52,508 nt of DNA, taken from positions 1-52,508 of the forward strand of contig JAFQCK010000081.1 of the NCBI GenBank assembly GCA_017416465.1, given 5' to 3'. A program made the translations under genes and the position numbers. A model generated the notes under the pieces. The model worked only from the letters and a program-made list of their open reading frames with translations, made no database searches and was not told the origin of the DNA. Source of the DNA: Lachnospiraceae bacterium (GTDB taxonomy: Bacteria > Bacillota > Clostridia > Lachnospirales > Lachnospiraceae). Below, piece by piece: positions 1 through 52,508 of this stretch. The first letter of the stretch is position 1. Each line of letters opens with the position of its first letter.

Positions 1-393
1 GCAGAGAAGCTTGGCGTATCCAATAAGACTATTTCTAAATGGGAAACGGGCAAATGTATGCCTGACTATTCCATTATAAAAAGTTTGTGTGAAGAACTTG
101 AAGTTACAGTGGCAGAACTGATGGATGGTGAGATGTCAGAAGAAAAAAGTGTTCGTACTTATGATGATGAACAAATTTTAGATTTGCTAAGAAGAACACA
201 AGAGCTGGAAAAACAAAAAAATTTGTTATATGGAATTATACTTATTGTAATGGGTATTGCATTACAGGCTCTTTCATATGCATTTGAGGGTTCAAATTTT
301 AAAGATTTTATTTCAGGCTTACTATTGGGATTGTCAATTGCAGAAATGCTGGTTGGAGTTTATGTTGTTGGAAAATCATTGGCAGGAAGATAA
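1..393 (+). CDS. XRE-family transcriptional regulator, 5' truncated by the window edge
   Basis: The reading frame is open from base 1, so the N-terminus lies outside the window. The first 20 visible residues (AEKLGVSNKTISKWETGKC) are the second half of a classic Xre/Cro helix-turn-helix, including the recognition helix and the typical WE.G motif. About 40 residues of acidic linker follow. The C-terminal part has two hydrophobic stretches, roughly the last 65-45 and 35-15 residues, so this looks like a membrane-associated HTH protein. The target is unknown. It sits at the edge of a region that also carries a recombinase and a tRNA remnant, so it may belong to an integrated element. The HTH call is firm; the role is not. 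Confidence 0.8.
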   Translation, partial: AEKLGVSNKTISKWETGKCMPDYSIIKSLCEELEVTVAELMDGEMSEEKSVRTYDDEQILDLLRRTQELEKQKNLLYGIILIVMGIALQALSYAFEGSNFKDFISGLLLGLSIAEMLVGVYVVGKSLAGR

Positions 394-615
394 ATTTCAG
401 TTTGTATAATAGTATAATTATTTAAAATATTATAGCTAACGCAATTTTATAAGTAAAAGTGATGATAATGGGGGATTAAAGGACATAATGATGAAAAAAT
501 AGGAATTTATAATAGATATATTTTTTAAATGTATTATGAAATTATTATTGTTAAAATAGTTATAAAAATTTAATTATAAATAATATGAATTGTAATAGGT
601 AGATAACGATAATGT

Positions 616-858
616 ATGAAACATCAGAAAGAAATAGAGCAATATAAATATTATGAAATACTATCGTCTTTTACTGATAATGAAAAAATGATTATAAAGA
701 CCATTAATGTACTTGAAAGAAATGAACTTGATTCGAGAGAAAAACTTATTACTGTTACAAGGAAAGAACTGTTAAAGTATTGGAATTGTGGGGAAGTAAT
801 GACAGAATTAATAATGCAACTATCTGAATTTTTACAAGATAATAAAGAAAACTATTAG
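616..858 (+). CDS. Small protein resembling the RNA polymerase alpha-subunit C-terminal domain
   Basis: This 80-aa protein is not a family I can name. Residues 25-72 align without gaps to the helix-hairpin-helix alpha-CTD of bacterial RpoA: a TINVLERNEL segment where RpoA has SYNCLKRAGI, then a T..ELLKYWNCG segment where RpoA has T.EDMMKVRNLG, then an amphipathic last helix. The alpha-CTD binds DNA UP elements and activators. A free-standing copy could bind DNA or compete for activators, but this is inference. The ribosome-binding site upstream is weak (GGTAG), which lowers confidence in translation. The neighbours are an XRE regulator and recombinase-associated genes, which suggests an accessory origin. 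Confidence 0.55.
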   Translation: MKHQKEIEQYKYYEILSSFTDNEKMIIKTINVLERNELDSREKLITVTRKELLKYWNCGEVMTELIMQLSEFLQDNKENY

Positions 859-902
859 TAAAATAATGCAATACTTTATAGTAAAAATTGCATATTATAT
901 AA

Positions 903-1016
903 ATGCCGGACCATGATGTGGTGGGACTATCTCCGGAGGAACATAAAGGAACACAGAAAAAAAATTTTATTACTCTTAAAGTGATAATGTTATTCTCGTT
1001 TTCTTCAATAACATAA
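903..1016 (+). other. Short ORF or structured-RNA candidate in a GC-rich island
   Basis: The stretch 903-955 is visibly richer in G and C than its AT-rich surroundings. It can be read as a 37-codon ORF starting MPDHDVVGLSPEEHKG, but no ribosome-binding site is visible and the C-terminal half turns hydrophobic and low in information. Alternatively it may be RNA: CCGGA (906-910) can pair with TCCGG (932-936), enclosing a possible CCA/TGG pair, and an intrinsic terminator follows at 1030-1060. It could also be a remnant of a decayed gene. I cannot decide between these. Confidence 0.35.
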
Positions 1017-1029
1017 TATAGATATGAAT

Positions 1030-1060
1030 ACCAGAGCCTTAATTGGCTCTGGTTATTTTT
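1030..1060 (+). terminator. Intrinsic terminator
   Basis: A 9-bp perfect stem (ACCAGAGCC with GGCTCTGGT) closes a 6-nt loop and is followed by TATTTTT. It ends whatever transcript covers the GC-rich island at 903-1016. Confidence 0.8.
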
Positions 1061-1084
1061 ATGCAAAAAAGGAGGTGAAATTTT

Positions 1085-1105
1085 ATGTTATCAAATATAA
1101 ATTAA
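1085..1105 (+). other. Six-codon ORF behind a strong Shine-Dalgarno (possible leader peptide or gene remnant)
   Basis: A near-ideal ribosome-binding site, AGGAGGTGA at 1070-1078, precedes ATG TTA TCA AAT ATA AAT TAA. The strength of the site is out of proportion to a six-residue product. It may be a leader peptide for the DUF5688 gene 95 bases downstream, or the start of a gene truncated by a stop mutation or deletion. Bases 1106-1188 show no further recognisable coding sequence. Confidence 0.3.
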
Positions 1106-1200
1106 TAGTTTGTTCAAGTGAGCAATTTATAAAGCAAAGAATGAAGGTATGTAAAAAAGAGTATAAGATGTACAAAATTATGAATAGGAGAAGATGAATT

Positions 1201-2115
1201 ATGAGTTACGAGAAATTTAGAGATTTATTTATTGAAAAGATTAAAGAAAGAGTTGGAGATAATATTAAAGTGAAAACAAATACAGTTACTAAGAATAATG
1301 GAAAACTTAAAGAAGGATTAATTGTAGAAACAGGAAATACATTGTTACCAATGATTTATCTTGATGAACTGTATGAAAAATATAACCAGAATGGAATTAT
1401 GGAAGAAATACTTGAGACAGTTATTTCATTAATTAATGGTAACCCAAATAATATAAAAGAAAGAGTAGAAATTCTTATAAATGGAGATTGGGATAAAATA
1501 AAAGATACTATTGAGGTGTGTGTGATTAATAAAGAATGGAATAAGGATAAATTAGAAAATATTCCACATATAGAATATTTGGATTTAGCTTTAGTGTTCA
1601 GAGTTGTTATATACAGAGAAGAAGATAGTTCTATGAGTTGTCTGATGACAAATAGTTTATTGAATAAGTTGCAAATTGATATAGAAGAATTTAAAAACGA
1701 GGCATTATCGAGATTAAATTCTTCTTATTATTATATTCAAACACTTACAGGCGTTATTAAAGAATGTATGCAATCAGAGGATGAAGAAGAAATGTTTGAT
1801 AGTATTATTGAAAATAGTGTTTGTGATGTGCCACTTTATGTTCTTACTAATAAGCAAAGATTAAATGGTGCAGCCGGTATAGCAAGAGTTGATATTATTA
1901 ATAAATTTGCAAATGAGATGGAAGATGATTTGTATATATTACCTAGTTCACTGCATGAACTGTTATTATTGCCTGCAAAAGAGAATTGTTCTGTTGATGA
2001 ATTAAGAGAAATGGTAAGAAGTGTTAATGAAAGTGAAGTAGATAAAGAAGATTGGTTATCAGATAATATTTATTTCTTTAATAGAGAACGTGGAAGTTTG
2101 GAGATAGCAGTATGA
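1201..2115 (+). CDS. DUF5688 family protein
   Basis: This 304-aa protein resembles the DUF5688 family, which I know from Lachnospiraceae genomes, often near mobile elements. Visible family-like features are an N-terminal basic segment followed by a GNTLLPMIYLDELYE stretch, a central mostly helical region, and a conserved-looking C-terminal part around ILPSSLHELLLLP (residues 255-267) with an acidic tail ending DNIYFFNRERGSLEIAV. There is no signal peptide or membrane segment, so it is probably cytoplasmic. AGGAG lies 8-12 bases before the ATG. The stop overlaps the start of the recombinase gene (ATGA), implying translational coupling. Molecular function is unknown. Confidence 0.8.
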   Translation: MSYEKFRDLFIEKIKERVGDNIKVKTNTVTKNNGKLKEGLIVETGNTLLPMIYLDELYEKYNQNGIMEEILETVISLINGNPNNIKERVEILINGDWDKIKDTIEVCVINKEWNKDKLENIPHIEYLDLALVFRVVIYREEDSSMSCLMTNSLLNKLQIDIEEFKNEALSRLNSSYYYIQTLTGVIKECMQSEDEEEMFDSIIENSVCDVPLYVLTNKQRLNGAAGIARVDIINKFANEMEDDLYILPSSLHELLLLPAKENCSVDELREMVRSVNESEVDKEDWLSDNIYFFNRERGSLEIAV

Positions 2116-2735
2116 TAAAAGGTAGAGTATATGGATATGCAAGGGTAAGTAGTAAGAATCAGCACTTGGACAGGCAGATAGAAGCATTGAAAAAATATGT
2201 GCCTGAAGAAAACATATTAACGGATAAAGCTAGTGGCAAGGATTTGGATAGACCGGCATATCAAGCATTAAAAAGTGCATTAGGATTACGTAAAGGGGAT
2301 ATATTAATAATTACATCATTAGATAGGCTTAGCAGAAATAAAAATAATATAAGACAGGAACTGCAATGGTTTAGTGATAATAAGATAAGATTAAAGATAT
2401 TAGATTTACCAACTACATTAGTAGAAGTAACAGATGGACACGAATGGATTGTTGATATGATTAATAATATTCTCATTGAGGTACTGTCATCAATGGCTGA
2501 ACAGGAAAGATTGACAATTAGAAAGCGTCAAAGAGAAGGGATTGAAGCAGCAAAATTAAAAGGAAAGCATATGGGTAGACCAAGAATGGTCATGCCAGAA
2601 AGCTTTCCTTTTGTTTATCGAGAATGGAAAAGTGGATGTATAACAGCTAAGGGTGCAATGAAGAAATTGAATTTATCAAGTACAAGTTTTTATCGAATGG
2701 TAAAAAAGTATGAAAGTATATCAAAAGGTAATTGA
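2112..2735 (+). CDS. Serine recombinase, resolvase/invertase family
   Basis: A 207-aa small serine recombinase. The N-terminal catalytic domain (residues 1-140) begins VYGYARVSSKNQHLDRQ, with the nucleophilic serine in the ARVS motif, followed by LDRPAYQAL and a TSLDRLSRN segment with conserved arginines. A long helix (MAEQERLTIRKRQREGI, about 130-147) leads to a short C-terminal DNA-binding helix-turn-helix (about 165-200). Members cut and rejoin DNA at short dyad sites, for resolution, inversion or transposition. It overlaps the DUF5688 stop by 4 nt. A 16-bp perfect inverted repeat lies 31 bases after its stop and is a candidate site, though this is not proven. The protein looks intact. Confidence 0.92.
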   Translation: MIKGRVYGYARVSSKNQHLDRQIEALKKYVPEENILTDKASGKDLDRPAYQALKSALGLRKGDILIITSLDRLSRNKNNIRQELQWFSDNKIRLKILDLPTTLVEVTDGHEWIVDMINNILIEVLSSMAEQERLTIRKRQREGIEAAKLKGKHMGRPRMVMPESFPFVYREWKSGCITAKGAMKKLNLSSTSFYRMVKKYESISKGN

Positions 2736-2765
2736 TATTTGGTATATGTATCAAAATTTAAAATA

Positions 2766-2815
2766 TACCTTTAGGAAGAGTAAACTGATATTGTTATAAA
2801 CTCTTCCTAAAGGTA
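2766..2815. repeat. Perfect 16-bp inverted repeat downstream of the recombinase gene
   Basis: Arms 2766-2781 (TACCTTTAGGAAGAGT) and 2800-2815 are exact reverse complements around an 18-nt spacer. The right arm is followed by CAGGTTTTGG, not a T-run, so this is a poor terminator. A related fragment, CTAAAGGGTAC, recurs near 2878. It could be a recombinase or protein-binding site, or an RNA hairpin. Confidence 0.75.
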
Positions 2816-2843
2816 CAGGTTTTGGAAAAATATTCTTGATTTA

Positions 2844-2872
2844 TTGACAAGGGGGCTTTTCCAAATTATAAT
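2844..2872 (+). promoter_or_regulatory. Consensus sigma-A promoter with no obvious gene downstream
   Basis: TTGACA (2844-2849), a 17-bp spacer and TATAAT (2867-2872) match the vegetative consensus exactly. No open reading frame with a ribosome-binding site follows for more than 500 bases. The transcript would run through the direct repeat at 2937-2958 and the tRNA-Leu fragment to the terminator at 3113-3164. Confidence 0.7.
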
Positions 2873-2936
2873 ATCACTAAAGGGTACAAGAAAAATATAA
2901 CACATATATTTTAATATTTGATTGTGTTTATTATTA

Positions 2937-2958
2937 TGACATCAACCTTGACATCAAC
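2937..2958. repeat. Direct repeat of TGACATCAAC with 12-bp period
   Basis: TGACATCAAC occurs at 2937-2946 and again at 2949-2958. The near one-helical-turn spacing is typical of cooperative protein-binding sites such as those of integrases or regulators. It lies between the orphan promoter and the tRNA remnant. No binding protein can be assigned. Confidence 0.5.
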
Positions 2959-3059
2959 GAGAGAATAAAATAATGGAAATATTGATATATAATGTGTTTG
3001 TTTGCAAAATAAAAGAGATAAAGAAGTATAAAAGATAGAGTAATCGAACTAAGTTGTAA

Positions 3060-3107
3060 CTTAGGATCTAGTGGGAGACCGTGCAAGTTCGATTCCTGTC
3101 ACCCGCA
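3060..3107 (+). other. tRNA-Leu(UAG) 3'-half fragment, probable attachment-site remnant
   Basis: The 48 bases read as the 3' half of a leucine tRNA. They start in the anticodon loop (CTTAGGA, anticodon TAG), continue with the 3' anticodon stem TCTAG, a variable arm, a T-loop TTCGATT and the 3' acceptor strand CACCCGC with discriminator A. Bases before 3060 show no D-arm and no matching GCGGGTG 5' acceptor strand, so the 5' half is absent. The T-stem has one mismatch (GCAAG against CCTGT), consistent with loss of selection. Such 3' halves are what tRNA-targeting integrative elements leave at one end. The tRNA identity rests on reading by eye. Confidence 0.65.
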
Positions 3108-3112
3108 TTTTG

Positions 3113-3164
3113 AAAGAAGAAAAAGGTAAAGTATTCAGTGCTTTCAGTCTCTTTCTTCTTTTTT
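3113..3164 (+). terminator. Terminator following the tRNA fragment
   Basis: An A/G-rich arm (AAAGAAGAAAAAGG) can pair with TCTCTTTCTTCTTTTTTT across about 20 bases and ends in a T-run. It is likely the native terminator that accompanied the tRNA 3' end. Bases 3165-3330 hold no gene or strong signal that I can see. Confidence 0.55.
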
Positions 3165-3330
3165 TGTTTGTAGAAAAAGATAGGATAAAGCAGAAATAGC
3201 TTTTTAAAATACAAAAGAGAACTTATGGAAGAAAAATAAATAATGAGTTATACTACTTATATAAAGTAAATAAGAGCGGTTTTTATGCATAATATCCAGG
3301 TAATAATTTGAAATTAAAAAGTACATTCAA

Positions 3331-3359
3331 TTGACTTTGTTGAAGTGTAGTTTTATAAT
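3331..3359 (+). promoter_or_regulatory. Sigma-A promoter for the zinc-ribbon gene pair
   Basis: TTGACT (3331-3336), 17-bp spacer, TATAAT (3354-3359), about 70 bases upstream of the first zinc-ribbon gene. Confidence 0.65.
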
Positions 3360-3427
3360 ATAAGGACTTAAGAAGGAAATTTATTTATACAGAAAAGTAT
3401 AAAATACAAGTGGAGGAAAAGGAGATT

Positions 3428-4222
3428 ATGAAAGAATGTGTTAATTGTGGTACTCAGTTAAATGATGATGAGTACTATTGCGAGGCATGTGGGAATTTTC
3501 AACCGGATGACAGGTCTTCAGGTGGAATGAATGGAAGTTATTATGAAGCAGAAACTGTAAAACCATTACATAAGCCGGAAGAAAAAATGATTGAGATTGA
3601 TATGGAAGCAGACGAACCAATAGATTCGTTTAATCCGGTGTCAAATAATTCTAATACATATGGTGGATATGCCGGAAATAATTATGATTATGATACTCCG
3701 GTAACCTACAATAATAAGTCAAATAAACCAGTAAAGATTGTATTCGCGGTAGCATTTGTAGTTATACTGTTAATTGCAGGAATTGTTATAAAAGATAAGG
3801 TTATTAAGGATCCGAGAACTGCTGCAGAGTATTATTTGGATTCGATATGTGATATGGATGGCGAGAAGATGTTGGATGCCATGGCTGGAGGCGAGAAGGC
3901 TAGTTCAAAAGAAGTTGAACAGATGGAAGCATTGTGTACTTTGGTAGAAATGTATCTTGAGAAATATGAAATATCTTATACAATTAAAAGTGTAAAAGAG
4001 TTATCGGATTCTGAAGAAGATGTTTTTTGGAATACTGTAAAAGAAAATGAGGTATTTACAACTAAGAATAAAGTTAAGAAAATGGCAGTTTGCAAGGTTA
4101 ATGTTAAGGTAAAAGATAAAGAAACTTTTATATCGCAAGAAACAAATAATGAACTTTATGTTGGTACATATAAAGGCAAATGGAAGGTAGTTGGAGTGAA
4201 AACATCTGATAATTTGAAATAA
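3428..4222 (+). CDS. Zinc-ribbon membrane protein with extracytoplasmic domain (paralogue 1)
   Basis: A 264-aa protein with three parts. An N-terminal zinc ribbon has cysteines at 4, 7, 18 and 21 (CVNC and CEAC). A low-complexity N/S/Y-rich linker follows, then one transmembrane helix at about 103-121. The C-terminal outside domain of about 140 residues ends in GKWKVVGVKTS, a motif common in small NTF2-like or DUF4878-like secreted domains. The predicted topology is zinc ribbon inside, C-domain outside. An upstream in-frame GTG at 3410 was rejected because AAGGAG sits correctly before the ATG at 3428 and the paralogue starts the same way. Transcribed with the paralogue 44 bases downstream. 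Function is unknown. Confidence 0.8.
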   Translation: MKECVNCGTQLNDDEYYCEACGNFQPDDRSSGGMNGSYYEAETVKPLHKPEEKMIEIDMEADEPIDSFNPVSNNSNTYGGYAGNNYDYDTPVTYNNKSNKPVKIVFAVAFVVILLIAGIVIKDKVIKDPRTAAEYYLDSICDMDGEKMLDAMAGGEKASSKEVEQMEALCTLVEMYLEKYEISYTIKSVKELSDSEEDVFWNTVKENEVFTTKNKVKKMAVCKVNVKVKDKETFISQETNNELYVGTYKGKWKVVGVKTSDNLK

Positions 4223-4266
4223 TACAACAATATTTGTAGATAGTAAAATAAAAGGAGAAGCAATAT

Positions 4267-5073
4267 ATGAAGTCATGTATTAATTGTGGTATAGAACTTA
4301 GAGATGATGAATATTTTTGTGGTGGTTGTGGCTCGTATCAGCCTGATGGGCGTTCTCTTGATATAGTGAAAAATGATGTTCAAGAGGAAGCTAAGATAAA
4401 AGGTAGAAATATATATGAAAGAGGTTCTTTCAGACCTGAAGAAAAAAGCTATGAAATGGATATGTCTATGGATGAAGCGGTAGATACGTTTAGTAATAAG
4501 CCTGTTAAAAACGAAGCGTATAAGCCATTAGCGGTAAATGATGATTTAGTGAATAAATCGAAAAAGAACAGAAGAACAAAGAGTCATATGGGTACACTTG
4601 GTAAAGTTATCTGTGTTATTGCTATAATAGTGTTGTTCTTTTGGGCAAAAGACAGATTTTTAGAATCGTCGGAGAAAATTGCTGAAGGTTTCTTAGGTGA
4701 TTTATGCGAGATGAAATCTGATAAAATATTGGATTATTGTTATGATGGAAAAGAAGAAACAGAGGAAGCAAAAGAACTTAAAATATATTTATCGGAGATA
4801 AAAAAGTTCGAAGCACAGTATAATCTATCATATAAGATTAATAGTAATAAGGAATTGTCAAGCTTAGAAAAAAAGGAATTTTGGAAAAATTTATCATCAG
4901 AAACAATGTTTATTGATGAAGAAAATGATGACTTAAAAGAATTTACTGTATACAATGTGGCAATAACAAGTAATGATTTAAGCTCGGGTGAGACAGAGAA
5001 TTTAACTGTTGAGTTATATGTTGGCAAAGTAAAAGGTAAATGGAAAGTAATCGGGATAGACGAAAAAGAGTAA
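4267..5073 (+). CDS. Zinc-ribbon membrane protein with extracytoplasmic domain (paralogue 2)
   Basis: A 268-aa protein and clear paralogue of the gene before it. Shared features are an N-terminal zinc ribbon (C4, C7, C18, C21), an acidic EKSYEMDMSMDEAVDTF segment matching the EKMIEIDMEADEPIDSF of its neighbour, a transmembrane helix at about 110-127, and a C-terminal domain ending KGKWKVIGIDEKE. Sequence identity is limited outside the ribbon and the last strand, so the duplication is old. AAAGGAG precedes the ATG. A terminator follows at 5100-5144, so the two genes form one short operon. It may sense or scaffold at the membrane, but nothing in the sequence defines a ligand. Confidence 0.8.
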   Translation: MKSCINCGIELRDDEYFCGGCGSYQPDGRSLDIVKNDVQEEAKIKGRNIYERGSFRPEEKSYEMDMSMDEAVDTFSNKPVKNEAYKPLAVNDDLVNKSKKNRRTKSHMGTLGKVICVIAIIVLFFWAKDRFLESSEKIAEGFLGDLCEMKSDKILDYCYDGKEETEEAKELKIYLSEIKKFEAQYNLSYKINSNKELSSLEKKEFWKNLSSETMFIDEENDDLKEFTVYNVAITSNDLSSGETENLTVELYVGKVKGKWKVIGIDEKE

Positions 5074-5099
5074 GAATTAATATTTTATTATGATTTTTT

Positions 5100-5144
5100 A
5101 AGGATTTGCAGATTATTTATTAAACATTTGTAAATCCTTTTTTG
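5100..5144 (+). terminator. Intrinsic terminator of the zinc-ribbon operon
   Basis: AAGGATTTGCAGA (5100-5112) pairs with TTTGTAAATCCTT from about 5127, followed by a run of T. Confidence 0.7.
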
Positions 5145-5245
5145 TTAATATTTACAAGTTTATTTTGTATAATAATTGTTTTATAATTGTATATATTAAT
5201 TAGCTGTTTACAAAACAAATTTATTAATAAAAAAGGAATGGTGGA

Positions 5246-7219
5246 ATGAATAACAAAAGAATTAAAAAATGGCTGTTAAAAGTAGTAGCAATGTTATTGG
5301 TAATCTTTATAGTATCAACATACTTTGATGTGTATGAAGTACAAGCGTCAAACTCCGATAATATATATAATGGCGTGGATTATTCTGCTGTGTATAATAA
5401 GGATTATTATTATAATCATAATCCGGATTTAAAGAGAGCATTTGGATATAATTCAAAGCTACTTCTACAGCATTTTGTACAAGCGGGAATGCGTGAAGGC
5501 AGGCAGGCAAAGGAAACCTTTGATGTAAGATATTATAGGGATAAATATCCGGATTTAAAAAATGCTTATGGTAGTGATTATACAAAATATTTTTATCATT
5601 TTATGACAAATGGTGTAAAGGAAAGAAGAATTGGTTATTCTTATACAAAGTATGAGGGAATAGATTATTCTTTGGTATTCAATAAAGATTATTATTTGAA
5701 TAAATATCCTGATATCAAAAGAGCTTATGGTGATAATCCGATAGAACTTCTTAAACACTTTATTCGTTCGGGAATGAATGAAGGAAGACAGGGAATAGCT
5801 AATTTCAGTATGCAATATTACAGGGACAAGTACATAGATTTAAAAAGAGCATTTGGTAATAATAACAAAGCATATTATATGCATTATATAAGTGCAGGAA
5901 AAAGAGAAGGAAGAAGAGGTTGTTCTGAAAATAGTTATAATGGTGTTGATTACTCATTAGTGTATGATATGAATTATTATTATAATAACAATCCTGATGT
6001 CAGAAAAGCATTTGGAAAAGATGCAGATAAGTTGATTCAGCATTTTGTACAGGCAGGAATGAATGAAGGCAGACGAGCAAAAGAAACTTTTGACGTAAAA
6101 TATTATAAAGCGACATACATTGATTTAAGAAGAGCTTATGGTAATAAAACCAAGGAGTATTATTTGCATTATATGAGGTCGGGGCATAAAGAAGGCAGAC
6201 AGACAATTTCTGATTCATATTATAACGGAACAGATTACTCATTAGTATATGATAAAGAGTACTATTTGAATAAATATCCTGATTTGCAAAAAGCCATAGG
6301 TAATAATTCTCAAGCTTTAATTAAGCATTTTGTGCGAACAGGAATGAGTGAAGGAAGACAGGCTAGTATTAATTTTGATGTTAATTTTTATAAGAAAATG
6401 TACCCTGAACTTAAGAATTATTGTGGCATAGATAATAAAAATTATTATATGCACTATATGAATGCCGGTTATAAGCAAGGATATAAAGGCACTTCAGAGC
6501 TTATATTAAATGGTTGGCAGGAGAAAGATGGGAAAAAATATTATTATGTTAATGATAAAGCATATACCGGATGGAATATGATTGATAGCAGAAAATATTA
6601 TTTTGATAAAACCGGTGCATTAAAGAGTAAGATAGGGATAGATGTAAGTAAATATCAGGGGAAAATTGATTGGCAAAAAGTTAAGAATGATGGTATAGAA
6701 TATGCGATAATTCGTATTGGATATGGAGATGATTTGAAGGAACAAGATGATCCAACGGCTGTTTATAATATGCAGGAATGTGAAAGGCTTGGTATACCGT
6801 ATGGAGTATATATTTATTCGTATGCATTGACAGAAGCGCAGATTGACAGTGAAGTAGCACATGTAATGAGAATGATTAAAGGTTTCAATCCGAAACTGGG
6901 TATTTTCTTTGATATGGAGGATAAGTCCTTAATTAATAATCTTACAAAAGCTGAACTTAATTCATTTGCATATAGATTTTTAAATCAGATTAAAAATAAA
7001 GGTTATATTCCATGGTTATATTCTAATAAATATTGGCTTACGACCTATCTTACAAGTTCCAAATTACAGGAATTTCCGTTGTGGATAGCTAATTATGATT
7101 TAGATGATAAGGATTCACCGGATTATGATAAGCCATATAAGATGTGGCAGTATACAAGTAAGGGTAGTGTGAATGGGATTGTTGGAAATGTAGATATGAA
7201 TGTGTTATTGATAGAATAA
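5246..7219 (+). CDS. Secreted GH25 muramidase with four tandem 95-residue repeat modules
   Basis: A 657-aa exported cell-wall enzyme. It has a signal peptide (hydrophobic core about 10-27, likely cleaved after VQA near residue 34). Four modules of about 95 residues start near 41, 135, 231 and 325. Each has two half-repeats, one of the form NGVDYSLVYNKDYY..NPDL..AFG.....HF...GM.EGRQ, the other FDV.YY...Y.DL..AYG...YY.HY...G.KEGR. Near 421-460 a glucan/choline-binding-like repeat appears (NGWQEKDGKKYYYV). From about 462 to the end is a glycoside hydrolase family 25 lysozyme domain with GIDVSKYQGKIDW, a FFDMED acidic motif near 555 and WQYTS near the C-terminus. GH25 enzymes cut the MurNAc-GlcNAc bond of peptidoglycan. 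Monocistronic, with a terminator after the stop. Confidence 0.92.
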   Translation: MNNKRIKKWLLKVVAMLLVIFIVSTYFDVYEVQASNSDNIYNGVDYSAVYNKDYYYNHNPDLKRAFGYNSKLLLQHFVQAGMREGRQAKETFDVRYYRDKYPDLKNAYGSDYTKYFYHFMTNGVKERRIGYSYTKYEGIDYSLVFNKDYYLNKYPDIKRAYGDNPIELLKHFIRSGMNEGRQGIANFSMQYYRDKYIDLKRAFGNNNKAYYMHYISAGKREGRRGCSENSYNGVDYSLVYDMNYYYNNNPDVRKAFGKDADKLIQHFVQAGMNEGRRAKETFDVKYYKATYIDLRRAYGNKTKEYYLHYMRSGHKEGRQTISDSYYNGTDYSLVYDKEYYLNKYPDLQKAIGNNSQALIKHFVRTGMSEGRQASINFDVNFYKKMYPELKNYCGIDNKNYYMHYMNAGYKQGYKGTSELILNGWQEKDGKKYYYVNDKAYTGWNMIDSRKYYFDKTGALKSKIGIDVSKYQGKIDWQKVKNDGIEYAIIRIGYGDDLKEQDDPTAVYNMQECERLGIPYGVYIYSYALTEAQIDSEVAHVMRMIKGFNPKLGIFFDMEDKSLINNLTKAELNSFAYRFLNQIKNKGYIPWLYSNKYWLTTYLTSSKLQEFPLWIANYDLDDKDSPDYDKPYKMWQYTSKGSVNGIVGNVDMNVLLIE

Positions 7220-7226
7220 AAAAAAT

Positions 7227-7273
7227 AAAATAATCGAGTGGAAAATTTGAGTACTCTACTCGATTATTTTTTG
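7227..7273 (+). terminator. Intrinsic terminator after the muramidase gene
   Basis: AAAATAATCGAGT (7227-7239) is the exact reverse complement of 7258-7270, with an 18-nt loop and a following T-run. The A-rich start would also let it work on the minus strand. Confidence 0.8.
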
Positions 7274-7412
7274 ATTTCCAGACCATAAATTGTGATAAAA
7301 TTTCTTTAAAAAAAACGCTAAATGTACAATAATAAAAACATAGTTTTTTTCTATTGCAAAAAGGTTTTAAACGTGTTAAACTTCGGCTTGTAAGGATGAT
7401 AAAAGATGTGTT

Positions 7413-7432
7413 TTGTACAGCGAAAAGTACAA
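7413..7432. promoter_or_regulatory. Inverted repeat TTGTAC-N8-GTACAA upstream of the pflB promoter
   Basis: Perfect 6-bp arms at 7413-7418 and 7427-7432. The half-site with its flank (GTACAATAAT) also occurs near 7324. It lies 20 bases before the -35 box, so it is a candidate operator for a redox or fermentation regulator. The regulator is not identifiable from sequence. Confidence 0.45.
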
Positions 7433-7451
7433 TAATTTTACACTTGAAATG

Positions 7452-7480
7452 TTGACAAAACTATGAGTCATTCATATAAT
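7452..7480 (+). promoter_or_regulatory. Consensus sigma-A promoter of pflB
   Basis: TTGACA (7452-7457), 17-bp spacer, TATAAT (7475-7480). This exact consensus fits the high expression expected for pyruvate formate-lyase. Confidence 0.8.
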
Positions 7481-7483
7481 AGA

Positions 7484-7510
7484 ATTAAGGTTAGTTCAAT
7501 CTAACTTAAT
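7484..7510. promoter_or_regulatory. Imperfect inverted repeat at the pflB transcription start
   Basis: ATTAAGGTTAG and CTAACTTAAT pair with a single bulged G around a 6-nt loop, starting 4 bases after the -10 box. The position fits either a repressor operator or a stabilising 5' hairpin on the pflB mRNA. Confidence 0.5.
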
Positions 7511-7552
7511 GTAGCAATAAAAATAATTTAAATATAATGAAGGAGGAAAATT

Positions 7553-9817
7553 ATGGTAAACTTTAAAGAGTGGGATGGATTCGAAGGAAGAATCTGGAAA
7601 GAAGAAGTTAACGTACGTGACTTCATTCAGAAAAACTATAAGCCATATGATGGTAATCAGGAATTCTTAGCGGAGCCAACAGAAGCAACAAACAAATTAT
7701 GGGGTGCTTTACAGAAATTACAGAAAGAAGAACGTGAAAAGGGCGGTGTCCTTGATTGTGAAACAGAAGTAGTTTCAAGCCTTACATCTTATGGTCCTGG
7801 ATATATTGATGAAAGCATGAAAGACCTTGAGCAGGTTGTTGGTATTCAGACAGATAAGCCATTAAAGAGAGCATTTATGCCATATGGTGGTATTAGAATG
7901 GCTGAACAGGCAGCTGAGAGTTATGGATATGAAATTAACCCTGAACTTAAGTATGTATTTGAAAATTATATGACAACACATAATGATGCTGTTTTCGGTG
8001 CATACACAGAAGAGATGAAGTTGGCTCGTAAGACACATATCGTAACAGGTCTTCCTGATACTTATGGTCGTGGACGTATTGTTGGCGATTACCGTAGAAT
8101 TGCATTATATGGTATTGATTACTTAATTAAAGCTAAAGAAGAAGATAAGAAGAACTGCGGTTGTGGAAACATGTATGATGATGTAATTCGTCTTCGTGAA
8201 GAAATCTCAATGCAGATTAAAGCATTAAAGGGAATTAAAGAGATGGCTAAGATTTATGGTTATGACATCTCAAGACCGGCTCAGACAGCTAAAGAAGCAT
8301 GTCAGTGGTTATACTTTGGTTACCTTGCTGCTATTAAGACACAGAATGGTGCTGCTATGTCAGTAGGTCGTGTATCAACATTCCTTGATATCTACTTTGA
8401 ACGTGACTTAAAAGCAGGAGTAATCACAGAGAGTGAAGCTCAGGAGATTATCGACCATATGACAATGAAGTTCCGTATGGTTAAGTTCGCAAGAATCCCT
8501 TCATACAATCAGTTATTCTCAGGAGATCCTACATGGGCTACTCTTGAAGTTGGTGGTATCGGAATGGATGGTCGTCATATGGTTACAAAGACAGACTATC
8601 GTTTCCTTCATACACTTGAGAATATGGGACCTTCACCGGAACCAAACCTTACAGTATTATATTCAAGTGATCTTCCAGAGAACTTTAAGAAATATGCTTC
8701 ATATATTTCAATTGAAACAAGCTCAATCCAGTACGAGAACGATGATGTTATGAAACCTGTATGGGGAGATGACTACTCAATCTGTTGTTGTGTATCTGCT
8801 ACACAGACAGGTAAAGAGATTCAGTTCTTCGGTGCTAGAGCAAACCTTGGTAAGACATTACTTTACGCATTCAACGGTGGTTTCGATGAGAAACATCGTA
8901 TTCAGTGTGGACCTAAGATGGAAAAAATCACTAAAGAAGTTCTTAGTGGTGAAGAAGATTTCATGATGGTTCGTGATAAATATGAATTCTGGCTTGATTG
9001 GTTAGCAGATATTTATGTTAATGTACTTAACCTTATCCACTATATGCATGATAAGTACTACTATGAAGCAGCTGAGATGGCATTAATCGATACAGATTTA
9101 CGTCGTACATTTGCTACAGGTATCGCAGGATTCTCACATGTTATTGATTCATTAAGTGCTATCAGATATGCAAAGGTTAAAGTTGTTCGTGATGCTGAAG
9201 GAATTACAGAAGACTTCATCGTTGAAGGTGATTTCCCTAAATATGGTAACGATGATGACCGCGCTGATGAAATCGGTGTATGGTTATTAAAGACATTCTT
9301 AGAGAAGATTAAACGTCGTCACACATATCGTGATTCAGAGCCTACAACATCACTCCTTACAATTACTTCAAACGTTGTATACGGAGAGGCAACAGGTGCT
9401 ATGCCTAACGGACGTCCTGCATATACACCATTTAGCCCGGGTGGTTCACCAAGCTACGGTGCAGAGCAGAATGGTTTAGTTGCATCACTTAACTCAGTAG
9501 CTAAGATTCCATATCATTGGTCTCTTGATGGTATTTCTAATACACAGACAATCAACCCTGATGCTCTTGGACATAACAAAGATGAACAGGTTGGAAATCT
9601 TGTTCAGGTATTAGACGGATACTTTGATCAGGGTGCTCATCACCTTAACGTTAACGTATTCACAACTGAGAAGTTACTTGATGCTCAGGCTCATCCAGAG
9701 AAAGAAGAATACGCAAACTTCACAGTTCGTGTATCTGGATATGCTGTTAAGTTCATCAACCTTACAAAGAAACAGCAGGATGACGTAATCGCAAGAACAT
9801 GTCATGCTAGTATGTAA
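7553..9817 (+). CDS. pflB: Formate C-acetyltransferase (pyruvate formate-lyase)
   Basis: A 754-aa glycyl-radical enzyme that converts pyruvate and CoA to acetyl-CoA and formate in anaerobic fermentation. The active-site cysteines lie in a CCC run at 411-413 (C412-C413 equivalent to the catalytic pair), inside [14 protein letters not shown]. The radical glycine is G729 in RVSGYAVKF near the C-terminus. Length matches the E. coli type. GGAGG precedes the ATG. Codon choice differs from its neighbours: CGT for arginine, and TTC, AAC and CTT are frequent, while nearby genes prefer AGA, TTT and AAT. This is a signature of very high expression. The activase gene follows after a terminator. It is oxygen-sensitive, implying strict anaerobic use. 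Confidence 0.98.
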
Positions 9818-9878
9818 TTTACAGTAACAGTTCAGTAAGACTTTGTAACACAAGTAAATTGCATATAATATCATAAAT

Positions 9879-9915
9879 AAAAGGGATTTTGAGCCTTATG
9901 TTCAAAGTCCCTTTT
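9879..9915 (+). terminator. Intrinsic terminator between pflB and pflA
   Basis: AAAAGGGATTTTGA pairs with TTCAAAGTCCCTTTTC around an 8-nt loop, with a T-run in the 3' arm. Partial read-through would give far less activase than lyase, the usual stoichiometry. Confidence 0.8.
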
Positions 9916-9942
9916 CTAATAAAATAGGAATGGAGGATTAAA

Positions 9943-10737
9943 ATGGAAGGAAGAGTTCATTCAATAGAAACTTTTGGACTTGTTGACGGACCGGGAGTTC
10001 GATTTATAGCATTTTTACAGGGATGTAGAATGAGATGTAAATATTGCCATAATCCTGAGACTTGGGCTATGGAAGGTGGAGAGATGTACACACCTAAGGC
10101 ATTGTTTGACAAAGCTTACAGATATAAGCCATATTGGATGAGAAATGGTGAGATGAATGGTGGAATTACTGTAAGTGGTGGAGAACCGCTTTTACAGATA
10201 GATTTTGTTATAGAATTTTTTAAGCTTGCTAAGGAAAAAGGAATTCACACAACTATTGATACAGCAGGTAATCCGTTTACTCTTGAAGAACCATTTATCA
10301 GTAAATTCAATGAATTAATGGAAGTAACAGATTTATTTATGTTAGACATTAAGGATATTAATGATGAAAAACATAAAGAGCTTACAAAGTGGACGAATAC
10401 TAATATTTTAGAAATGGCTAAATATTTATCTGACCATGGAAAAGCAATGTGGATTAGACACGTGTTAGTACCGGGGCTCACAGATGATGAAGAAGATTTG
10501 GTTAAGACAAAAGAGTTTATAGATAGTCTTAAGACAGTAGAGAGAGTTGAGATTTTACCATACCATACGCTTGGACTTGGAAAGTGGGAGAATCTGAAAA
10601 TTGATTATCCTCTTAAAGAAGCTGTTCCACCAACAAGAGAAGAGGTAAAAAGAGCTGAAGAAATTCTTGGAATAAAAGAAGAAAGACTAGGTACTGCAGA
10701 TCAAAAGCCTGAGTTCGATTCATGTCGTACCTGTTAA
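9943..10737 (+). CDS. pflA: Pyruvate formate-lyase-activating enzyme (radical SAM)
   Basis: A 264-aa radical-SAM enzyme that abstracts hydrogen from the catalytic glycine of PflB using S-adenosylmethionine and a [4Fe-4S] cluster. The cluster motif CxxxCxxC is at C28, C32 and C35 (CRMRCKYC), preceded by the ETFGLVDGPGVRF signature of the family. The GGE motif for SAM binding follows (VSGGEPLL). ATGGAGGATTAAA places a good Shine-Dalgarno before the ATG. It lies 125 bases downstream of pflB in the same direction, its usual place. A hairpin terminator follows. Confidence 0.97.
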   Translation: MEGRVHSIETFGLVDGPGVRFIAFLQGCRMRCKYCHNPETWAMEGGEMYTPKALFDKAYRYKPYWMRNGEMNGGITVSGGEPLLQIDFVIEFFKLAKEKGIHTTIDTAGNPFTLEEPFISKFNELMEVTDLFMLDIKDINDEKHKELTKWTNTNILEMAKYLSDHGKAMWIRHVLVPGLTDDEEDLVKTKEFIDSLKTVERVEILPYHTLGLGKWENLKIDYPLKEAVPPTREEVKRAEEILGIKEERLGTADQKPEFDSCRTC

Positions 10738-10759
10738 TAAACAATAAGATATATTTACG

Positions 10760-10797
10760 TAAAGTGCAGATTTATTTATATAAATCTGTACTTTTTT
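10760..10797 (+). terminator. Intrinsic terminator after pflA
   Basis: AAAGTGCAGATTTA pairs with TAAATCTGTACTTTT with minor mismatches, followed by T-rich sequence. Confidence 0.75.
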
Positions 10798-10877
10798 ATG
10801 TGCATGGGATTTTTGGGAATATATTTGAATAAAATAAAAGTAACCGTAAAATTTTAAATATAATAGGAGGAATAAAT

Positions 10878-12725
10878 ATGTGTGGATTTGCCGGATTTCT
10901 TAACTTTAAAGCAGATTTCCTATATAATAAAGGGATGTATGAAGAAATTTTAGAGAATATGTGCACTGCACTCTATCACAGAGGACAGGATGAAAAAGGA
11001 AAAATTCTTACGAAAGAATATGGGTTAGCACATACTCGTTTGTCGATTATAGATATTGAAAATGGCAAACAACCAATGACAGCTAAATTTGATAATAATA
11101 CTTACAGAATTGTATATAATGGAGAAATATATAATACAAAGGAGATTAGAGAGGAACTAAGGGACAGAGGTTGGGTATTTGAAACAAACTCAGATACGGA
11201 AGTAATTTTGATAGGTTTTATAGAATTTGGAATAGAGATTGTAAATATTTTAAATGGAATATTTGCATTTTTTGTTGTAGATGAAGAAAATAAAATGGCA
11301 TATCTGGTGAGAGACCAGGTTGGGGTGAAACCGTTATACTACACAGAATATGAGGGAACATTTGTTTTTTCATCTGAAATAAAAGGTATATTTGAATTTC
11401 CGGAGATTGTTCCTAAGGTTGATATTAATGGGCTTAATGAAGTAATGAGTCTTGGACCTGCAAAAACATACGGCTTAGGCGTATTTAAAGGGATAAAAGA
11501 AGTGAAACCGGGGTATTATCTTGAGATTGATTATAATGATATTTATGAACATTGCTACTGGAAATTAGTTGCAATGGAACATGAGGATAATTATGAAAAA
11601 ACAATAGAAAAGACCAGTTTTTTAGTAGAAGATTCTATAAAAAGACAGATGGTTTCAGATGTACCGATAGCAACATTTTTATCGGGAGGTATAGATTCAA
11701 GTATTGTATCATCAGTATGTGCTAAGGAACTGGCTAAAAAAGGAGAAACACTTGGAACATTTTCTTTTGAATTTACAGATAATGAAAAGCATTATAAGTC
11801 AAATGCATTTCAGCCATCTTTAGACAGACCATATGTGGATATTATGGTGGATTATATTAAGTCTGAACACAGATATTTAGAATGTGGTAATGATGATTTG
11901 TTTGAAAATCTTTTTGAGTCCGTAGATATTAGGGATTTACCAACAATGGCTGATGTTGATTCATCAATGCTGTATTTTTGCAAACAGGTAAAACCATTTT
12001 ATAAGGTGGTATTAACGGGAGAATGTGCGGATGAAATATTTGGAGGCTATCCTTGGTTTCATAAAAAAGAATGCTTTGAAGCTGATACTTTTCCATGGTC
12101 GATGGACATTTCAGCAAGAAAAGCAATTTTTAAAGACGAATTAATAAATGAATTAAAAATGGATGAATATATAAGAAAATCATACAGAAAAACAATTGAA
12201 GAAACACCTATTTTAAAAGGAGAAATAGGAGTGGAAAAAAGAAGAAGAGAAATTTCATATCTTAATATTAAATGGTTTATGCAAACGTTACTTGATAGAA
12301 TGGACAGATGTAGTATGTATTCCGGAATAGAAGCCAGAGTACCATTTGCAGATATAAGAATAATGCAATATTTATATAATGTACCTTGGGAAATGAAAGC
12401 ACAAAATGGTGTGGAAAAAAGTCTGTTAAGGGAGGCTATGAAGGGATATTTACCTGACCAAATTTTAAACAGAAAGAAAAGTCCATATCCGAAAACCTAT
12501 GACCCGGCATATGAAAAGAAATTATCGAATGCGTTAATCGAAGTCATTGAAGATAAAAGTTCACCTATTAATAATATTATTGATAAAAATAAGGTCTATA
12601 CATTTATTGGAGAAAAAAAGGACTATGGAAAACCATGGTATGGTCAATTGATGGCAGGACCTCAAATGCTTGCATATTTATTACAGATTAATTATTGGAT
12701 GGAAAAATTTAAAATTAGTATTTAA
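10878..12725 (+). CDS. asnB: Asparagine synthase (glutamine-hydrolysing)
   Basis: A 615-aa two-domain enzyme making asparagine from aspartate, glutamine and ATP. The N-terminal Ntn glutaminase domain starts MCGFAGF, so Cys2 becomes the N-terminal nucleophile after Met removal, and YHRGQDEKG is the expected next motif. The C-terminal ATP-pyrophosphatase domain carries the PP-loop SGGIDSS at 269-275 and the GECADEIFGGYPWF motif. Length is normal for AsnB. AGGAGG precedes the ATG. It stands alone between the pfl genes and the convergent dpaB gene. Confidence 0.95.
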   Translation: MCGFAGFLNFKADFLYNKGMYEEILENMCTALYHRGQDEKGKILTKEYGLAHTRLSIIDIENGKQPMTAKFDNNTYRIVYNGEIYNTKEIREELRDRGWVFETNSDTEVILIGFIEFGIEIVNILNGIFAFFVVDEENKMAYLVRDQVGVKPLYYTEYEGTFVFSSEIKGIFEFPEIVPKVDINGLNEVMSLGPAKTYGLGVFKGIKEVKPGYYLEIDYNDIYEHCYWKLVAMEHEDNYEKTIEKTSFLVEDSIKRQMVSDVPIATFLSGGIDSSIVSSVCAKELAKKGETLGTFSFEFTDNEKHYKSNAFQPSLDRPYVDIMVDYIKSEHRYLECGNDDLFENLFESVDIRDLPTMADVDSSMLYFCKQVKPFYKVVLTGECADEIFGGYPWFHKKECFEADTFPWSMDISARKAIFKDELINELKMDEYIRKSYRKTIEETPILKGEIGVEKRRREISYLNIKWFMQTLLDRMDRCSMYSGIEARVPFADIRIMQYLYNVPWEMKAQNGVEKSLLREAMKGYLPDQILNRKKSPYPKTYDPAYEKKLSNALIEVIEDKSSPINNIIDKNKVYTFIGEKKDYGKPWYGQLMAGPQMLAYLLQINYWMEKFKISI

Positions 12726-12753
12726 CTTATTAGTAAAAGTCAGATATGTAGTT

Positions 12754-12771
12754 GCATGGTATAAACCATGC
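12754..12771. repeat. Short perfect inverted repeat between convergent asnB and dpaB
   Basis: GCATGGT-ATAA-ACCATGC forms a 7-bp stem with a tetraloop. No T-run follows on either strand, so it would be an unusual terminator, but its place between two convergent genes suggests transcript end protection. Confidence 0.45.
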
Positions 12772-12797
12772 TGAAATATTGTAGTAATTTAAAAGTA

Positions 12798-13376
12798 TTA
12801 AATGATAACAGGTTGAATTTGTTTTTTATCTAAAGCCATTTCGAGCGTCGGAACAATAAGTTCTGTGTGTGCAATCATTGAATTAGGTTTTGCGAAACAA
12901 TTATCCTGACCAAAAGGTACGAAGAAAACATTTTTAGTGTTTAATAAAGAGCCGATGTTTTTAAAATTCATACCTAAGGCGTCATTGGTAGAAACAGAAA
13001 TAACTAAAGGTCTGCCTGTTCTAACATGACCTTTTGCAGCCATAAGCACCGGAGTATCAGTAATGCCGTTGTTAAATTTAGCTAAAGTATTTCCGGTGCA
13101 TGGTGCAATAATTAATATATCTAAAATATCATTAGGTCCAAATTTTTCTGCTTCTGCAATTGTATTTACTGATTTGTTCTCAGTAATTTCCTCTACATAT
13201 TTAACAAAATCTTCTGCCTTTCCAAATCTTGTATCAATATTATAGGCGTTGAATGAAAATATCGGTATGATATTTACATCTCTTTTCTTTAAGATTTCTA
13301 ATTCTTTTTTTATAGCAGAAAATGTGCAAAAGGAACCGGTTATAGCAAAACCAACAGTTTTACCTTTCAAATCCAT
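12798..13376 (-). CDS. dpaB: Dipicolinate synthase subunit B
   Basis: A 192-aa flavoprotein-like subunit of dipicolinate synthase. With DpaA it oxidises dihydroxytetrahydrodipicolinate to dipicolinic acid, the calcium chelate that fills the spore core. The sequence has the flavoprotein (Rossmann-like) start KGKTVGFAITGSFCTF, an IIAPCTGNTLAKFNNGITD segment and a GQDNCFAKPNSM C-terminal motif, as in SpoVFB. It lies 17 bases downstream of dpaA in one operon. Presence of this pair is strong evidence that the organism makes endospores, in the mother cell. Confidence 0.95.
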   Translation of the reverse strand: MDLKGKTVGFAITGSFCTFSAIKKELEILKKRDVNIIPIFSFNAYNIDTRFGKAEDFVKYVEEITENKSVNTIAEAEKFGPNDILDILIIAPCTGNTLAKFNNGITDTPVLMAAKGHVRTGRPLVISVSTNDALGMNFKNIGSLLNTKNVFFVPFGQDNCFAKPNSMIAHTELIVPTLEMALDKKQIQPVII

Positions 13377-13393
13377 AAGAATACTCCTTTCAA

Positions 13394-14242
13394 CTAGGTT
13401 TTAATACAGTTGCAGATAATCTTTGCAGAGGTTGCGGGAGAATATTTTCCGGGCAATCCCAGGCAAAGGTGGGCATTAATGCCTATTTTTTTGCAGATAT
13501 CAAAATCTGTTCCTCCGGGGTTTGATGAAATATCTATAATTGTTACGTCAGATTTTACTAGAGTTAAAAGTTCTTTGTTTAAAACTTTAGCAGGAATTGT
13601 ATTAAAAATAAAATCATAAGTTTTTATTTTATGTTCTAATTTATCGAAAGAAAATGAATTACAACCATCTTCGTAAGCTAATGCTTTTTGAACATTTCTT
13701 CTGGCACATACATCAACTATGCAGTTTAAAGAAACTAATTTTTTTGCAAGAGTTGAACCACATCGTCCGTATCCTAAAACCAGTACATTAGCTTTGTGAA
13801 GATTAAGTGGACTGTGTATAATGGCTTCTGCTATTGCACCCTCAGCAGTGGCAATGGAATTATATAGTGCAAAAGAATCACTTTCAATGATATCCCATAC
13901 CATTACTCTTTTACTGTGACATTTTTCTTTGAATGTTTTATCCATACTTCCACCATAAATAATTGTTCCGGGAGTTAGTAATTCAAGTAAATAATCTATT
14001 CCTATTGAATCGGAAACTGAATTTATAGTGTGTTTGTTTTTACTATAAGGTATAGGAAGAAGAATTACATTATAATTAGATAACTTGCTGTCTGAATCTA
14101 AGAATTCGTCCATATCATATGAAATTGTAATACCCGGGACATCTAAAGCTGATATATTATATCCATCAGCTTTTAGTTGTTTATATAGATACTCTTGTCT
14201 GTTGTCACCACCAATTAATAATATATTATCTTTAATATTCAT
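13394..14242 (-). CDS. dpaA: Dipicolinate synthase subunit A
   Basis: A 282-aa NAD(P)-binding subunit of dipicolinate synthase (SpoVFA). Residues 1-130 form the N-terminal family domain (LLIGGDNRQEYL). A dinucleotide-binding motif, VLVLGYGRCGSTLAKKL, sits near 152-168. The C-terminal region has IIDISSNPGGTDFD and LGLPGKYSPATSAK, both typical of the family. AAGGAGG precedes the start on the minus strand. A sequence matching a sigma-K promoter lies 23 bases upstream, fitting late mother-cell expression. Confidence 0.95.
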   Translation of the reverse strand: MNIKDNILLIGGDNRQEYLYKQLKADGYNISALDVPGITISYDMDEFLDSDSKLSNYNVILLPIPYSKNKHTINSVSDSIGIDYLLELLTPGTIIYGGSMDKTFKEKCHSKRVMVWDIIESDSFALYNSIATAEGAIAEAIIHSPLNLHKANVLVLGYGRCGSTLAKKLVSLNCIVDVCARRNVQKALAYEDGCNSFSFDKLEHKIKTYDFIFNTIPAKVLNKELLTLVKSDVTIIDISSNPGGTDFDICKKIGINAHLCLGLPGKYSPATSAKIICNCIKT

Positions 14243-14264
14243 ACACAGCCTCCTTTTATATAGA

Positions 14265-14291
14265 TATAATATGCTTTGTATGAAAAATTGT
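14265..14291 (-). promoter_or_regulatory. Candidate sigma-K promoter of dpaAB
   Basis: Read on the minus strand, AC (14291-14290), 16 bases, then CATATTATA (14273-14265) fits the sigma-K pattern AC-N16-CATANNNTA. The -10 also fits sigma-E. spoVF of Bacillus is sigma-K dependent, so this agrees with established biology, but the motif is short. Confidence 0.55.
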
Positions 14292-14452
14292 GACGATTTA
14301 TCTTGCGTAAAAATAAGTTTAACAAATGATTGGAATTATTGATTCATTATGTTTAGCAAAATATCTTTTGAAACAAAATATTAGTTGTGCTAAAATGATA
14401 TACGGACAGTTGATGGGAACAGAACGATATGGTGAAAAGGAGAATAAGGAAT

Positions 14453-14770
14453 ATGATACATAATATTGTATATGATGCTGTTAAGAAAAAGGCTTTAACA
14501 AATCCACCTAATGATTATATTGGAAATGTAGAAATGGCAGCAGGTATTGGACTTGTTTTGAAGGAAATAAATTTGGAAATGGAGTTTAATGATATTAATG
14601 AACCGAGTGATGTCAAAGAGAAATTTCTTAATATTATTAAAGAGTATGGTGAAGATAAGCTGTCAGGACAGTCGAAAATTATATATGAAAAAGTTGTAAA
14701 GTATAAAGTTAAGAAAATGGTTAACGAGACTATGGAAGATATTGAAATATTGGTCAAGATGAATTGTTAA
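14453..14770 (+). CDS. Hypothetical protein
   Basis: A 105-aa protein that I do not recognise. It begins MIHNIVYDAVKKKAL, is predicted mostly helical, has no membrane segment and ends in a lysine-rich helix (YKVKKMVNETMEDIEILVKMNC). The start at 14453 is preferred over an in-frame ATG at 14429, because AAGGAG at 14436-14441 serves the later start. It stands alone, diverging from dpaA, with a shared bidirectional terminator against citrate synthase. It could be a small sporulation or housekeeping protein, but there is no direct evidence. Confidence 0.6.
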   Translation: MIHNIVYDAVKKKALTNPPNDYIGNVEMAAGIGLVLKEINLEMEFNDINEPSDVKEKFLNIIKEYGEDKLSGQSKIIYEKVVKYKVKKMVNETMEDIEILVKMNC

Positions 14771-14802
14771 AACATATTAAAGTATAGATATGACAAAAGA
14801 AT

Positions 14803-14838
14803 AAAGCCATATAAGTGAAAAATCGCTTATATGGCTTT
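14803..14838. terminator. Bidirectional intrinsic terminator
   Basis: AAAGCCATATAAG pairs perfectly with CTTATATGGCTTT around a 9-nt loop, with T-run on the plus side and A-run (T on minus) on the other. It serves the 14453 gene and the convergent citrate synthase gene. Confidence 0.85.
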
Positions 14839-14888
14839 TTAAAATCGAGTGGAGATAACCAACTAGGTTAAAGATACTATAAAAAAAT

Positions 14889-16253
14889 CTATCTTTTATC
14901 CATAGGAATATAATCTGTATGTTTTGCAACATTTTTATATGCAGGACGAATGATTTTACTTGAATTAACAAGTTCTTCAATTCTGTGTGCGCTCCAACCG
15001 GAAATTCTTGCTATTGCAAAAATTGGTGTATATAACTGTAATGGGAGTTCTAACATTTTGTATACAAAGCCACTATAAAAGTCAACGTTAGCACTAACAC
15101 CTTTGTAAATCTTTCTTTCTTTAGCGATAACTTCAGGAGCAAGTCGCTCAACTGCTTCATATAAAGCAAATTCTTTTTCCATTCCTTTTTCTTTAGAAAG
15201 CTTTTCAACAAAACCTTTAAATACTCGTGCACGAGGGTCGGAAATAGAATATACCGCATGACCTATACCATATATAAGACCTGCATTATCAAAAGCTTTT
15301 TTGTTTAACAAATCTGAAAGATATTGTTTAATTTCTTCTTCGTTAGTCCAATCCTTAACATTAGCCTTCATATCTTCGAACATCTGAATAACTTTAATAT
15401 TAGCACCACCATGCTTTGGTCCTTTTAATGAACCTAAAGAAGCAGCAACAGTTGAATAAGTATCAGTTCCGGAAGATGAAACAACGTGTGTTGTAAATGT
15501 TGAGTTATTACCACCGCCATGGTCAGCATGGATAACTAAAGCTAAATCTAAAATCTTTGCTTCTAATGCTGTATATTTGCTATCCGGTCTAAGCATATAA
15601 AGAATATTCTCTGCTGTTGATAAGTTAGCCTGTGGTGAGTGAATATATAAACTCTGACCATCATGATAATGTTTATATGCCTGATATCCGTATACAGACA
15701 ACTGTGGGAATAAAGCAATCAACTGCAAACACTGTCTAAGTACGTTAGGGATAGAAATATCATCAGCAGCATCGTCATATGAATATAAAGTAAGTACACT
15801 TCTTGCAAGAGTATTCATCATATCATGGCTTGGAGCCTTCATAATAATGTCACGAACAAAGCTTGTAGGAAGTGAACGATAATGACCAATTATTCTGTTG
15901 AAGTCATCTAATTCTTCTTTTGTTGGGAGATGTCCAAATAAAAGAAGATATGTTGTTTCTTCAAAACCAAAACGGTCTTCAGAAATAAATCCATCAACAA
16001 TCTGTTCTATATCTATACCTCTGTAATATAATTTTCCTTCGCAAGGAATCATTTCACTGTCAACAGTTATGTAAGAGTGAACTTCTGCAACTTCAGTAAG
16101 TCCTGTTAAAACACCTTTTCCATTAATATCTCTTAATCCACGCTTTACATCATACTTTGTATATAATTCAGGATCAATAGCACTATCCTCATTACACATA
16201 GCTGCAAGCTTTTCAATATCAGGTGTAATCTGTGAGTAAATGTTTTCTGCCAA
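14889..16253 (-). CDS. Citrate synthase
   Basis: A 454-aa citrate synthase condensing acetyl-CoA and oxaloacetate. Catalytic residues are in the expected motifs: the histidine in GPKHGGAN, the histidine in GIGHAVYSISDPRA and the aspartate in NVDFYSG. It is about 70-80 residues longer than the classical Bacillus enzyme because of an N-terminal extension (about residues 1-60) with VKRGLRDINGKGVLTGLTEV, as seen in other clostridial forms. AAGGAGG precedes the start. No aconitase or isocitrate dehydrogenase gene is next to it. In a fermenter it would feed 2-oxoglutarate and glutamate synthesis. The gene is divergent from rarA. Confidence 0.95.
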   Translation of the reverse strand: MAENIYSQITPDIEKLAAMCNEDSAIDPELYTKYDVKRGLRDINGKGVLTGLTEVAEVHSYITVDSEMIPCEGKLYYRGIDIEQIVDGFISEDRFGFEETTYLLLFGHLPTKEELDDFNRIIGHYRSLPTSFVRDIIMKAPSHDMMNTLARSVLTLYSYDDAADDISIPNVLRQCLQLIALFPQLSVYGYQAYKHYHDGQSLYIHSPQANLSTAENILYMLRPDSKYTALEAKILDLALVIHADHGGGNNSTFTTHVVSSSGTDTYSTVAASLGSLKGPKHGGANIKVIQMFEDMKANVKDWTNEEEIKQYLSDLLNKKAFDNAGLIYGIGHAVYSISDPRARVFKGFVEKLSKEKGMEKEFALYEAVERLAPEVIAKERKIYKGVSANVDFYSGFVYKMLELPLQLYTPIFAIARISGWSAHRIEELVNSSKIIRPAYKNVAKHTDYIPMDKR

Positions 16254-16407
16254 AAGAAAACCTCCTTTTCTAAATAACTAAAGCATATTTTACCATAAAT
16301 AAGACATTGTAACAACCAAGTTAACAAAAAATTTACATTTTAATTTGTGTTAGTGTATAAAAAGTGTTAAAATAATATGAATAAATCGCTCAGAAAGTGA
16401 GGCAAAA

Positions 16408-17670
16408 ATGGATATTTTTGAATATATGAGAGAAACGACCAAAAGTGAACAGGCTCCATTGGCAGCCAGAATGAGACCAAACTCTCTTGATGAAGTGGTA
16501 GGTCAAAAACATATATTAGGACAGAATAAATTATTATATAGAGCTATAAAGGCTGATAAATTAAGTTCGGTTATTTTTTTCGGACCACCGGGAACAGGTA
16601 AGACTACTCTTGCAAAAGTAATAGCTAATACATCTGATTCTGATTTTTGTCAGATTAATGCAACTATTGCAGGAAAAAAAGATATGGAAGAGGCTGTTAA
16701 TAAAGCAAAAGATGTTTTAGGAATGTATGGAAGAAAGACTATAGTGTTTGTTGATGAGATTCATAGATTTAATAAAAGTCAGCAGGATTTTCTTCTTCCT
16801 TATGTTGAAGATGGAACTATAATTTTGATAGGAGCAACAACTGAAAATCCATATTTTGAAGTAAATAGTGCTTTGATTTCACGTTCTACTATATTTGAAC
16901 TTAAGTCTCTTGATAAAGATGATATAAAAGAATTGATTAACAGAGCAATGTCAGATGAAAAAAATGGAATGGGTGGATATGGTGCGAATATTACGGAGAA
17001 TGCAGTGGAATTCTTAGCAGATTCTTCTAATGGTGATGCGAGAACGGCACTTAACGCAGTAGAGCTTGCGATTCTTACTACCGATAGAAGTAGTGACGGA
17101 ATAATTCACATTACACCTGAGGTTATAGAAGAATGTATACAGAAGAGAAATGTAAGATATGATAAAGACGGAGATAATCATTATGATACTATTTCAGCAT
17201 TTATAAAGAGTATGCGAGGTTCAGACCCTGATGCAACAGTATATTATCTTGCGAGAATGTTAGTTGCAGGCGAGAGTGTTACTTTTATTGCAAGAAGAAT
17301 TATGATTTGCGCAGCAGAAGATGTAGGACTTGCTGACCCAAATGCATTACAGGTAGCAGTTGCAGCAGCACAAGCGGTTCATCAGTTAGGGATGCCTGAA
17401 GCAAGAATACCTCTGGCAGAGGCCGCAATATATGTAGCAAAAGCACCAAAAGGTAATTCTGCTTATAATGCAATCAACAGTGCGATGGAGTTTGTAAAGA
17501 ATCATCAGTTGTATGATATTCCGGCTTATTTAAGAGTAGGTTCTTATAGCGGAGCAAAAGATTTAGGACATGGAATAGGGTATAAATATCCACATGATTA
17601 CGAGAATCATTATGTTGAACAGCAATATTTACCGGATGAGATAAAAGACATACATTTTTTTGACGAGTAA
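16408..17670 (+). CDS. rarA: Replication-associated recombination protein A (MgsA/RarA AAA ATPase)
   Basis: A 420-aa AAA+ ATPase of the clamp-loader-like RarA/MgsA/WRNIP1 family, which acts at stalled replication forks. It begins APLAARMRPNSLDEVVGQKH, with Walker A GPPGTGKT at 59-66, Walker B VFVDEIHRF near 110-120, sensor GATTENPYFEVN, and the C-terminal tetramerisation part with APKGNSAYNAI and KYPHDYENHYVEQQYLPD. Length is normal. It starts the run of plus-strand genes that leads into the DUF5717 operon 65 bases on, with no terminator visible between, so partial co-transcription is possible. Confidence 0.96.
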   Translation: MDIFEYMRETTKSEQAPLAARMRPNSLDEVVGQKHILGQNKLLYRAIKADKLSSVIFFGPPGTGKTTLAKVIANTSDSDFCQINATIAGKKDMEEAVNKAKDVLGMYGRKTIVFVDEIHRFNKSQQDFLLPYVEDGTIILIGATTENPYFEVNSALISRSTIFELKSLDKDDIKELINRAMSDEKNGMGGYGANITENAVEFLADSSNGDARTALNAVELAILTTDRSSDGIIHITPEVIEECIQKRNVRYDKDGDNHYDTISAFIKSMRGSDPDATVYYLARMLVAGESVTFIARRIMICAAEDVGLADPNALQVAVAAAQAVHQLGMPEARIPLAEAAIYVAKAPKGNSAYNAINSAMEFVKNHQLYDIPAYLRVGSYSGAKDLGHGIGYKYPHDYENHYVEQQYLPDEIKDIHFFDE

Positions 17671-17735
17671 TAATAAATGTGGTAATATAAATACAGATTA
17701 TTTGTGCGAAGCAATCAGAAGAGAAGAGGTATATT

Positions 17736-20700
17736 TTGAAGGAACTTATTGGAAAACTATCACATGGAATCATAGAAAATAATATTGCAGAATTGGAAGT
17801 TTCTGTTACATCTATTGAAGAATCAATAGAGGCAGGAACAGTTTTTCGTGGAAAATTTGAAATTTTTAATAAAAATGAAGGCGAATTAAAAGGTATTATA
17901 TATTCATCTAATGAATATTTAAGAATACTTAATGATCAGTTTGTAGGAAAAAATTCAAAGATTGAATATGAAGTAAATACTAAGTATATGGAACCGGGAG
18001 ATATAATAAGTGGAAAGATAAATATTGTAAGTAATGGTGGGGAAGTGTTTATTCCATTTATGATAAACATTATTGCTGAAAGTATACCGTCAAGTATAGG
18101 AAATATTTCTAATATATTTCATTTTTTAAATCTTGTAAAACAGGAATATGATGAAGCAGTAAAGATGTTTTTGTCGCCGGATTTTAAGAGGATTATATTA
18201 GGCAAAAATGTTGCTGATCGCTGTATGTACGATGGTTTGATTAAAAGCGCTAATAGCAGAAGAGCGTTGGAAGAATTTGTAATAGCAATCAATAAAAAAC
18301 AAAAAGTAGAGTTTGAAATTTCTGATTCAGTAAGAGAATATGACTCATTGATAGAATCTTATGGTGACCTACTTCTGTTGTCCAGAAATACATGGGGATT
18401 ATTAGAGATTAGTGTTGAAACGGAAGGTGATTTTATCTGTGATTATAAGAAGATGATTACAGATGAAGATTTTGCAGGGAATAATTACGAATTTACATAT
18501 CTTATAGATGTTAATAAATTGCATTCGGGACTTAATTATGGAAAGATTGTTTTCGCATCAATTAACAATAGATTTGAATGTAGCATTTTAGTGGATAATA
18601 TCAAAGGTCGTGACAATTCTAAGTTTGAAGTTAAGAAATGTCTTTCGAAACTTAATCAGTTGTATCTTGATTTCAGAATGAGAAAATGTCAGCTTGATAA
18701 GTGGTCAGATGAATCTCTTTCATTAATTGAAAGAGCAAGGGGATTTAATGATAATAATATGTTCCTGAAATTATTACAGGCACAGGTTTATTTATCAAAG
18801 AAAGATGATGAAAATGCTAAGTGGTTGCTCGATAGTGTCGGAGAAAATATTCTTGACAGAAAAGAAGAGAATATACCATTATATTGTTTTTATTTGTATG
18901 TAAGGACATTACAAAAGAGGGAACTTGATAATACCCTTATGACAACGGAGATAATAAAAAAATATTATGAAAATGGTTATGACAAGTGGGAACTTTTATG
19001 GATTCTTATGTATATTGACCCTTCGTTTGAAAATAATAAGAGTTTAAAAATTACGAGAATAAAAGAACAGTTTAAGTTAGGATGTCATAGTACTCTTATG
19101 TATTATGAAGCATTGTATGTATTTAACAAGCAACCGGCACTTCTTAGAGTACTTAATGATTTTGAATTGCAGGTTCTTAATTTTGGAAGTAAATATGACG
19201 GAATAGAATTAAGACTTGCAGTGCAGATTTCAGAGTTGTCAATGCTGGAGAAGAGTTTCAGACCACTATTATTTGGTATTCTTGTTAAGTTATATAAAAA
19301 GTTTGAAAATAAAACAATATTAACAGCTATTTTAAGTGTTTTGATAAGAGGAAATAAAACAGATACTAAATATTTTGAATGGTATGAGCTTGGTGTTAAA
19401 GCTGATATTCAGGTTACAAGATTGTATGAATATTATATTTTTTCAATGCCAAAGGATTATGATGAGCTTTTACCAAATACAATTTTAATGTACTATGTAT
19501 ATAATGCAAATTTGTTATATGATAGGGAAGCGTTCTTTTATTCACTTGTTATAAAACATAAAGACAGAAACCCTAATATGTATAAGAACTATGTTAAAAA
19601 CATAGAAAAGTTTGCATTGGAAAAACTCCGTAAAGGTGAGATTGATGAAGAACTTAGTATTATATATGAAGATATATTAACAACTTCTATGATAACTGAG
19701 GAGAATGAAAAAAATCTTCCTAAAATTCTAAATACTTGGAAGATTACGCTCACAGATGATTTTATAAATGAAGTAATAGTTTTTCATAAAGAGATAAAAG
19801 ATAAGACTGTTTATAAGGTTAATAAAAAATGCGCCTATATTAATGTTTATACAGAAGATGTAATTATATTATTTAGGGATTTGAATAATAATGTATATTT
19901 AAATTCAATTGGATATACTATTCAAAAACTATATGAAAATAAAGAATTAAATGAAGAAGCTGTAATTAGAAATGAAGACAATATATATTTAGTTTCAAAG
20001 GAATGTGAGCAATCCATTAAGTATCAAAAAAGGTTGAAAAATGGAGTTACACTTTTTAATAAAATAATAGATAATGATAGTTTTAATGAAGAGTATCAAG
20101 ACTATATATTAAGTGATATTATTGAATATTACTCTAATAATTTTGACAGCGAAGATTTAGATGAGTTTTTGAAAAATGTAAATATTACAAGATTAAGCAG
20201 AGAATCAAGAGTAAGCATTATTGAATTAATGATAACAAGAGGTTTATATGATGAGGTTTTGGAATACATAAATCTTTATGGGACTTACGGAATAGATTCT
20301 AAGAAGATTCTTAAATTTGTTACTTACATTTTAAGAAACGGAAAAGAAGACTTAGTAGAAAATATATTAATATATTGTTCCGAATCATTCAAAAAAAGTA
20401 AGTATAATGAATTATCTCTTGAGCATTTATGCAATAATTTTAATGGTACTACAAGAGAAATGATGGAACTTTGGAGAATTTCAAAAGATTTTTCGATTGA
20501 AAGCAGAGATTTGGAAGAACGAATTATAGCACAAATGTTGTTTTCGAGGACAAATGTTTCAAGTATATCTGTTATTTATGACTCATACTACAGAAAAGGA
20601 AGTTTAAAACTCATAAAAAAAGCATATTTATTTTATCAATCGTACATTTATTTTGTAAAAGAAACTCCTATAGATGAGTTGTTTTTTAGACATTTAGAAG

Positions 20701-21281
20701 ACGAAATGATATTTAATGAAAATGTCCTTGATATTTGTAAGTGCTCCTATTTGTTATATAATTCTGATAAAGACTCCTTAAGTGAAAGAACATTAGAGAT
20801 ATGCAGAAATTCAATTGTATATCTTGAAAAAGCAGGTATTATTTTTGACTTCTATAAAAACTATGACAAATTCTTTGATTTATCAGGAAAAATTATGGAT
20901 AAAACAACTATAGTTTATAGAACAGAGCCGGCAGATAAAGTTTTAATTAATTATTATATTGAAACAGGAAATTTATTGCCAAAAGATTATATTTCAGAAG
21001 AGATGAAACAGGTATTTCCGGGAATGTATATTAAATCATATACTTTGTTTTATGGTGAAAAAATTAATTATTATATTATGGAGACACGTGGAGAGGATAG
21101 CGTTTTGACTGAAAGTTGTGAATATAATCTTGATGACAGAACTATAGAGGTTAGTAATTCAAGATTTGGTAAGTTGAACGATATTTTAGTGTGTAGGGAA
21201 TTAAAGGATGAAAAACTTGTTAGAGGTTTAGCAAAAGAATATTATATAAACAATGAATTAGTAAAAAGATTATTTGGGTAA
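17736..21281 (+). CDS. DUF5717 family giant protein (beta-sandwich plus helical repeat)
   Basis: A 1181-aa protein that I assign to DUF5717, a family of unknown function from Lachnospiraceae. Residues 1-125 look like an Ig-like beta domain (PGDIISGKINIVSNGGEVFIPFMINI), with a second beta-rich stretch at about 200-290. From about 300 to 1050 it is almost all helical, with spacing suggesting a TPR-like or HEAT-like solenoid. The last 130 residues turn beta-rich again. No signal peptide or transmembrane helix is evident, so it is probably cytoplasmic. Translation starts at TTG with GAAGAGG seven bases upstream. First gene of a four-gene co-oriented block. The size and repeats suggest a scaffold; the role is unknown. 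Confidence 0.8.
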   Translation: MKELIGKLSHGIIENNIAELEVSVTSIEESIEAGTVFRGKFEIFNKNEGELKGIIYSSNEYLRILNDQFVGKNSKIEYEVNTKYMEPGDIISGKINIVSNGGEVFIPFMINIIAESIPSSIGNISNIFHFLNLVKQEYDEAVKMFLSPDFKRIILGKNVADRCMYDGLIKSANSRRALEEFVIAINKKQKVEFEISDSVREYDSLIESYGDLLLLSRNTWGLLEISVETEGDFICDYKKMITDEDFAGNNYEFTYLIDVNKLHSGLNYGKIVFASINNRFECSILVDNIKGRDNSKFEVKKCLSKLNQLYLDFRMRKCQLDKWSDESLSLIERARGFNDNNMFLKLLQAQVYLSKKDDENAKWLLDSVGENILDRKEENIPLYCFYLYVRTLQKRELDNTLMTTEIIKKYYENGYDKWELLWILMYIDPSFENNKSLKITRIKEQFKLGCHSTLMYYEALYVFNKQPALLRVLNDFELQVLNFGSKYDGIELRLAVQISELSMLEKSFRPLLFGILVKLYKKFENKTILTAILSVLIRGNKTDTKYFEWYELGVKADIQVTRLYEYYIFSMPKDYDELLPNTILMYYVYNANLLYDREAFFYSLVIKHKDRNPNMYKNYVKNIEKFALEKLRKGEIDEELSIIYEDILTTSMITEENEKNLPKILNTWKITLTDDFINEVIVFHKEIKDKTVYKVNKKCAYINVYTEDVIILFRDLNNNVYLNSIGYTIQKLYENKELNEEAVIRNEDNIYLVSKECEQSIKYQKRLKNGVTLFNKIIDNDSFNEEYQDYILSDIIEYYSNNFDSEDLDEFLKNVNITRLSRESRVSIIELMITRGLYDEVLEYINLYGTYGIDSKKILKFVTYILRNGKEDLVENILIYCSESFKKSKYNELSLEHLCNNFNGTTREMMELWRISKDFSIESRDLEERIIAQMLFSRTNVSSISVIYDSYYRKGSLKLIKKAYLFYQSYIYFVKETPIDELFFRHLEDEMIFNENVLDICKCSYLLYNSDKDSLSERTLEICRNSIVYLEKAGIIFDFYKNYDKFFDLSGKIMDKTTIVYRTEPADKVLINYYIETGNLLPKDYISEEMKQVFPGMYIKSYTLFYGEKINYYIMETRGEDSVLTESCEYNLDDRTIEVSNSRFGKLNDILVCRELKDEKLVRGLAKEYYINNELVKRLFG

Positions 21282-21371
21282 CTTGGATTTTTTAAGATAT
21301 AGATTTTAAGAGAGCTTTTTGAGTTTTAACATTTATCTATATAGTTTTATGTGAAAGGTTTGGTAGACAAT

Positions 21372-22664
21372 ATGAGTGTTGAAAGAGATAAAAACAAAAT
21401 TTTTGTTTCGATTGATTTGTGCAGAGATTATAGTCAAATTACATATTGTTATTCGGATAATATGAATGAGCCGGAATCGGTTAGTACCATTCCAGGTGAA
21501 CAAAAATATCTGATACCGACTGTTGTGGGTAAAATAAATGATGCGAATGAATGGATTATTGGTGACGAAGCTTTATTAAGAAATAGTAGAGCAGAAGCAC
21601 AGATTTCTAAAGATATAGTGAATGCAATTTTGGCAGAAAAAAATACGGAAATTAATGGTAGAGCTTACTCGGGATATGATATTTTAAAAGTGTTTATTGT
21701 AGGATTGTTAAAGCTTTTAAATACTAACCATCATATTGAGAGACCTGACTATCTTGTAGTCACGGTTGAATATCCTGATAGGATTTTGGTGAATATTATA
21801 AGAAGCATTTTGGAAGATATTGGACTTGAAAAGGAAACTGTTAAAGTATTGGGGCATTCGGAAAGCTTGATATATTACATGATTTTTCAAAAAAAAGAGT
21901 TATGGGTAAATGATGTATTTATTTTTGATTTTACTGAGCATCAATTTCAGGTTAGAAGACTTAATTCTGTAAGGTCAAGGTTGCCTCAGCCGATTGTTGT
22001 TGAGGAGATGGATTTATCAACTAAATATGATATTAGTATGACAGAGACTGAGGAAGGAAAAGTAAGACTTGATAGGCAGTTTTTGGAATTTTTACAGGAT
22101 ATTTGTTCAAAACATATTGTATCTACGGTTTATTTGACAGGTGTGGGATTTTATAAGGAATGGATGAAAGAATCTATCAGATTTTTATGCAGTAAACGAA
22201 GGGTTTTTCAAGGGTATAACCTATTTGTTAAAGGAGCCTGCTATGGTGCAATAAGTGAAGCTGGAATAGGTAATGCGGGAGATTATCAGTTCGTTTGCTC
22301 AGGAAGGACGTTAGTAAATATTGATTTAGAGATTGTAAAAGGCGATAAAATCATTCCGGTTTCTTTGTCTAAAGCAGGAATTAATTGGTATGAAGCAGGT
22401 GCAAGAGCTGAAGGAATTCTTGATGCAAGCAGGGAGATACGACTTAGAATTAATTCATCAATAAGTAAGAATTCTAAGATAGTAACGATTAATTTAATGT
22501 CATTCCCACCAAGACCTAACAAGACAACCAGGATAGAGATTATTCTATCATATAGAACTGACAGACAATGTATAGTTATGGTAAAAGATTTAGGATTTGG
22601 AGACTTCTTCAAATCCTCCGGAGATACAGTTAAGGAAATATTGAACATAGAAGAATTTATCTGA
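21372..22664 (+). CDS. DUF5716 family protein, degenerate actin/Hsp70-like ATPase fold
   Basis: A 430-aa protein. The first 290 residues follow the layout of a DnaK/actin-type ATPase: phosphate-1-like FVSIDLCRDYSQITY, then an LIPTVVGKINDANEWIIG segment like the SVVAF...VGD of Hsp70, LVVTVEYPDR, a phosphate-2-like VFIFDFTEHQFQ, and an adenosine-like VYLTGVGF...GACYGA. The glycines that normally bind phosphates (DLGTTNS and DLGGGT) are missing, so it may bind nucleotide poorly or not at all. The C-terminal 130 residues are beta-rich, possibly like a substrate-binding domain. An in-frame GTG at 21351 is an alternative start; neither has a strong ribosome-binding site. I recall DUF5716 next to DUF5717 in Lachnospiraceae. 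Confidence 0.75.
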   Translation: MSVERDKNKIFVSIDLCRDYSQITYCYSDNMNEPESVSTIPGEQKYLIPTVVGKINDANEWIIGDEALLRNSRAEAQISKDIVNAILAEKNTEINGRAYSGYDILKVFIVGLLKLLNTNHHIERPDYLVVTVEYPDRILVNIIRSILEDIGLEKETVKVLGHSESLIYYMIFQKKELWVNDVFIFDFTEHQFQVRRLNSVRSRLPQPIVVEEMDLSTKYDISMTETEEGKVRLDRQFLEFLQDICSKHIVSTVYLTGVGFYKEWMKESIRFLCSKRRVFQGYNLFVKGACYGAISEAGIGNAGDYQFVCSGRTLVNIDLEIVKGDKIIPVSLSKAGINWYEAGARAEGILDASREIRLRINSSISKNSKIVTINLMSFPPRPNKTTRIEIILSYRTDRQCIVMVKDLGFGDFFKSSGDTVKEILNIEEFI

Positions 22665-22728
22665 TTTTATTTAGAGATTAAATTAGAGGATTGTTAATAT
22701 ATAGAACAAACTGCATTGGAGGACAAAT

Positions 22729-23565
22729 ATGAGTGGTCTGATTTTATGTACAAAGAAAGCGGATATTCCATATAGAATATCTGATGCAAATATAAACATT
22801 TATTCAATTGAAGAGTTGGCATATTACTTGTATAATAATGCTTATTTTGTAGATGATAGTTTTTTTACGGAGGAATTAATTGAATATATCGAAGAAAAAC
22901 TTAATCTTAAGAAGATTGCGCAACGACTTCGTTACGCGATAGGACAGAAAATGGATTTTTATGAGCTTGTTATGATTATTGTAACAGGAGCGATGTATTT
23001 TTCTGAAAATGAGATTAGAGGTTTTGAAAAGGAATTAAAATCAATTGGTACAAAGAGTATGCTTGAAAGGATGAAGGCAAGAGCAGTAATGCTATACGAA
23101 AACGGAAAGCTTTCGTCGGCAATGCAGGTATATGATAATATATTATCTAACAGCACGTATAAAAAACAGTCAGATGAATTTTATTCAGATGTGTATTTTG
23201 GGAAAGCGAAAATTCATTGTCGAATGTTTTATTTTAAAGATGCTATAGAAGAATTAAACGAAGCATATAGACTTAATAATACTTTAGAGATATTAAAATC
23301 TTTAATTTATGCAAAGCTTTTATATGAAAAAACATTTGGTATAAAAGTGGATTTTACAGATGAACTGGAAAATAATTCTGAGATAGTATTTAGTTGTAAA
23401 CAGGATTTGAAAGCTTTAGAGACACAGTTATTAAATGGTAGTGAGTATGAGCGCTTATCTAAAATATTTATATATGATGGCAAACGTAATCTTGATGATT
23501 ACTATGAAGAGATACAGAATGTTTTGGATAATTGGAAAGATGAATACAAGACTAATTTTTTATAA
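22729..23565 (+). CDS. Hypothetical TPR-like helical protein of the DUF5716/5717 block
   Basis: A 278-aa protein that I cannot assign to a named family. Residues 10-90 are acidic and helical (SIEELAYYLYNNAYFVDDSFFTEELIEY). From about 110 to 205 the pattern ARAVMLYENGKLSSAMQVYDNIL and FGKAKIHCRMFYFKDAIEELNEAYRL reads like two to three TPR units. No signal peptide or membrane helix. GGAGG lies just before the ATG. The gap to the preceding gene is 64 bases without a terminator. The position suggests an adaptor between the solenoid or ATPase-like protein and the membrane protein encoded next; this is inference from layout. Confidence 0.7.
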   Translation: MSGLILCTKKADIPYRISDANINIYSIEELAYYLYNNAYFVDDSFFTEELIEYIEEKLNLKKIAQRLRYAIGQKMDFYELVMIIVTGAMYFSENEIRGFEKELKSIGTKSMLERMKARAVMLYENGKLSSAMQVYDNILSNSTYKKQSDEFYSDVYFGKAKIHCRMFYFKDAIEELNEAYRLNNTLEILKSLIYAKLLYEKTFGIKVDFTDELENNSEIVFSCKQDLKALETQLLNGSEYERLSKIFIYDGKRNLDDYYEEIQNVLDNWKDEYKTNFL

Positions 23566-23609
23566 AATAAAAGTTTGTTACTTGATATGAAAGGAAAGTT
23601 GGTAGTAAC

Positions 23610-24794
23610 ATGGGTCTGTTTAAAAAAAAGAAAAAGTATGAAGATGATTTTTTGGATGATTTAGTTATAGACGGCTTTGATGAAAATAAATCAGGAATTG
23701 AGACTGAACCTTTAGAAGCGGATACATTAGAAAATAAAAAACAGGCTATTGAGAATTGTTGTGACAGAATTACAAGTGCAAATTCAAGGATAGCAGAATT
23801 GAAAATTGAATATCAGACGGTTAATTCATATCTGAATGATATAATGTTGATAGAAAATCTGTCTGCTGAACAGAAAGAAGAAATTATAGAGTATGCAAAA
23901 CGAGTGGTAGTGCTTGATAAAGATAGAAAAGATTTTGGAAAATCAATGTCAAAGCTTAGCGATAAGCAATATCGTTATATGCATGATAATGAAGAAGAAA
24001 TTGCCGATATAATTAAGAGTATGGCAGAAGATGAAAAATACTGCGAATCTGTTAAAACAGATATGAGGTATCTTGAAGGGGAGAAAGCCGGATTACAAAT
24101 TGAGATAAAAGAGCAGAAAAGAATTATTCGTTCATTGTATGAAATTTCAAAATTTGCAGTTAGTGCCTTTGTTGTTCTTATGTCGATTTTATTGGTAATG
24201 GAATTTGGATATAATAAAAATGTTACTGGTTTAATTTATGCTGTTATAGCTTGTGCTGTTGTATTTACAGCTACAATATTTACAGTAAGAAATAAAGCAG
24301 ACTATGAGCTTAAACTGGCAAAAATACGAATGAATCGTGCTATTGGATTACTTAATAAAATTAAAATTAAGTATGTAAATATAGCAGGAAAGTTAAGTTA
24401 TCTGTATGAGAAATATGGAGTAAAAAGTTCATATCAGTTAAGCAAGGTATGGGCAGCATATTTAACTTTAAAAAAAGAAAGAGAAGTATATAATAAAGCC
24501 TCTGTAAGACTTATAGAAGCGGAAGATAGTTTAGTGTCGTTGTTAAAAAGAGCTACAGTAAAAGATGCAGGCATTTGGATAAATCAGGCATATGCATTGT
24601 TTAATGAATCTGATATGGAAGAAATAAAAGAGCATTTGTATAAAAGAAGAGAGAAACTTAAAAGTTCTTTGGATTATAACAACGAAGTTATGGATAAATC
24701 CAGAGAAGAAATAAAAATGATAGTGCTAAGTAATAGTGAACATGCGGATGAATTGATGAAAATACTTGAAGCTTATGAAGAAAGCTTGGGGTAG
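23610..24794 (+). CDS. Coiled-coil protein with membrane hairpin, last gene of the DUF5716/5717 block
   Basis: A 394-aa protein with no recognised family. A short basic start (MGLFKKKKKYEDDFLDDLV) leads to an acidic linker, a heptad-rich coiled coil at about 45-170, two adjacent transmembrane helices at about 178-197 and 203-222 (FAVSAFVVLMSILLVMEFG and GLIYAVIACAVVFTATIFTV), and a second long helical, probably coiled-coil region at 225-390. Both soluble arms should lie in the cytoplasm, giving a membrane staple. AAAGGAAAG precedes the ATG. A terminator follows, closing the block. It could anchor the other three products, but no catalytic motif is visible. Confidence 0.7.
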   Translation: MGLFKKKKKYEDDFLDDLVIDGFDENKSGIETEPLEADTLENKKQAIENCCDRITSANSRIAELKIEYQTVNSYLNDIMLIENLSAEQKEEIIEYAKRVVVLDKDRKDFGKSMSKLSDKQYRYMHDNEEEIADIIKSMAEDEKYCESVKTDMRYLEGEKAGLQIEIKEQKRIIRSLYEISKFAVSAFVVLMSILLVMEFGYNKNVTGLIYAVIACAVVFTATIFTVRNKADYELKLAKIRMNRAIGLLNKIKIKYVNIAGKLSYLYEKYGVKSSYQLSKVWAAYLTLKKEREVYNKASVRLIEAEDSLVSLLKRATVKDAGIWINQAYALFNESDMEEIKEHLYKRREKLKSSLDYNNEVMDKSREEIKMIVLSNSEHADELMKILEAYEESLG

Positions 24795-24811
24795 AATATA
24801 GGTTTAAATGA

Positions 24812-24852
24812 AAGAGAGTCAGTTATCAAGGTGATAATTGATTCTTTTTTTG
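24812..24852 (+). terminator. Intrinsic terminator after the DUF5716/5717 block
   Basis: GAGTCAGTTATCA pairs with TGATAATTGATTC with one or two mismatches, followed by TTTTTTTG. Confidence 0.75.
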
Positions 24853-24897
24853 TTAAAAATGGTTGTGAAAAAGTAATAAATGCAACAAAATAAAATG

Positions 24898-24926
24898 TTG
24901 ACAAATATTAAAGTAACATATATAAT
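24898..24926 (+). promoter_or_regulatory. Consensus sigma-A promoter of the Rpn-like gene
   Basis: TTGACA (24898-24903), 17-bp spacer, TATAAT (24921-24926), about 88 bases before the start codon. Confidence 0.75.
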
Positions 24927-25013
24927 GTAAGAAAATGAGAGAAATTGTCGTATTATAAGAGTCGAGTTAAATATAATAGTTTATAGGTAAGAACATAAGA
25001 GGGGGAAACATAA

Positions 25014-25901
25014 TTGGGAGAAAAAGACAAAACAGAAAAATATCTTGAAGCATACAATGATGTATTTGCAGATATATTTAATGTATTAGTATTTGAAGAA
25101 GACATAATTATACCAGATTCTCTAGTGAATGCAGGAACAGAAACCATATATAAGAGTAAAGATGGAAAATTGAAAAATCAATTAAGAGATATACAAAAGT
25201 ATTATAATGAATCGCATATTCAGATAGCTTCACTTGGAATAGAGAATCAGTCAGAAGAAGATAAAGATATGGTTATAAGGATATTGGGTTATGATTATGC
25301 AAGTTATAGAGAGCAGATAATTAATAAAAAAGATGGAAGATATCCGGTAATAACAATAGTATTAAATTTTAGCGAAGAAAAATGGTCAGCGCCAAAATCA
25401 CTTATAGAAGTCTTGGATATTCCAAAGGAATTAGAAGGATATGTAGAAGATTATCATATAAAAGTATATGATATAGCATATCTTCCAAAAGAAATAAGAG
25501 ATAGATTCAAAAGCGATTTTAAAGTGGTAGCAGATTTTTTTGCAGAGAAAAGATTAGGTACATATGATGCAAGTAAGCATAAAGAGAGGATAATACATGT
25601 TGAGGCAGTTCTTGAAATGTTAAGGGTGTTTACAAAAGATGAAAGATATAAGGAGATAGAAGAGATAATTAACAAAAATCTGGAAGGTGATGTAAGTATG
25701 TGTAAAGTTTTGGATGAGTATGAAAGAAGAGGAATAGAAAAAGGAATAGAAAGAGGAATAGAAAGAGGAATAGAACAAACAATACTGAATTTAGTAAAAA
25801 ATAATCGATTATCTGTAGAAGTGGCTTGTGAAGAATTAAATATTTCTAAGGAAGAATTTGAAGAGAAAATGTCAAGTTTTAATAGTTTGGTAAAAATATA
25901 A
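25014..25901 (+). CDS. Rpn family recombination-promoting nuclease / PD-(D/E)XK protein
   Basis: A 295-aa protein of the Rpn/YhgA-like group, annotated as putative transposases or recombination-promoting nucleases with a PD-(D/E)XK-type fold. The N-terminus has the family pattern YLEAYNDVFADIFNVLVFEE, then GTETIYKSKDGKLKNQLRDIQKYY, where the acidic and RDxxK-type residues would form the active site, then YPVITIVLNFSEEKWSAPKSL. The C-terminus has GIERGIERGIEQ tandem repeats and a helical tail. Start is TTG behind GAGGGGG. No terminal inverted repeats are seen. A broken paralogue lies directly downstream, evidence of tandem duplication. Biological role in this organism is unknown. Confidence 0.82.
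   Translation: MGEKDKTEKYLEAYNDVFADIFNVLVFEEDIIIPDSLVNAGTETIYKSKDGKLKNQLRDIQKYYNESHIQIASLGIENQSEEDKDMVIRILGYDYASYREQIINKKDGRYPVITIVLNFSEEKWSAPKSLIEVLDIPKELEGYVEDYHIKVYDIAYLPKEIRDRFKSDFKVVADFFAEKRLGTYDASKHKERIIHVEAVLEMLRVFTKDERYKEIEEIINKNLEGDVSMCKVLDEYERRGIEKGIERGIERGIEQTILNLVKNNRLSVEVACEELNISKEEFEEKMSSFNSLVKI
25736..25774 (+). repeat. 12-bp tandem repeat encoding GIE(K/R) units
   Basis: GGAATAGAAAGA-type 12-mers are repeated about three times in frame near the 3' end of the Rpn-like gene, encoding GIEKGIERGIERGIEQ. The downstream pseudogene copy has only one unit, showing that unit number changes between copies. Slippage would alter length without a frameshift. Confidence 0.75.
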
Positions 25902-25943
25902 ACAGTTATGAATAATTAATGAAACGTAAGAAGGGAAAAGTAA

Positions 25944-26537
25944 TTGGGAGAAAAAATATAAAACAGAAAAATACCTTGAATCATACAATGATGTATTTGC
26001 AGATATATTTAATGTATTAGTGTTTGAAGAAAATGTAATAGCACCGAATACTTTGATAAATGCAGGAACAGAAACATAGAAACATTAGATATTCCAAAAG
26101 AGTTAGTTGGATATGTGGAAGATTATCATATAAAAGTATATGATATAGCATACCTCCCTAAAGAAATCAGAGATAAGTTTAAAAGTGATTTTAAAGTTGT
26201 AGCAGATTTTTTTACAGAAAAAAGATTAGGTACATACGATGCAACTAAGCATAAAGAGAGGATAATACATGTTGAGGCAGTACTTGAAATGTTAAGGGTA
26301 TTTACAAAAGATGAAAGATATAAGGAGATAGAAGAAGAGATAATCAACAAAAATTTGGAAGGTGATGTAAGTATGTGTAAAGTTTTGGATGAATATGAAA
26401 GAAGAGGAATAGAAAAAGGAATTATGAATTTAGTGAAAAATAATCGATTATCCATAGAAGTGGCGTGTGAAGAATTAAATATTTCAAGAGAAGAATTTGA
26501 AGAAAAATTAGATAAGTATAAATTATCTGTAAGTTAA
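25944..26537 (+). pseudogene. Decayed second copy of the Rpn-family gene
   Basis: The 5' part (from TTGGGAGAAAAA at 25944) is nearly identical to the intact gene but gains one base right after the start, giving an early stop. About 260 bp present in the intact copy (its 25146-25403) is missing here, with the joint near 26085, and the deletion also breaks frame. The remaining 3' part is open from 26115 (140 codons) and encodes the conserved VEDYHIKVYDIAYLPKEIRD region through to a C-terminus with a single GIEKG unit. It lacks the start and the predicted active-site region, so it is unlikely to be functional. Confidence 0.85.
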
Positions 26538-26572
26538 ATCGTTTATTAAATCCATATTATAATAATGTATAT

Positions 26573-26617
26573 ATTGTAACCTGATTCTAAAAAAGAATTA
26601 TAGGTTGCAATTTTTTT
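26573..26617 (+). terminator. Intrinsic terminator after the Rpn-like pair
   Basis: ATTGTAACCTGATTCT pairs with AGAATTATAGGTTGCAAT around a short A-rich loop, followed by TTTTTTT. Confidence 0.75.
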
Positions 26618-26711
26618 GATTTGAAATAGATTTTTTTTTGTTTTAATTCGTTTATAATTATATAAACAAATTTGATGATATATTAAAAATTTAAAAGGCA
26701 AGGGTGTGAAA

Positions 26712-27227
26712 ATGATAAATAAATATAAATACAAAGATTTTGAAGAAATATATAATCGACAATCTGACAGAATATTTAAAATGTGTATGACTTATTTATG
26801 TAATGAAGAGGATGCCAAAGAAGCTGTGCAAAATATTTTTATGAAATTACTTGAGAAAAATATTAGATTCAAAGATAGTAATCATGAGAATGCATGGCTA
26901 TGTAAAGCTACAAGAAATTATTGTTTGGATGTACTGAAAAGTGCATGGAAAAAGAAAAGAGTAGATTTTGAAACACTTCCTGAAGTAAACACTTCTGATA
27001 AAGATTTAGAAAATAATGAAAAAGAGTTAATAGAAAAAGCACTTATAAAGTTATCTATAAAGCAAAAAGAAGTAATATATCTTTATTATTATGAGGAATA
27101 TTCGATTAAAGAAATTTCAAAAATATTAAAACGAAGTGAAAGTACTATACAAACACAGTTATCGACGGCAAGGAAAAAGATGAAAGAAATTTTGAATAGT
27201 GAAAAATTTAGAAAGGAGGAGGATTAG
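26712..27227 (+). CDS. ECF-type RNA polymerase sigma factor
   Basis: A 171-aa sigma-70 family factor of the extracytoplasmic-function type. Region 2 spans about residues 5-70 (FEEIYNRQSDRIFKMCMTYLCNEEDAKEAVQNIFMKLLE, with the typical DA.EAVQ.IF core) and region 4 about 110-160 (LSIKQKEVIYLYYYEEYSIKEISKILKRSESTIQTQLSTARKKM). Regions 1 and 3 are absent, as expected. Start is taken at ATG 26712 with AAGGG seven bases upstream; GTG at 26706 is possible. Its stop lies one base before the start of the downstream membrane protein, so the two are translated together, the usual sigma/anti-sigma arrangement. Confidence 0.92.
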   Translation: MINKYKYKDFEEIYNRQSDRIFKMCMTYLCNEEDAKEAVQNIFMKLLEKNIRFKDSNHENAWLCKATRNYCLDVLKSAWKKKRVDFETLPEVNTSDKDLENNEKELIEKALIKLSIKQKEVIYLYYYEEYSIKEISKILKRSESTIQTQLSTARKKMKEILNSEKFRKEED

Positions 27228-27228
27228 T

Positions 27229-29862
27229 ATGAAATATAATGATGAAGATGTAAAAAAAATTTATAAGGATTATGTGGAAAATATAAATAAACCGGATATT
27301 AGTTTTAAGCAAATTTGGGATAATTATGAGAAAAAAAGTAATAAAAAAGAATTTCTACATAAAGAATATGGCTATGTTTCAGTGTTCGAAAAGATTGCGA
27401 TAGTAGTACTTGCGTTCGTAATCATAGGTGGAATTTCATTAAGTTATTTTTTGGATAAGAAAAATAAAATTGATAAAAATGAAATTAACAGTAATGATAG
27501 CAATATAATTAACCAACCACTTAATATAGAGTATAAGGAAATAGAAGATTATTATGAAGTTTCCAAACAATATGAGTCAGAGGGATATTTACAAAAAAAT
27601 AATAAAGTTTGGAAATGGAAGGATGACAATTTACTTATCTATAAAGATGGAGAAGTTTTATGGACAATTCCATCAGAAAAAAAGGAATATTTAATAACAA
27701 GGGAAGAGTATCCGGATGGAAAGACAATAACATTTTATTATGCCGAATACGAAGGTGAAGTATATGTAAGACAACCACAGATGTATATGTCTGGAGAAGA
27801 TATTTTAGTTACAACAGATGGAAAGGAAATATATCTTTTATTTGGAGAACTTGACAGTATTACTCATGAAGGTTTTTCTTGTCAAAAACCTTATATATTA
27901 AATATGGAGACGGGTGAATATACGGAGATATTAAGTGATTTAGAAATAGATGGGAAAATTTATACAGAATATGAAGTGTATAGGGATTGGGAATTTTATG
28001 GAGATTATGCTTATGTATATATAAGAGAAGAGAATGACCACGACCATAATACACCTGATAAAAAATATAAAGTGAATTTAAAAAGTAAGACTTTTAACGT
28101 GTATGAGAGCACAGTATCAGATAATTACACAAGAGAATTTGATGTGATAAGAAAAAATGAAAAATATTATCTTATAAATACCATAACAGATGAACAATTA
28201 ATTGAATTAGAACCTGAAATTGCAAAGAAAATAAATGGTTTATATATTAATGAGGATAAGAGTAAAATCTTGATTTATGTGAATGAGTATAAAAGCGACA
28301 TTGCAAGAATGGCTATGATTGATACAAGCAATTACAAGATAGAATATTTTAGTTCTAAGCTAAATAGGGGAGAATGGCTTTTTGTAGATGATAAATTATG
28401 TTATCAATTTGGAGATGTATATACTGTTTATAAGGAGATAGAGAATAAAGTTGAAGAATTGCCTGAATATGTATATATAGGAGAAAATGAAATAATAAAA
28501 GTAATATCAGACTATTTAATTAATGAATATGATGAACTTGGAGTTGAAGTAGAAGAGAACAATATTTTTATACCTAATGTTTATATTACACACGAAAAAG
28601 AAGATGGTGATGTAAGAAAAATATATACAATTGTAGCTTTATATGATTATACAAAAGAAGAAGATACACTTGTTGAATATAGTGGTAAAGAATTAGTTAT
28701 GTGTTTTTATCTGAAAAAAGAAAACGAAGAATATGTGGTAGATAAGGTGATTAAAAGTAAGGAAGGTTCAGAGGCGCTTCAAAGTGTAAAAGATATGTGT
28801 GGAAATAATCCCAAAATGGTTACTGAGATTATGGACGAATATCAAAACATTATGAAGAAAAGAGGTATTGATAAAACTAGAGAAGAGGATTTGGAAAGAT
28901 ATGTAGATGTAAATGATTTAGATATAAGATATGTAGAAGCTTATAATGGCGTACATATTTATATCGGAACTTCAGATTTTGATATTCAAATATATCATGA
29001 CTGGGTTGATAAGTTATCAGTATATGATACTAATGAAGAAAAATTCTCTAAAGATAAATTTTTAATAAAAGAAATTTTAGATGAAAATTTGGAATACAGA
29101 GAAATACCGGACTATGAAATAAAAAACTATGAAAGTTCGACAGAAGATGGCATTATAATAAATGGATACAGTGATGAAGAAATGATTTTATCTATAATAG
29201 TATTAGAAGATAATATTATTGGAATAAGAAATCATGAATTTGATGAAGGAATCAAATGGTATGAAACAAATAAATCTAGAGATTATGATGAAATTAAAAA
29301 GAGGATAATGGGTGAAAATGCGAATGGATATTATACCTGGTATTATGATATAACTCATGATGGATTGAAGGATAAGATTTTAGTAAATACAAGAACTCTT
29401 TATGAAATGCCAAAAGAAGGTGAAAATACAATTTCAATATATTCAGGAAGGACATACGAATTAATATGGACTGAAAATATTAATTCATCTCATATGGGAG
29501 AAGGTAGTATAAGAATATATAATGATGGAGAAAAAGATTATTTATTAATGTGGAAACCATATATGGAACAAGGTGATGCAGTTTACAGATGTAAAGTTGT
29601 AAAATTATCAGAAGATGGAAATGAAGAAATTATAGATGAAAAAGTATTTAGCTATAGTCTTAATTCTTTAAGCGTTGATACAGAGGCACTTAGAAAATAT
29701 GGCGAAGAAGTTAATTCTTATTTAGAAAAATCTTTTGTATTAGCTGAGTCGGGTTCAATTATGGGAGAAGGTCACAGTACAGATAAGGAAAAAAGAATTA
29801 CAACTTATGATGTTGAAGCTGATATAAAATCAATAGAGGAAAACTTAGACAGTATGCAATAA
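27229..29862 (+). CDS. Probable anti-sigma factor with a very large extracytoplasmic domain
   Basis: An 877-aa membrane protein. Residues 1-50 are a charged helical cytoplasmic segment (DVKKIYKDYVENINKPDISFKQIWDNYEKK) that could bind the sigma factor, followed by one transmembrane helix at about 55-74 (IAIVVLAFVIIGGISLSYF) and about 800 residues predicted outside. That domain is rich in acidic residues and beta-like strands, with motifs such as GEVLWTIP and YTWYYDITHDGLKDKILV that hint at beta-propeller or VCBS-like repeats. AAAGGAGGAGG before ATG 27229 fixes the start; an in-frame ATG at 27199 lies inside the sigma gene. Anti-sigma function is inferred from the coupling to the ECF gene. Confidence 0.72.
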   Translation: MKYNDEDVKKIYKDYVENINKPDISFKQIWDNYEKKSNKKEFLHKEYGYVSVFEKIAIVVLAFVIIGGISLSYFLDKKNKIDKNEINSNDSNIINQPLNIEYKEIEDYYEVSKQYESEGYLQKNNKVWKWKDDNLLIYKDGEVLWTIPSEKKEYLITREEYPDGKTITFYYAEYEGEVYVRQPQMYMSGEDILVTTDGKEIYLLFGELDSITHEGFSCQKPYILNMETGEYTEILSDLEIDGKIYTEYEVYRDWEFYGDYAYVYIREENDHDHNTPDKKYKVNLKSKTFNVYESTVSDNYTREFDVIRKNEKYYLINTITDEQLIELEPEIAKKINGLYINEDKSKILIYVNEYKSDIARMAMIDTSNYKIEYFSSKLNRGEWLFVDDKLCYQFGDVYTVYKEIENKVEELPEYVYIGENEIIKVISDYLINEYDELGVEVEENNIFIPNVYITHEKEDGDVRKIYTIVALYDYTKEEDTLVEYSGKELVMCFYLKKENEEYVVDKVIKSKEGSEALQSVKDMCGNNPKMVTEIMDEYQNIMKKRGIDKTREEDLERYVDVNDLDIRYVEAYNGVHIYIGTSDFDIQIYHDWVDKLSVYDTNEEKFSKDKFLIKEILDENLEYREIPDYEIKNYESSTEDGIIINGYSDEEMILSIIVLEDNIIGIRNHEFDEGIKWYETNKSRDYDEIKKRIMGENANGYYTWYYDITHDGLKDKILVNTRTLYEMPKEGENTISIYSGRTYELIWTENINSSHMGEGSIRIYNDGEKDYLLMWKPYMEQGDAVYRCKVVKLSEDGNEEIIDEKVFSYSLNSLSVDTEALRKYGEEVNSYLEKSFVLAESGSIMGEGHSTDKEKRITTYDVEADIKSIEENLDSMQ

Positions 29863-29868
29863 AATACC

Positions 29869-29897
29869 TTGACAAACCTACACAAAACATTTATTAT
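29869..29897 (+). promoter_or_regulatory. Promoter of the valS T-box transcript
   Basis: TTGACA (29869-29874), 17-bp spacer, TATTAT (29892-29897). Confidence 0.75.
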
Positions 29898-29924
29898 CTT
29901 CATTAGTTGAATAATAAAAATGCA

Positions 29925-30234
29925 GTGAAAAAGAGGAGTAGAAGTTTTGAACTATCAGAGAGAGTGATCCGGTGGCTGAAAGATTACTTAAGCAGAAGAA
30001 CTTTGAAGGTAGCTTTTGAGCAGTACTGTTGAACGAGTGAATTATTGTTATTATAATAATCTGCAATTTGGTAATAACAGCTTCAATATCAATTAGACAG
30101 TAACGGAGTCGTCCACGTTATAGGATAAGAAGAGTAGCGATGATGGTCGCTAAAAAAGGTGGTACCGCGAGGTAATTATACTTTAGTTTATTACACGCCC
30201 TTTAATCTGTTTATACAGATTAAAGGGCGTTTTT
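29925..30234 (+). promoter_or_regulatory. T-box riboswitch upstream of valS
   Basis: The leader has the T-box hallmark AAAGGTGGTACCGCG at about 30157-30171, which pairs with the acceptor end of uncharged tRNA, followed by a strong terminator (ACGCCCTTTAATCTG pairing with CAGATTAAAGGGCGT, then T-run). The stem I region from about 29940 shows AGAGAGTGATCCGGTGGCTGAAAG-like GNTG sequence. A GTA at 30009-30011 (GAAGGTAGC) fits a valine specifier codon but was not checked by folding. Uncharged tRNA-Val would stabilise the antiterminator and allow transcription of valS and probably folC. Confidence 0.93.
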
Positions 30235-30253
30235 TGTTGAAAGGAGAATGATT

Positions 30254-32893
30254 ATGGCAAAAGAATTAGAAAAAAATTATAATCCTGCCGATATCGAGCA
30301 GAGATTATATGACAAATGGGAAGAAAACAAATATTTTCATGCAGAGGTAAATAGAGATAAGAAACCATTCACTATTGTTATGCCTCCACCAAACATTACA
30401 GGACAGCTCCATATGGGACATGCCCTTGATAATACAATTCAGGATATTTTAACAAGAACAAAAAGAATGCAGGGATATGAAGCACTTTGGCTTCCGGGAA
30501 CAGACCATGCTTCAATTGCAACAGAGGCAAAGATTGTTGAAAAAATGCGTGAAGAAGGCGTTACAAAAGAAGATTTAGGACGTGACGGTTTCTTAGAGAG
30601 AGCTTGGGAATGGAAGAAACAATATGGCGGAAGAATTGTTGCACAGCTTAAGAAAATCGGTTCATCTTGTGATTGGGACAGAGAAAGATTTACAATGGAT
30701 GATGGTTGTAATAAGGCGGTAAAAGAAGTATTCGTAAATCTTTATAATAAAGGACTTATTTACAGAGGCGAAAGAATTATCAACTGGTGTCCGCACTGTC
30801 TTACATCTATTTCAGATGCAGAGGTTAATTATGAGGACCAGGCAGGACACTTTTGGCATTTAAGATATCCGTTATCAGATGGAAGTGGATACATCAATCT
30901 TGCTACAACAAGACCTGAAACATTACTTGGTGATACAGCGGTTGCAGTTAATCCAAATGATGAAAGATACAAGGATATGATTGGAAAAACAGTTATTCTT
31001 CCAATCGTTCACAGAGAAATTCCAATCGTTGCAGATGATTATGTTGAAATGGAATTTGGTACAGGTGTTGTTAAGATTACACCGGCACATGACCCTAACG
31101 ACTTTGAGGTTGGTTTAAGACATAATCTTGAAATCATCAATGTTATGACAGATGATGCAAAGATTACTGAAGATTATCCAAAATATGCAGGAATGGATAG
31201 ATATGAAGCAAGAAAAGAAATTGTAAAAGATTTAGAAGCAGAAGGTGCTTTAGTTAAGATAGAAGATTACAGCCACAATGTTGGAACATGTTACAGATGT
31301 AAGACAACGGTTGAGCCAAGAGTATCGAAACAGTGGTTTGTAAAAATGGAGCCGCTTGCAGGACCTGCAATTGATGCTGTTAAAAATGGCGATACAAAAT
31401 TTGTTCCACCACACTTTGATAAAACATATTTCCACTGGTTAGAAAATATACGTGACTGGTGTATTTCAAGACAGTTATGGTGGGGACACAGAATACCAGC
31501 GTTCTATTGTGATGACTGTGGAGAAATGATAGTAACAAAAGATAACGAAGCAGTTTGTCCAAAATGTGGTAAGGCTATGCGTCAGGACCCGGATACGCTT
31601 GATACATGGTTCTCATCAGCACTTTGGCCATTTTCAACACTTGGATGGCCTGAGAAGACAGAAGAACTTGATTACTTCTATCCAACAAGTGTACTTGTAA
31701 CAGGTTATGACATTATTTTCTTCTGGGTAATAAGAATGATGTTCTCGGGACTTGAGCATGCAGGTGAAGTACCATTTAAGAATGTACTTATTCATGGACT
31801 TGTAAGAGATTCTCAGGGAAGAAAGATGAGTAAATCACTTGGAAATGGTATTGACCCATTAGAAGTAATTGAAAAATATGGCGCAGATGCATTAAGATTT
31901 ACACTTATTACAGGAAATGCACCTGGTAATGATATGAGATTCTATTATGAAAGAGTTGAAGCAAGCCGTAACTTTGCTAACAAAGTATGGAATGCGTCAA
32001 GATTCATAATGATGAATATGCCTGAAGACGGAATAAAGGAAGTTGATAAATCTGCACTTACAAATGCTGATAAGTGGATTTTATCAAAGGCAAACACACT
32101 TGCAAAAGAAGTAACAGACAATATTGAAAAATTCGAGCTTGGTGTTGCTGCAGATAAATTATACAACTTCATTTGGGAAGAATTCTGTGACTGGTATATT
32201 GAAATGGTTAAACCAAGACTTTACAGTGAGGATAATACAACAAAAGAAGCTGCACTTTACACATTAAAGACAGTTCTTGAAATCTCGCTTAAATTACTTC
32301 ACCCATACATGCCATTTGTAACAGAAGAAATATTCTGTACATTAAATGAAGGTGCAGAGTCTATTATGATTGAAAAATGGCCTGAATATACAGAAGAACT
32401 TAACTATGCTACAGAAGAAGAATCAGTAGAAGTAATTAAGGAAGCTGTAAGAAATATCAGAAATGTTAGAGCAGGCATGAACGTTCCACCTTCAAAGAAA
32501 GCAATGGTTTATATTGTTACAGAAAACGAAAAAGTTGCTGATATATTTGAGGATGGAAAGGTATTCTTCCAGACACTTTCCTATGCCAGTGATGTAATTA
32601 TCCAGAAGGATAAGAACGGAATCGGTGATGATGCGGTTTCGGCAGTTATTGAAAATGCAAATATCTATATGCCATTTGCAGAGCTTGTTGACATAGAAAA
32701 AGAAATTGAAAGACTTAAGAAAGAAGAAGAAAAACTTGAAAAAGAGCTTGCAAGAGTAAATGGAATGTTAGCAAATGAGAAATTCGTAAGTAAGGCACCT
32801 GCTTCAAAGATTGAAGAAGAAAAAGAAAAACAGGCTAAATACACACAGATGATGAAACAGGTTAAAGACCAGCTTGCACATCTTATAAAATAA
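30254..32893 (+). CDS. valS: Valine--tRNA ligase
   Basis: An 879-aa class I aminoacyl-tRNA synthetase charging tRNA-Val. It has the HIGH-type motif as HMGH at 53-56 ([10 protein letters not shown]), the editing CP1 domain with [17 protein letters not shown], a zinc-ribbon-like [10 protein letters not shown] and [10 protein letters not shown]...CPKCGKAM, the KMSKS motif at 524-528, an anticodon-binding helical domain and a C-terminal coiled coil ([21 protein letters not shown]). Length is typical. ATG at 30254 is preferred over 30248 because AAGGAG is then seven bases away. The T-box ahead controls it by valine supply. Confidence 0.97.
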
Positions 32894-33026
32894 TTTATTG
32901 TTTTGTGAAGAAATTGCTTAGGAATTTAAGGCGATTTATTTGTAGAAATTTGCGATAATTTTTACTTGAAATATTAATAAATGCTTTCTATAATCGAAAG
33001 GTAATGAAAAGGAGTACCGAAAGATT

Positions 33027-34379
33027 ATGGAAAGCATTTTTAATTATGAAGAAGCAGTTAAATACATAGATGAAATACCAAAGTTTACTAAAAAAAACAC
33101 ACTTGAACATACAAAAGCATTTTTAGAAGGTTTAAAAATTAATCAAAACAAAATGAAGATAATACACGTTGCAGGAACCAATGGAAAAGGTTCAGTTTGT
33201 GCGATGATATCCAATGTTTTGAGTAAGGCAGAAAAAAAGACAGGCTTATTTACATCACCACATCTTGTAAAAGTAAATGAAAGAGTTAAGATTAATAATG
33301 AGATGATATCTGATGAAGCGTTTACCGAAGCTTTTAATATAGTGAAAAATAAGGTTACGGAAATGGAAAGTAAAGGATATCCGCATCCGTCTTATTTTGA
33401 ATTTTTATTTTTGCTTGCAATGAACATTTTTGATAAAGAAAATGTCGACTATGTTGTTTTGGAAACAGGACTCGGAGGAAGACTTGATGCAACTAATTCA
33501 ATTTTAAATCCATTAATTACAGTAATAACTTCGATAGGATTAGACCATATGGAATATCTTGGAGATACTGTGGAAGATATTGCAGGAGAAAAGGCAGGAA
33601 TAATAAAAGAAAACATTCCGGTGGTATTTTGGGCTGAAAATGAAGAAGTATGTAAGGTGATTGAGGGAAAAGCTATACAAAAAAAAGCACCAACCTATCC
33701 TATAAATTATTCATATTGTAAAAATATTATAAAAACCGATAAAAGTGTTGATTTTTGTATTCAAAGTGGTTATTATTTAGGTTGTGATTTTTCTATTCCA
33801 TTTATAAGTGATTATCAGGTTGCAAATGCTTTGATAGCAATTAATGCTATAGGAATTGTATTTGAAAAAGATGATATAAAAAAAGACTTAAGTGAAAAGT
33901 TAACTGATAAAGAGTTTGAAGAAATAGTATTAAAACAAGGTTTAAAGAGTGTGAAGTGGGAAGGAAGAATGGAAAATGTTTTTGAAGGCGTTTTCTTAGA
34001 CGGAGCACATAATGGACCGGGAATAGATGAATTTATAAAAACATTTAATGAATATAAGTGCAATGGAAAGAAGAAAATATTGTTTTCTGTTGTAAAAGAT
34101 AAAGATTATGACTATATGGTTTCGCAGATATCAAAAACAGAAGTTTCAGTAGTATATGTTACAGGTATTGATTCAGACAGAGGTCTTGATGTAAGTGAAA
34201 TCAAAAAAGATTTTGAAAAGAATAATTGTAAAGCTAAAGTTGAAAATTTTGATAATGCTAAAGTAGCTTTTTCTAAGGCATTAATAGATAGAAAAGAAGA
34301 GGATGTATTATTTTGTGTAGGGTCATTGTACCTTATTGGTGAAATTAAAAAATACATAAATGAAAGGTATACGCAATAA
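33027..34379 (+). CDS. folC: Folylpolyglutamate synthase / dihydrofolate synthase
   Basis: A 450-aa Mur-ligase-like enzyme adding glutamate to folates (and possibly joining glutamate to dihydropteroate). The P-loop HVAGTNGKGSVCAM is at 47-60, followed by GLFTSPHL, the VLETGLGGRLDATN motif, TSIGLDHMEYLGDT and the C-terminal FLDGAHNGPGI with DYMV. Length fits FolC. It lies 133 bases after valS with no clear terminator between, the classic clostridial and bacillar valS-folC order, so it probably depends on the valS T-box. AAAGGAG precedes the start. Confidence 0.95.
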   Translation: MESIFNYEEAVKYIDEIPKFTKKNTLEHTKAFLEGLKINQNKMKIIHVAGTNGKGSVCAMISNVLSKAEKKTGLFTSPHLVKVNERVKINNEMISDEAFTEAFNIVKNKVTEMESKGYPHPSYFEFLFLLAMNIFDKENVDYVVLETGLGGRLDATNSILNPLITVITSIGLDHMEYLGDTVEDIAGEKAGIIKENIPVVFWAENEEVCKVIEGKAIQKKAPTYPINYSYCKNIIKTDKSVDFCIQSGYYLGCDFSIPFISDYQVANALIAINAIGIVFEKDDIKKDLSEKLTDKEFEEIVLKQGLKSVKWEGRMENVFEGVFLDGAHNGPGIDEFIKTFNEYKCNGKKKILFSVVKDKDYDYMVSQISKTEVSVVYVTGIDSDRGLDVSEIKKDFEKNNCKAKVENFDNAKVAFSKALIDRKEEDVLFCVGSLYLIGEIKKYINERYTQ

Positions 34380-34395
34380 GCGTTAATGGATAGAT

Positions 34396-34542
34396 ATGAT
34401 AAATTATGATGAAGAAATAAAGAAATTCACACCAAGTCTTGAAGTGGATGAAACTGAGGACGCAATATATAATAGTAACATTAAGGATGTCACAGATGTT
34501 GTATTAGAGATGCTTAAAGAGGTTAAATCTAATAATCAGTAG
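34396..34542 (+). CDS. Small hypothetical protein downstream of folC
   Basis: A 48-aa ORF, MINYDEEIKKFTPSLEVDE at the start, ending KEVKSNNQ. The composition looks like real protein: acidic, with an amphipathic helix DVTDVVLEMLKEV and no stop-prone bias. It starts 17 bases after the folC stop, in the same direction, with a weak GGATAG ribosome-binding site. I think similar small genes follow folC in related bacteria, but this is memory and uncertain. No function can be proposed. Confidence 0.55.
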   Translation: MINYDEEIKKFTPSLEVDETEDAIYNSNIKDVTDVVLEMLKEVKSNNQ

Positions 34543-34604
34543 TACAATTGTGATATTAAAGACCGAAAGATGTTATAAAATTATATAGGAAAGGAAAGTG
34601 CAAA

Positions 34605-34694
34605 ATGCCTGGTCTTTTGGTCGTTTTATTAATTGGGCAGAACCATAAAGAAAGTTTTTATGGTATGCATGTGTGTGAAAATGAGATGTTATAG
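34605..34694 (+). other. Overlapping upstream ORF of 29 codons
   Basis: ATG at 34605 has a good ribosome-binding site (AAAGGAAAG), while the TPR gene that overlaps it in another frame has almost none. The uORF stop (34692-34694) lies 12 bases inside the TPR gene. Ribosomes ending here could re-initiate at ATG 34681, a translational-coupling layout. The peptide, hydrophobic at its start (MPGLLVVLLIG), may itself be irrelevant. Confidence 0.4.
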
Positions 34695-36168
34695 ATGTAA
34701 TAGCGTCCTTGCTAAGAATGACTTTTGTAAAAGCTGTGGTGCGGACGTTACCGTATATAAAAAAATAGTAAAGCTTTCAAATGCCTATTATAATATGGGA
34801 CTTGCAAAAGCACAGATAAGAGATTTGACAGGTGCTGTCGAATTACTAAGAAGAAGTGTACGATTTGATAAAAATAACATAAATGCAAGAAATTTGTTGG
34901 GATTAGTTTATTTTGAAATGGGAGAAGCTGTACAAGCTTTTTCTGAATGGGTAATTAGTAAAAATATTCAACCTGAAAAGAACATAGCAGATGAATATAT
35001 GAAAAAATTACAGTCTAATCCCACTAGACTTGATACAATTAATCAAACAATTAAGAAATATAATATTGCTCTGAATTATGCAAAGCAGGAAAACGATGAT
35101 TTGGCAATTATACAGCTTAAAAAGGTTTTGAATACTAACCCGAATCTTATAAAAGGTCATATGCTTTTGGCACTGTTATATATGAAAAAAGGAAATTATG
35201 ATAAAGCTAAGAAGCCATTAATGAAGACGTTAAAGATTGATTCGAATAATCCACTTGCAAAAAAATATCTTGAAGAAGTTAAACTCCATACAGAAGATAA
35301 ATTAGGAGAGTCTTTAAAAGAAACAAATAAAGAAGTTGTAAATAATAAAGATTTAGAAGAGAGAAAGCCTTTTTCAGGATATGATGTAGTAATACCTAAG
35401 AAAAATAAGATTTATGGAGAATCAAATGCAGGTTTGATGACAGTAATAAATGTGATTATAGGTATTGTTGTTGGTGTTGCGATGACATTCTTTTTATTAA
35501 TTCCCGCAACAGAGAAATCCTTAAATGATAAACATAATAAAGAAGTTTTGAAATTAAATTCGCAAATAGAAGTGTTAAATAATCAAAAGAGAGATTTAGA
35601 AAATAAAATAGAAACCCTGGAAAATGAAAAAACACAGCTTAGCGGACAACTTGATTCGACTGGAAATGAAAATAATCAGATACTTTCGGATTATGATAAT
35701 TTAATAGCAGCAGTTTCATATTACAATGCGAAAGATTATCTTAATTGTGCAGATTATTTGAAAAAGATAAGTAATTCATCTCGTTCGGAGATATTTATTA
35801 ACTTATATACTTCTATTCAGCCGGATTCATTTGTACAGGCGGCTCAGCTTTGTTATAATGAAGGAAGCAAGTATTATGCAGCAGGTACAGTAGAAGATTT
35901 GCAAAAAGGAATAGACAATCTTGCTAAATGTTTTGAGTATGATTATTTACAGATTAACTATATTGATGTGGCGCAAAAATTAGGTGCAGCATATGAGAAA
36001 CAATATACTATAGCTCTTACACAGGATATTACAATTGCCGGTCAGTATAAAGATGCAGCATTAACAAATATGACAAGACTAATAGAAATGATAACAATAA
36101 ATGAAAATGCAGATAATAAAGCAGCTGAGTATTTACAGGTTCATATAAATGCTATAACAGCTAAATAA
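34681..36168 (+). CDS. Zinc-ribbon TPR membrane protein
   Basis: A 495-aa protein of a type that I associate with Lachnospiraceae. The N-terminal zinc ribbon has C3, C6, C16 and C19 (MRCYRCNSVLAKNDFCKSCG). TPR repeats follow: about 35-110 (AYYNMGLAKAQIRDLTGAVELLRRSV, then ARNLLGLVYFEMGEAVQAFSEWVIS), and again 150-210. A transmembrane helix lies at about 251-275, a coiled coil at 283-325 (LNSQIEVLNNQKRDLENKIETLENEKTQL) and a helical C-terminal domain outside. The start is uncertain: 34660 and a TTG at 34633 are in frame, but the zinc ribbon normally begins the protein. Possibly translated by coupling to the ORF at 34605. Cellular role unknown. Confidence 0.75.
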   Translation: MRCYRCNSVLAKNDFCKSCGADVTVYKKIVKLSNAYYNMGLAKAQIRDLTGAVELLRRSVRFDKNNINARNLLGLVYFEMGEAVQAFSEWVISKNIQPEKNIADEYMKKLQSNPTRLDTINQTIKKYNIALNYAKQENDDLAIIQLKKVLNTNPNLIKGHMLLALLYMKKGNYDKAKKPLMKTLKIDSNNPLAKKYLEEVKLHTEDKLGESLKETNKEVVNNKDLEERKPFSGYDVVIPKKNKIYGESNAGLMTVINVIIGIVVGVAMTFFLLIPATEKSLNDKHNKEVLKLNSQIEVLNNQKRDLENKIETLENEKTQLSGQLDSTGNENNQILSDYDNLIAAVSYYNAKDYLNCADYLKKISNSSRSEIFINLYTSIQPDSFVQAAQLCYNEGSKYYAAGTVEDLQKGIDNLAKCFEYDYLQINYIDVAQKLGAAYEKQYTIALTQDITIAGQYKDAALTNMTRLIEMITINENADNKAAEYLQVHINAITAK

Positions 36169-36186
36169 AACTTTAAACACAAAAGA

Positions 36187-36226
36187 AAAGATAACTACAA
36201 AATTAACTTGTGGTTATCTTTTTTTA
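36187..36226 (+). terminator. Intrinsic terminator after the TPR gene
   Basis: AAAAGATAACTACAA pairs with TTGTGGTTATCTTTT around a short loop, followed by T-rich sequence. Confidence 0.8.
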
Positions 36227-36243
36227 TCTTAAATGGAGCTGAT

Positions 36244-36257
36244 GCGAACTTGTTCGC
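36244..36257. promoter_or_regulatory. Perfect dyad GCGAAC-TT-GTTCGC ahead of spoIIA
   Basis: A 14-bp palindrome 35 bases before the spoIIAA start. It resembles LexA half-sites (GAAC/GTTC) but with 2 rather than 4 bases between them, and it has a partial likeness to Spo0A boxes (TGNCGAA). It could bind a sporulation regulator. Confidence 0.4.
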
Positions 36258-36292
36258 TATGTTTATTTTAAAATTAATAATGGAGGATTAAG

Positions 36293-36646
36293 ATGGAAAG
36301 TAAGGAGATTTTTGAATTGAAAGACAATGTGTTAATAATTCATGTTGATGGAGAATTGGATCATCATAATTCAATTTACATTAGAAAAAGTGCAGATGAC
36401 ATAATATGTATGCATAATGTAAAATTTGTTGTTTTTGATTTTTTGAAAACGGGTTTTATGGATAGCTCAGGCATAGGGGTGATTATGGGACGGTATAAAA
36501 AGCTTAAGTCTATTGGAGGAAGTGTTGGGGTGATTAATGTAAATAAGAGTATAGAGAAAATATTATTGTTTTCTGGCTTAAATAAAATCATAAAATATTA
36601 TAAAAATATGAATGAAATATTCATAGAAGCAGGAGGAAAAAATTAA
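36293..36646 (+). CDS. spoIIAA: Anti-sigma F factor antagonist SpoIIAA
   Basis: A 117-aa STAS-domain protein that, when unphosphorylated, binds SpoIIAB and frees sigma-F in the forespore. The motif FMDSSGIGVIMGRYK contains S58, at the position of the serine phosphorylated by SpoIIAB and dephosphorylated by SpoIIE. The N-terminal strand FELKDNVLIIHVDGELD is typical. GGAGG precedes the ATG. First gene of the spoIIA operon, with spoIIAB starting one base after its stop. Confidence 0.96.
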   Translation: MESKEIFELKDNVLIIHVDGELDHHNSIYIRKSADDIICMHNVKFVVFDFLKTGFMDSSGIGVIMGRYKKLKSIGGSVGVINVNKSIEKILLFSGLNKIIKYYKNMNEIFIEAGGKN

Positions 36647-36647
36647 T

Positions 36648-37079
36648 ATGAATAACAGAATGAATATTGAATTTGACAGTAAATCTGCAAATGAAGCATT
36701 TGCAAGACTTGTTATAGCAGGATTTGTTACAAGTCTTGATCCTACAGTTGAGGAAATGGAGGAAATAAAAACTGCTGTTTCGGAAGCGGTAACAAACTCA
36801 GTAATACATGGATATCAGATGAAAGATGGGGTAATAACAATGGAGTGTAATATACATAATAATGAAGTTACAATAACCGTAAAAGATAATGGGGTAGGAA
36901 TAGAGGATATAGAAAAAGCAAAAGAGCCATTGTATACAACATGTGAAGAGGAAGAACGTTCTGGAATGGGATTTGCTTTTATGGAAATGTTTATGGACGT
37001 AGTTGAAGTAGAATCTGAGATTGGAAAAGGTACTACCGTAAGAATGAAAAAATATATTAGGAGTAATTTTATAGAGTAA
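36648..37079 (+). CDS. spoIIAB: Anti-sigma F factor / serine kinase SpoIIAB
   Basis: A 143-aa GHKL-type ATPase that holds sigma-F inactive and phosphorylates SpoIIAA. The N box reads SEAVTNSVIHGYQ, the G1 box VKDNGVGIEDIEKA and the G2 box RSGMGFAFMEMFMD, all in order for the family. Length matches B. subtilis. It is encoded between spoIIAA and sigF with gaps of one and six bases, so the operon is tightly coupled. Confidence 0.96.
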   Translation: MNNRMNIEFDSKSANEAFARLVIAGFVTSLDPTVEEMEEIKTAVSEAVTNSVIHGYQMKDGVITMECNIHNNEVTITVKDNGVGIEDIEKAKEPLYTTCEEEERSGMGFAFMEMFMDVVEVESEIGKGTTVRMKKYIRSNFIE

Positions 37080-37085
37080 AAAAGT

Positions 37086-37814
37086 ATGAATAATAAGGAG
37101 TTATTAGGTTTAGTAAGAAATGGAGATAAAGAAGCCAGAGAAAAATTGATTAGTGATAATACCGGACTTGTGTGGAGTATTGTAAGAAGATTTAATTCCA
37201 GAGGGTATGAAGCGGAGGATTTGTTTCAAATAGGTTGTATTGGACTTATTAAAGCTGTGGATAAATTTGATGATTCTTTTGACGTGATGTTTTCTACTTA
37301 TGCGGTTCCATTGATAATGGGAGAAATCAAGAGATTTATGAGAGATGATGGAATGATAAAAGTCTCAAGAACGCTGAAAGAGAATGGTTGGAAAATTAAT
37401 AAAGCAATACAATTGTTGAATCAAAGGTTAGGTAGAGAGCCTACTTTAGAAGAAATTTCAAAAGAAACAGAACTTTTAACAGAGGATATAACGCTTGCGC
37501 TAGAGGCAAATAGTGAAGTGGAGAGTATATATAAATCTATGTATCAAAGTGATGGAAGTGAAGTGTATTTGATTGACCAGATAAAATGTAATGAAAATGT
37601 TAATGAAAATTATGAAAAGATAATAGATAAAATGACTTTGCAACAAATAATAGATGAATTAGATGAAATTGAAAAGAAAATAATATTAAAACGTTATTTT
37701 CAAGAAAAAACTCAAACAGAAATAGCAAAAGATTTAGGAATAAGCCAGGTCCAGGTATCGAGAATGGAGAAAAAAATATTATTTGAGTTAAGAAAAAAGA
37801 TTATTATTTCGTAA
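37086..37814 (+). CDS. sigF: RNA polymerase sigma factor F (forespore)
   Basis: A 242-aa group 3 sigma factor. Region 2 (NTGLVWSIVRRFNSRGYEAEDLFQIGCIGLIKAVDKFD...FSTYAVPLIMGEIKRFMRDDG) carries the core-binding and -10 recognition motifs, region 3 follows, and region 4 ends with the HTH TQTEIAKDLGISQVQVSRMEKKIL. It directs the first forespore gene set after asymmetric division. The operon order AA-AB-F identifies it. Candidate target genes in this window include the spoVA operon through sigma-G. Confidence 0.96.
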   Translation: MNNKELLGLVRNGDKEAREKLISDNTGLVWSIVRRFNSRGYEAEDLFQIGCIGLIKAVDKFDDSFDVMFSTYAVPLIMGEIKRFMRDDGMIKVSRTLKENGWKINKAIQLLNQRLGREPTLEEISKETELLTEDITLALEANSEVESIYKSMYQSDGSEVYLIDQIKCNENVNENYEKIIDKMTLQQIIDELDEIEKKIILKRYFQEKTQTEIAKDLGISQVQVSRMEKKILFELRKKIIIS

Positions 37815-37941
37815 ATGTAAAAAAAAGACACTGGGATTTATTGAAATTATACAAAAAACGTGTAAAAAACATAAAATCACTAGCTAATTTTACAATAATA
37901 TAGTATAATGCTATCATATTATGAAAAGGTGGGATTAGTGA

Positions 37942-40512
37942 ATGAACATGGATGAATTTAGTTCGAATGCTCAGAGCGCTTTAACAGAAACACCGAATAG
38001 TGACCTTGATATGGATATACTGGAAGATGTTGTTGAAAAAGAAGTAAAGGGTAATAGCTCTTCCAATAATGTAAAGAATAAAAAAGGCCTTTTTGGAAAA
38101 AAAGACTCTAAGAACGATGCAGCGAAAGAACCAAAAACCAAAAAAGAAAAACCGGTAAAGGAACCAAAACCTAAAAAAGAAAAACCGGTAAAGGAACCAA
38201 AACCTAAAAAAGAAAAGCCGGTAAAGGAACCAAAACCTAAAAAAGAGAAACCGGTGAAGGAACCAAAACCGATAAAGGAGAAACCGGTGAAGGAGCCGAA
38301 ACCTAAAAAAGAGAAACCGGTGAAGGAACCAAAACCTATAAAGGAAAAGCCGGTGAAGGAGCCAAAACCTATAAAGGAAAAGCCGGTGAAGGAGCCAAAA
38401 CCTAAAAAAGAAAAACCGGTGAAAGAACCAAAACCTATAAAGGAAAAGCCGGTTAAAGAGAAAAAAGTAAAAAACAAAGCACCAAAGAAGAATAGTGGCA
38501 AGATTAGAAAGATTAAGAGTAAATTAATTGCAGCATTTATGTTGCCAATAGCATTATTCGTAATTGTTGGTGTGATTAACTTTATTTTATCTAAACAAGG
38601 ACTTGAAGATAATGCTGAAGAACTTACATATACTAGTGTAGATGTTTTAAAAGAGTATTTTGATTTAGCATTTAAGAATATTGAATTATCTGCAACCAGA
38701 ATAACAAGTAATGCAGATGTATGTACTCATTTTGGAGGTCTTTATGATGATGATTATGAAATGGTTACAAAGAATGCATTGGTTAGTGAAGGTGTAGCGG
38801 ATAAATATATTAACTCAATCCTTGCATTTGGAGCGAATCAAAAAGGTGTTATTTTAACGACAGGCATTAAAGATAAAGAGCTTTACCAGGCATTTATAGC
38901 TTCTGATACAGGTAAATTTGTTGAAGAGAATAAAGTAAAGAATAATTGCTGGATTTCAAAACATCCTGAGATTGATGAAATGATGAATCTTGATGAAGAT
39001 GATTATACATTATCTTTGGTAAGAACAATAGTCAACTCTTCAAATAAAGATGCAGGATACCTTGTTATAGATGTTAAGACCTCGTTTATAGAAGAGATTC
39101 TTAAAGGTTCTGATTTTGGTGATGACAGTATAAAGGGATTTATAACAAGTGATGGTAGAGAGGTTGTTGTAGGAAAAGATAAGTTTATCTTTAGTGATAA
39201 GGAATTCTTTAAAAATATTGGTAATGATGAAGAGGGTGGTATAGAATACGTTGATTATGATGGTAAGTCATATCTTTTCTTGTATGAAAAAATTGAGACA
39301 GGAAATAGTATTGTGTGTGCAATGGTTCCTAATAGTACTATCATTGAACGTGCTAACCAGATAGGTCTCTTTACAATTATTACAATAATAGTATGTTGTA
39401 TTATAGCCTTCTTTATTGGTTCAAGAATAGCTATAGGAATAGCTGATTCTATTAATAAGATTAATGTTGTAATGAAAAAGACTGCAGAAGGTGATTTGAC
39501 AGGAGAAGTTGTTACAAACAGAAATGATGAATTTAAACTTCTTTCAGGAAATTTTGGCAGTATGCTTGGAAGTATGAAATCATTGATTGTTAAGATGACA
39601 GGTGTTAGTGAACAAGTTAATGATTCAGCAGAAAAAGTTAACGACAATTCAGAGGTTCTTTATGAAGCAACGAAGAATATTACCCAATCAATTGGAGATA
39701 TTGAAATGGGACTCGTACAACAGTCGGAAGATACAGAAGCATGTTTAAGACAGATGTCAGATTTGGCAGACAGAATTTCTGTCGTATATGATAATGCTAA
39801 TGAGATTGAGATGATTGCTAATCAGACACAGAATACAGTTGACAATGGTATGGTAATAGTAACAAAGCTTGAAGACAGAGTTAAGGCTACTACAAAGATT
39901 ACTAAAGAAATTGTTAAAGATATAAGTGATTTGGAAAAAGAAACACGAGCAATTAATACGATTATTGCTACGATTAATGAAATCGCTGAGGAGACAAACC
40001 TTCTTTCTTTAAATGCTTCTATAGAAGCTGCAAGAGCAGGCGAGGCTGGAAGAGGATTTGCGGTTGTTTCGGATGAAATCAGAAAGCTTGCTGAACAGTC
40101 GAGCGAGGCAGGTACTAAGATTAATGATATCATTATAGGAATAAGAGCAAGGATGGGTGAAACCATTGAGACAGCAGAAAAGGCTGATAGTATTATTACA
40201 TCACAGATAGATGCATTGGGAACAACAGTAACATTATTCGAAGATATTAAAAATCAGGTAACAAATCTTTCTAATGATATTGATGTAATTTCTGTAAATA
40301 TTAAAGGAATTGAAAATGCTAAGAATGATACTATGGAAGCTATAGCTAGTATTTCTGCTACATCGAATGAGACAGAAGCTGCTTCTACAGAACTTACAAG
40401 AAGTGCTGAAAGTCAGAGACAGGCGGTTGAGATGTTGTATAATGAAGTAAAACAATTACAACATAATTCAAATGAGCTTGAACAGTCAGTTAGCATATTT
40501 AAAGTTGAGTAA
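37942..40512 (+). CDS. Methyl-accepting chemotaxis protein with Lys/Pro-rich N-terminal repeats
   Basis: An 856-aa chemoreceptor. Residues 1-60 are acidic and then mixed, and about 62-172 are a tandem VKEPKP(K/I)KEKP repeat. A basic segment leads to TM1 (about 194-213), a periplasm-side sensor domain of about 260 residues resembling dCache or double-PAS, TM2 (about 474-497), HAMP (about 500-550), and the signalling coiled coil with the conserved tip [18 protein letters not shown] and [21 protein letters not shown] near 680-715. The tip should bind CheA and CheW. The repeat lies before TM1, in the cytoplasm, an odd place for a receptor. No chemotaxis genes are adjacent. It is preceded by AAGGTGGG. 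Confidence 0.92.
38125..38462 (+). repeat. 33-bp tandem repeat (about ten units) inside the chemoreceptor gene
   Basis: Nine near-perfect units encode VKEPKP(K/I)KEKP with degenerate units on each side. Variation is mainly in the KK/IK codon and in synonymous third positions (AAA/AAG, GGT/GGA). The order of types is KK, KK, KK, IK, KK, IK, IK, KK, IK, suggesting past duplication of multi-unit blocks. The length is a multiple of three, so copy-number change keeps the frame. Confidence 0.92.
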
Positions 40513-40514
40513 TG

Positions 40515-40553
40515 AACAAAAAAAGAACATCTTGCGAGATGTTCTTTTTTGTT
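40515..40553 (+). terminator. Intrinsic terminator after the chemoreceptor gene
   Basis: AAAAAAGAACATCT pairs with AGATGTTCTTTTTT around a TGCG loop. Confidence 0.9.
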
Positions 40554-40573
40554 GTAAATAACTTGTTTAGTAT

Positions 40574-40602
40574 GAATAAAAAAAAGAAAAATGTACAATA
40601 TA
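40574..40602 (+). promoter_or_regulatory. Candidate sigma-G promoter of the spoVA operon
   Basis: GAATA (40574-40578), 17-bp spacer, CAATATA (40596-40602) approximates the sigma-G pattern GHATR-N18-CATNHTA. It lies 57 bases before spoVAA. spoVA is sigma-G dependent in Bacillus, so the position is right, but the match is short and AT-rich. Confidence 0.4.
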
Positions 40603-40658
40603 ATTTAAAAAAACAACTGTGAGAATAATTTTTAATTTGAAAGGTATTATAAGTTTAT

Positions 40659-40985
40659 ATGAGAAATGAAGTATATGAAAATTTAAAGCTTGTATTTATA
40701 TGTTTTATAGTTTTTTTTGGCGCAAGCTTTGCAATAATGACATTTAATGAGGATGTATCGGTTAAAGACTTGTTTGAAAAAATAAATATGTTTGTGGGAG
40801 AATCTGATGTGGGATTAAAAACAATTCAATTAACATACGGATTAGGAATGGCTATAGGTATAACAGCGTTTTATAATCACTTTGGAAGAAAGAGAAAGGA
40901 AAATGAGCCAACACCAATTGAATTGAAAATGAAGCAATATGAAGATGATATAAAAGAGTATATGATGTCTGATAAGCAAAAATAA
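40659..40985 (+). CDS. spoVAA: Short stage V sporulation protein AA homologue
   Basis: A 108-aa membrane protein matching the C-terminal half of SpoVAA: one helix at about 10-30 (LVFICFIVFFGASFAIMTF), a second at about 58-75, and the tail PTPIELKMKQYEDDIKEYM, close to the PTPxExxMxxYE tail of the family. The usual protein is about 200 aa, and the N-terminal soluble domain is missing; no coding sequence for it is seen upstream. SpoVA proteins form the forespore channel for dipicolinic acid. Position ahead of spoVAB supports the call. Confidence 0.72.
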   Translation: MRNEVYENLKLVFICFIVFFGASFAIMTFNEDVSVKDLFEKINMFVGESDVGLKTIQLTYGLGMAIGITAFYNHFGRKRKENEPTPIELKMKQYEDDIKEYMMSDKQK

Positions 40986-41010
40986 AACAATCGGTAGAAA
41001 TGAGGTTAGT

Positions 41011-41427
41011 ATGGGTGTAATTATTATGGGGATTATTGGCCTTGCGGGAGGATTGTTTGCTGGTTGTGCTTTGTGTGCAGTTTTAACATCTGTTGGAATA
41101 ATAACAAGGCTTGCATGGAGAACAAAGACTACAACAAGAATAAAATTGTACGAAAATATGATTTTTTTTGGGGCAGTAATTTCAAATATTTCTTATTTAT
41201 ATGAAATAAAAATAGTGGTACCAATAATTTTGAAAATAATTATGATGGGAACAATGGGAATATTTTATGGGATATTTGTTGGTTGTTTATCTGCTGCGCT
41301 TTCAGAGTCGTTAGATGCATCTACGATAATATTTAGACGGATAAAAATATCTAAAAATACAAAGTATATATTATTAGCAGTTGCTTTAGGGAAGTTTGTA
41401 GGAAATTATATTTATTTTTTTAGTTAA
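41011..41427 (+). CDS. spoVAB: Stage V sporulation protein AB
   Basis: A 138-aa integral membrane protein with four to five hydrophobic segments, starting MGVIIMGIIGLAGGLFAGCALCAVLTSVGIITR-like in pattern, typical for SpoVAB. It is one of the SpoVA proteins needed for uptake of dipicolinic acid into the spore and its release at germination. A GAGG ribosome site is seven bases before the ATG. Gene order AA-AB-AC-AD-AE supports the identity. Confidence 0.88.
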   Translation: MGVIIMGIIGLAGGLFAGCALCAVLTSVGIITRLAWRTKTTTRIKLYENMIFFGAVISNISYLYEIKIVVPIILKIIMMGTMGIFYGIFVGCLSAALSESLDASTIIFRRIKISKNTKYILLAVALGKFVGNYIYFFS

Positions 41428-41483
41428 TTTATTTAATTGGGAAAATAATTCCTGCACTAGACGCTTTGGAATGGAGGAATAAA

Positions 41484-41936
41484 ATGCAAATAAGAGATGA
41501 TAAGGAATTATCAAAAAAGTATAACCAATATGTTAAAAAAGTTACTAAGACCACGAGCTTAATAAAAAATATGATAAATGCTTTTTTGGTAGGAGGAGCA
41601 ATTTGTAGTTTGGGACAAATTATTACTAATATTTTACAACGTTACGGTGTTGGTAAGGAAAATGCGTCCTATGTGACAATTATTATTTTAGTAGGTTTAT
41701 CAGCGCTATTAACCGGACTTAATATATATCCGAAAATAGGAAAATATGGCGGAGCAGGGTCGTTAGTTCCAATCACAGGATTTGCTAATTCAGTTGCAGC
41801 AGCGGCTATTGAATTTAAAGCGGAAGGAATGGTTATGGGGCTGGGCTGCAAAATATTTACAATAGCAGGACCGGTTATTTTATACGGAATATTAAGTAGC
41901 TGGGTGTTGGGAATAATATATTTTCTTTTTCAATAA
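41484..41936 (+). CDS. spoVAC: Stage V sporulation protein AC
   Basis: A 150-aa membrane protein of the SpoVAC/SpoVAEb family. SpoVAC of Bacillus acts as a mechanosensitive channel for dipicolinic acid. The sequence has FLVGGAICSLGQI, YPKIGKYGGAGSLVPITGFANSVAAAAIEFKAEG and GLGCKIFTIAGPVILYG, the latter two being family signatures. ATG at 41484 is chosen because GGAGG lies seven to eight bases before it; the frame extends to 41466 with no better site. It pairs with spoVAD and spoVAE. Confidence 0.95.
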   Translation: MQIRDDKELSKKYNQYVKKVTKTTSLIKNMINAFLVGGAICSLGQIITNILQRYGVGKENASYVTIIILVGLSALLTGLNIYPKIGKYGGAGSLVPITGFANSVAAAAIEFKAEGMVMGLGCKIFTIAGPVILYGILSSWVLGIIYFLFQ

Positions 41937-41960
41937 ATCACTTCGAAATGGAGGTATAAC

Positions 41961-42983
41961 ATGATAATAGGAGAGCAAAGTTTGAAGTTTGAGAAATCGC
42001 CTTATATTATGGAATATGCAAGTGTATGTGGACATAAAGAAGGTGAAGGTCCTTTAAAGAATGAATTTGACAGTGTTTATACGGATGATATGTTTGGTTG
42101 CAATACATGGGAAAAAGCAGAAAGTGCTATGCAGAAAATAACTGTTAATATACTTCTTAGGAAATCATGTTTAAAACCTGCGGATGTAAGATATATATTT
42201 GCAGGGGATTTAATGGGACAACTTATAGCATCTACCTTTGGATTACTTGATTTTGGAATACCATTATTTGGATTATATGGTGCATGTTCAACTATGGGTG
42301 AAGCATTAAGTTTAGGGGCTATGACAGTTGCAGCCGGATATGCTGACAGGATAGTTTCTCTTGCATCAAGTCATTTTGCAAGTGCTGAAAAAACATTCAG
42401 ATTTCCACTTGAATATGGCAATCAAAGACCATATTCTGCAACATGGACTGTTACCGGATGTGGTGCAGTTATCTTGGGTAAAAATGATGAGATTAATAAA
42501 ATAAAAGCAAAAGCAAAAATAACGGGAATAACAACAGGTAAGATTGTGGATTATGGAGTGAAAGATGCTATGAATATGGGAGCATGTATGGCGCCGGCAG
42601 CAGCTGATGTAATTAAAAAAAATCTTGAAGATTTTAATTATAATCCAGGTGAATATGACAAAATAATTACAGGAGATTTAGGATATATTGGTCAAACAAT
42701 ACTAATTGATTTATTAAAAGCAGTGAATATAGATATTAGCAAAAATCATATGGATTGTGGAATTGAAATTTTTGATTCACAAACACAAGATACTCATGCT
42801 GGTGGAAGTGGTTGTGGTTGTTCTGCCTCAGTGCTTTGTGGCCATATACTAAATAAAATAAAAACGAATGAATGGAAAAAGGTATTATTTGTACCGACAG
42901 GAGCATTATTATCTACGATTAGTTTTAATGAAGGACAGTCGGTTCCGGGAATTGCACATGCGGTAATAATTGAAAGCAAATAA
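41961..42983 (+). CDS. spoVAD: Stage V sporulation protein AD
   Basis: A 340-aa thiolase-fold protein that binds dipicolinic acid and is needed for its import into the spore. It has the SpoVAD features IIGEQSLKFEKSPYIMEYASVCGHKEGEGPL, a GLYGACSTMGEALSLGAM region at the nucleophile-elbow position, the SHFASAEKTFRFPLEYGNQRPYSATWTVTGCGAVIL motif and TQDTHAGGSGCGCSASVLCG near the C-terminus. Length is normal. GGAGG precedes the ATG. No transmembrane helix, so it is peripheral on the membrane facing the spore. Confidence 0.97.
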   Translation: MIIGEQSLKFEKSPYIMEYASVCGHKEGEGPLKNEFDSVYTDDMFGCNTWEKAESAMQKITVNILLRKSCLKPADVRYIFAGDLMGQLIASTFGLLDFGIPLFGLYGACSTMGEALSLGAMTVAAGYADRIVSLASSHFASAEKTFRFPLEYGNQRPYSATWTVTGCGAVILGKNDEINKIKAKAKITGITTGKIVDYGVKDAMNMGACMAPAAADVIKKNLEDFNYNPGEYDKIITGDLGYIGQTILIDLLKAVNIDISKNHMDCGIEIFDSQTQDTHAGGSGCGCSASVLCGHILNKIKTNEWKKVLFVPTGALLSTISFNEGQSVPGIAHAVIIESK

Positions 42984-43020
42984 TTAAGAAATTAAAACTA
43001 GTATTGGAAAGGAATAATAA

Positions 43021-43377
43021 ATGGACATTATTAAAGCATTTATAGTTGGTGGTTTGATTTGCAGTATAGTTCAGATTTTTATAGATAAGACAAAATTAAT
43101 GCCCGGAAGAATAATGGTAGGTTTGGTTGTGTTGGGGACAATTTTGGGATTTTTTGACCTATATCAGCCTTTTATAGAATTTGCGGGAGCAGGAGCAACG
43201 GTGCCGTTGATTGGTTTTGGAAATACATTAATGAAAGGTGTAAAAGAAGCTGTAGACAGTGAAGGACTATTAGGGATTTTTATGGGAGGATTTAAAGCAA
43301 GTGCTGTAGGTATTTCAGCGGCATTGATATTTGGTTTTATTGCGTCCCTTATATTCAAATCTAAAATGAAAGATTGA
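43021..43377 (+). CDS. spoVAE: Stage V sporulation protein AE
   Basis: A 118-aa membrane protein homologous to SpoVAEb, related to SpoVAC: FIVGGLICSIVQIFIDKTKLMPGRIMVG, FAGAGATVPLIGFGNTLMKGVKEAV and a final helix ending in KSKMKD. Three to four membrane helices. AAAGGAA precedes the ATG. With SpoVAC and SpoVAD it completes the minimal AC-AD-AE set found in Clostridia. SpoVAEa and SpoVAF are not present here. Confidence 0.95.
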   Translation: MDIIKAFIVGGLICSIVQIFIDKTKLMPGRIMVGLVVLGTILGFFDLYQPFIEFAGAGATVPLIGFGNTLMKGVKEAVDSEGLLGIFMGGFKASAVGISAALIFGFIASLIFKSKMKD

Positions 43378-43420
43378 TTATAACCGTATTTTATTGAATT
43401 ATTCATAAATGGAGGTGCTT

Positions 43421-43753
43421 ATGGTTAAAGATTATCTTTTTCTTGTACCTGTAATAAACAATGAAAATACATGGAAAACAGATGAAAATAATATTGTTGT
43501 TATAATGAAAGAGAAAAACAGTATATTTGAAAAAATATTTTTCAAAAAAAAGACGAGAGAAAAAAAGGAAATTGAATTAGATAGTTATGGAAGTTTTGTC
43601 TGGCGAAAGATTAATGGTAAAAAAACTATTTCGGAAATTATAGATGAAATTGTAAACGAAATGGGAGAGGAAAAAGAAACAGCCTCTAAACGTGCAACAA
43701 TTTTTTTTGAAATGCTACGGGTTCACAGGCTGATTGAATTTATAAAAAACTAA
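43421..43753 (+). CDS. PqqD-like (RiPP recognition element fold) protein at the end of the spoVA operon
   Basis: A 110-aa protein whose second half (about 50-108: GSFVWRKINGKKTISEIIDEIVNEM..., then FFEMLRVHRLIEFI) matches the PqqD pattern of a tryptophan-containing winged helix with xVWxxxxGxxTxxEI. PqqD domains bind leader peptides of ribosomally made peptides as RREs for radical SAM enzymes. Here no radical SAM gene or precursor peptide is adjacent. The first 50 residues contain a basic segment (FFKKKTREKKEIELD). ATG at 43421 fits the GGAGGTG site, and an in-frame ATG at 43409 overlaps it. It lies 43 bases after spoVAE, in the same direction. Confidence 0.78.
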   Translation: MVKDYLFLVPVINNENTWKTDENNIVVIMKEKNSIFEKIFFKKKTREKKEIELDSYGSFVWRKINGKKTISEIIDEIVNEMGEEKETASKRATIFFEMLRVHRLIEFIKN

Positions 43754-43754
43754 A

Positions 43755-44933
43755 TTATTTTTTATCGGAAACATAAAGTTTATCGATTTTTACAACTGCG
43801 TAATAATTATTGTATGTGTTATGTATAAGATTTTGAATATTTTCTTTTATCTGTTTGTCGTTAAGTGGAAAATTATGAGGAACGACAGCGTCAAATATTA
43901 TATTTGTATGTGTTGGTCCTGTAACCATTCTAAAATCATGAATTGAAATTCTGTTGTCAATTGTCTTAATAAGTTCAGATATATTTTTTTTCATTTCTGA
44001 AACTGTGGGGTCGTTTATGGCTACAGGGTCCATATGAATCACGGCTTCACAGTTTAATTTATCATTCAGTTCATTTTCTATTCTATCAATGGCATCGTGA
44101 ATAACAAAAATATTTTCCTCGCCGGATACTTCGCCATGAAGTGAAATCATTACTCGTCCGGGACCGTAGTCATGTACTACCAAATCATGTATACCAATAA
44201 TTTCATCGTGTGCTAAAACCATTTCTTCGATTTGCTTTACAAATTCAGGGTCAGGAGCTTTTCCAAGAAGAGGACTTATTGTGTCTTTGGCTGAATTAAA
44301 ACCGGCGAATAAAATAAAAATAGCTACAGCAATTCCACTATATCCATCAATATTAATGTTTGCAAATCTTAAAAGCAACATTGATAATAAAACTACACTT
44401 GTTGCAACTGAATCTGATATACTGTCCATTGCGGTTGCTTTCATAGCAGAAGATGAAATTTTTTTGCTTAATGATGTGTTATAATATGCCATATAAATCT
44501 TTACAAGTATAGAACAAGTAAGTATTACTATTGAAACGTTTCCGGTTTCTATATTTTTTGGTGAAATAATATCTTGTATAGAAGACTTTATCAACTCATA
44601 TCCCATAAAAAGAATAATAACAGATACTCCAAGTCCTGATAGATACTCAATTCTTCCATGACCAAAAGGGTGGTCCGGATCAGGTTTTTTTTCTGATAAT
44701 TTAAATCCGAGCAATGTAATTATAGAAGAACCTGCGTCGGAAAGATTATTAAAAGAATCAGCGGTTATTGCAATAGAACCGCTGATAATTCCGGCTATAT
44801 ATTTCCCTATAAAAAGAAAAATATTAAGACAAATACCTACTATACTTCCTAAGATGCCATATTTTCGCCTTACATTTACATCTTTGTAATTGCTATAATC
44901 TTTTATAAAAAGCTTCGATAAAAGTGTAATCAT
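43755..44933 (-). CDS. Cation diffusion facilitator family transporter
   Basis: A 392-aa metal/proton antiporter of the CDF family, likely exporting Zn2+, Mn2+ or Fe2+ (the metal cannot be told from the sequence). Six membrane helices span about 25-215, with metal-site motifs ITADSFNNLSDAGSS (D59, D66 region) in TM2 and DSISDSVATSVV (about 168-179) in TM5. HPFGHGRIEYLSG lies between TM2 and TM3. The C-terminal cytoplasmic domain contains HDLVVHDYGPGRVMISLHGEV, and the protein is longer than the minimal CDF (about 300 aa) by an extra 90-residue segment. The gene is convergent with the PqqD-like gene, with one base between stops. Confidence 0.93.
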   Translation of the reverse strand: MITLLSKLFIKDYSNYKDVNVRRKYGILGSIVGICLNIFLFIGKYIAGIISGSIAITADSFNNLSDAGSSIITLLGFKLSEKKPDPDHPFGHGRIEYLSGLGVSVIILFMGYELIKSSIQDIISPKNIETGNVSIVILTCSILVKIYMAYYNTSLSKKISSSAMKATAMDSISDSVATSVVLLSMLLLRFANINIDGYSGIAVAIFILFAGFNSAKDTISPLLGKAPDPEFVKQIEEMVLAHDEIIGIHDLVVHDYGPGRVMISLHGEVSGEENIFVIHDAIDRIENELNDKLNCEAVIHMDPVAINDPTVSEMKKNISELIKTIDNRISIHDFRMVTGPTHTNIIFDAVVPHNFPLNDKQIKENIQNLIHNTYNNYYAVVKIDKLYVSDKK

Positions 44934-45102
44934 GAAAATCTCCTATATGTAAAATAATTTTAATCATTATACAATGTCTGGTAAAAATGGGCAACAGGTA
45001 CTGTATGAAAAGTAGATATAAATAAAAAAATCTTGTAAACAAAATTCTATTATGTTAAAATATAGAAGAATTTTTATACATAACAAAAGGAGGACAATGA
45101 AA

Positions 45103-45483
45103 ATGGATAATAATCAGTTTAATCCGGTTAAAAAATCTACAAAAGATATTTTTAAGTGGATAGGTTTAGGTTGCTCAAGTTTGGGATGCCTTTTAACAGT
45201 AATTTTTTCAATAGTTACTTGTTCAAGAGGTAATGCAAAACTTACAGATGCTTTTTCTGATGATAAGTTAAAGATGTCTTTAACGATAATTGGAGTTATT
45301 TTTGGTCTTTTAATAGCTATAGCAGGTTTAGTTTTTTCAATCTTATCAATTGAAAAAGGTGAAAAAATTAATAAAATAGTTATGATATCTGTAATAGTTG
45401 CAGTTGTTGCAATTGTATGGGGAATTATTCCAAATGCTACTATATGTGGATATAATTGTATGATTAATAACAAAATCAGTTAA
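45103..45483 (+). CDS. Small three-helix membrane protein (paralogue 1)
   Basis: A 126-aa protein starting MDNNQFNPVKKSTKDIFKW. Membrane helices lie at about 19-40, 58-82 and 91-110, with the sequence ending PNATICGYNCMINNKIS, where two cysteines sit after the last helix. It is clearly paralogous to the next gene. An in-frame ATG at 45097 is only three bases from the AGGAGG site, so 45103 is favoured. I do not recognise the family; it lacks known transporter motifs. The cytoplasmic N-terminal tail is short and polar. Confidence 0.7.
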   Translation: MDNNQFNPVKKSTKDIFKWIGLGCSSLGCLLTVIFSIVTCSRGNAKLTDAFSDDKLKMSLTIIGVIFGLLIAIAGLVFSILSIEKGEKINKIVMISVIVAVVAIVWGIIPNATICGYNCMINNKIS

Positions 45484-45549
45484 AATATTAGGAAAGGAAA
45501 AGGCTGTATTTTACAATTAAAGTAATAATATAAGCGAAAGTGTAAAGAT

Positions 45550-45999
45550 ATGGATAATAATCAGTTTAACCAGTTTAAGCCAGCAAAACCTAATGGAAAT
45601 AAAGAACTTTTCAAATGGATAGGTTTAGGTTGCTCAGGCTTTGGATTTCTTTTAACATTTATATTTTCAATAGTTACATGTTCGAGAGCTGGCGTGAAAT
45701 TTGAGCAGGCTATTGAAGAAGGTGAAAAGATAAAAGTGTCATTAGCTATAATAGGAGTTATAATAGGTGTTCTTATAGCTATAGCAGGTGTTGTACTTTC
45801 AATTTTATCAATTGAAAAAGGGTCAAAGATTGATAAAATTGTTTTGGTAGCTATTGCGGTAGGCGCATTTGCAGTAGTATATGCAATCTTTTCAAATGCT
45901 ACAATTTGTGGATACAACTGTTCATTAAATAATAACAAATATATGGAATTATACAGAGGATTTAGCTCTGGAAATTATGACTTTAGTGATTTATATTAA
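45550..45999 (+). CDS. Small three-helix membrane protein (paralogue 2)
   Basis: A 149-aa paralogue of the preceding gene. Shared blocks are LFKWIGLGCSGFGFLLTFIFSIVTCSRA, the IGVIIGVLIAIAGVVLSILSIEKG helix and NATICGYNCSLNN. It carries an additional C-terminal tail of about 20 residues (YRGFSSGNYDFSDLY) that the first copy lacks. Membrane helices at about 22-44, 62-87 and 96-115. A terminator follows at 46043. The two genes appear to be one operon produced by tandem duplication. Function unknown. Confidence 0.7.
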   Translation: MDNNQFNQFKPAKPNGNKELFKWIGLGCSGFGFLLTFIFSIVTCSRAGVKFEQAIEEGEKIKVSLAIIGVIIGVLIAIAGVVLSILSIEKGSKIDKIVLVAIAVGAFAVVYAIFSNATICGYNCSLNNNKYMELYRGFSSGNYDFSDLY

Positions 46000-46042
46000 A
46001 AGTATTTGACACTTCACTAAATAAATTAATTATGGTATAATC

Positions 46043-46077
46043 AACTGCAAACTACTTAGGTGGTTTGCAGTTTTTTT
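46043..46077 (+). terminator. Intrinsic terminator after the membrane-protein pair
   Basis: AACTGCAAACTAC pairs perfectly with GTGGTTTGCAGTT around TTAG, followed by TTTTTT. Bases 46078-46216 hold no gene or clear promoter that I can support. Confidence 0.9.
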
Positions 46078-46216
46078 ATCATATAGGAAAGTTCTTTGGA
46101 TTTGCTTACATGTAAAAATGCTTCGCGGAATATGCGCAGAAACACATATGGTAACTATCTGCTTTATTAAAATAAAATTCTTAAGTGAGAAGTTGCAAAA
46201 TTAGGGAGATGGAAAA

Positions 46217-46729
46217 ATGTCACTTGATAATAATATAAATGAAATTAAATTTAAAACTAAAATAACAAAAAAAGAACTATATGAATTCATAATGAATAAT
46301 AATTATAAATCCTTAAGAGGAGTAATATCTGTTTTGTTTAGTCTGATAGCATTAGTAGGAATGATATATTATTGGCAGAGTTTGGAAATATACCAAAAAA
46401 TGATAATGATTTTTTTTTCATGTATGTTCACTATAATTACACCGATTGAATACTATATTAGAGCAAGCAGACAGGTTAAAAAGAATTTTAAAGAAGCAAT
46501 AACATATATTTTTAACGCATCAGGAATTACAATAAACATAAAAGAAGAAAGTTCAACTCTTCCTTGGGAAGAAGTAATGAAGGTTATAAGTACTAAGAAT
46601 CTTGTTATAATATATTTTACACCGATAAGAGCATTTATTTTACCTAAAAAAGATATTGGTGAAGATTTTGAGGATTTAAGAGAGCTGATGGAAACTAGTA
46701 CAGATTGTTATAAATTTGTTATGAAATAG
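46217..46729 (+). CDS. YcxB-like membrane protein
   Basis: A 170-aa protein with two membrane helices (about 36-53 and 61-79) between a short N-terminal region and a C-terminal domain of about 85 residues. The domain has FNASGITINIKEESSTLPWEEVMKVISTKNLVIIYFTPIRAFILPKKDIG, which resembles the C-terminal domain of YcxB-like proteins (a beta-rich PH-like fold). Function of that family is unknown. It precedes tsaE by 21 bases and may be co-transcribed with it. The YcxB match is from memory and moderate. Confidence 0.65.
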   Translation: MSLDNNINEIKFKTKITKKELYEFIMNNNYKSLRGVISVLFSLIALVGMIYYWQSLEIYQKMIMIFFSCMFTIITPIEYYIRASRQVKKNFKEAITYIFNASGITINIKEESSTLPWEEVMKVISTKNLVIIYFTPIRAFILPKKDIGEDFEDLRELMETSTDCYKFVMK

Positions 46730-46750
46730 ATTGTTAAAGGAGGAAGCGTT

Positions 46751-47173
46751 ATGGTTTATGAATCAAATTCACCGGAAGAAACTTATGAAATAGCATTTAA
46801 GATGGGACAGGAGATTAAAACAGGTGAGATAGTTTGTTTGTATGGTGATTTGGGTGTTGGAAAAACAGTTTTTGCAAAAGGCTTTGCAAAGGGGTTGGGG
46901 GTAAATGATGTCGTAACGAGTCCTACATTTACATTGGTACAGGAATATCATGGAAAAAGAATGCCGCTATATCACTTTGATGTGTATAGAATTGGTGATA
47001 TAGAAGAAATGTTTGAAATAGGATATGAAGAATACTTCTATGGCGATGGCGTATGTCTTATTGAATGGGCAGATTTTATAAAAGAGCTTCTTCCGCATGG
47101 ATATACAAAAGTCACTATTTCAAAGTCTCTTTCAGAAAATGTGGATTACAGAAAGATTTGTATTGAAAAGTAA
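46751..47173 (+). CDS. tsaE: tRNA t6A biosynthesis ATPase TsaE
   Basis: A 140-aa P-loop ATPase of the t6A machinery, which drives turnover of the TsaBD complex that adds threonylcarbamoyl to adenosine-37 of ANN-decoding tRNAs. Walker A GDLGVGKT is at 32-39, TSPTFTLVQEY follows, then HFDVYRIGDIEEMFEIGYEEYFYG and the terminal CLIEWAD motif. AGGAGG precedes the ATG. It is followed at once by tsaB and rimI, the common tsaE-tsaB-rimI cluster. Confidence 0.95.
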   Translation: MVYESNSPEETYEIAFKMGQEIKTGEIVCLYGDLGVGKTVFAKGFAKGLGVNDVVTSPTFTLVQEYHGKRMPLYHFDVYRIGDIEEMFEIGYEEYFYGDGVCLIEWADFIKELLPHGYTKVTISKSLSENVDYRKICIEK

Positions 47174-47192
47174 TAAAGGAAAGGTTAAGAAA

Positions 47193-47903
47193 ATGATATT
47201 AGCGATAGATAGTTCGTCTTTAGTTGCGACGGTAGGTATAATTGGTGAAGAAGCTATAATAGCAGAATATACAGTTAATTTGAAAAAAACTCATTCTCAG
47301 ACATTACTTTGTATGATTGATGAAATATTTAAAATGACAGGAATTTCAAAATCTGATATTAAAGCAATTGCTGTTTCAGATGGTCCGGGTTCTTTTACAG
47401 GTTTAAGGATTGGTGCGTCAACAGCCAAAGGTCTGGCGATGGCACTTGACATTCCGATTATAGCAGTATCTTCAATTGAAGTTATGGCATATAACTACAA
47501 TCATTGCAACAAGGTAATTTGTCCTATAATGGATGCCAGAAGAAGTCATGTTTATACGGGATTGTTTTTATGTGAAGAAGAAGAAATGAAAACAGTGGTT
47601 GAACCTTGTACAATATCAGTAGAGGAATTAGTGCAAACTGTAAAAAAATATAATCAAAAAACAATTTTTATAGGCGATGGAGTAGATTCTTTTAGAGAAT
47701 ATATAGATGAAAATTTAGATATAGAACATACATATGGGTTACCACATATGAATAGGCAAAAAGCATCAACACTCGGAAGTATAGCTTTAAAAATGTTCAA
47801 TTCAGGGAAAGTACTTGATGCGGATACATTTGCACCGCAGTATTTAAGATTATCTCAAGCTGAAAGAGAGAGAATGGAAAATGATAAGGATAATGCAAGA
47901 TAA
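47193..47903 (+). CDS. tsaB: tRNA t6A biosynthesis protein TsaB
   Basis: A 236-aa ASKHA-fold protein and partner of TsaD in t6A synthesis. It starts MILAIDSSSLVATVGI, then has the motif GPGSFTGLRIGASTAKGLAMAL and PIMDARRSHVYTGLF. ATG at 47193 is taken because AAAGGAAAGG lies just upstream; the frame runs back to 47097 inside tsaE without a ribosome site. The last 23 bases overlap rimI. TsaB lacks the metal site of TsaD, as expected. Confidence 0.94.
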   Translation: MILAIDSSSLVATVGIIGEEAIIAEYTVNLKKTHSQTLLCMIDEIFKMTGISKSDIKAIAVSDGPGSFTGLRIGASTAKGLAMALDIPIIAVSSIEVMAYNYNHCNKVICPIMDARRSHVYTGLFLCEEEEMKTVVEPCTISVEELVQTVKKYNQKTIFIGDGVDSFREYIDENLDIEHTYGLPHMNRQKASTLGSIALKMFNSGKVLDADTFAPQYLRLSQAERERMENDKDNAR

Positions 47904-48315
47904 AGATGTTAGGGAAGTGGCATTGCTGGAACAAGAATGTTTTTCTATGCCTTGGACGGAAGCTTCAATAAAAAAAGAAGTAGGAAATAAGGATTCTTTG
48001 TTTTGTGTTTGTGAAATTGAAGGAAAAGTGGTTGGATATGCCGGAATGTATTATGCATATCCGGAAGGTGATATTACAAATGTTGCCGTTACGAAAGCAT
48101 ATAGAGGACAAGGGATTGCAAAAAAAATACTTGATTATATGTTTGTACAGGCTTTTGAAGATGGCGTAAAGGAATATACGCTTGAAGTGAGAGTAGGAAA
48201 TGAAAAGGCAATACATTTATATGAAAAGTTAGGTTTCTTGAGTGCAGGTATTAGAAAGAATTTTTATGATAATCCCAAAGAAGATGCTTTGATAATGTGG
48301 AAAAATAGAATATAA
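47881..48315 (+). CDS. rimI: Ribosomal protein S18 alanine N-acetyltransferase-like GNAT protein
   Basis: A 144-aa GNAT acetyltransferase. It starts MIRIMQDKDVREVALLEQECFSMPWTEASI, then has the acetyl-CoA-binding region VAVTKAYRGQGIAKKILDYM (the R/QxxGxG/A motif as RGQGIA) and a C-terminal HLYEKLGFLSAGIRKNFYDNPKEDALIMWK. These are typical for RimI, which acetylates the N-terminus of S18 in E. coli. Substrate in Clostridia is less certain. It overlaps tsaB and closes the cluster. Confidence 0.92.
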   Translation: MIRIMQDKDVREVALLEQECFSMPWTEASIKKEVGNKDSLFCVCEIEGKVVGYAGMYYAYPEGDITNVAVTKAYRGQGIAKKILDYMFVQAFEDGVKEYTLEVRVGNEKAIHLYEKLGFLSAGIRKNFYDNPKEDALIMWKNRI

Positions 48316-48406
48316 TTAGGATTGTAGTGGAAAGAAATAATTACCACTATAAAACTAAATAAAGGTTATGTATAATTATGATAAAAATTAAGGAGAAGAC
48401 TTTATC

Positions 48407-48655
48407 ATGAGAAAATATACGACCGCAAAGGAAAAGAAAATAATAAATATTAGATGTAATAAATGTGGAAAAAATATAAAAGTGGAAAATGGTATTGTAA
48501 AAGAAGGTGTTTTTTCTGTAGATTATAAATGGGGATATTTTTCGGAAATGGACTCTGAAATACATTCATTTGATTTGTGTGAACAGTGCTATAAAGAGTT
48601 TTTGAACAGTTTTATAATTGAACCGGAAATTGTGGAAGGAAATGAATTTCTATAG
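48407..48655 (+). CDS. Small zinc-ribbon hypothetical protein
   Basis: An 82-aa protein with CNKCGKNI near residues 17-24 and CEQCYKEFL near residues 60-68, giving two CxxC knuckles 43 residues apart that could hold one zinc. The middle has FSVDYKWGYFSEMDSEIHSFDLCEQC. I have seen similar short proteins in Lachnospiraceae but know no function. AAGGAG lies about 11 bases before the ATG. It stands alone between rimI and the RNase Z gene. Confidence 0.65.
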   Translation: MRKYTTAKEKKIINIRCNKCGKNIKVENGIVKEGVFSVDYKWGYFSEMDSEIHSFDLCEQCYKEFLNSFIIEPEIVEGNEFL

Positions 48656-48732
48656 TAGTATTTTAATTTATGTTAAAATATGGTAAAATTGGGGTGAAGT
48701 ATAGTGCAGTAATGCACAGAAATGAGGAAAAT

Positions 48733-49644
48733 ATGTTAGATGTTTGTTTACTGGGAACCAGTGGGATGATGCCACTTCCAAGAAGATGGCTCACCGCGCT
48801 GATGACCAGATATAATGGAAGCAGTCTCCTGATCGATTGTGGTGAGGGAACACAGATTGCTATAAAGAATAAAGGCTGGAGCTTTAATCCTATTGATATA
48901 ATATGTTTTACACATTTTCATGCAGATCATATAAGTGGTTTGCCGGGACTTCTTTTGACGATGGGAAATGCAGAAAGAACAGAACCATTAACGATAGTTG
49001 GACCTAAAGGTGTTGAAAATGTTGTTAATTCAATAAGGATTATCGCACCGGAGTTACCTTTTAAAATTAATTTTATAGAACTGAGTGAAAATGTACAACA
49101 GTTATATCTAAAAGGATATAAGATTACAGCTTTTAAAGTAAAGCATAATGTTATATGTTATGGATATTCAATTGAAATAGAGAGAACAGGAAAGTTTTCG
49201 GTAGAAAGAGCAAATGAAAACAATATCCCGAAAGAGTATTGGAATAGATTACAAAAAGGAGAAATTGTAGAATTAGAAAACGTAGTATATACTCCGGAAA
49301 TGGTACTTGGTCCTCAGAGAAAAGGAATTAAAGTTGTATATTGTACGGATAGCCGACCGGTTCCTATTATTAGTGAAATGGCAACAAATGCGGATTTGTT
49401 TATATGCGAAGGAATGTATGGTGAAAGTGGTAAGGAAGCTAAAGCAAGGGAATATAAACATATGACATTTTATGAAGCTGCACAACTTGCTAAGGTTGCT
49501 ATGCCTAAACAGATGTGGTTAACACATTATAGTCCGTCGCTTATAAGACCTGAAGAGTATATGGGTAAGGTGAAAAAAATATTTAAAGAAAGCTATCCGG
49601 GTAAAGATGGAAAAACTATAGAATTAACATTTGAAGAAGACTAG
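48733..49644 (+). CDS. rnz: Ribonuclease Z
   Basis: A 303-aa metallo-beta-lactamase-fold endonuclease that cuts tRNA precursors after the discriminator base to make the 3' end. It begins MLDVCLLGTSGMMPLPRRW, with the zinc-binding THFHADHISGLPG motif (H61, H63, D65, H66), CTDSRPV near the second metal residue and THYSPS with a late histidine. The start at 48733 is chosen over an in-frame start at 48670 because GAGGA lies before it and the protein then begins at the conserved strand. Length is typical. Confidence 0.94.
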   Translation: MLDVCLLGTSGMMPLPRRWLTALMTRYNGSSLLIDCGEGTQIAIKNKGWSFNPIDIICFTHFHADHISGLPGLLLTMGNAERTEPLTIVGPKGVENVVNSIRIIAPELPFKINFIELSENVQQLYLKGYKITAFKVKHNVICYGYSIEIERTGKFSVERANENNIPKEYWNRLQKGEIVELENVVYTPEMVLGPQRKGIKVVYCTDSRPVPIISEMATNADLFICEGMYGESGKEAKAREYKHMTFYEAAQLAKVAMPKQMWLTHYSPSLIRPEEYMGKVKKIFKESYPGKDGKTIELTFEED

Positions 49645-49686
49645 AATTGTAGCGTGTAGTTAGGTGTATAGAAATGGAGGTCTGAA

Positions 49687-50253
49687 ATGAAAAAGAATAA
49701 AGTTATTATTATAGTTTCAATTTTGGCTGCTTTGTGTGTACTGTATTATTTTTATATATCGACTAATAACAAGACAGAAACAAAACAAGAAAAAAAAGTT
49801 GATAAAGAAGTTGAAAGATTATTTGATAAGAACTTGAATGTTAATTATCCTGCAACACCAAGAGAAGTTGTGGAATTTTACAGTGAGATTTTAACATATA
49901 TGTATTCAGGTAAGGCATCTCAAAAAGAAATAGAAGAATTGGGAATGAAATGTAGACTTATGTTTGATGATGAACTTCTTGCGGAAAATGATGAAACTGA
50001 ATATATGAAAAATTTAAAATCAGAAATAAAACAATATAAGGAAGAACATAAGACTATATCAACATGCATTGTTGAGAAAAGTGGTGACGTTAAGTATAAA
50101 ACATTTCAGTCACATTTTTATGCGTTTGTAGATTGTGCATACTATGTAAAAGGAGAAAGTAGCACTTCAAGAACTCTTGAAACCTATGCGCTAAGGAAAG
50201 ATGATGAGGGAAAGTGGAAAATCTTATATTGGAAAATTACTCAGGCAGAATAA
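49687..50253 (+). CDS. DUF6715-like membrane-anchored protein
   Basis: A 188-aa protein with one N-terminal membrane helix (about 5-23) and an outside domain. It contains NYPATPREVVEFYSEILTYMYSGKASQKEIEELGMKCRLMFDDELL, then a beta-rich part with KYKTFQSHFYAFVDCAYYVKGESS ending in KWKILYWKIT, an NTF2-like look similar to the C-domains of the zinc-ribbon pair at 3.4-5.1 kb. I believe it belongs to DUF6715, a Lachnospiraceae family of unknown function, but this is from memory. GGAGG lies seven bases before the ATG. Confidence 0.6.
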   Translation: MKKNKVIIIVSILAALCVLYYFYISTNNKTETKQEKKVDKEVERLFDKNLNVNYPATPREVVEFYSEILTYMYSGKASQKEIEELGMKCRLMFDDELLAENDETEYMKNLKSEIKQYKEEHKTISTCIVEKSGDVKYKTFQSHFYAFVDCAYYVKGESSTSRTLETYALRKDDEGKWKILYWKITQAE

Positions 50254-50294
50254 ATTAATGATATTAGATAGAAAGGTTGTATGCAGGGTTAAAC

Positions 50295-51323
50295 ATGGAA
50301 AAAAAAGATATATTAATACTTGCAATAGAAAGTTCTTGTGATGAAACTGCGGCGGCTGTTGTAAAAAATGGTCGAGAAGTATTATCTAATATAATATCAT
50401 CACAGATAGATATACATACATTATACGGTGGAGTTGTACCTGAAATTGCTTCCAGAAAGCATGTGGAAAGGATTAATCAGGTTATAAAAGAGGCTTTATC
50501 TGAAGCAAAAGTTTCTTTAGAAGAAATAGATGCAATAGGAGTAACTTATGGACCGGGGTTAGTTGGAGCATTATTAGTTGGAGTGTCTACTGCAAAGGCA
50601 TTAGCATTTGGTGCAGAAAAGCCGTTGGTGGGGGTGCATCATATTGAAGGGCATATTTCTGCAAATTATATATGTCATAATGAGTTAGAACCTCCATTTA
50701 TTTGTTTGGTAGTTTCGGGTGGACATACACATTTGGTGGTTGTAAATGATTATGGTGAATATGAAGTTATTGGAAGAACAAGGGATGATGCTGCAGGTGA
50801 AGCATTTGATAAAGTGGCAAGAGCGATAGGTTTAGGATATCCGGGTGGTCCTAAAATTGATAAACTTTCTAAAGAAGGCAATATGAATGCTATTGAGTTT
50901 CCAAGAGCTTCAGTAGCAGGAGCACCTTTGGATTTTAGTTTTAGTGGATTGAAATCTGCAGTTTTGAATTATATTAACTCATGTAAAATGAAAGATATAG
51001 AATATAATAAAGCTGATGTTGCGGCATCTTTCCAGAAAGCTGTGGTAGATGTTTTGGTTTCCCATGCCATAAATGCGTGTAATGAGAGAAAAATTAATAA
51101 GCTAGCTATCGCAGGAGGTGTTGCTGCTAATACGGGAATACGAAATGCTTTAGTGGAGGAATGTAAGAGAAGTAATATACAATTCTTTAGTCCTTCAAAT
51201 ATATTATGCACTGATAATGCTGCAATGATAGGTTCAGCTGCTTATTATGAGTATATAAAGGGAGTTCGCCATGGATATGATTTAAATGCTGTGCCTGGCT
51301 TGAAATTAGGGGAACGTTTATAA
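50295..51323 (+). CDS. tsaD: tRNA t6A transferase TsaD
   Basis: A 343-aa ASKHA-fold enzyme forming t6A37 on tRNA with TsaB. It starts [18 protein letters not shown], has the metal-binding HHIEGH at 115-120, [37 protein letters not shown] and [14 protein letters not shown], with the C-terminal CTDNAAMIG motif. Length is normal. The start at 50295 fits the family N-terminus; a TTG at 50277 is in frame but less likely. It lies 2 kb from tsaE-tsaB and ends with its own terminator. Confidence 0.96.
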
Positions 51324-51340
51324 TTAAGCATTTAAAATGA

Positions 51341-51371
51341 AATCGGGTAGAGAAATCTGCCTGATTTTTTG
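51341..51371 (+). terminator. Intrinsic terminator after tsaD
   Basis: AATCGGGTAG pairs with CTGCCTGATT around AGAAAT, with G-T wobbles, followed by TTTTT. Confidence 0.75.
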
Positions 51372-51408
51372 TAAAAAAATATAAATATTAAATAATAGAG
51401 AGGTAATA

Positions 51409-52104
51409 ATGAAAAAAGTAAATGCTATTATTCTTTCAGCTGGTAAAGGAAAGAGAATGAATTCAGATGTTAGTAAACAATATTTAGAGATAAATGATAA
51501 GCCTATAATATATTATACACTGAAAAGTTTTGAGAAAAGCAATGTTGATGAAATAATAATTGTTGTAGGAAAGGGAGATGTTGAATATGTTAAGAAAGAG
51601 ATTGTTGATAAATACAATATATCTAAGATAACGAATATTGTAGAAGGAGGGGAAGAAAGATATGATTCGGTTATTAATGGATTGGAATATTTAAATGATG
51701 AAGATTTAGTATTAATTCATGATGGAGCAAGACCTCTGATTAAAATTGAAGAAATAAATAAAATAATAGATGTGGTGAAAAAAAGTGGCGCGTGTATAGC
51801 CGGTATGCCTTCAAAAGATACGATTAAAATTATTAACAAAGAAGGAGTGGTTGTTAGTACGCCGGAAAGAAAAAACGTATGGCAGATTCAGACGCCACAA
51901 GCATTTGGTGTGGAAATTATAAAATTGGCATACAAGAAAATGAGAGAAGCTGATGATAAGACAATAACTGATGATGCAATGGTAATTGAAAAATATACTG
52001 ATACTAAAATAAAAGTTATAGAAACAAGCTATGAAAATATAAAGGTAACAACACCTGAAGACCTTATATTTGTAGAAAGAATAATAGAAAGTCGAAAAAA
52101 ATAA
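51409..52104 (+). CDS. ispD: 2-C-methyl-D-erythritol 4-phosphate cytidylyltransferase
   Basis: A 231-aa nucleotidyltransferase of the MEP isoprenoid pathway, transferring CMP from CTP to MEP. It starts VNAIILSAGKGKRMNSDVSKQYLEI (the CTP-binding glycine-rich loop and lysine), with VEGGEERYDSVINGLEYL, LIHDGARPLI and WQIQTPQAFGVEII, all typical of IspD. Length is normal. GAGAGG precedes the ATG. The next MEP gene (ispF) is not beside it here. It shows that isoprenoids are made by the MEP pathway. Confidence 0.95.
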   Translation: MKKVNAIILSAGKGKRMNSDVSKQYLEINDKPIIYYTLKSFEKSNVDEIIIVVGKGDVEYVKKEIVDKYNISKITNIVEGGEERYDSVINGLEYLNDEDLVLIHDGARPLIKIEEINKIIDVVKKSGACIAGMPSKDTIKIINKEGVVVSTPERKNVWQIQTPQAFGVEIIKLAYKKMREADDKTITDDAMVIEKYTDTKIKVIETSYENIKVTTPEDLIFVERIIESRKK

Positions 52105-52122
52105 AAAAATTAAAAAAAGTTG

Positions 52123-52151
52123 TTGACAATAATTAAAGAGAGTGATAATAT
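52123..52151 (+). promoter_or_regulatory. Strong sigma-A promoter 1 ahead of tRNA-Ser
   Basis: TTGACA (52123-52128), 17-bp spacer, TAATAT (52146-52151). Confidence 0.7.
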
Positions 52152-52206
52152 ATACTTCGCACTGAGCAAATAAAGAATCAGTCAAAAAAATAAATAAAAA
52201 AAGTGC

Positions 52207-52235
52207 TTGACAAAAACTGATAAAAGTTGTAAGAT
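52207..52235 (+). promoter_or_regulatory. Strong sigma-A promoter 2 ahead of tRNA-Ser
   Basis: TTGACA (52207-52212), 17-bp spacer, TAAGAT (52230-52235), ending 16 bases before the tRNA. Confidence 0.75.
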
Positions 52236-52251
52236 ATTCAAGCAACGCTTT

Positions 52252-52337
52252 GGAGAGGTATCGAAGTGGTCATAACGAGGCGGTCTTGAAAACCGTTTGT
52301 CCGCAAGGGCGCGTGGGTTCGAATCCCACCCTCTCCG
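52252..52337 (+). tRNA. tRNA-Ser (anticodon UGA)
   Basis: The acceptor strands GGAGAGG and CCTCTCC pair fully, with discriminator G. The anticodon loop CTTGAAA holds TGA at 52287-52289 between stems GCGGT and ACCGT. A long variable arm (TGTCCGCAAGGGCGC) is typical of serine tRNAs, and the T-arm GTGGG-TTCGAAT-CCCAC is perfect. No CCA is encoded. It reads UCA codons. Confidence 0.97.
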
Positions 52338-52339
52338 TT

Positions 52340-52508
52340 GCTCGATAAAAAATATTTAAAAAAGTTATTGACAAGCTTTTAAAAATATGATAAAGTAATC
52401 GAGCTGTCGCAAAAAGCGACAAACCAATATGAACATTGATAACTGAACAGCAAATACAAACCATCCCTGAAATATTCTTTTAAGAAAATTTCAAGCGGAC
52501 ATCGTTTA
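52340..52508 (+). other. Probable rRNA-operon leader, cut by the window end
   Basis: After the tRNA the DNA has a third strong promoter and then an uncoded leader with a small hairpin GTCGC-AAAAA-GCGAC at 52406-52420, a GAACATTGATAACTGAACAG stretch that resembles sequences flanking rRNA genes in Firmicutes, and an AAGAAAATTTCAAGCGGACA tail. No protein-coding frame is present. 16S rRNA itself is not reached, so this is an inference. Confidence 0.5.
52368..52396 (+). promoter_or_regulatory. Strong sigma-A promoter 3, downstream of tRNA-Ser
   Basis: TTGACA (52368-52373), 17-bp spacer, TAAAGT (52391-52396). Third in a row with 17-bp spacing, as is usual ahead of stable RNA operons. Confidence 0.7.

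Follow-up and report, generated by a model that had tools for sequence, protein, structure and literature searches.

The window, that is, the whole 52,508-nucleotide stretch of Lachnospiraceae DNA analysed here (contig JAFQCK010000081.1), carries four co-oriented genes, A to D, which an initial annotation had singled out from the letters alone as a block of unknown function closed by a terminator. The features of this block, with the domains of A and B as seen in predicted models, are the following:

17736..21281, plus strand: gene A, DUF5717, 1181 aa
17736..18107, plus strand: first beta-sandwich of A, PapD/ASH-like fold, residues 1-124, predicted model
18303..18605, plus strand: second beta-sandwich of A, residues 190-290, predicted model
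18615..20897, plus strand: TPR-like helical solenoid of A with a beta insert, residues 294-1054, predicted model
20901..21128, plus strand: C-terminal beta-rich domain of A, residues 1056-1131, predicted model
21351..22664, plus strand: gene B, 437 aa, DUF5716, pseudo-Hsp70 with no lid, orthologous to Hsp70b (B2) of a larger cluster
21351..22265, plus strand: degenerate nucleotide-binding-like domain of B
22284..22646, plus strand: beta domain of B, at the position of the Hsp70 substrate-binding beta domain
22729..23565, plus strand: gene C, TPR-like, 278 aa, in 4 relatives joined to B
23610..24794, plus strand: gene D, 394 aa, with a two-helix membrane hairpin between two coiled coils
24135..24284, plus strand: two hydrophobic helices of D, residues about 176-225
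about 24810..24850, plus strand: intrinsic terminator closing the block, fold z -6.9

The four reading frames were found as announced, and the terminator at the block end is borne out by a hairpin of -19.9 kcal/mol, its z value being obtained by folding against shuffled sequences; the three gaps between the genes show no significant fold against shuffles (z -0.7, 0.5 and -0.8). A simple terminator scan of positions 16300-25100 on both strands returned 4 sites against 1.5 expected; the closing hairpin is absent from its list, and its one plus-strand site within the block (21979) lies inside gene B. Scanning the window with the sigma-28 consensus gave 20 sigma-28-like sites versus 12.6 expected, none of them upstream of A or D. 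In the literature searched, DUF5717 was not found and DUF5716 occurred once, under an unrelated title.

Protein A matches the Pfam families DUF5717_N (E 2e-301) and DUF5717 (E 2e-86), and gave a single, chance-level match (E 0.15) against the sequences of solved structures. Its predicted model (mean pLDDT 87.8, pTM 0.62) is ordered as beta-sandwich, sandwich, long helical solenoid and sandwich, in agreement with the beta-sandwich/helical-repeat architecture initially proposed. A is a fusion of A1 (about 400 aa) and A2 (about 900 aa), which are encoded by separate genes in most of the other families read within the order. It was found in 148 of 150 genomes of the window's family and is thus core to that family. 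The aminotransferase gene that frequently neighbours A in other genera lies on the opposite strand and is an ordinary gene. For protein C, Pfam gives a TPR match (E 1e-4) under the family cut-off, and B and C are joined into a single protein in 4 genomes, which belong to two distinct branches of the A tree. Protein D reaches no Pfam family above cut-off; its two hydrophobic helices recur in each of the 19 D homologues with E <1e-20. The reading of C as TPR-like, of D as a membrane protein and of A as scaffold-like, within a conserved unit, is supported.

Protein B matches DUF5716_C (E 2e-97) without reaching the Pfam HSP70 model (PF00012); Hsp70b, its orthologue in the larger cluster described below, matches both families. 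Its only match among sequences of solved structures is at chance level (E 0.33). The predicted model of B (pLDDT 94.7) finds DnaK as its top PDB match (E 4e-19), with TM-scores of at most 0.62 by query length, and Ssz1 chains are also among its structure matches; the model has the Hsp70 order of an actin-like domain followed by a substrate-binding-type beta domain. The protein stops at this beta domain and the Hsp70 helical lid is missing. Between the phosphate-2 and adenosine motifs, about half of the residues are gone, this stretch having a median length of 66 aa in B versus 139-175 aa in the other groups. Three ATP-binding and catalytic residues, K70, E171 and T199 in DnaK numbering, are all lost in 36/36 Bs of the window's family and kept in the intact Hsp70 groups (25/25 B1, 25/25 B3 and 17/17 B4), in a table of 127 of 128 rows from which one fragment was excluded and in which genes in two overlapping loci are counted twice. 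B is a reduced pseudo-Hsp70 whose lid is missing and whose ATP site is destroyed, and it very probably has no ATPase cycle. The initially proposed block is real, and its Hsp70/actin-like layout for B survives in the predicted fold, but the label of ATPase was wrong, and an ATPase-like switch is rejected on the loss of these residues in every B of the window's family.

The genes do not occur independently in other genomes: A, B and C stand in this order at 60 of 60 further loci, as was expected of a unit. Other families of the Lachnospirales have a larger cluster, composed of A as two separate genes, three intact Hsp70s, of which one bears a vWA domain, a pseudo-Hsp70, a coiled-coil/GrpE fusion and a TPR protein, in which D is sometimes also present; Pfam matches in this cluster include GrpE (E 1e-14 and 7e-11), HSP70 and vWA. 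The order A1-A2 (or fused A)-Hsp70a-GrpE fusion-Hsp70b-Hsp70c-Hsp70d-TPR was read in 15 of 29 fetched genomes from outside the window's family, with Hsp70d split over two frames in one of them (G038). Among the other 14, 7 loci end at contig or fetched-window ends, and in this set of 29 the loci of G050, G441, G469, G486, G395, G364 and G375 are different-looking or interrupted. The A-to-C order recurs in 18 of 38 named loci, partly from the same genomes as the 29, and the 38 loci found with the GrpE fusion as query all lie in Clostridia, Eubacteriales or other Bacillota. In a phylum sample, a profile built from the split A2 matched 9 of 299, 4 of these belonging to the window's family; the remaining 5 matches are short and partial (E 9e-5 to 9e-4) and were not counted.

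In a tree of Hsp70-like proteins (75 of the 128 rows), all 19 sampled Bs of the window's family fall together (SH-aLRT 99) and are joined to Hsp70b of G038 (SH-aLRT 100), apart from the branch of the intact Hsp70s. Pfam lists a GrpE domain in the larger cluster only and none in A-D of the window; GrpE over cut-off was counted once in 21/21 genomes of the window's family, twice in 16/16 genomes with the larger cluster and once in 5/5 genomes of the order without it. From these sequence comparisons, the block almost certainly originated from an Hsp70/GrpE cluster, and, as judged by gene content, the window's family has lost the intact Hsp70s and GrpE from it. By this comparison the block is a reduced form of the larger cluster, in which the giant PapD/ASH-TPR-like A (a fusion of A1 with A2), the TPR-like C and the pseudo-Hsp70 B were retained, D was kept in members with a type I flagellum (see below), and three ATP-competent Hsp70s with their dedicated GrpE disappeared. 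DUF5717 and DUF5716, one of them near-universal in its bacterial family, thereby gain an origin in an Hsp70 machine and a structural class, and the locus offers an example from nature in which a chaperone machine has lost its ATPases while its scaffold was kept.

The larger cluster is like the DnaK-GrpE machine in its GrpE domain and its three Hsp70s, whose ATP-site residues are intact; unlike it, the cluster has GrpE on a long coiled coil, vWA on one Hsp70 and one pseudo-Hsp70, and the families listed for ten proteins of the cluster (for the TPR protein, the best 25 of 34) include no J domain, while the window's block keeps the pseudo-Hsp70 only. The yeast ribosome-associated complex (RAC), in which the non-canonical Hsp70 Ssz1 serves as structural partner with Zuo1, provides another likeness, by way of the predicted fold of B. 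Differently from RAC, the present genes show neither a J protein among the listed families nor a ribosome link, and relative to Ssz1 far more of the fold and of the ATP site is missing from B. The block might be a working RAC-like chaperone, in which the beta domain of B binds clients and cycling is provided by the housekeeping DnaK/GrpE, with A as a platform for nascent chains or other clients. We consider this unlikely: B retains its beta domain and ranks beside DnaK and Ssz1 structures, and one GrpE is available in each of the 21 sampled genomes, but the J domain is missing from the listed families, B has no lid, and clients are putative.

GTPase-centred HSP70/GrpE neighbourhoods of actinobacteria and firmicutes have been described as conflict systems; besides HSP70 and GrpE, they are reported to include another HSP70 that lacks the peptide-binding domain, and fusions of FNIII proteins to DnaJ or TPR (eLife 2020, e52696). 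These GAP1-N2 systems share with the present genes an Hsp70, a GrpE, a second, reduced Hsp70 and a beta-sandwich protein with TPR. That A-D belong to such an immune or conflict system is nevertheless extremely improbable, given that no GTPase core or effector family is listed for the scanned cluster proteins, that the window's four proteins match no PADLOC family at E 0.01 and that the block, judged by A, is near-universal in the family. On the same PADLOC result a defence system was rejected; a weak partial PDC-M61B match came up for three intact Hsp70s from the larger cluster. A mobile element was likewise rejected, D having no plasmid match; B matched five entries of a phage collection, all of them unannotated human-fecal contigs that are probably bacterial.

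FlhA and SpoIVA were used as markers of flagella and sporulation, respectively. Among 150 genomes of the window's family, all 62 that bear D have FlhA, and D occurs in 0 of 71 genomes without FlhA (Fisher p 9e-27), whereas A is retained in 70 of these 71. The core therefore cannot be only flagellar, and the whole block as a flagellar system of this family is rejected; in the suggested comparison with motility genes, presence is tied to flagella for D and not for A. The suggested sporulation role found no association, SpoIVA being present in 44 of 62 genomes with D and 61 of 88 without (p 0.86) and over cut-off in 105 genomes, as against 148 for A; with p 1 for SpoIVA on the A tree as well, a sporulation link was rejected on this one marker.

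The A tree, which took in 81 of the 150 genomes, contains 8 supported independent contrasts in D, with FlhA changing in the same direction in about 7 and never in the opposite one (median p 0.016, range 0.008-0.063 across pairings, from few pairs). Joint absences of D and flagella are clustered in some clades, and shared ancestry alone could be held responsible for them; these contrasts, together with the null result for SpoIVA on the same tree, make this very unlikely. Among 17 independent FlhA contrasts on this tree, D is unchanged in 10, because the flagella of the window's family are of two types and those of type II go without D. In a tree of FlhA from 35 of the 79 flagellated genomes, 18/18 sampled genomes with D have type I and 16/17 flagellated genomes without D have type II, the latter lacking FlhF in the fetched stretch around FlhA, to which this absence refers. 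A homology-free check agreed, a two-helix reading frame of 300-520 aa following C in 27 of 28 loci with D and in 0 of 52 without.

New here are the reduction of a multi-Hsp70/GrpE cluster to this block and the finding that D follows flagella of one type. It is likely that D functions together with flagella of type I; the operon's membrane protein gains a sharp functional lead, an unnamed gene set a testable role, and a marker gene for one of two flagellar types becomes available. Conversely, A-B-C-D could be a general membrane or proteostasis complex in which D is co-selected with motility, for instance through a motile lifestyle, without acting on flagella. The presence of A in nearly all FlhA-less genomes, and the location of D and FlhA on separate contigs (C59 and C69) in the window's genome, fit such a complex, but 16 genomes flagellated with the other FlhA type have no D, which a mere lifestyle link would not predict, and we regard it as rather improbable.

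Our best explanation, which we hold tentatively, at somewhat short of even chances, is a scaffold that has lost its ATPase, linked to the membrane by D as an adaptor specific to the flagellum. A, B and C would form a cytoplasmic complex, with B as an ATP-independent binding or tethering module on the solenoid of A, by analogy with Ssz1 in yeast RAC, and C as adaptor; D would bring this complex to the membrane, in the service of the type I, FlhF/FlhG-bearing flagellum. That all four proteins form a physical complex is fairly probable. The task of D would most likely concern basal-body assembly, number or placement, and its being an adaptor for placement or assembly is possible, though doubtful. 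Co-occurrence of D with FlhA is not contact; complex, client and contact are all putative. A-B-C would have a flagellum-independent role as well, since these genes stay where FlhA is absent. With the FlhF/FlhG flagellar placement system (Mol Microbiol 2025, PMC12327844), the likeness is that in the sampled genomes of the window's family D was found only with the flagellar type having FlhF beside FlhA; the difference is that Pfam lists no FlhF/FlhG-type domain in A-D, a contact with that system being conjectural.

It is conceivable, though we think it unlikely, that the block represents a new class of flagellar accessory, a Hsp70-derived, ATPase-dead cytoplasmic scaffold tied by D to one flagellar lineage and descended from a full multi-Hsp70/GrpE machine. 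If so, the ancestral machine, which in sister families occurs almost only in flagellated genomes, may have folded or placed basal bodies by ATP cycles and would now do so passively. Outside the window's family, FlhA is present in 55 of 58 genomes with cluster gene A versus 51 of 103 without it, and type I flagella exist without the larger cluster in 7 of 9 sampled cluster-less flagellated genomes. Among the loci fetched there, D was seen in G038, G041 and G359 (f4, f7), and among named loci in L118, L136 and L140. Within the family, G529 (93% complete) has a type I flagellum and neither A nor D, and 3 of the 62 D genes have in-frame stops (G570, G598 and G641), all in genomes with FlhA. Note also that 9 of the 16 type II loci have putative, weaker FlhG matches of 255-270 aa, which were not counted; the one in L217 starts like a ParA-type ATPase.

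The four genes of the block encode a giant solenoid protein (A, DUF5717), a pseudo-Hsp70 (B, DUF5716), a TPR-like protein (C) and a two-helix membrane coiled coil (D); A, B and C are kept as a unit across the window's family. A was present in 148 of 150 genomes of this family, sampled at one per genus, and the order A-B-C was intact in 60/60 further loci taken from the same sample. At four loci (L069, L167, L173 and L176, three of them among the 60) B and C form a single protein of 684-723 aa, and the A tree places these fusions on two distinct branches. Phylum-wide sampling found A in 4/299 genomes, all of the window's family and including the window's genome, and order-wide sampling in 93/196, comprising 35/35 from this family and 58/161 from others.

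Most of the other families read have A as two genes (A1 and A2) within a longer cluster, which runs A1, A2, Hsp70a, GrpE fusion, Hsp70b, Hsp70c, Hsp70d (with a vWA domain) and TPR protein, to which D also belongs in a few genomes. The GrpE fusion is a coiled-coil protein ending in GrpE, mostly of 500-650 aa (279 aa in genome G038). The A-to-C order of this cluster was seen in 15/29 non-family genomes and in 18/38 named loci that partly overlap them, and in 37 of the 38 the gene after the GrpE fusion is the pseudo-Hsp70. Pfam matched GrpE (E 1e-14 and 7e-11), HSP70 (E 1e-16 to 1e-95) and vWA in the cluster's proteins; since HSP70 as well as DUF5716_C scored above cut-offs in Hsp70b and in Hsp70c, DUF5716 is, on sequence grounds, a derivative of Hsp70. 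Outside the family too, some loci have A1 and A2 fused, or A cut to 931-1006 aa (L039, L092, L104 and loci L085-L088 of family f22).

Among 75 Hsp70-like proteins placed in a tree, a single group each is formed by Hsp70a, by Hsp70c and by the family's B, and a few rows break up the Hsp70b and Hsp70d groups. The B of the window groups with Hsp70b, its closest outgroup being G038, where the longer cluster is still present. One GrpE above cut-off was found in 21/21 genomes of the window's family (two with an additional sub-cut-off match), with no second one above cut-off elsewhere in these genomes; 16/16 longer-cluster genomes have two and 5/5 genomes of the order without that cluster have one. 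Cluster comparison, Hsp70 tree and GrpE counts together indicate that Hsp70a, Hsp70c, Hsp70d and the GrpE fusion are missing from the family's block.

The phosphate, catalytic and adenosine residues of the ATP site are retained at nearly every position tested in Hsp70a (25/25), Hsp70c (25/25) and Hsp70d (17/17). In Hsp70b, K70 and T199 (DnaK numbering, as for E171) are gone in 24/24 rows and E171 in 21/24. All three are gone in 36/36 family Bs. Of 15 positions these proteins retain between 1 and 6, chiefly two aspartates and a glycine, and the gap between two motifs is 54-73 residues in them, versus 112-177 in the other Hsp70 groups. The structure predicted for B is confident (pLDDT 94.7), stops at the beta domain without a lid, and has DnaK, Hsc70, BiP, Sse1 and Ssz1 as best matches. 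Thus B is predicted to be an ATPase-dead Hsp70, and the ATPase-like switch first proposed for it is abandoned; by analogy with Ssz1, we infer that it may serve as a module for tethering or binding that undergoes no cycle. Structures of the eukaryotic ciliary central pair, presumably its Hsp70 and HYDIN-type ASH chains, are also among the matches of both B and A, which we take as a coincidence of common folds.

D accompanies flagella of one type. Among the 150 family genomes, the flagellar marker FlhA was found in 79, D in 62 and the sporulation marker SpoIVA, above cut-off, in 105; FlhA is present in 62/62 D genomes and D in 0/71 FlhA-less genomes (Fisher p 9e-27). In-frame stops occur in 3/62 D genes. 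In the A tree, which comprises 81 proteins, D shows 8 supported independent contrasts, with FlhA changing in the same direction in about 7 and in the opposite in 0 (median p 0.016, range 0.008-0.063); reversing the test, D changes along in 7 of 17 FlhA contrasts, shows no difference in 10 and is never opposite. Independently of homology, a two-helix, D-sized ORF lies 3′ of C in 27/28 D loci versus 0/52 other loci, a 29th D locus ending before C and standing outside the 28 scored. The sporulation role that had been suggested fares poorly, SpoIVA being unassociated with D in the 150 genomes (p 0.86) and flat on the A tree.

The absence of D from 17 flagellated genomes is accounted for by their flagella: in a 40-row FlhA tree, 16 of the 17 group together as a deep branch (type II, 100/100). 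The other branch (type I, 100/100) holds all 18 sampled D genomes, five sampled longer-cluster genomes and the only exception, G529, which has type I FlhA and lacks both D and A. FlhF adjoins FlhA in 24/24 type I loci and was not found in the 16/16 type II loci read. Being common to sister families, type I is probably the inherited flagellum of the window's family; type II also occurs in family f17 (2/2 sampled). Flagellated D-less genomes (loci L208-L224, compared with L228-L245) are dispersed on the A tree, with 12 changes, which, together with the two deep FlhA types, suggests horizontal replacement of flagella.

A is retained in 70/71 FlhA-less family genomes, and each of the 26 FlhA-less loci among those fetched has A, B and C one after another; the core thus has a non-flagellar role as well. 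Outside the family, FlhA occurs in 55/58 genomes with A (the others being G395, G428 and G453) versus 51/103 without, at p 9e-10 without tree control. FlhA there is of type I in 8/8 A-bearing genomes sampled, but 7/9 cluster-less flagellated genomes in the sample also carry this type; hence the cluster is not a requirement of the inherited flagellum in every genome. D and FlhA are on separate contigs of the window's genome, and a search with a sigma-28 consensus detected no flagellar-type promoter upstream of either A or D.

The most economical account would be that A-B-C form a cytoplasmic scaffold of general role, descended from a chaperone machine whose ATPases are now gone, which D would bring to the membrane for the inherited (type I) flagellum. 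FlhF and FlhG govern flagellar number and position (Mol Microbiol 2025, PMC12327844). Because type I is the flagellar type with FlhF and FlhG, a first guess at the client is placement or assembly of basal bodies, which we regard as possible rather than probable.

In the literature searched, DUF5717 had no mention and DUF5716 a single one, in a paper titled on curcuma derivatives and mismatch repair. The matches listed there on Lachnospiraceae flagella, FlhF (Clostridium, Roseburia), pseudo-Hsp70/Ssz1 and flagellar pseudochaperones gave no account of the block. The nearest analogue seen is the GTPase-centred systems (eLife 2020 e52696), which are set apart by their GTPases and effectors.

The following features lie near the block:

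12798-14242, minus strand, dipicolinate synthase-like pair (DpaA_N and flavoprotein)
25014-29862, stretch of about 5 kb between D and valS
30248-32893, valS (Pfam)

Besides the dipicolinate synthase-like pair, the window's genome has SpoIVA. Several relatives have an ORF of some 880 aa (valS by Pfam in locus L054 and the window) immediately 3′ of C or D, where the window has the 5-kb stretch. The first gene of this stretch is YhgA-like (Transposase_31), with a perfect sigma-70 consensus (24898-24926) ahead of it; the other contents are a shortened copy of that gene's second half, an ECF sigma factor and a protein of 887 aa that matches nothing in Pfam. A methyl-accepting chemotaxis protein is encoded at 37942-40512, about 13 kb downstream of D. 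Note also that three unannotated human-fecal contigs of a phage collection (MT835719, MT835988 and MT835486) encode B homologues of about 30-33% identity and are probably bacterial DNA filed as phage.
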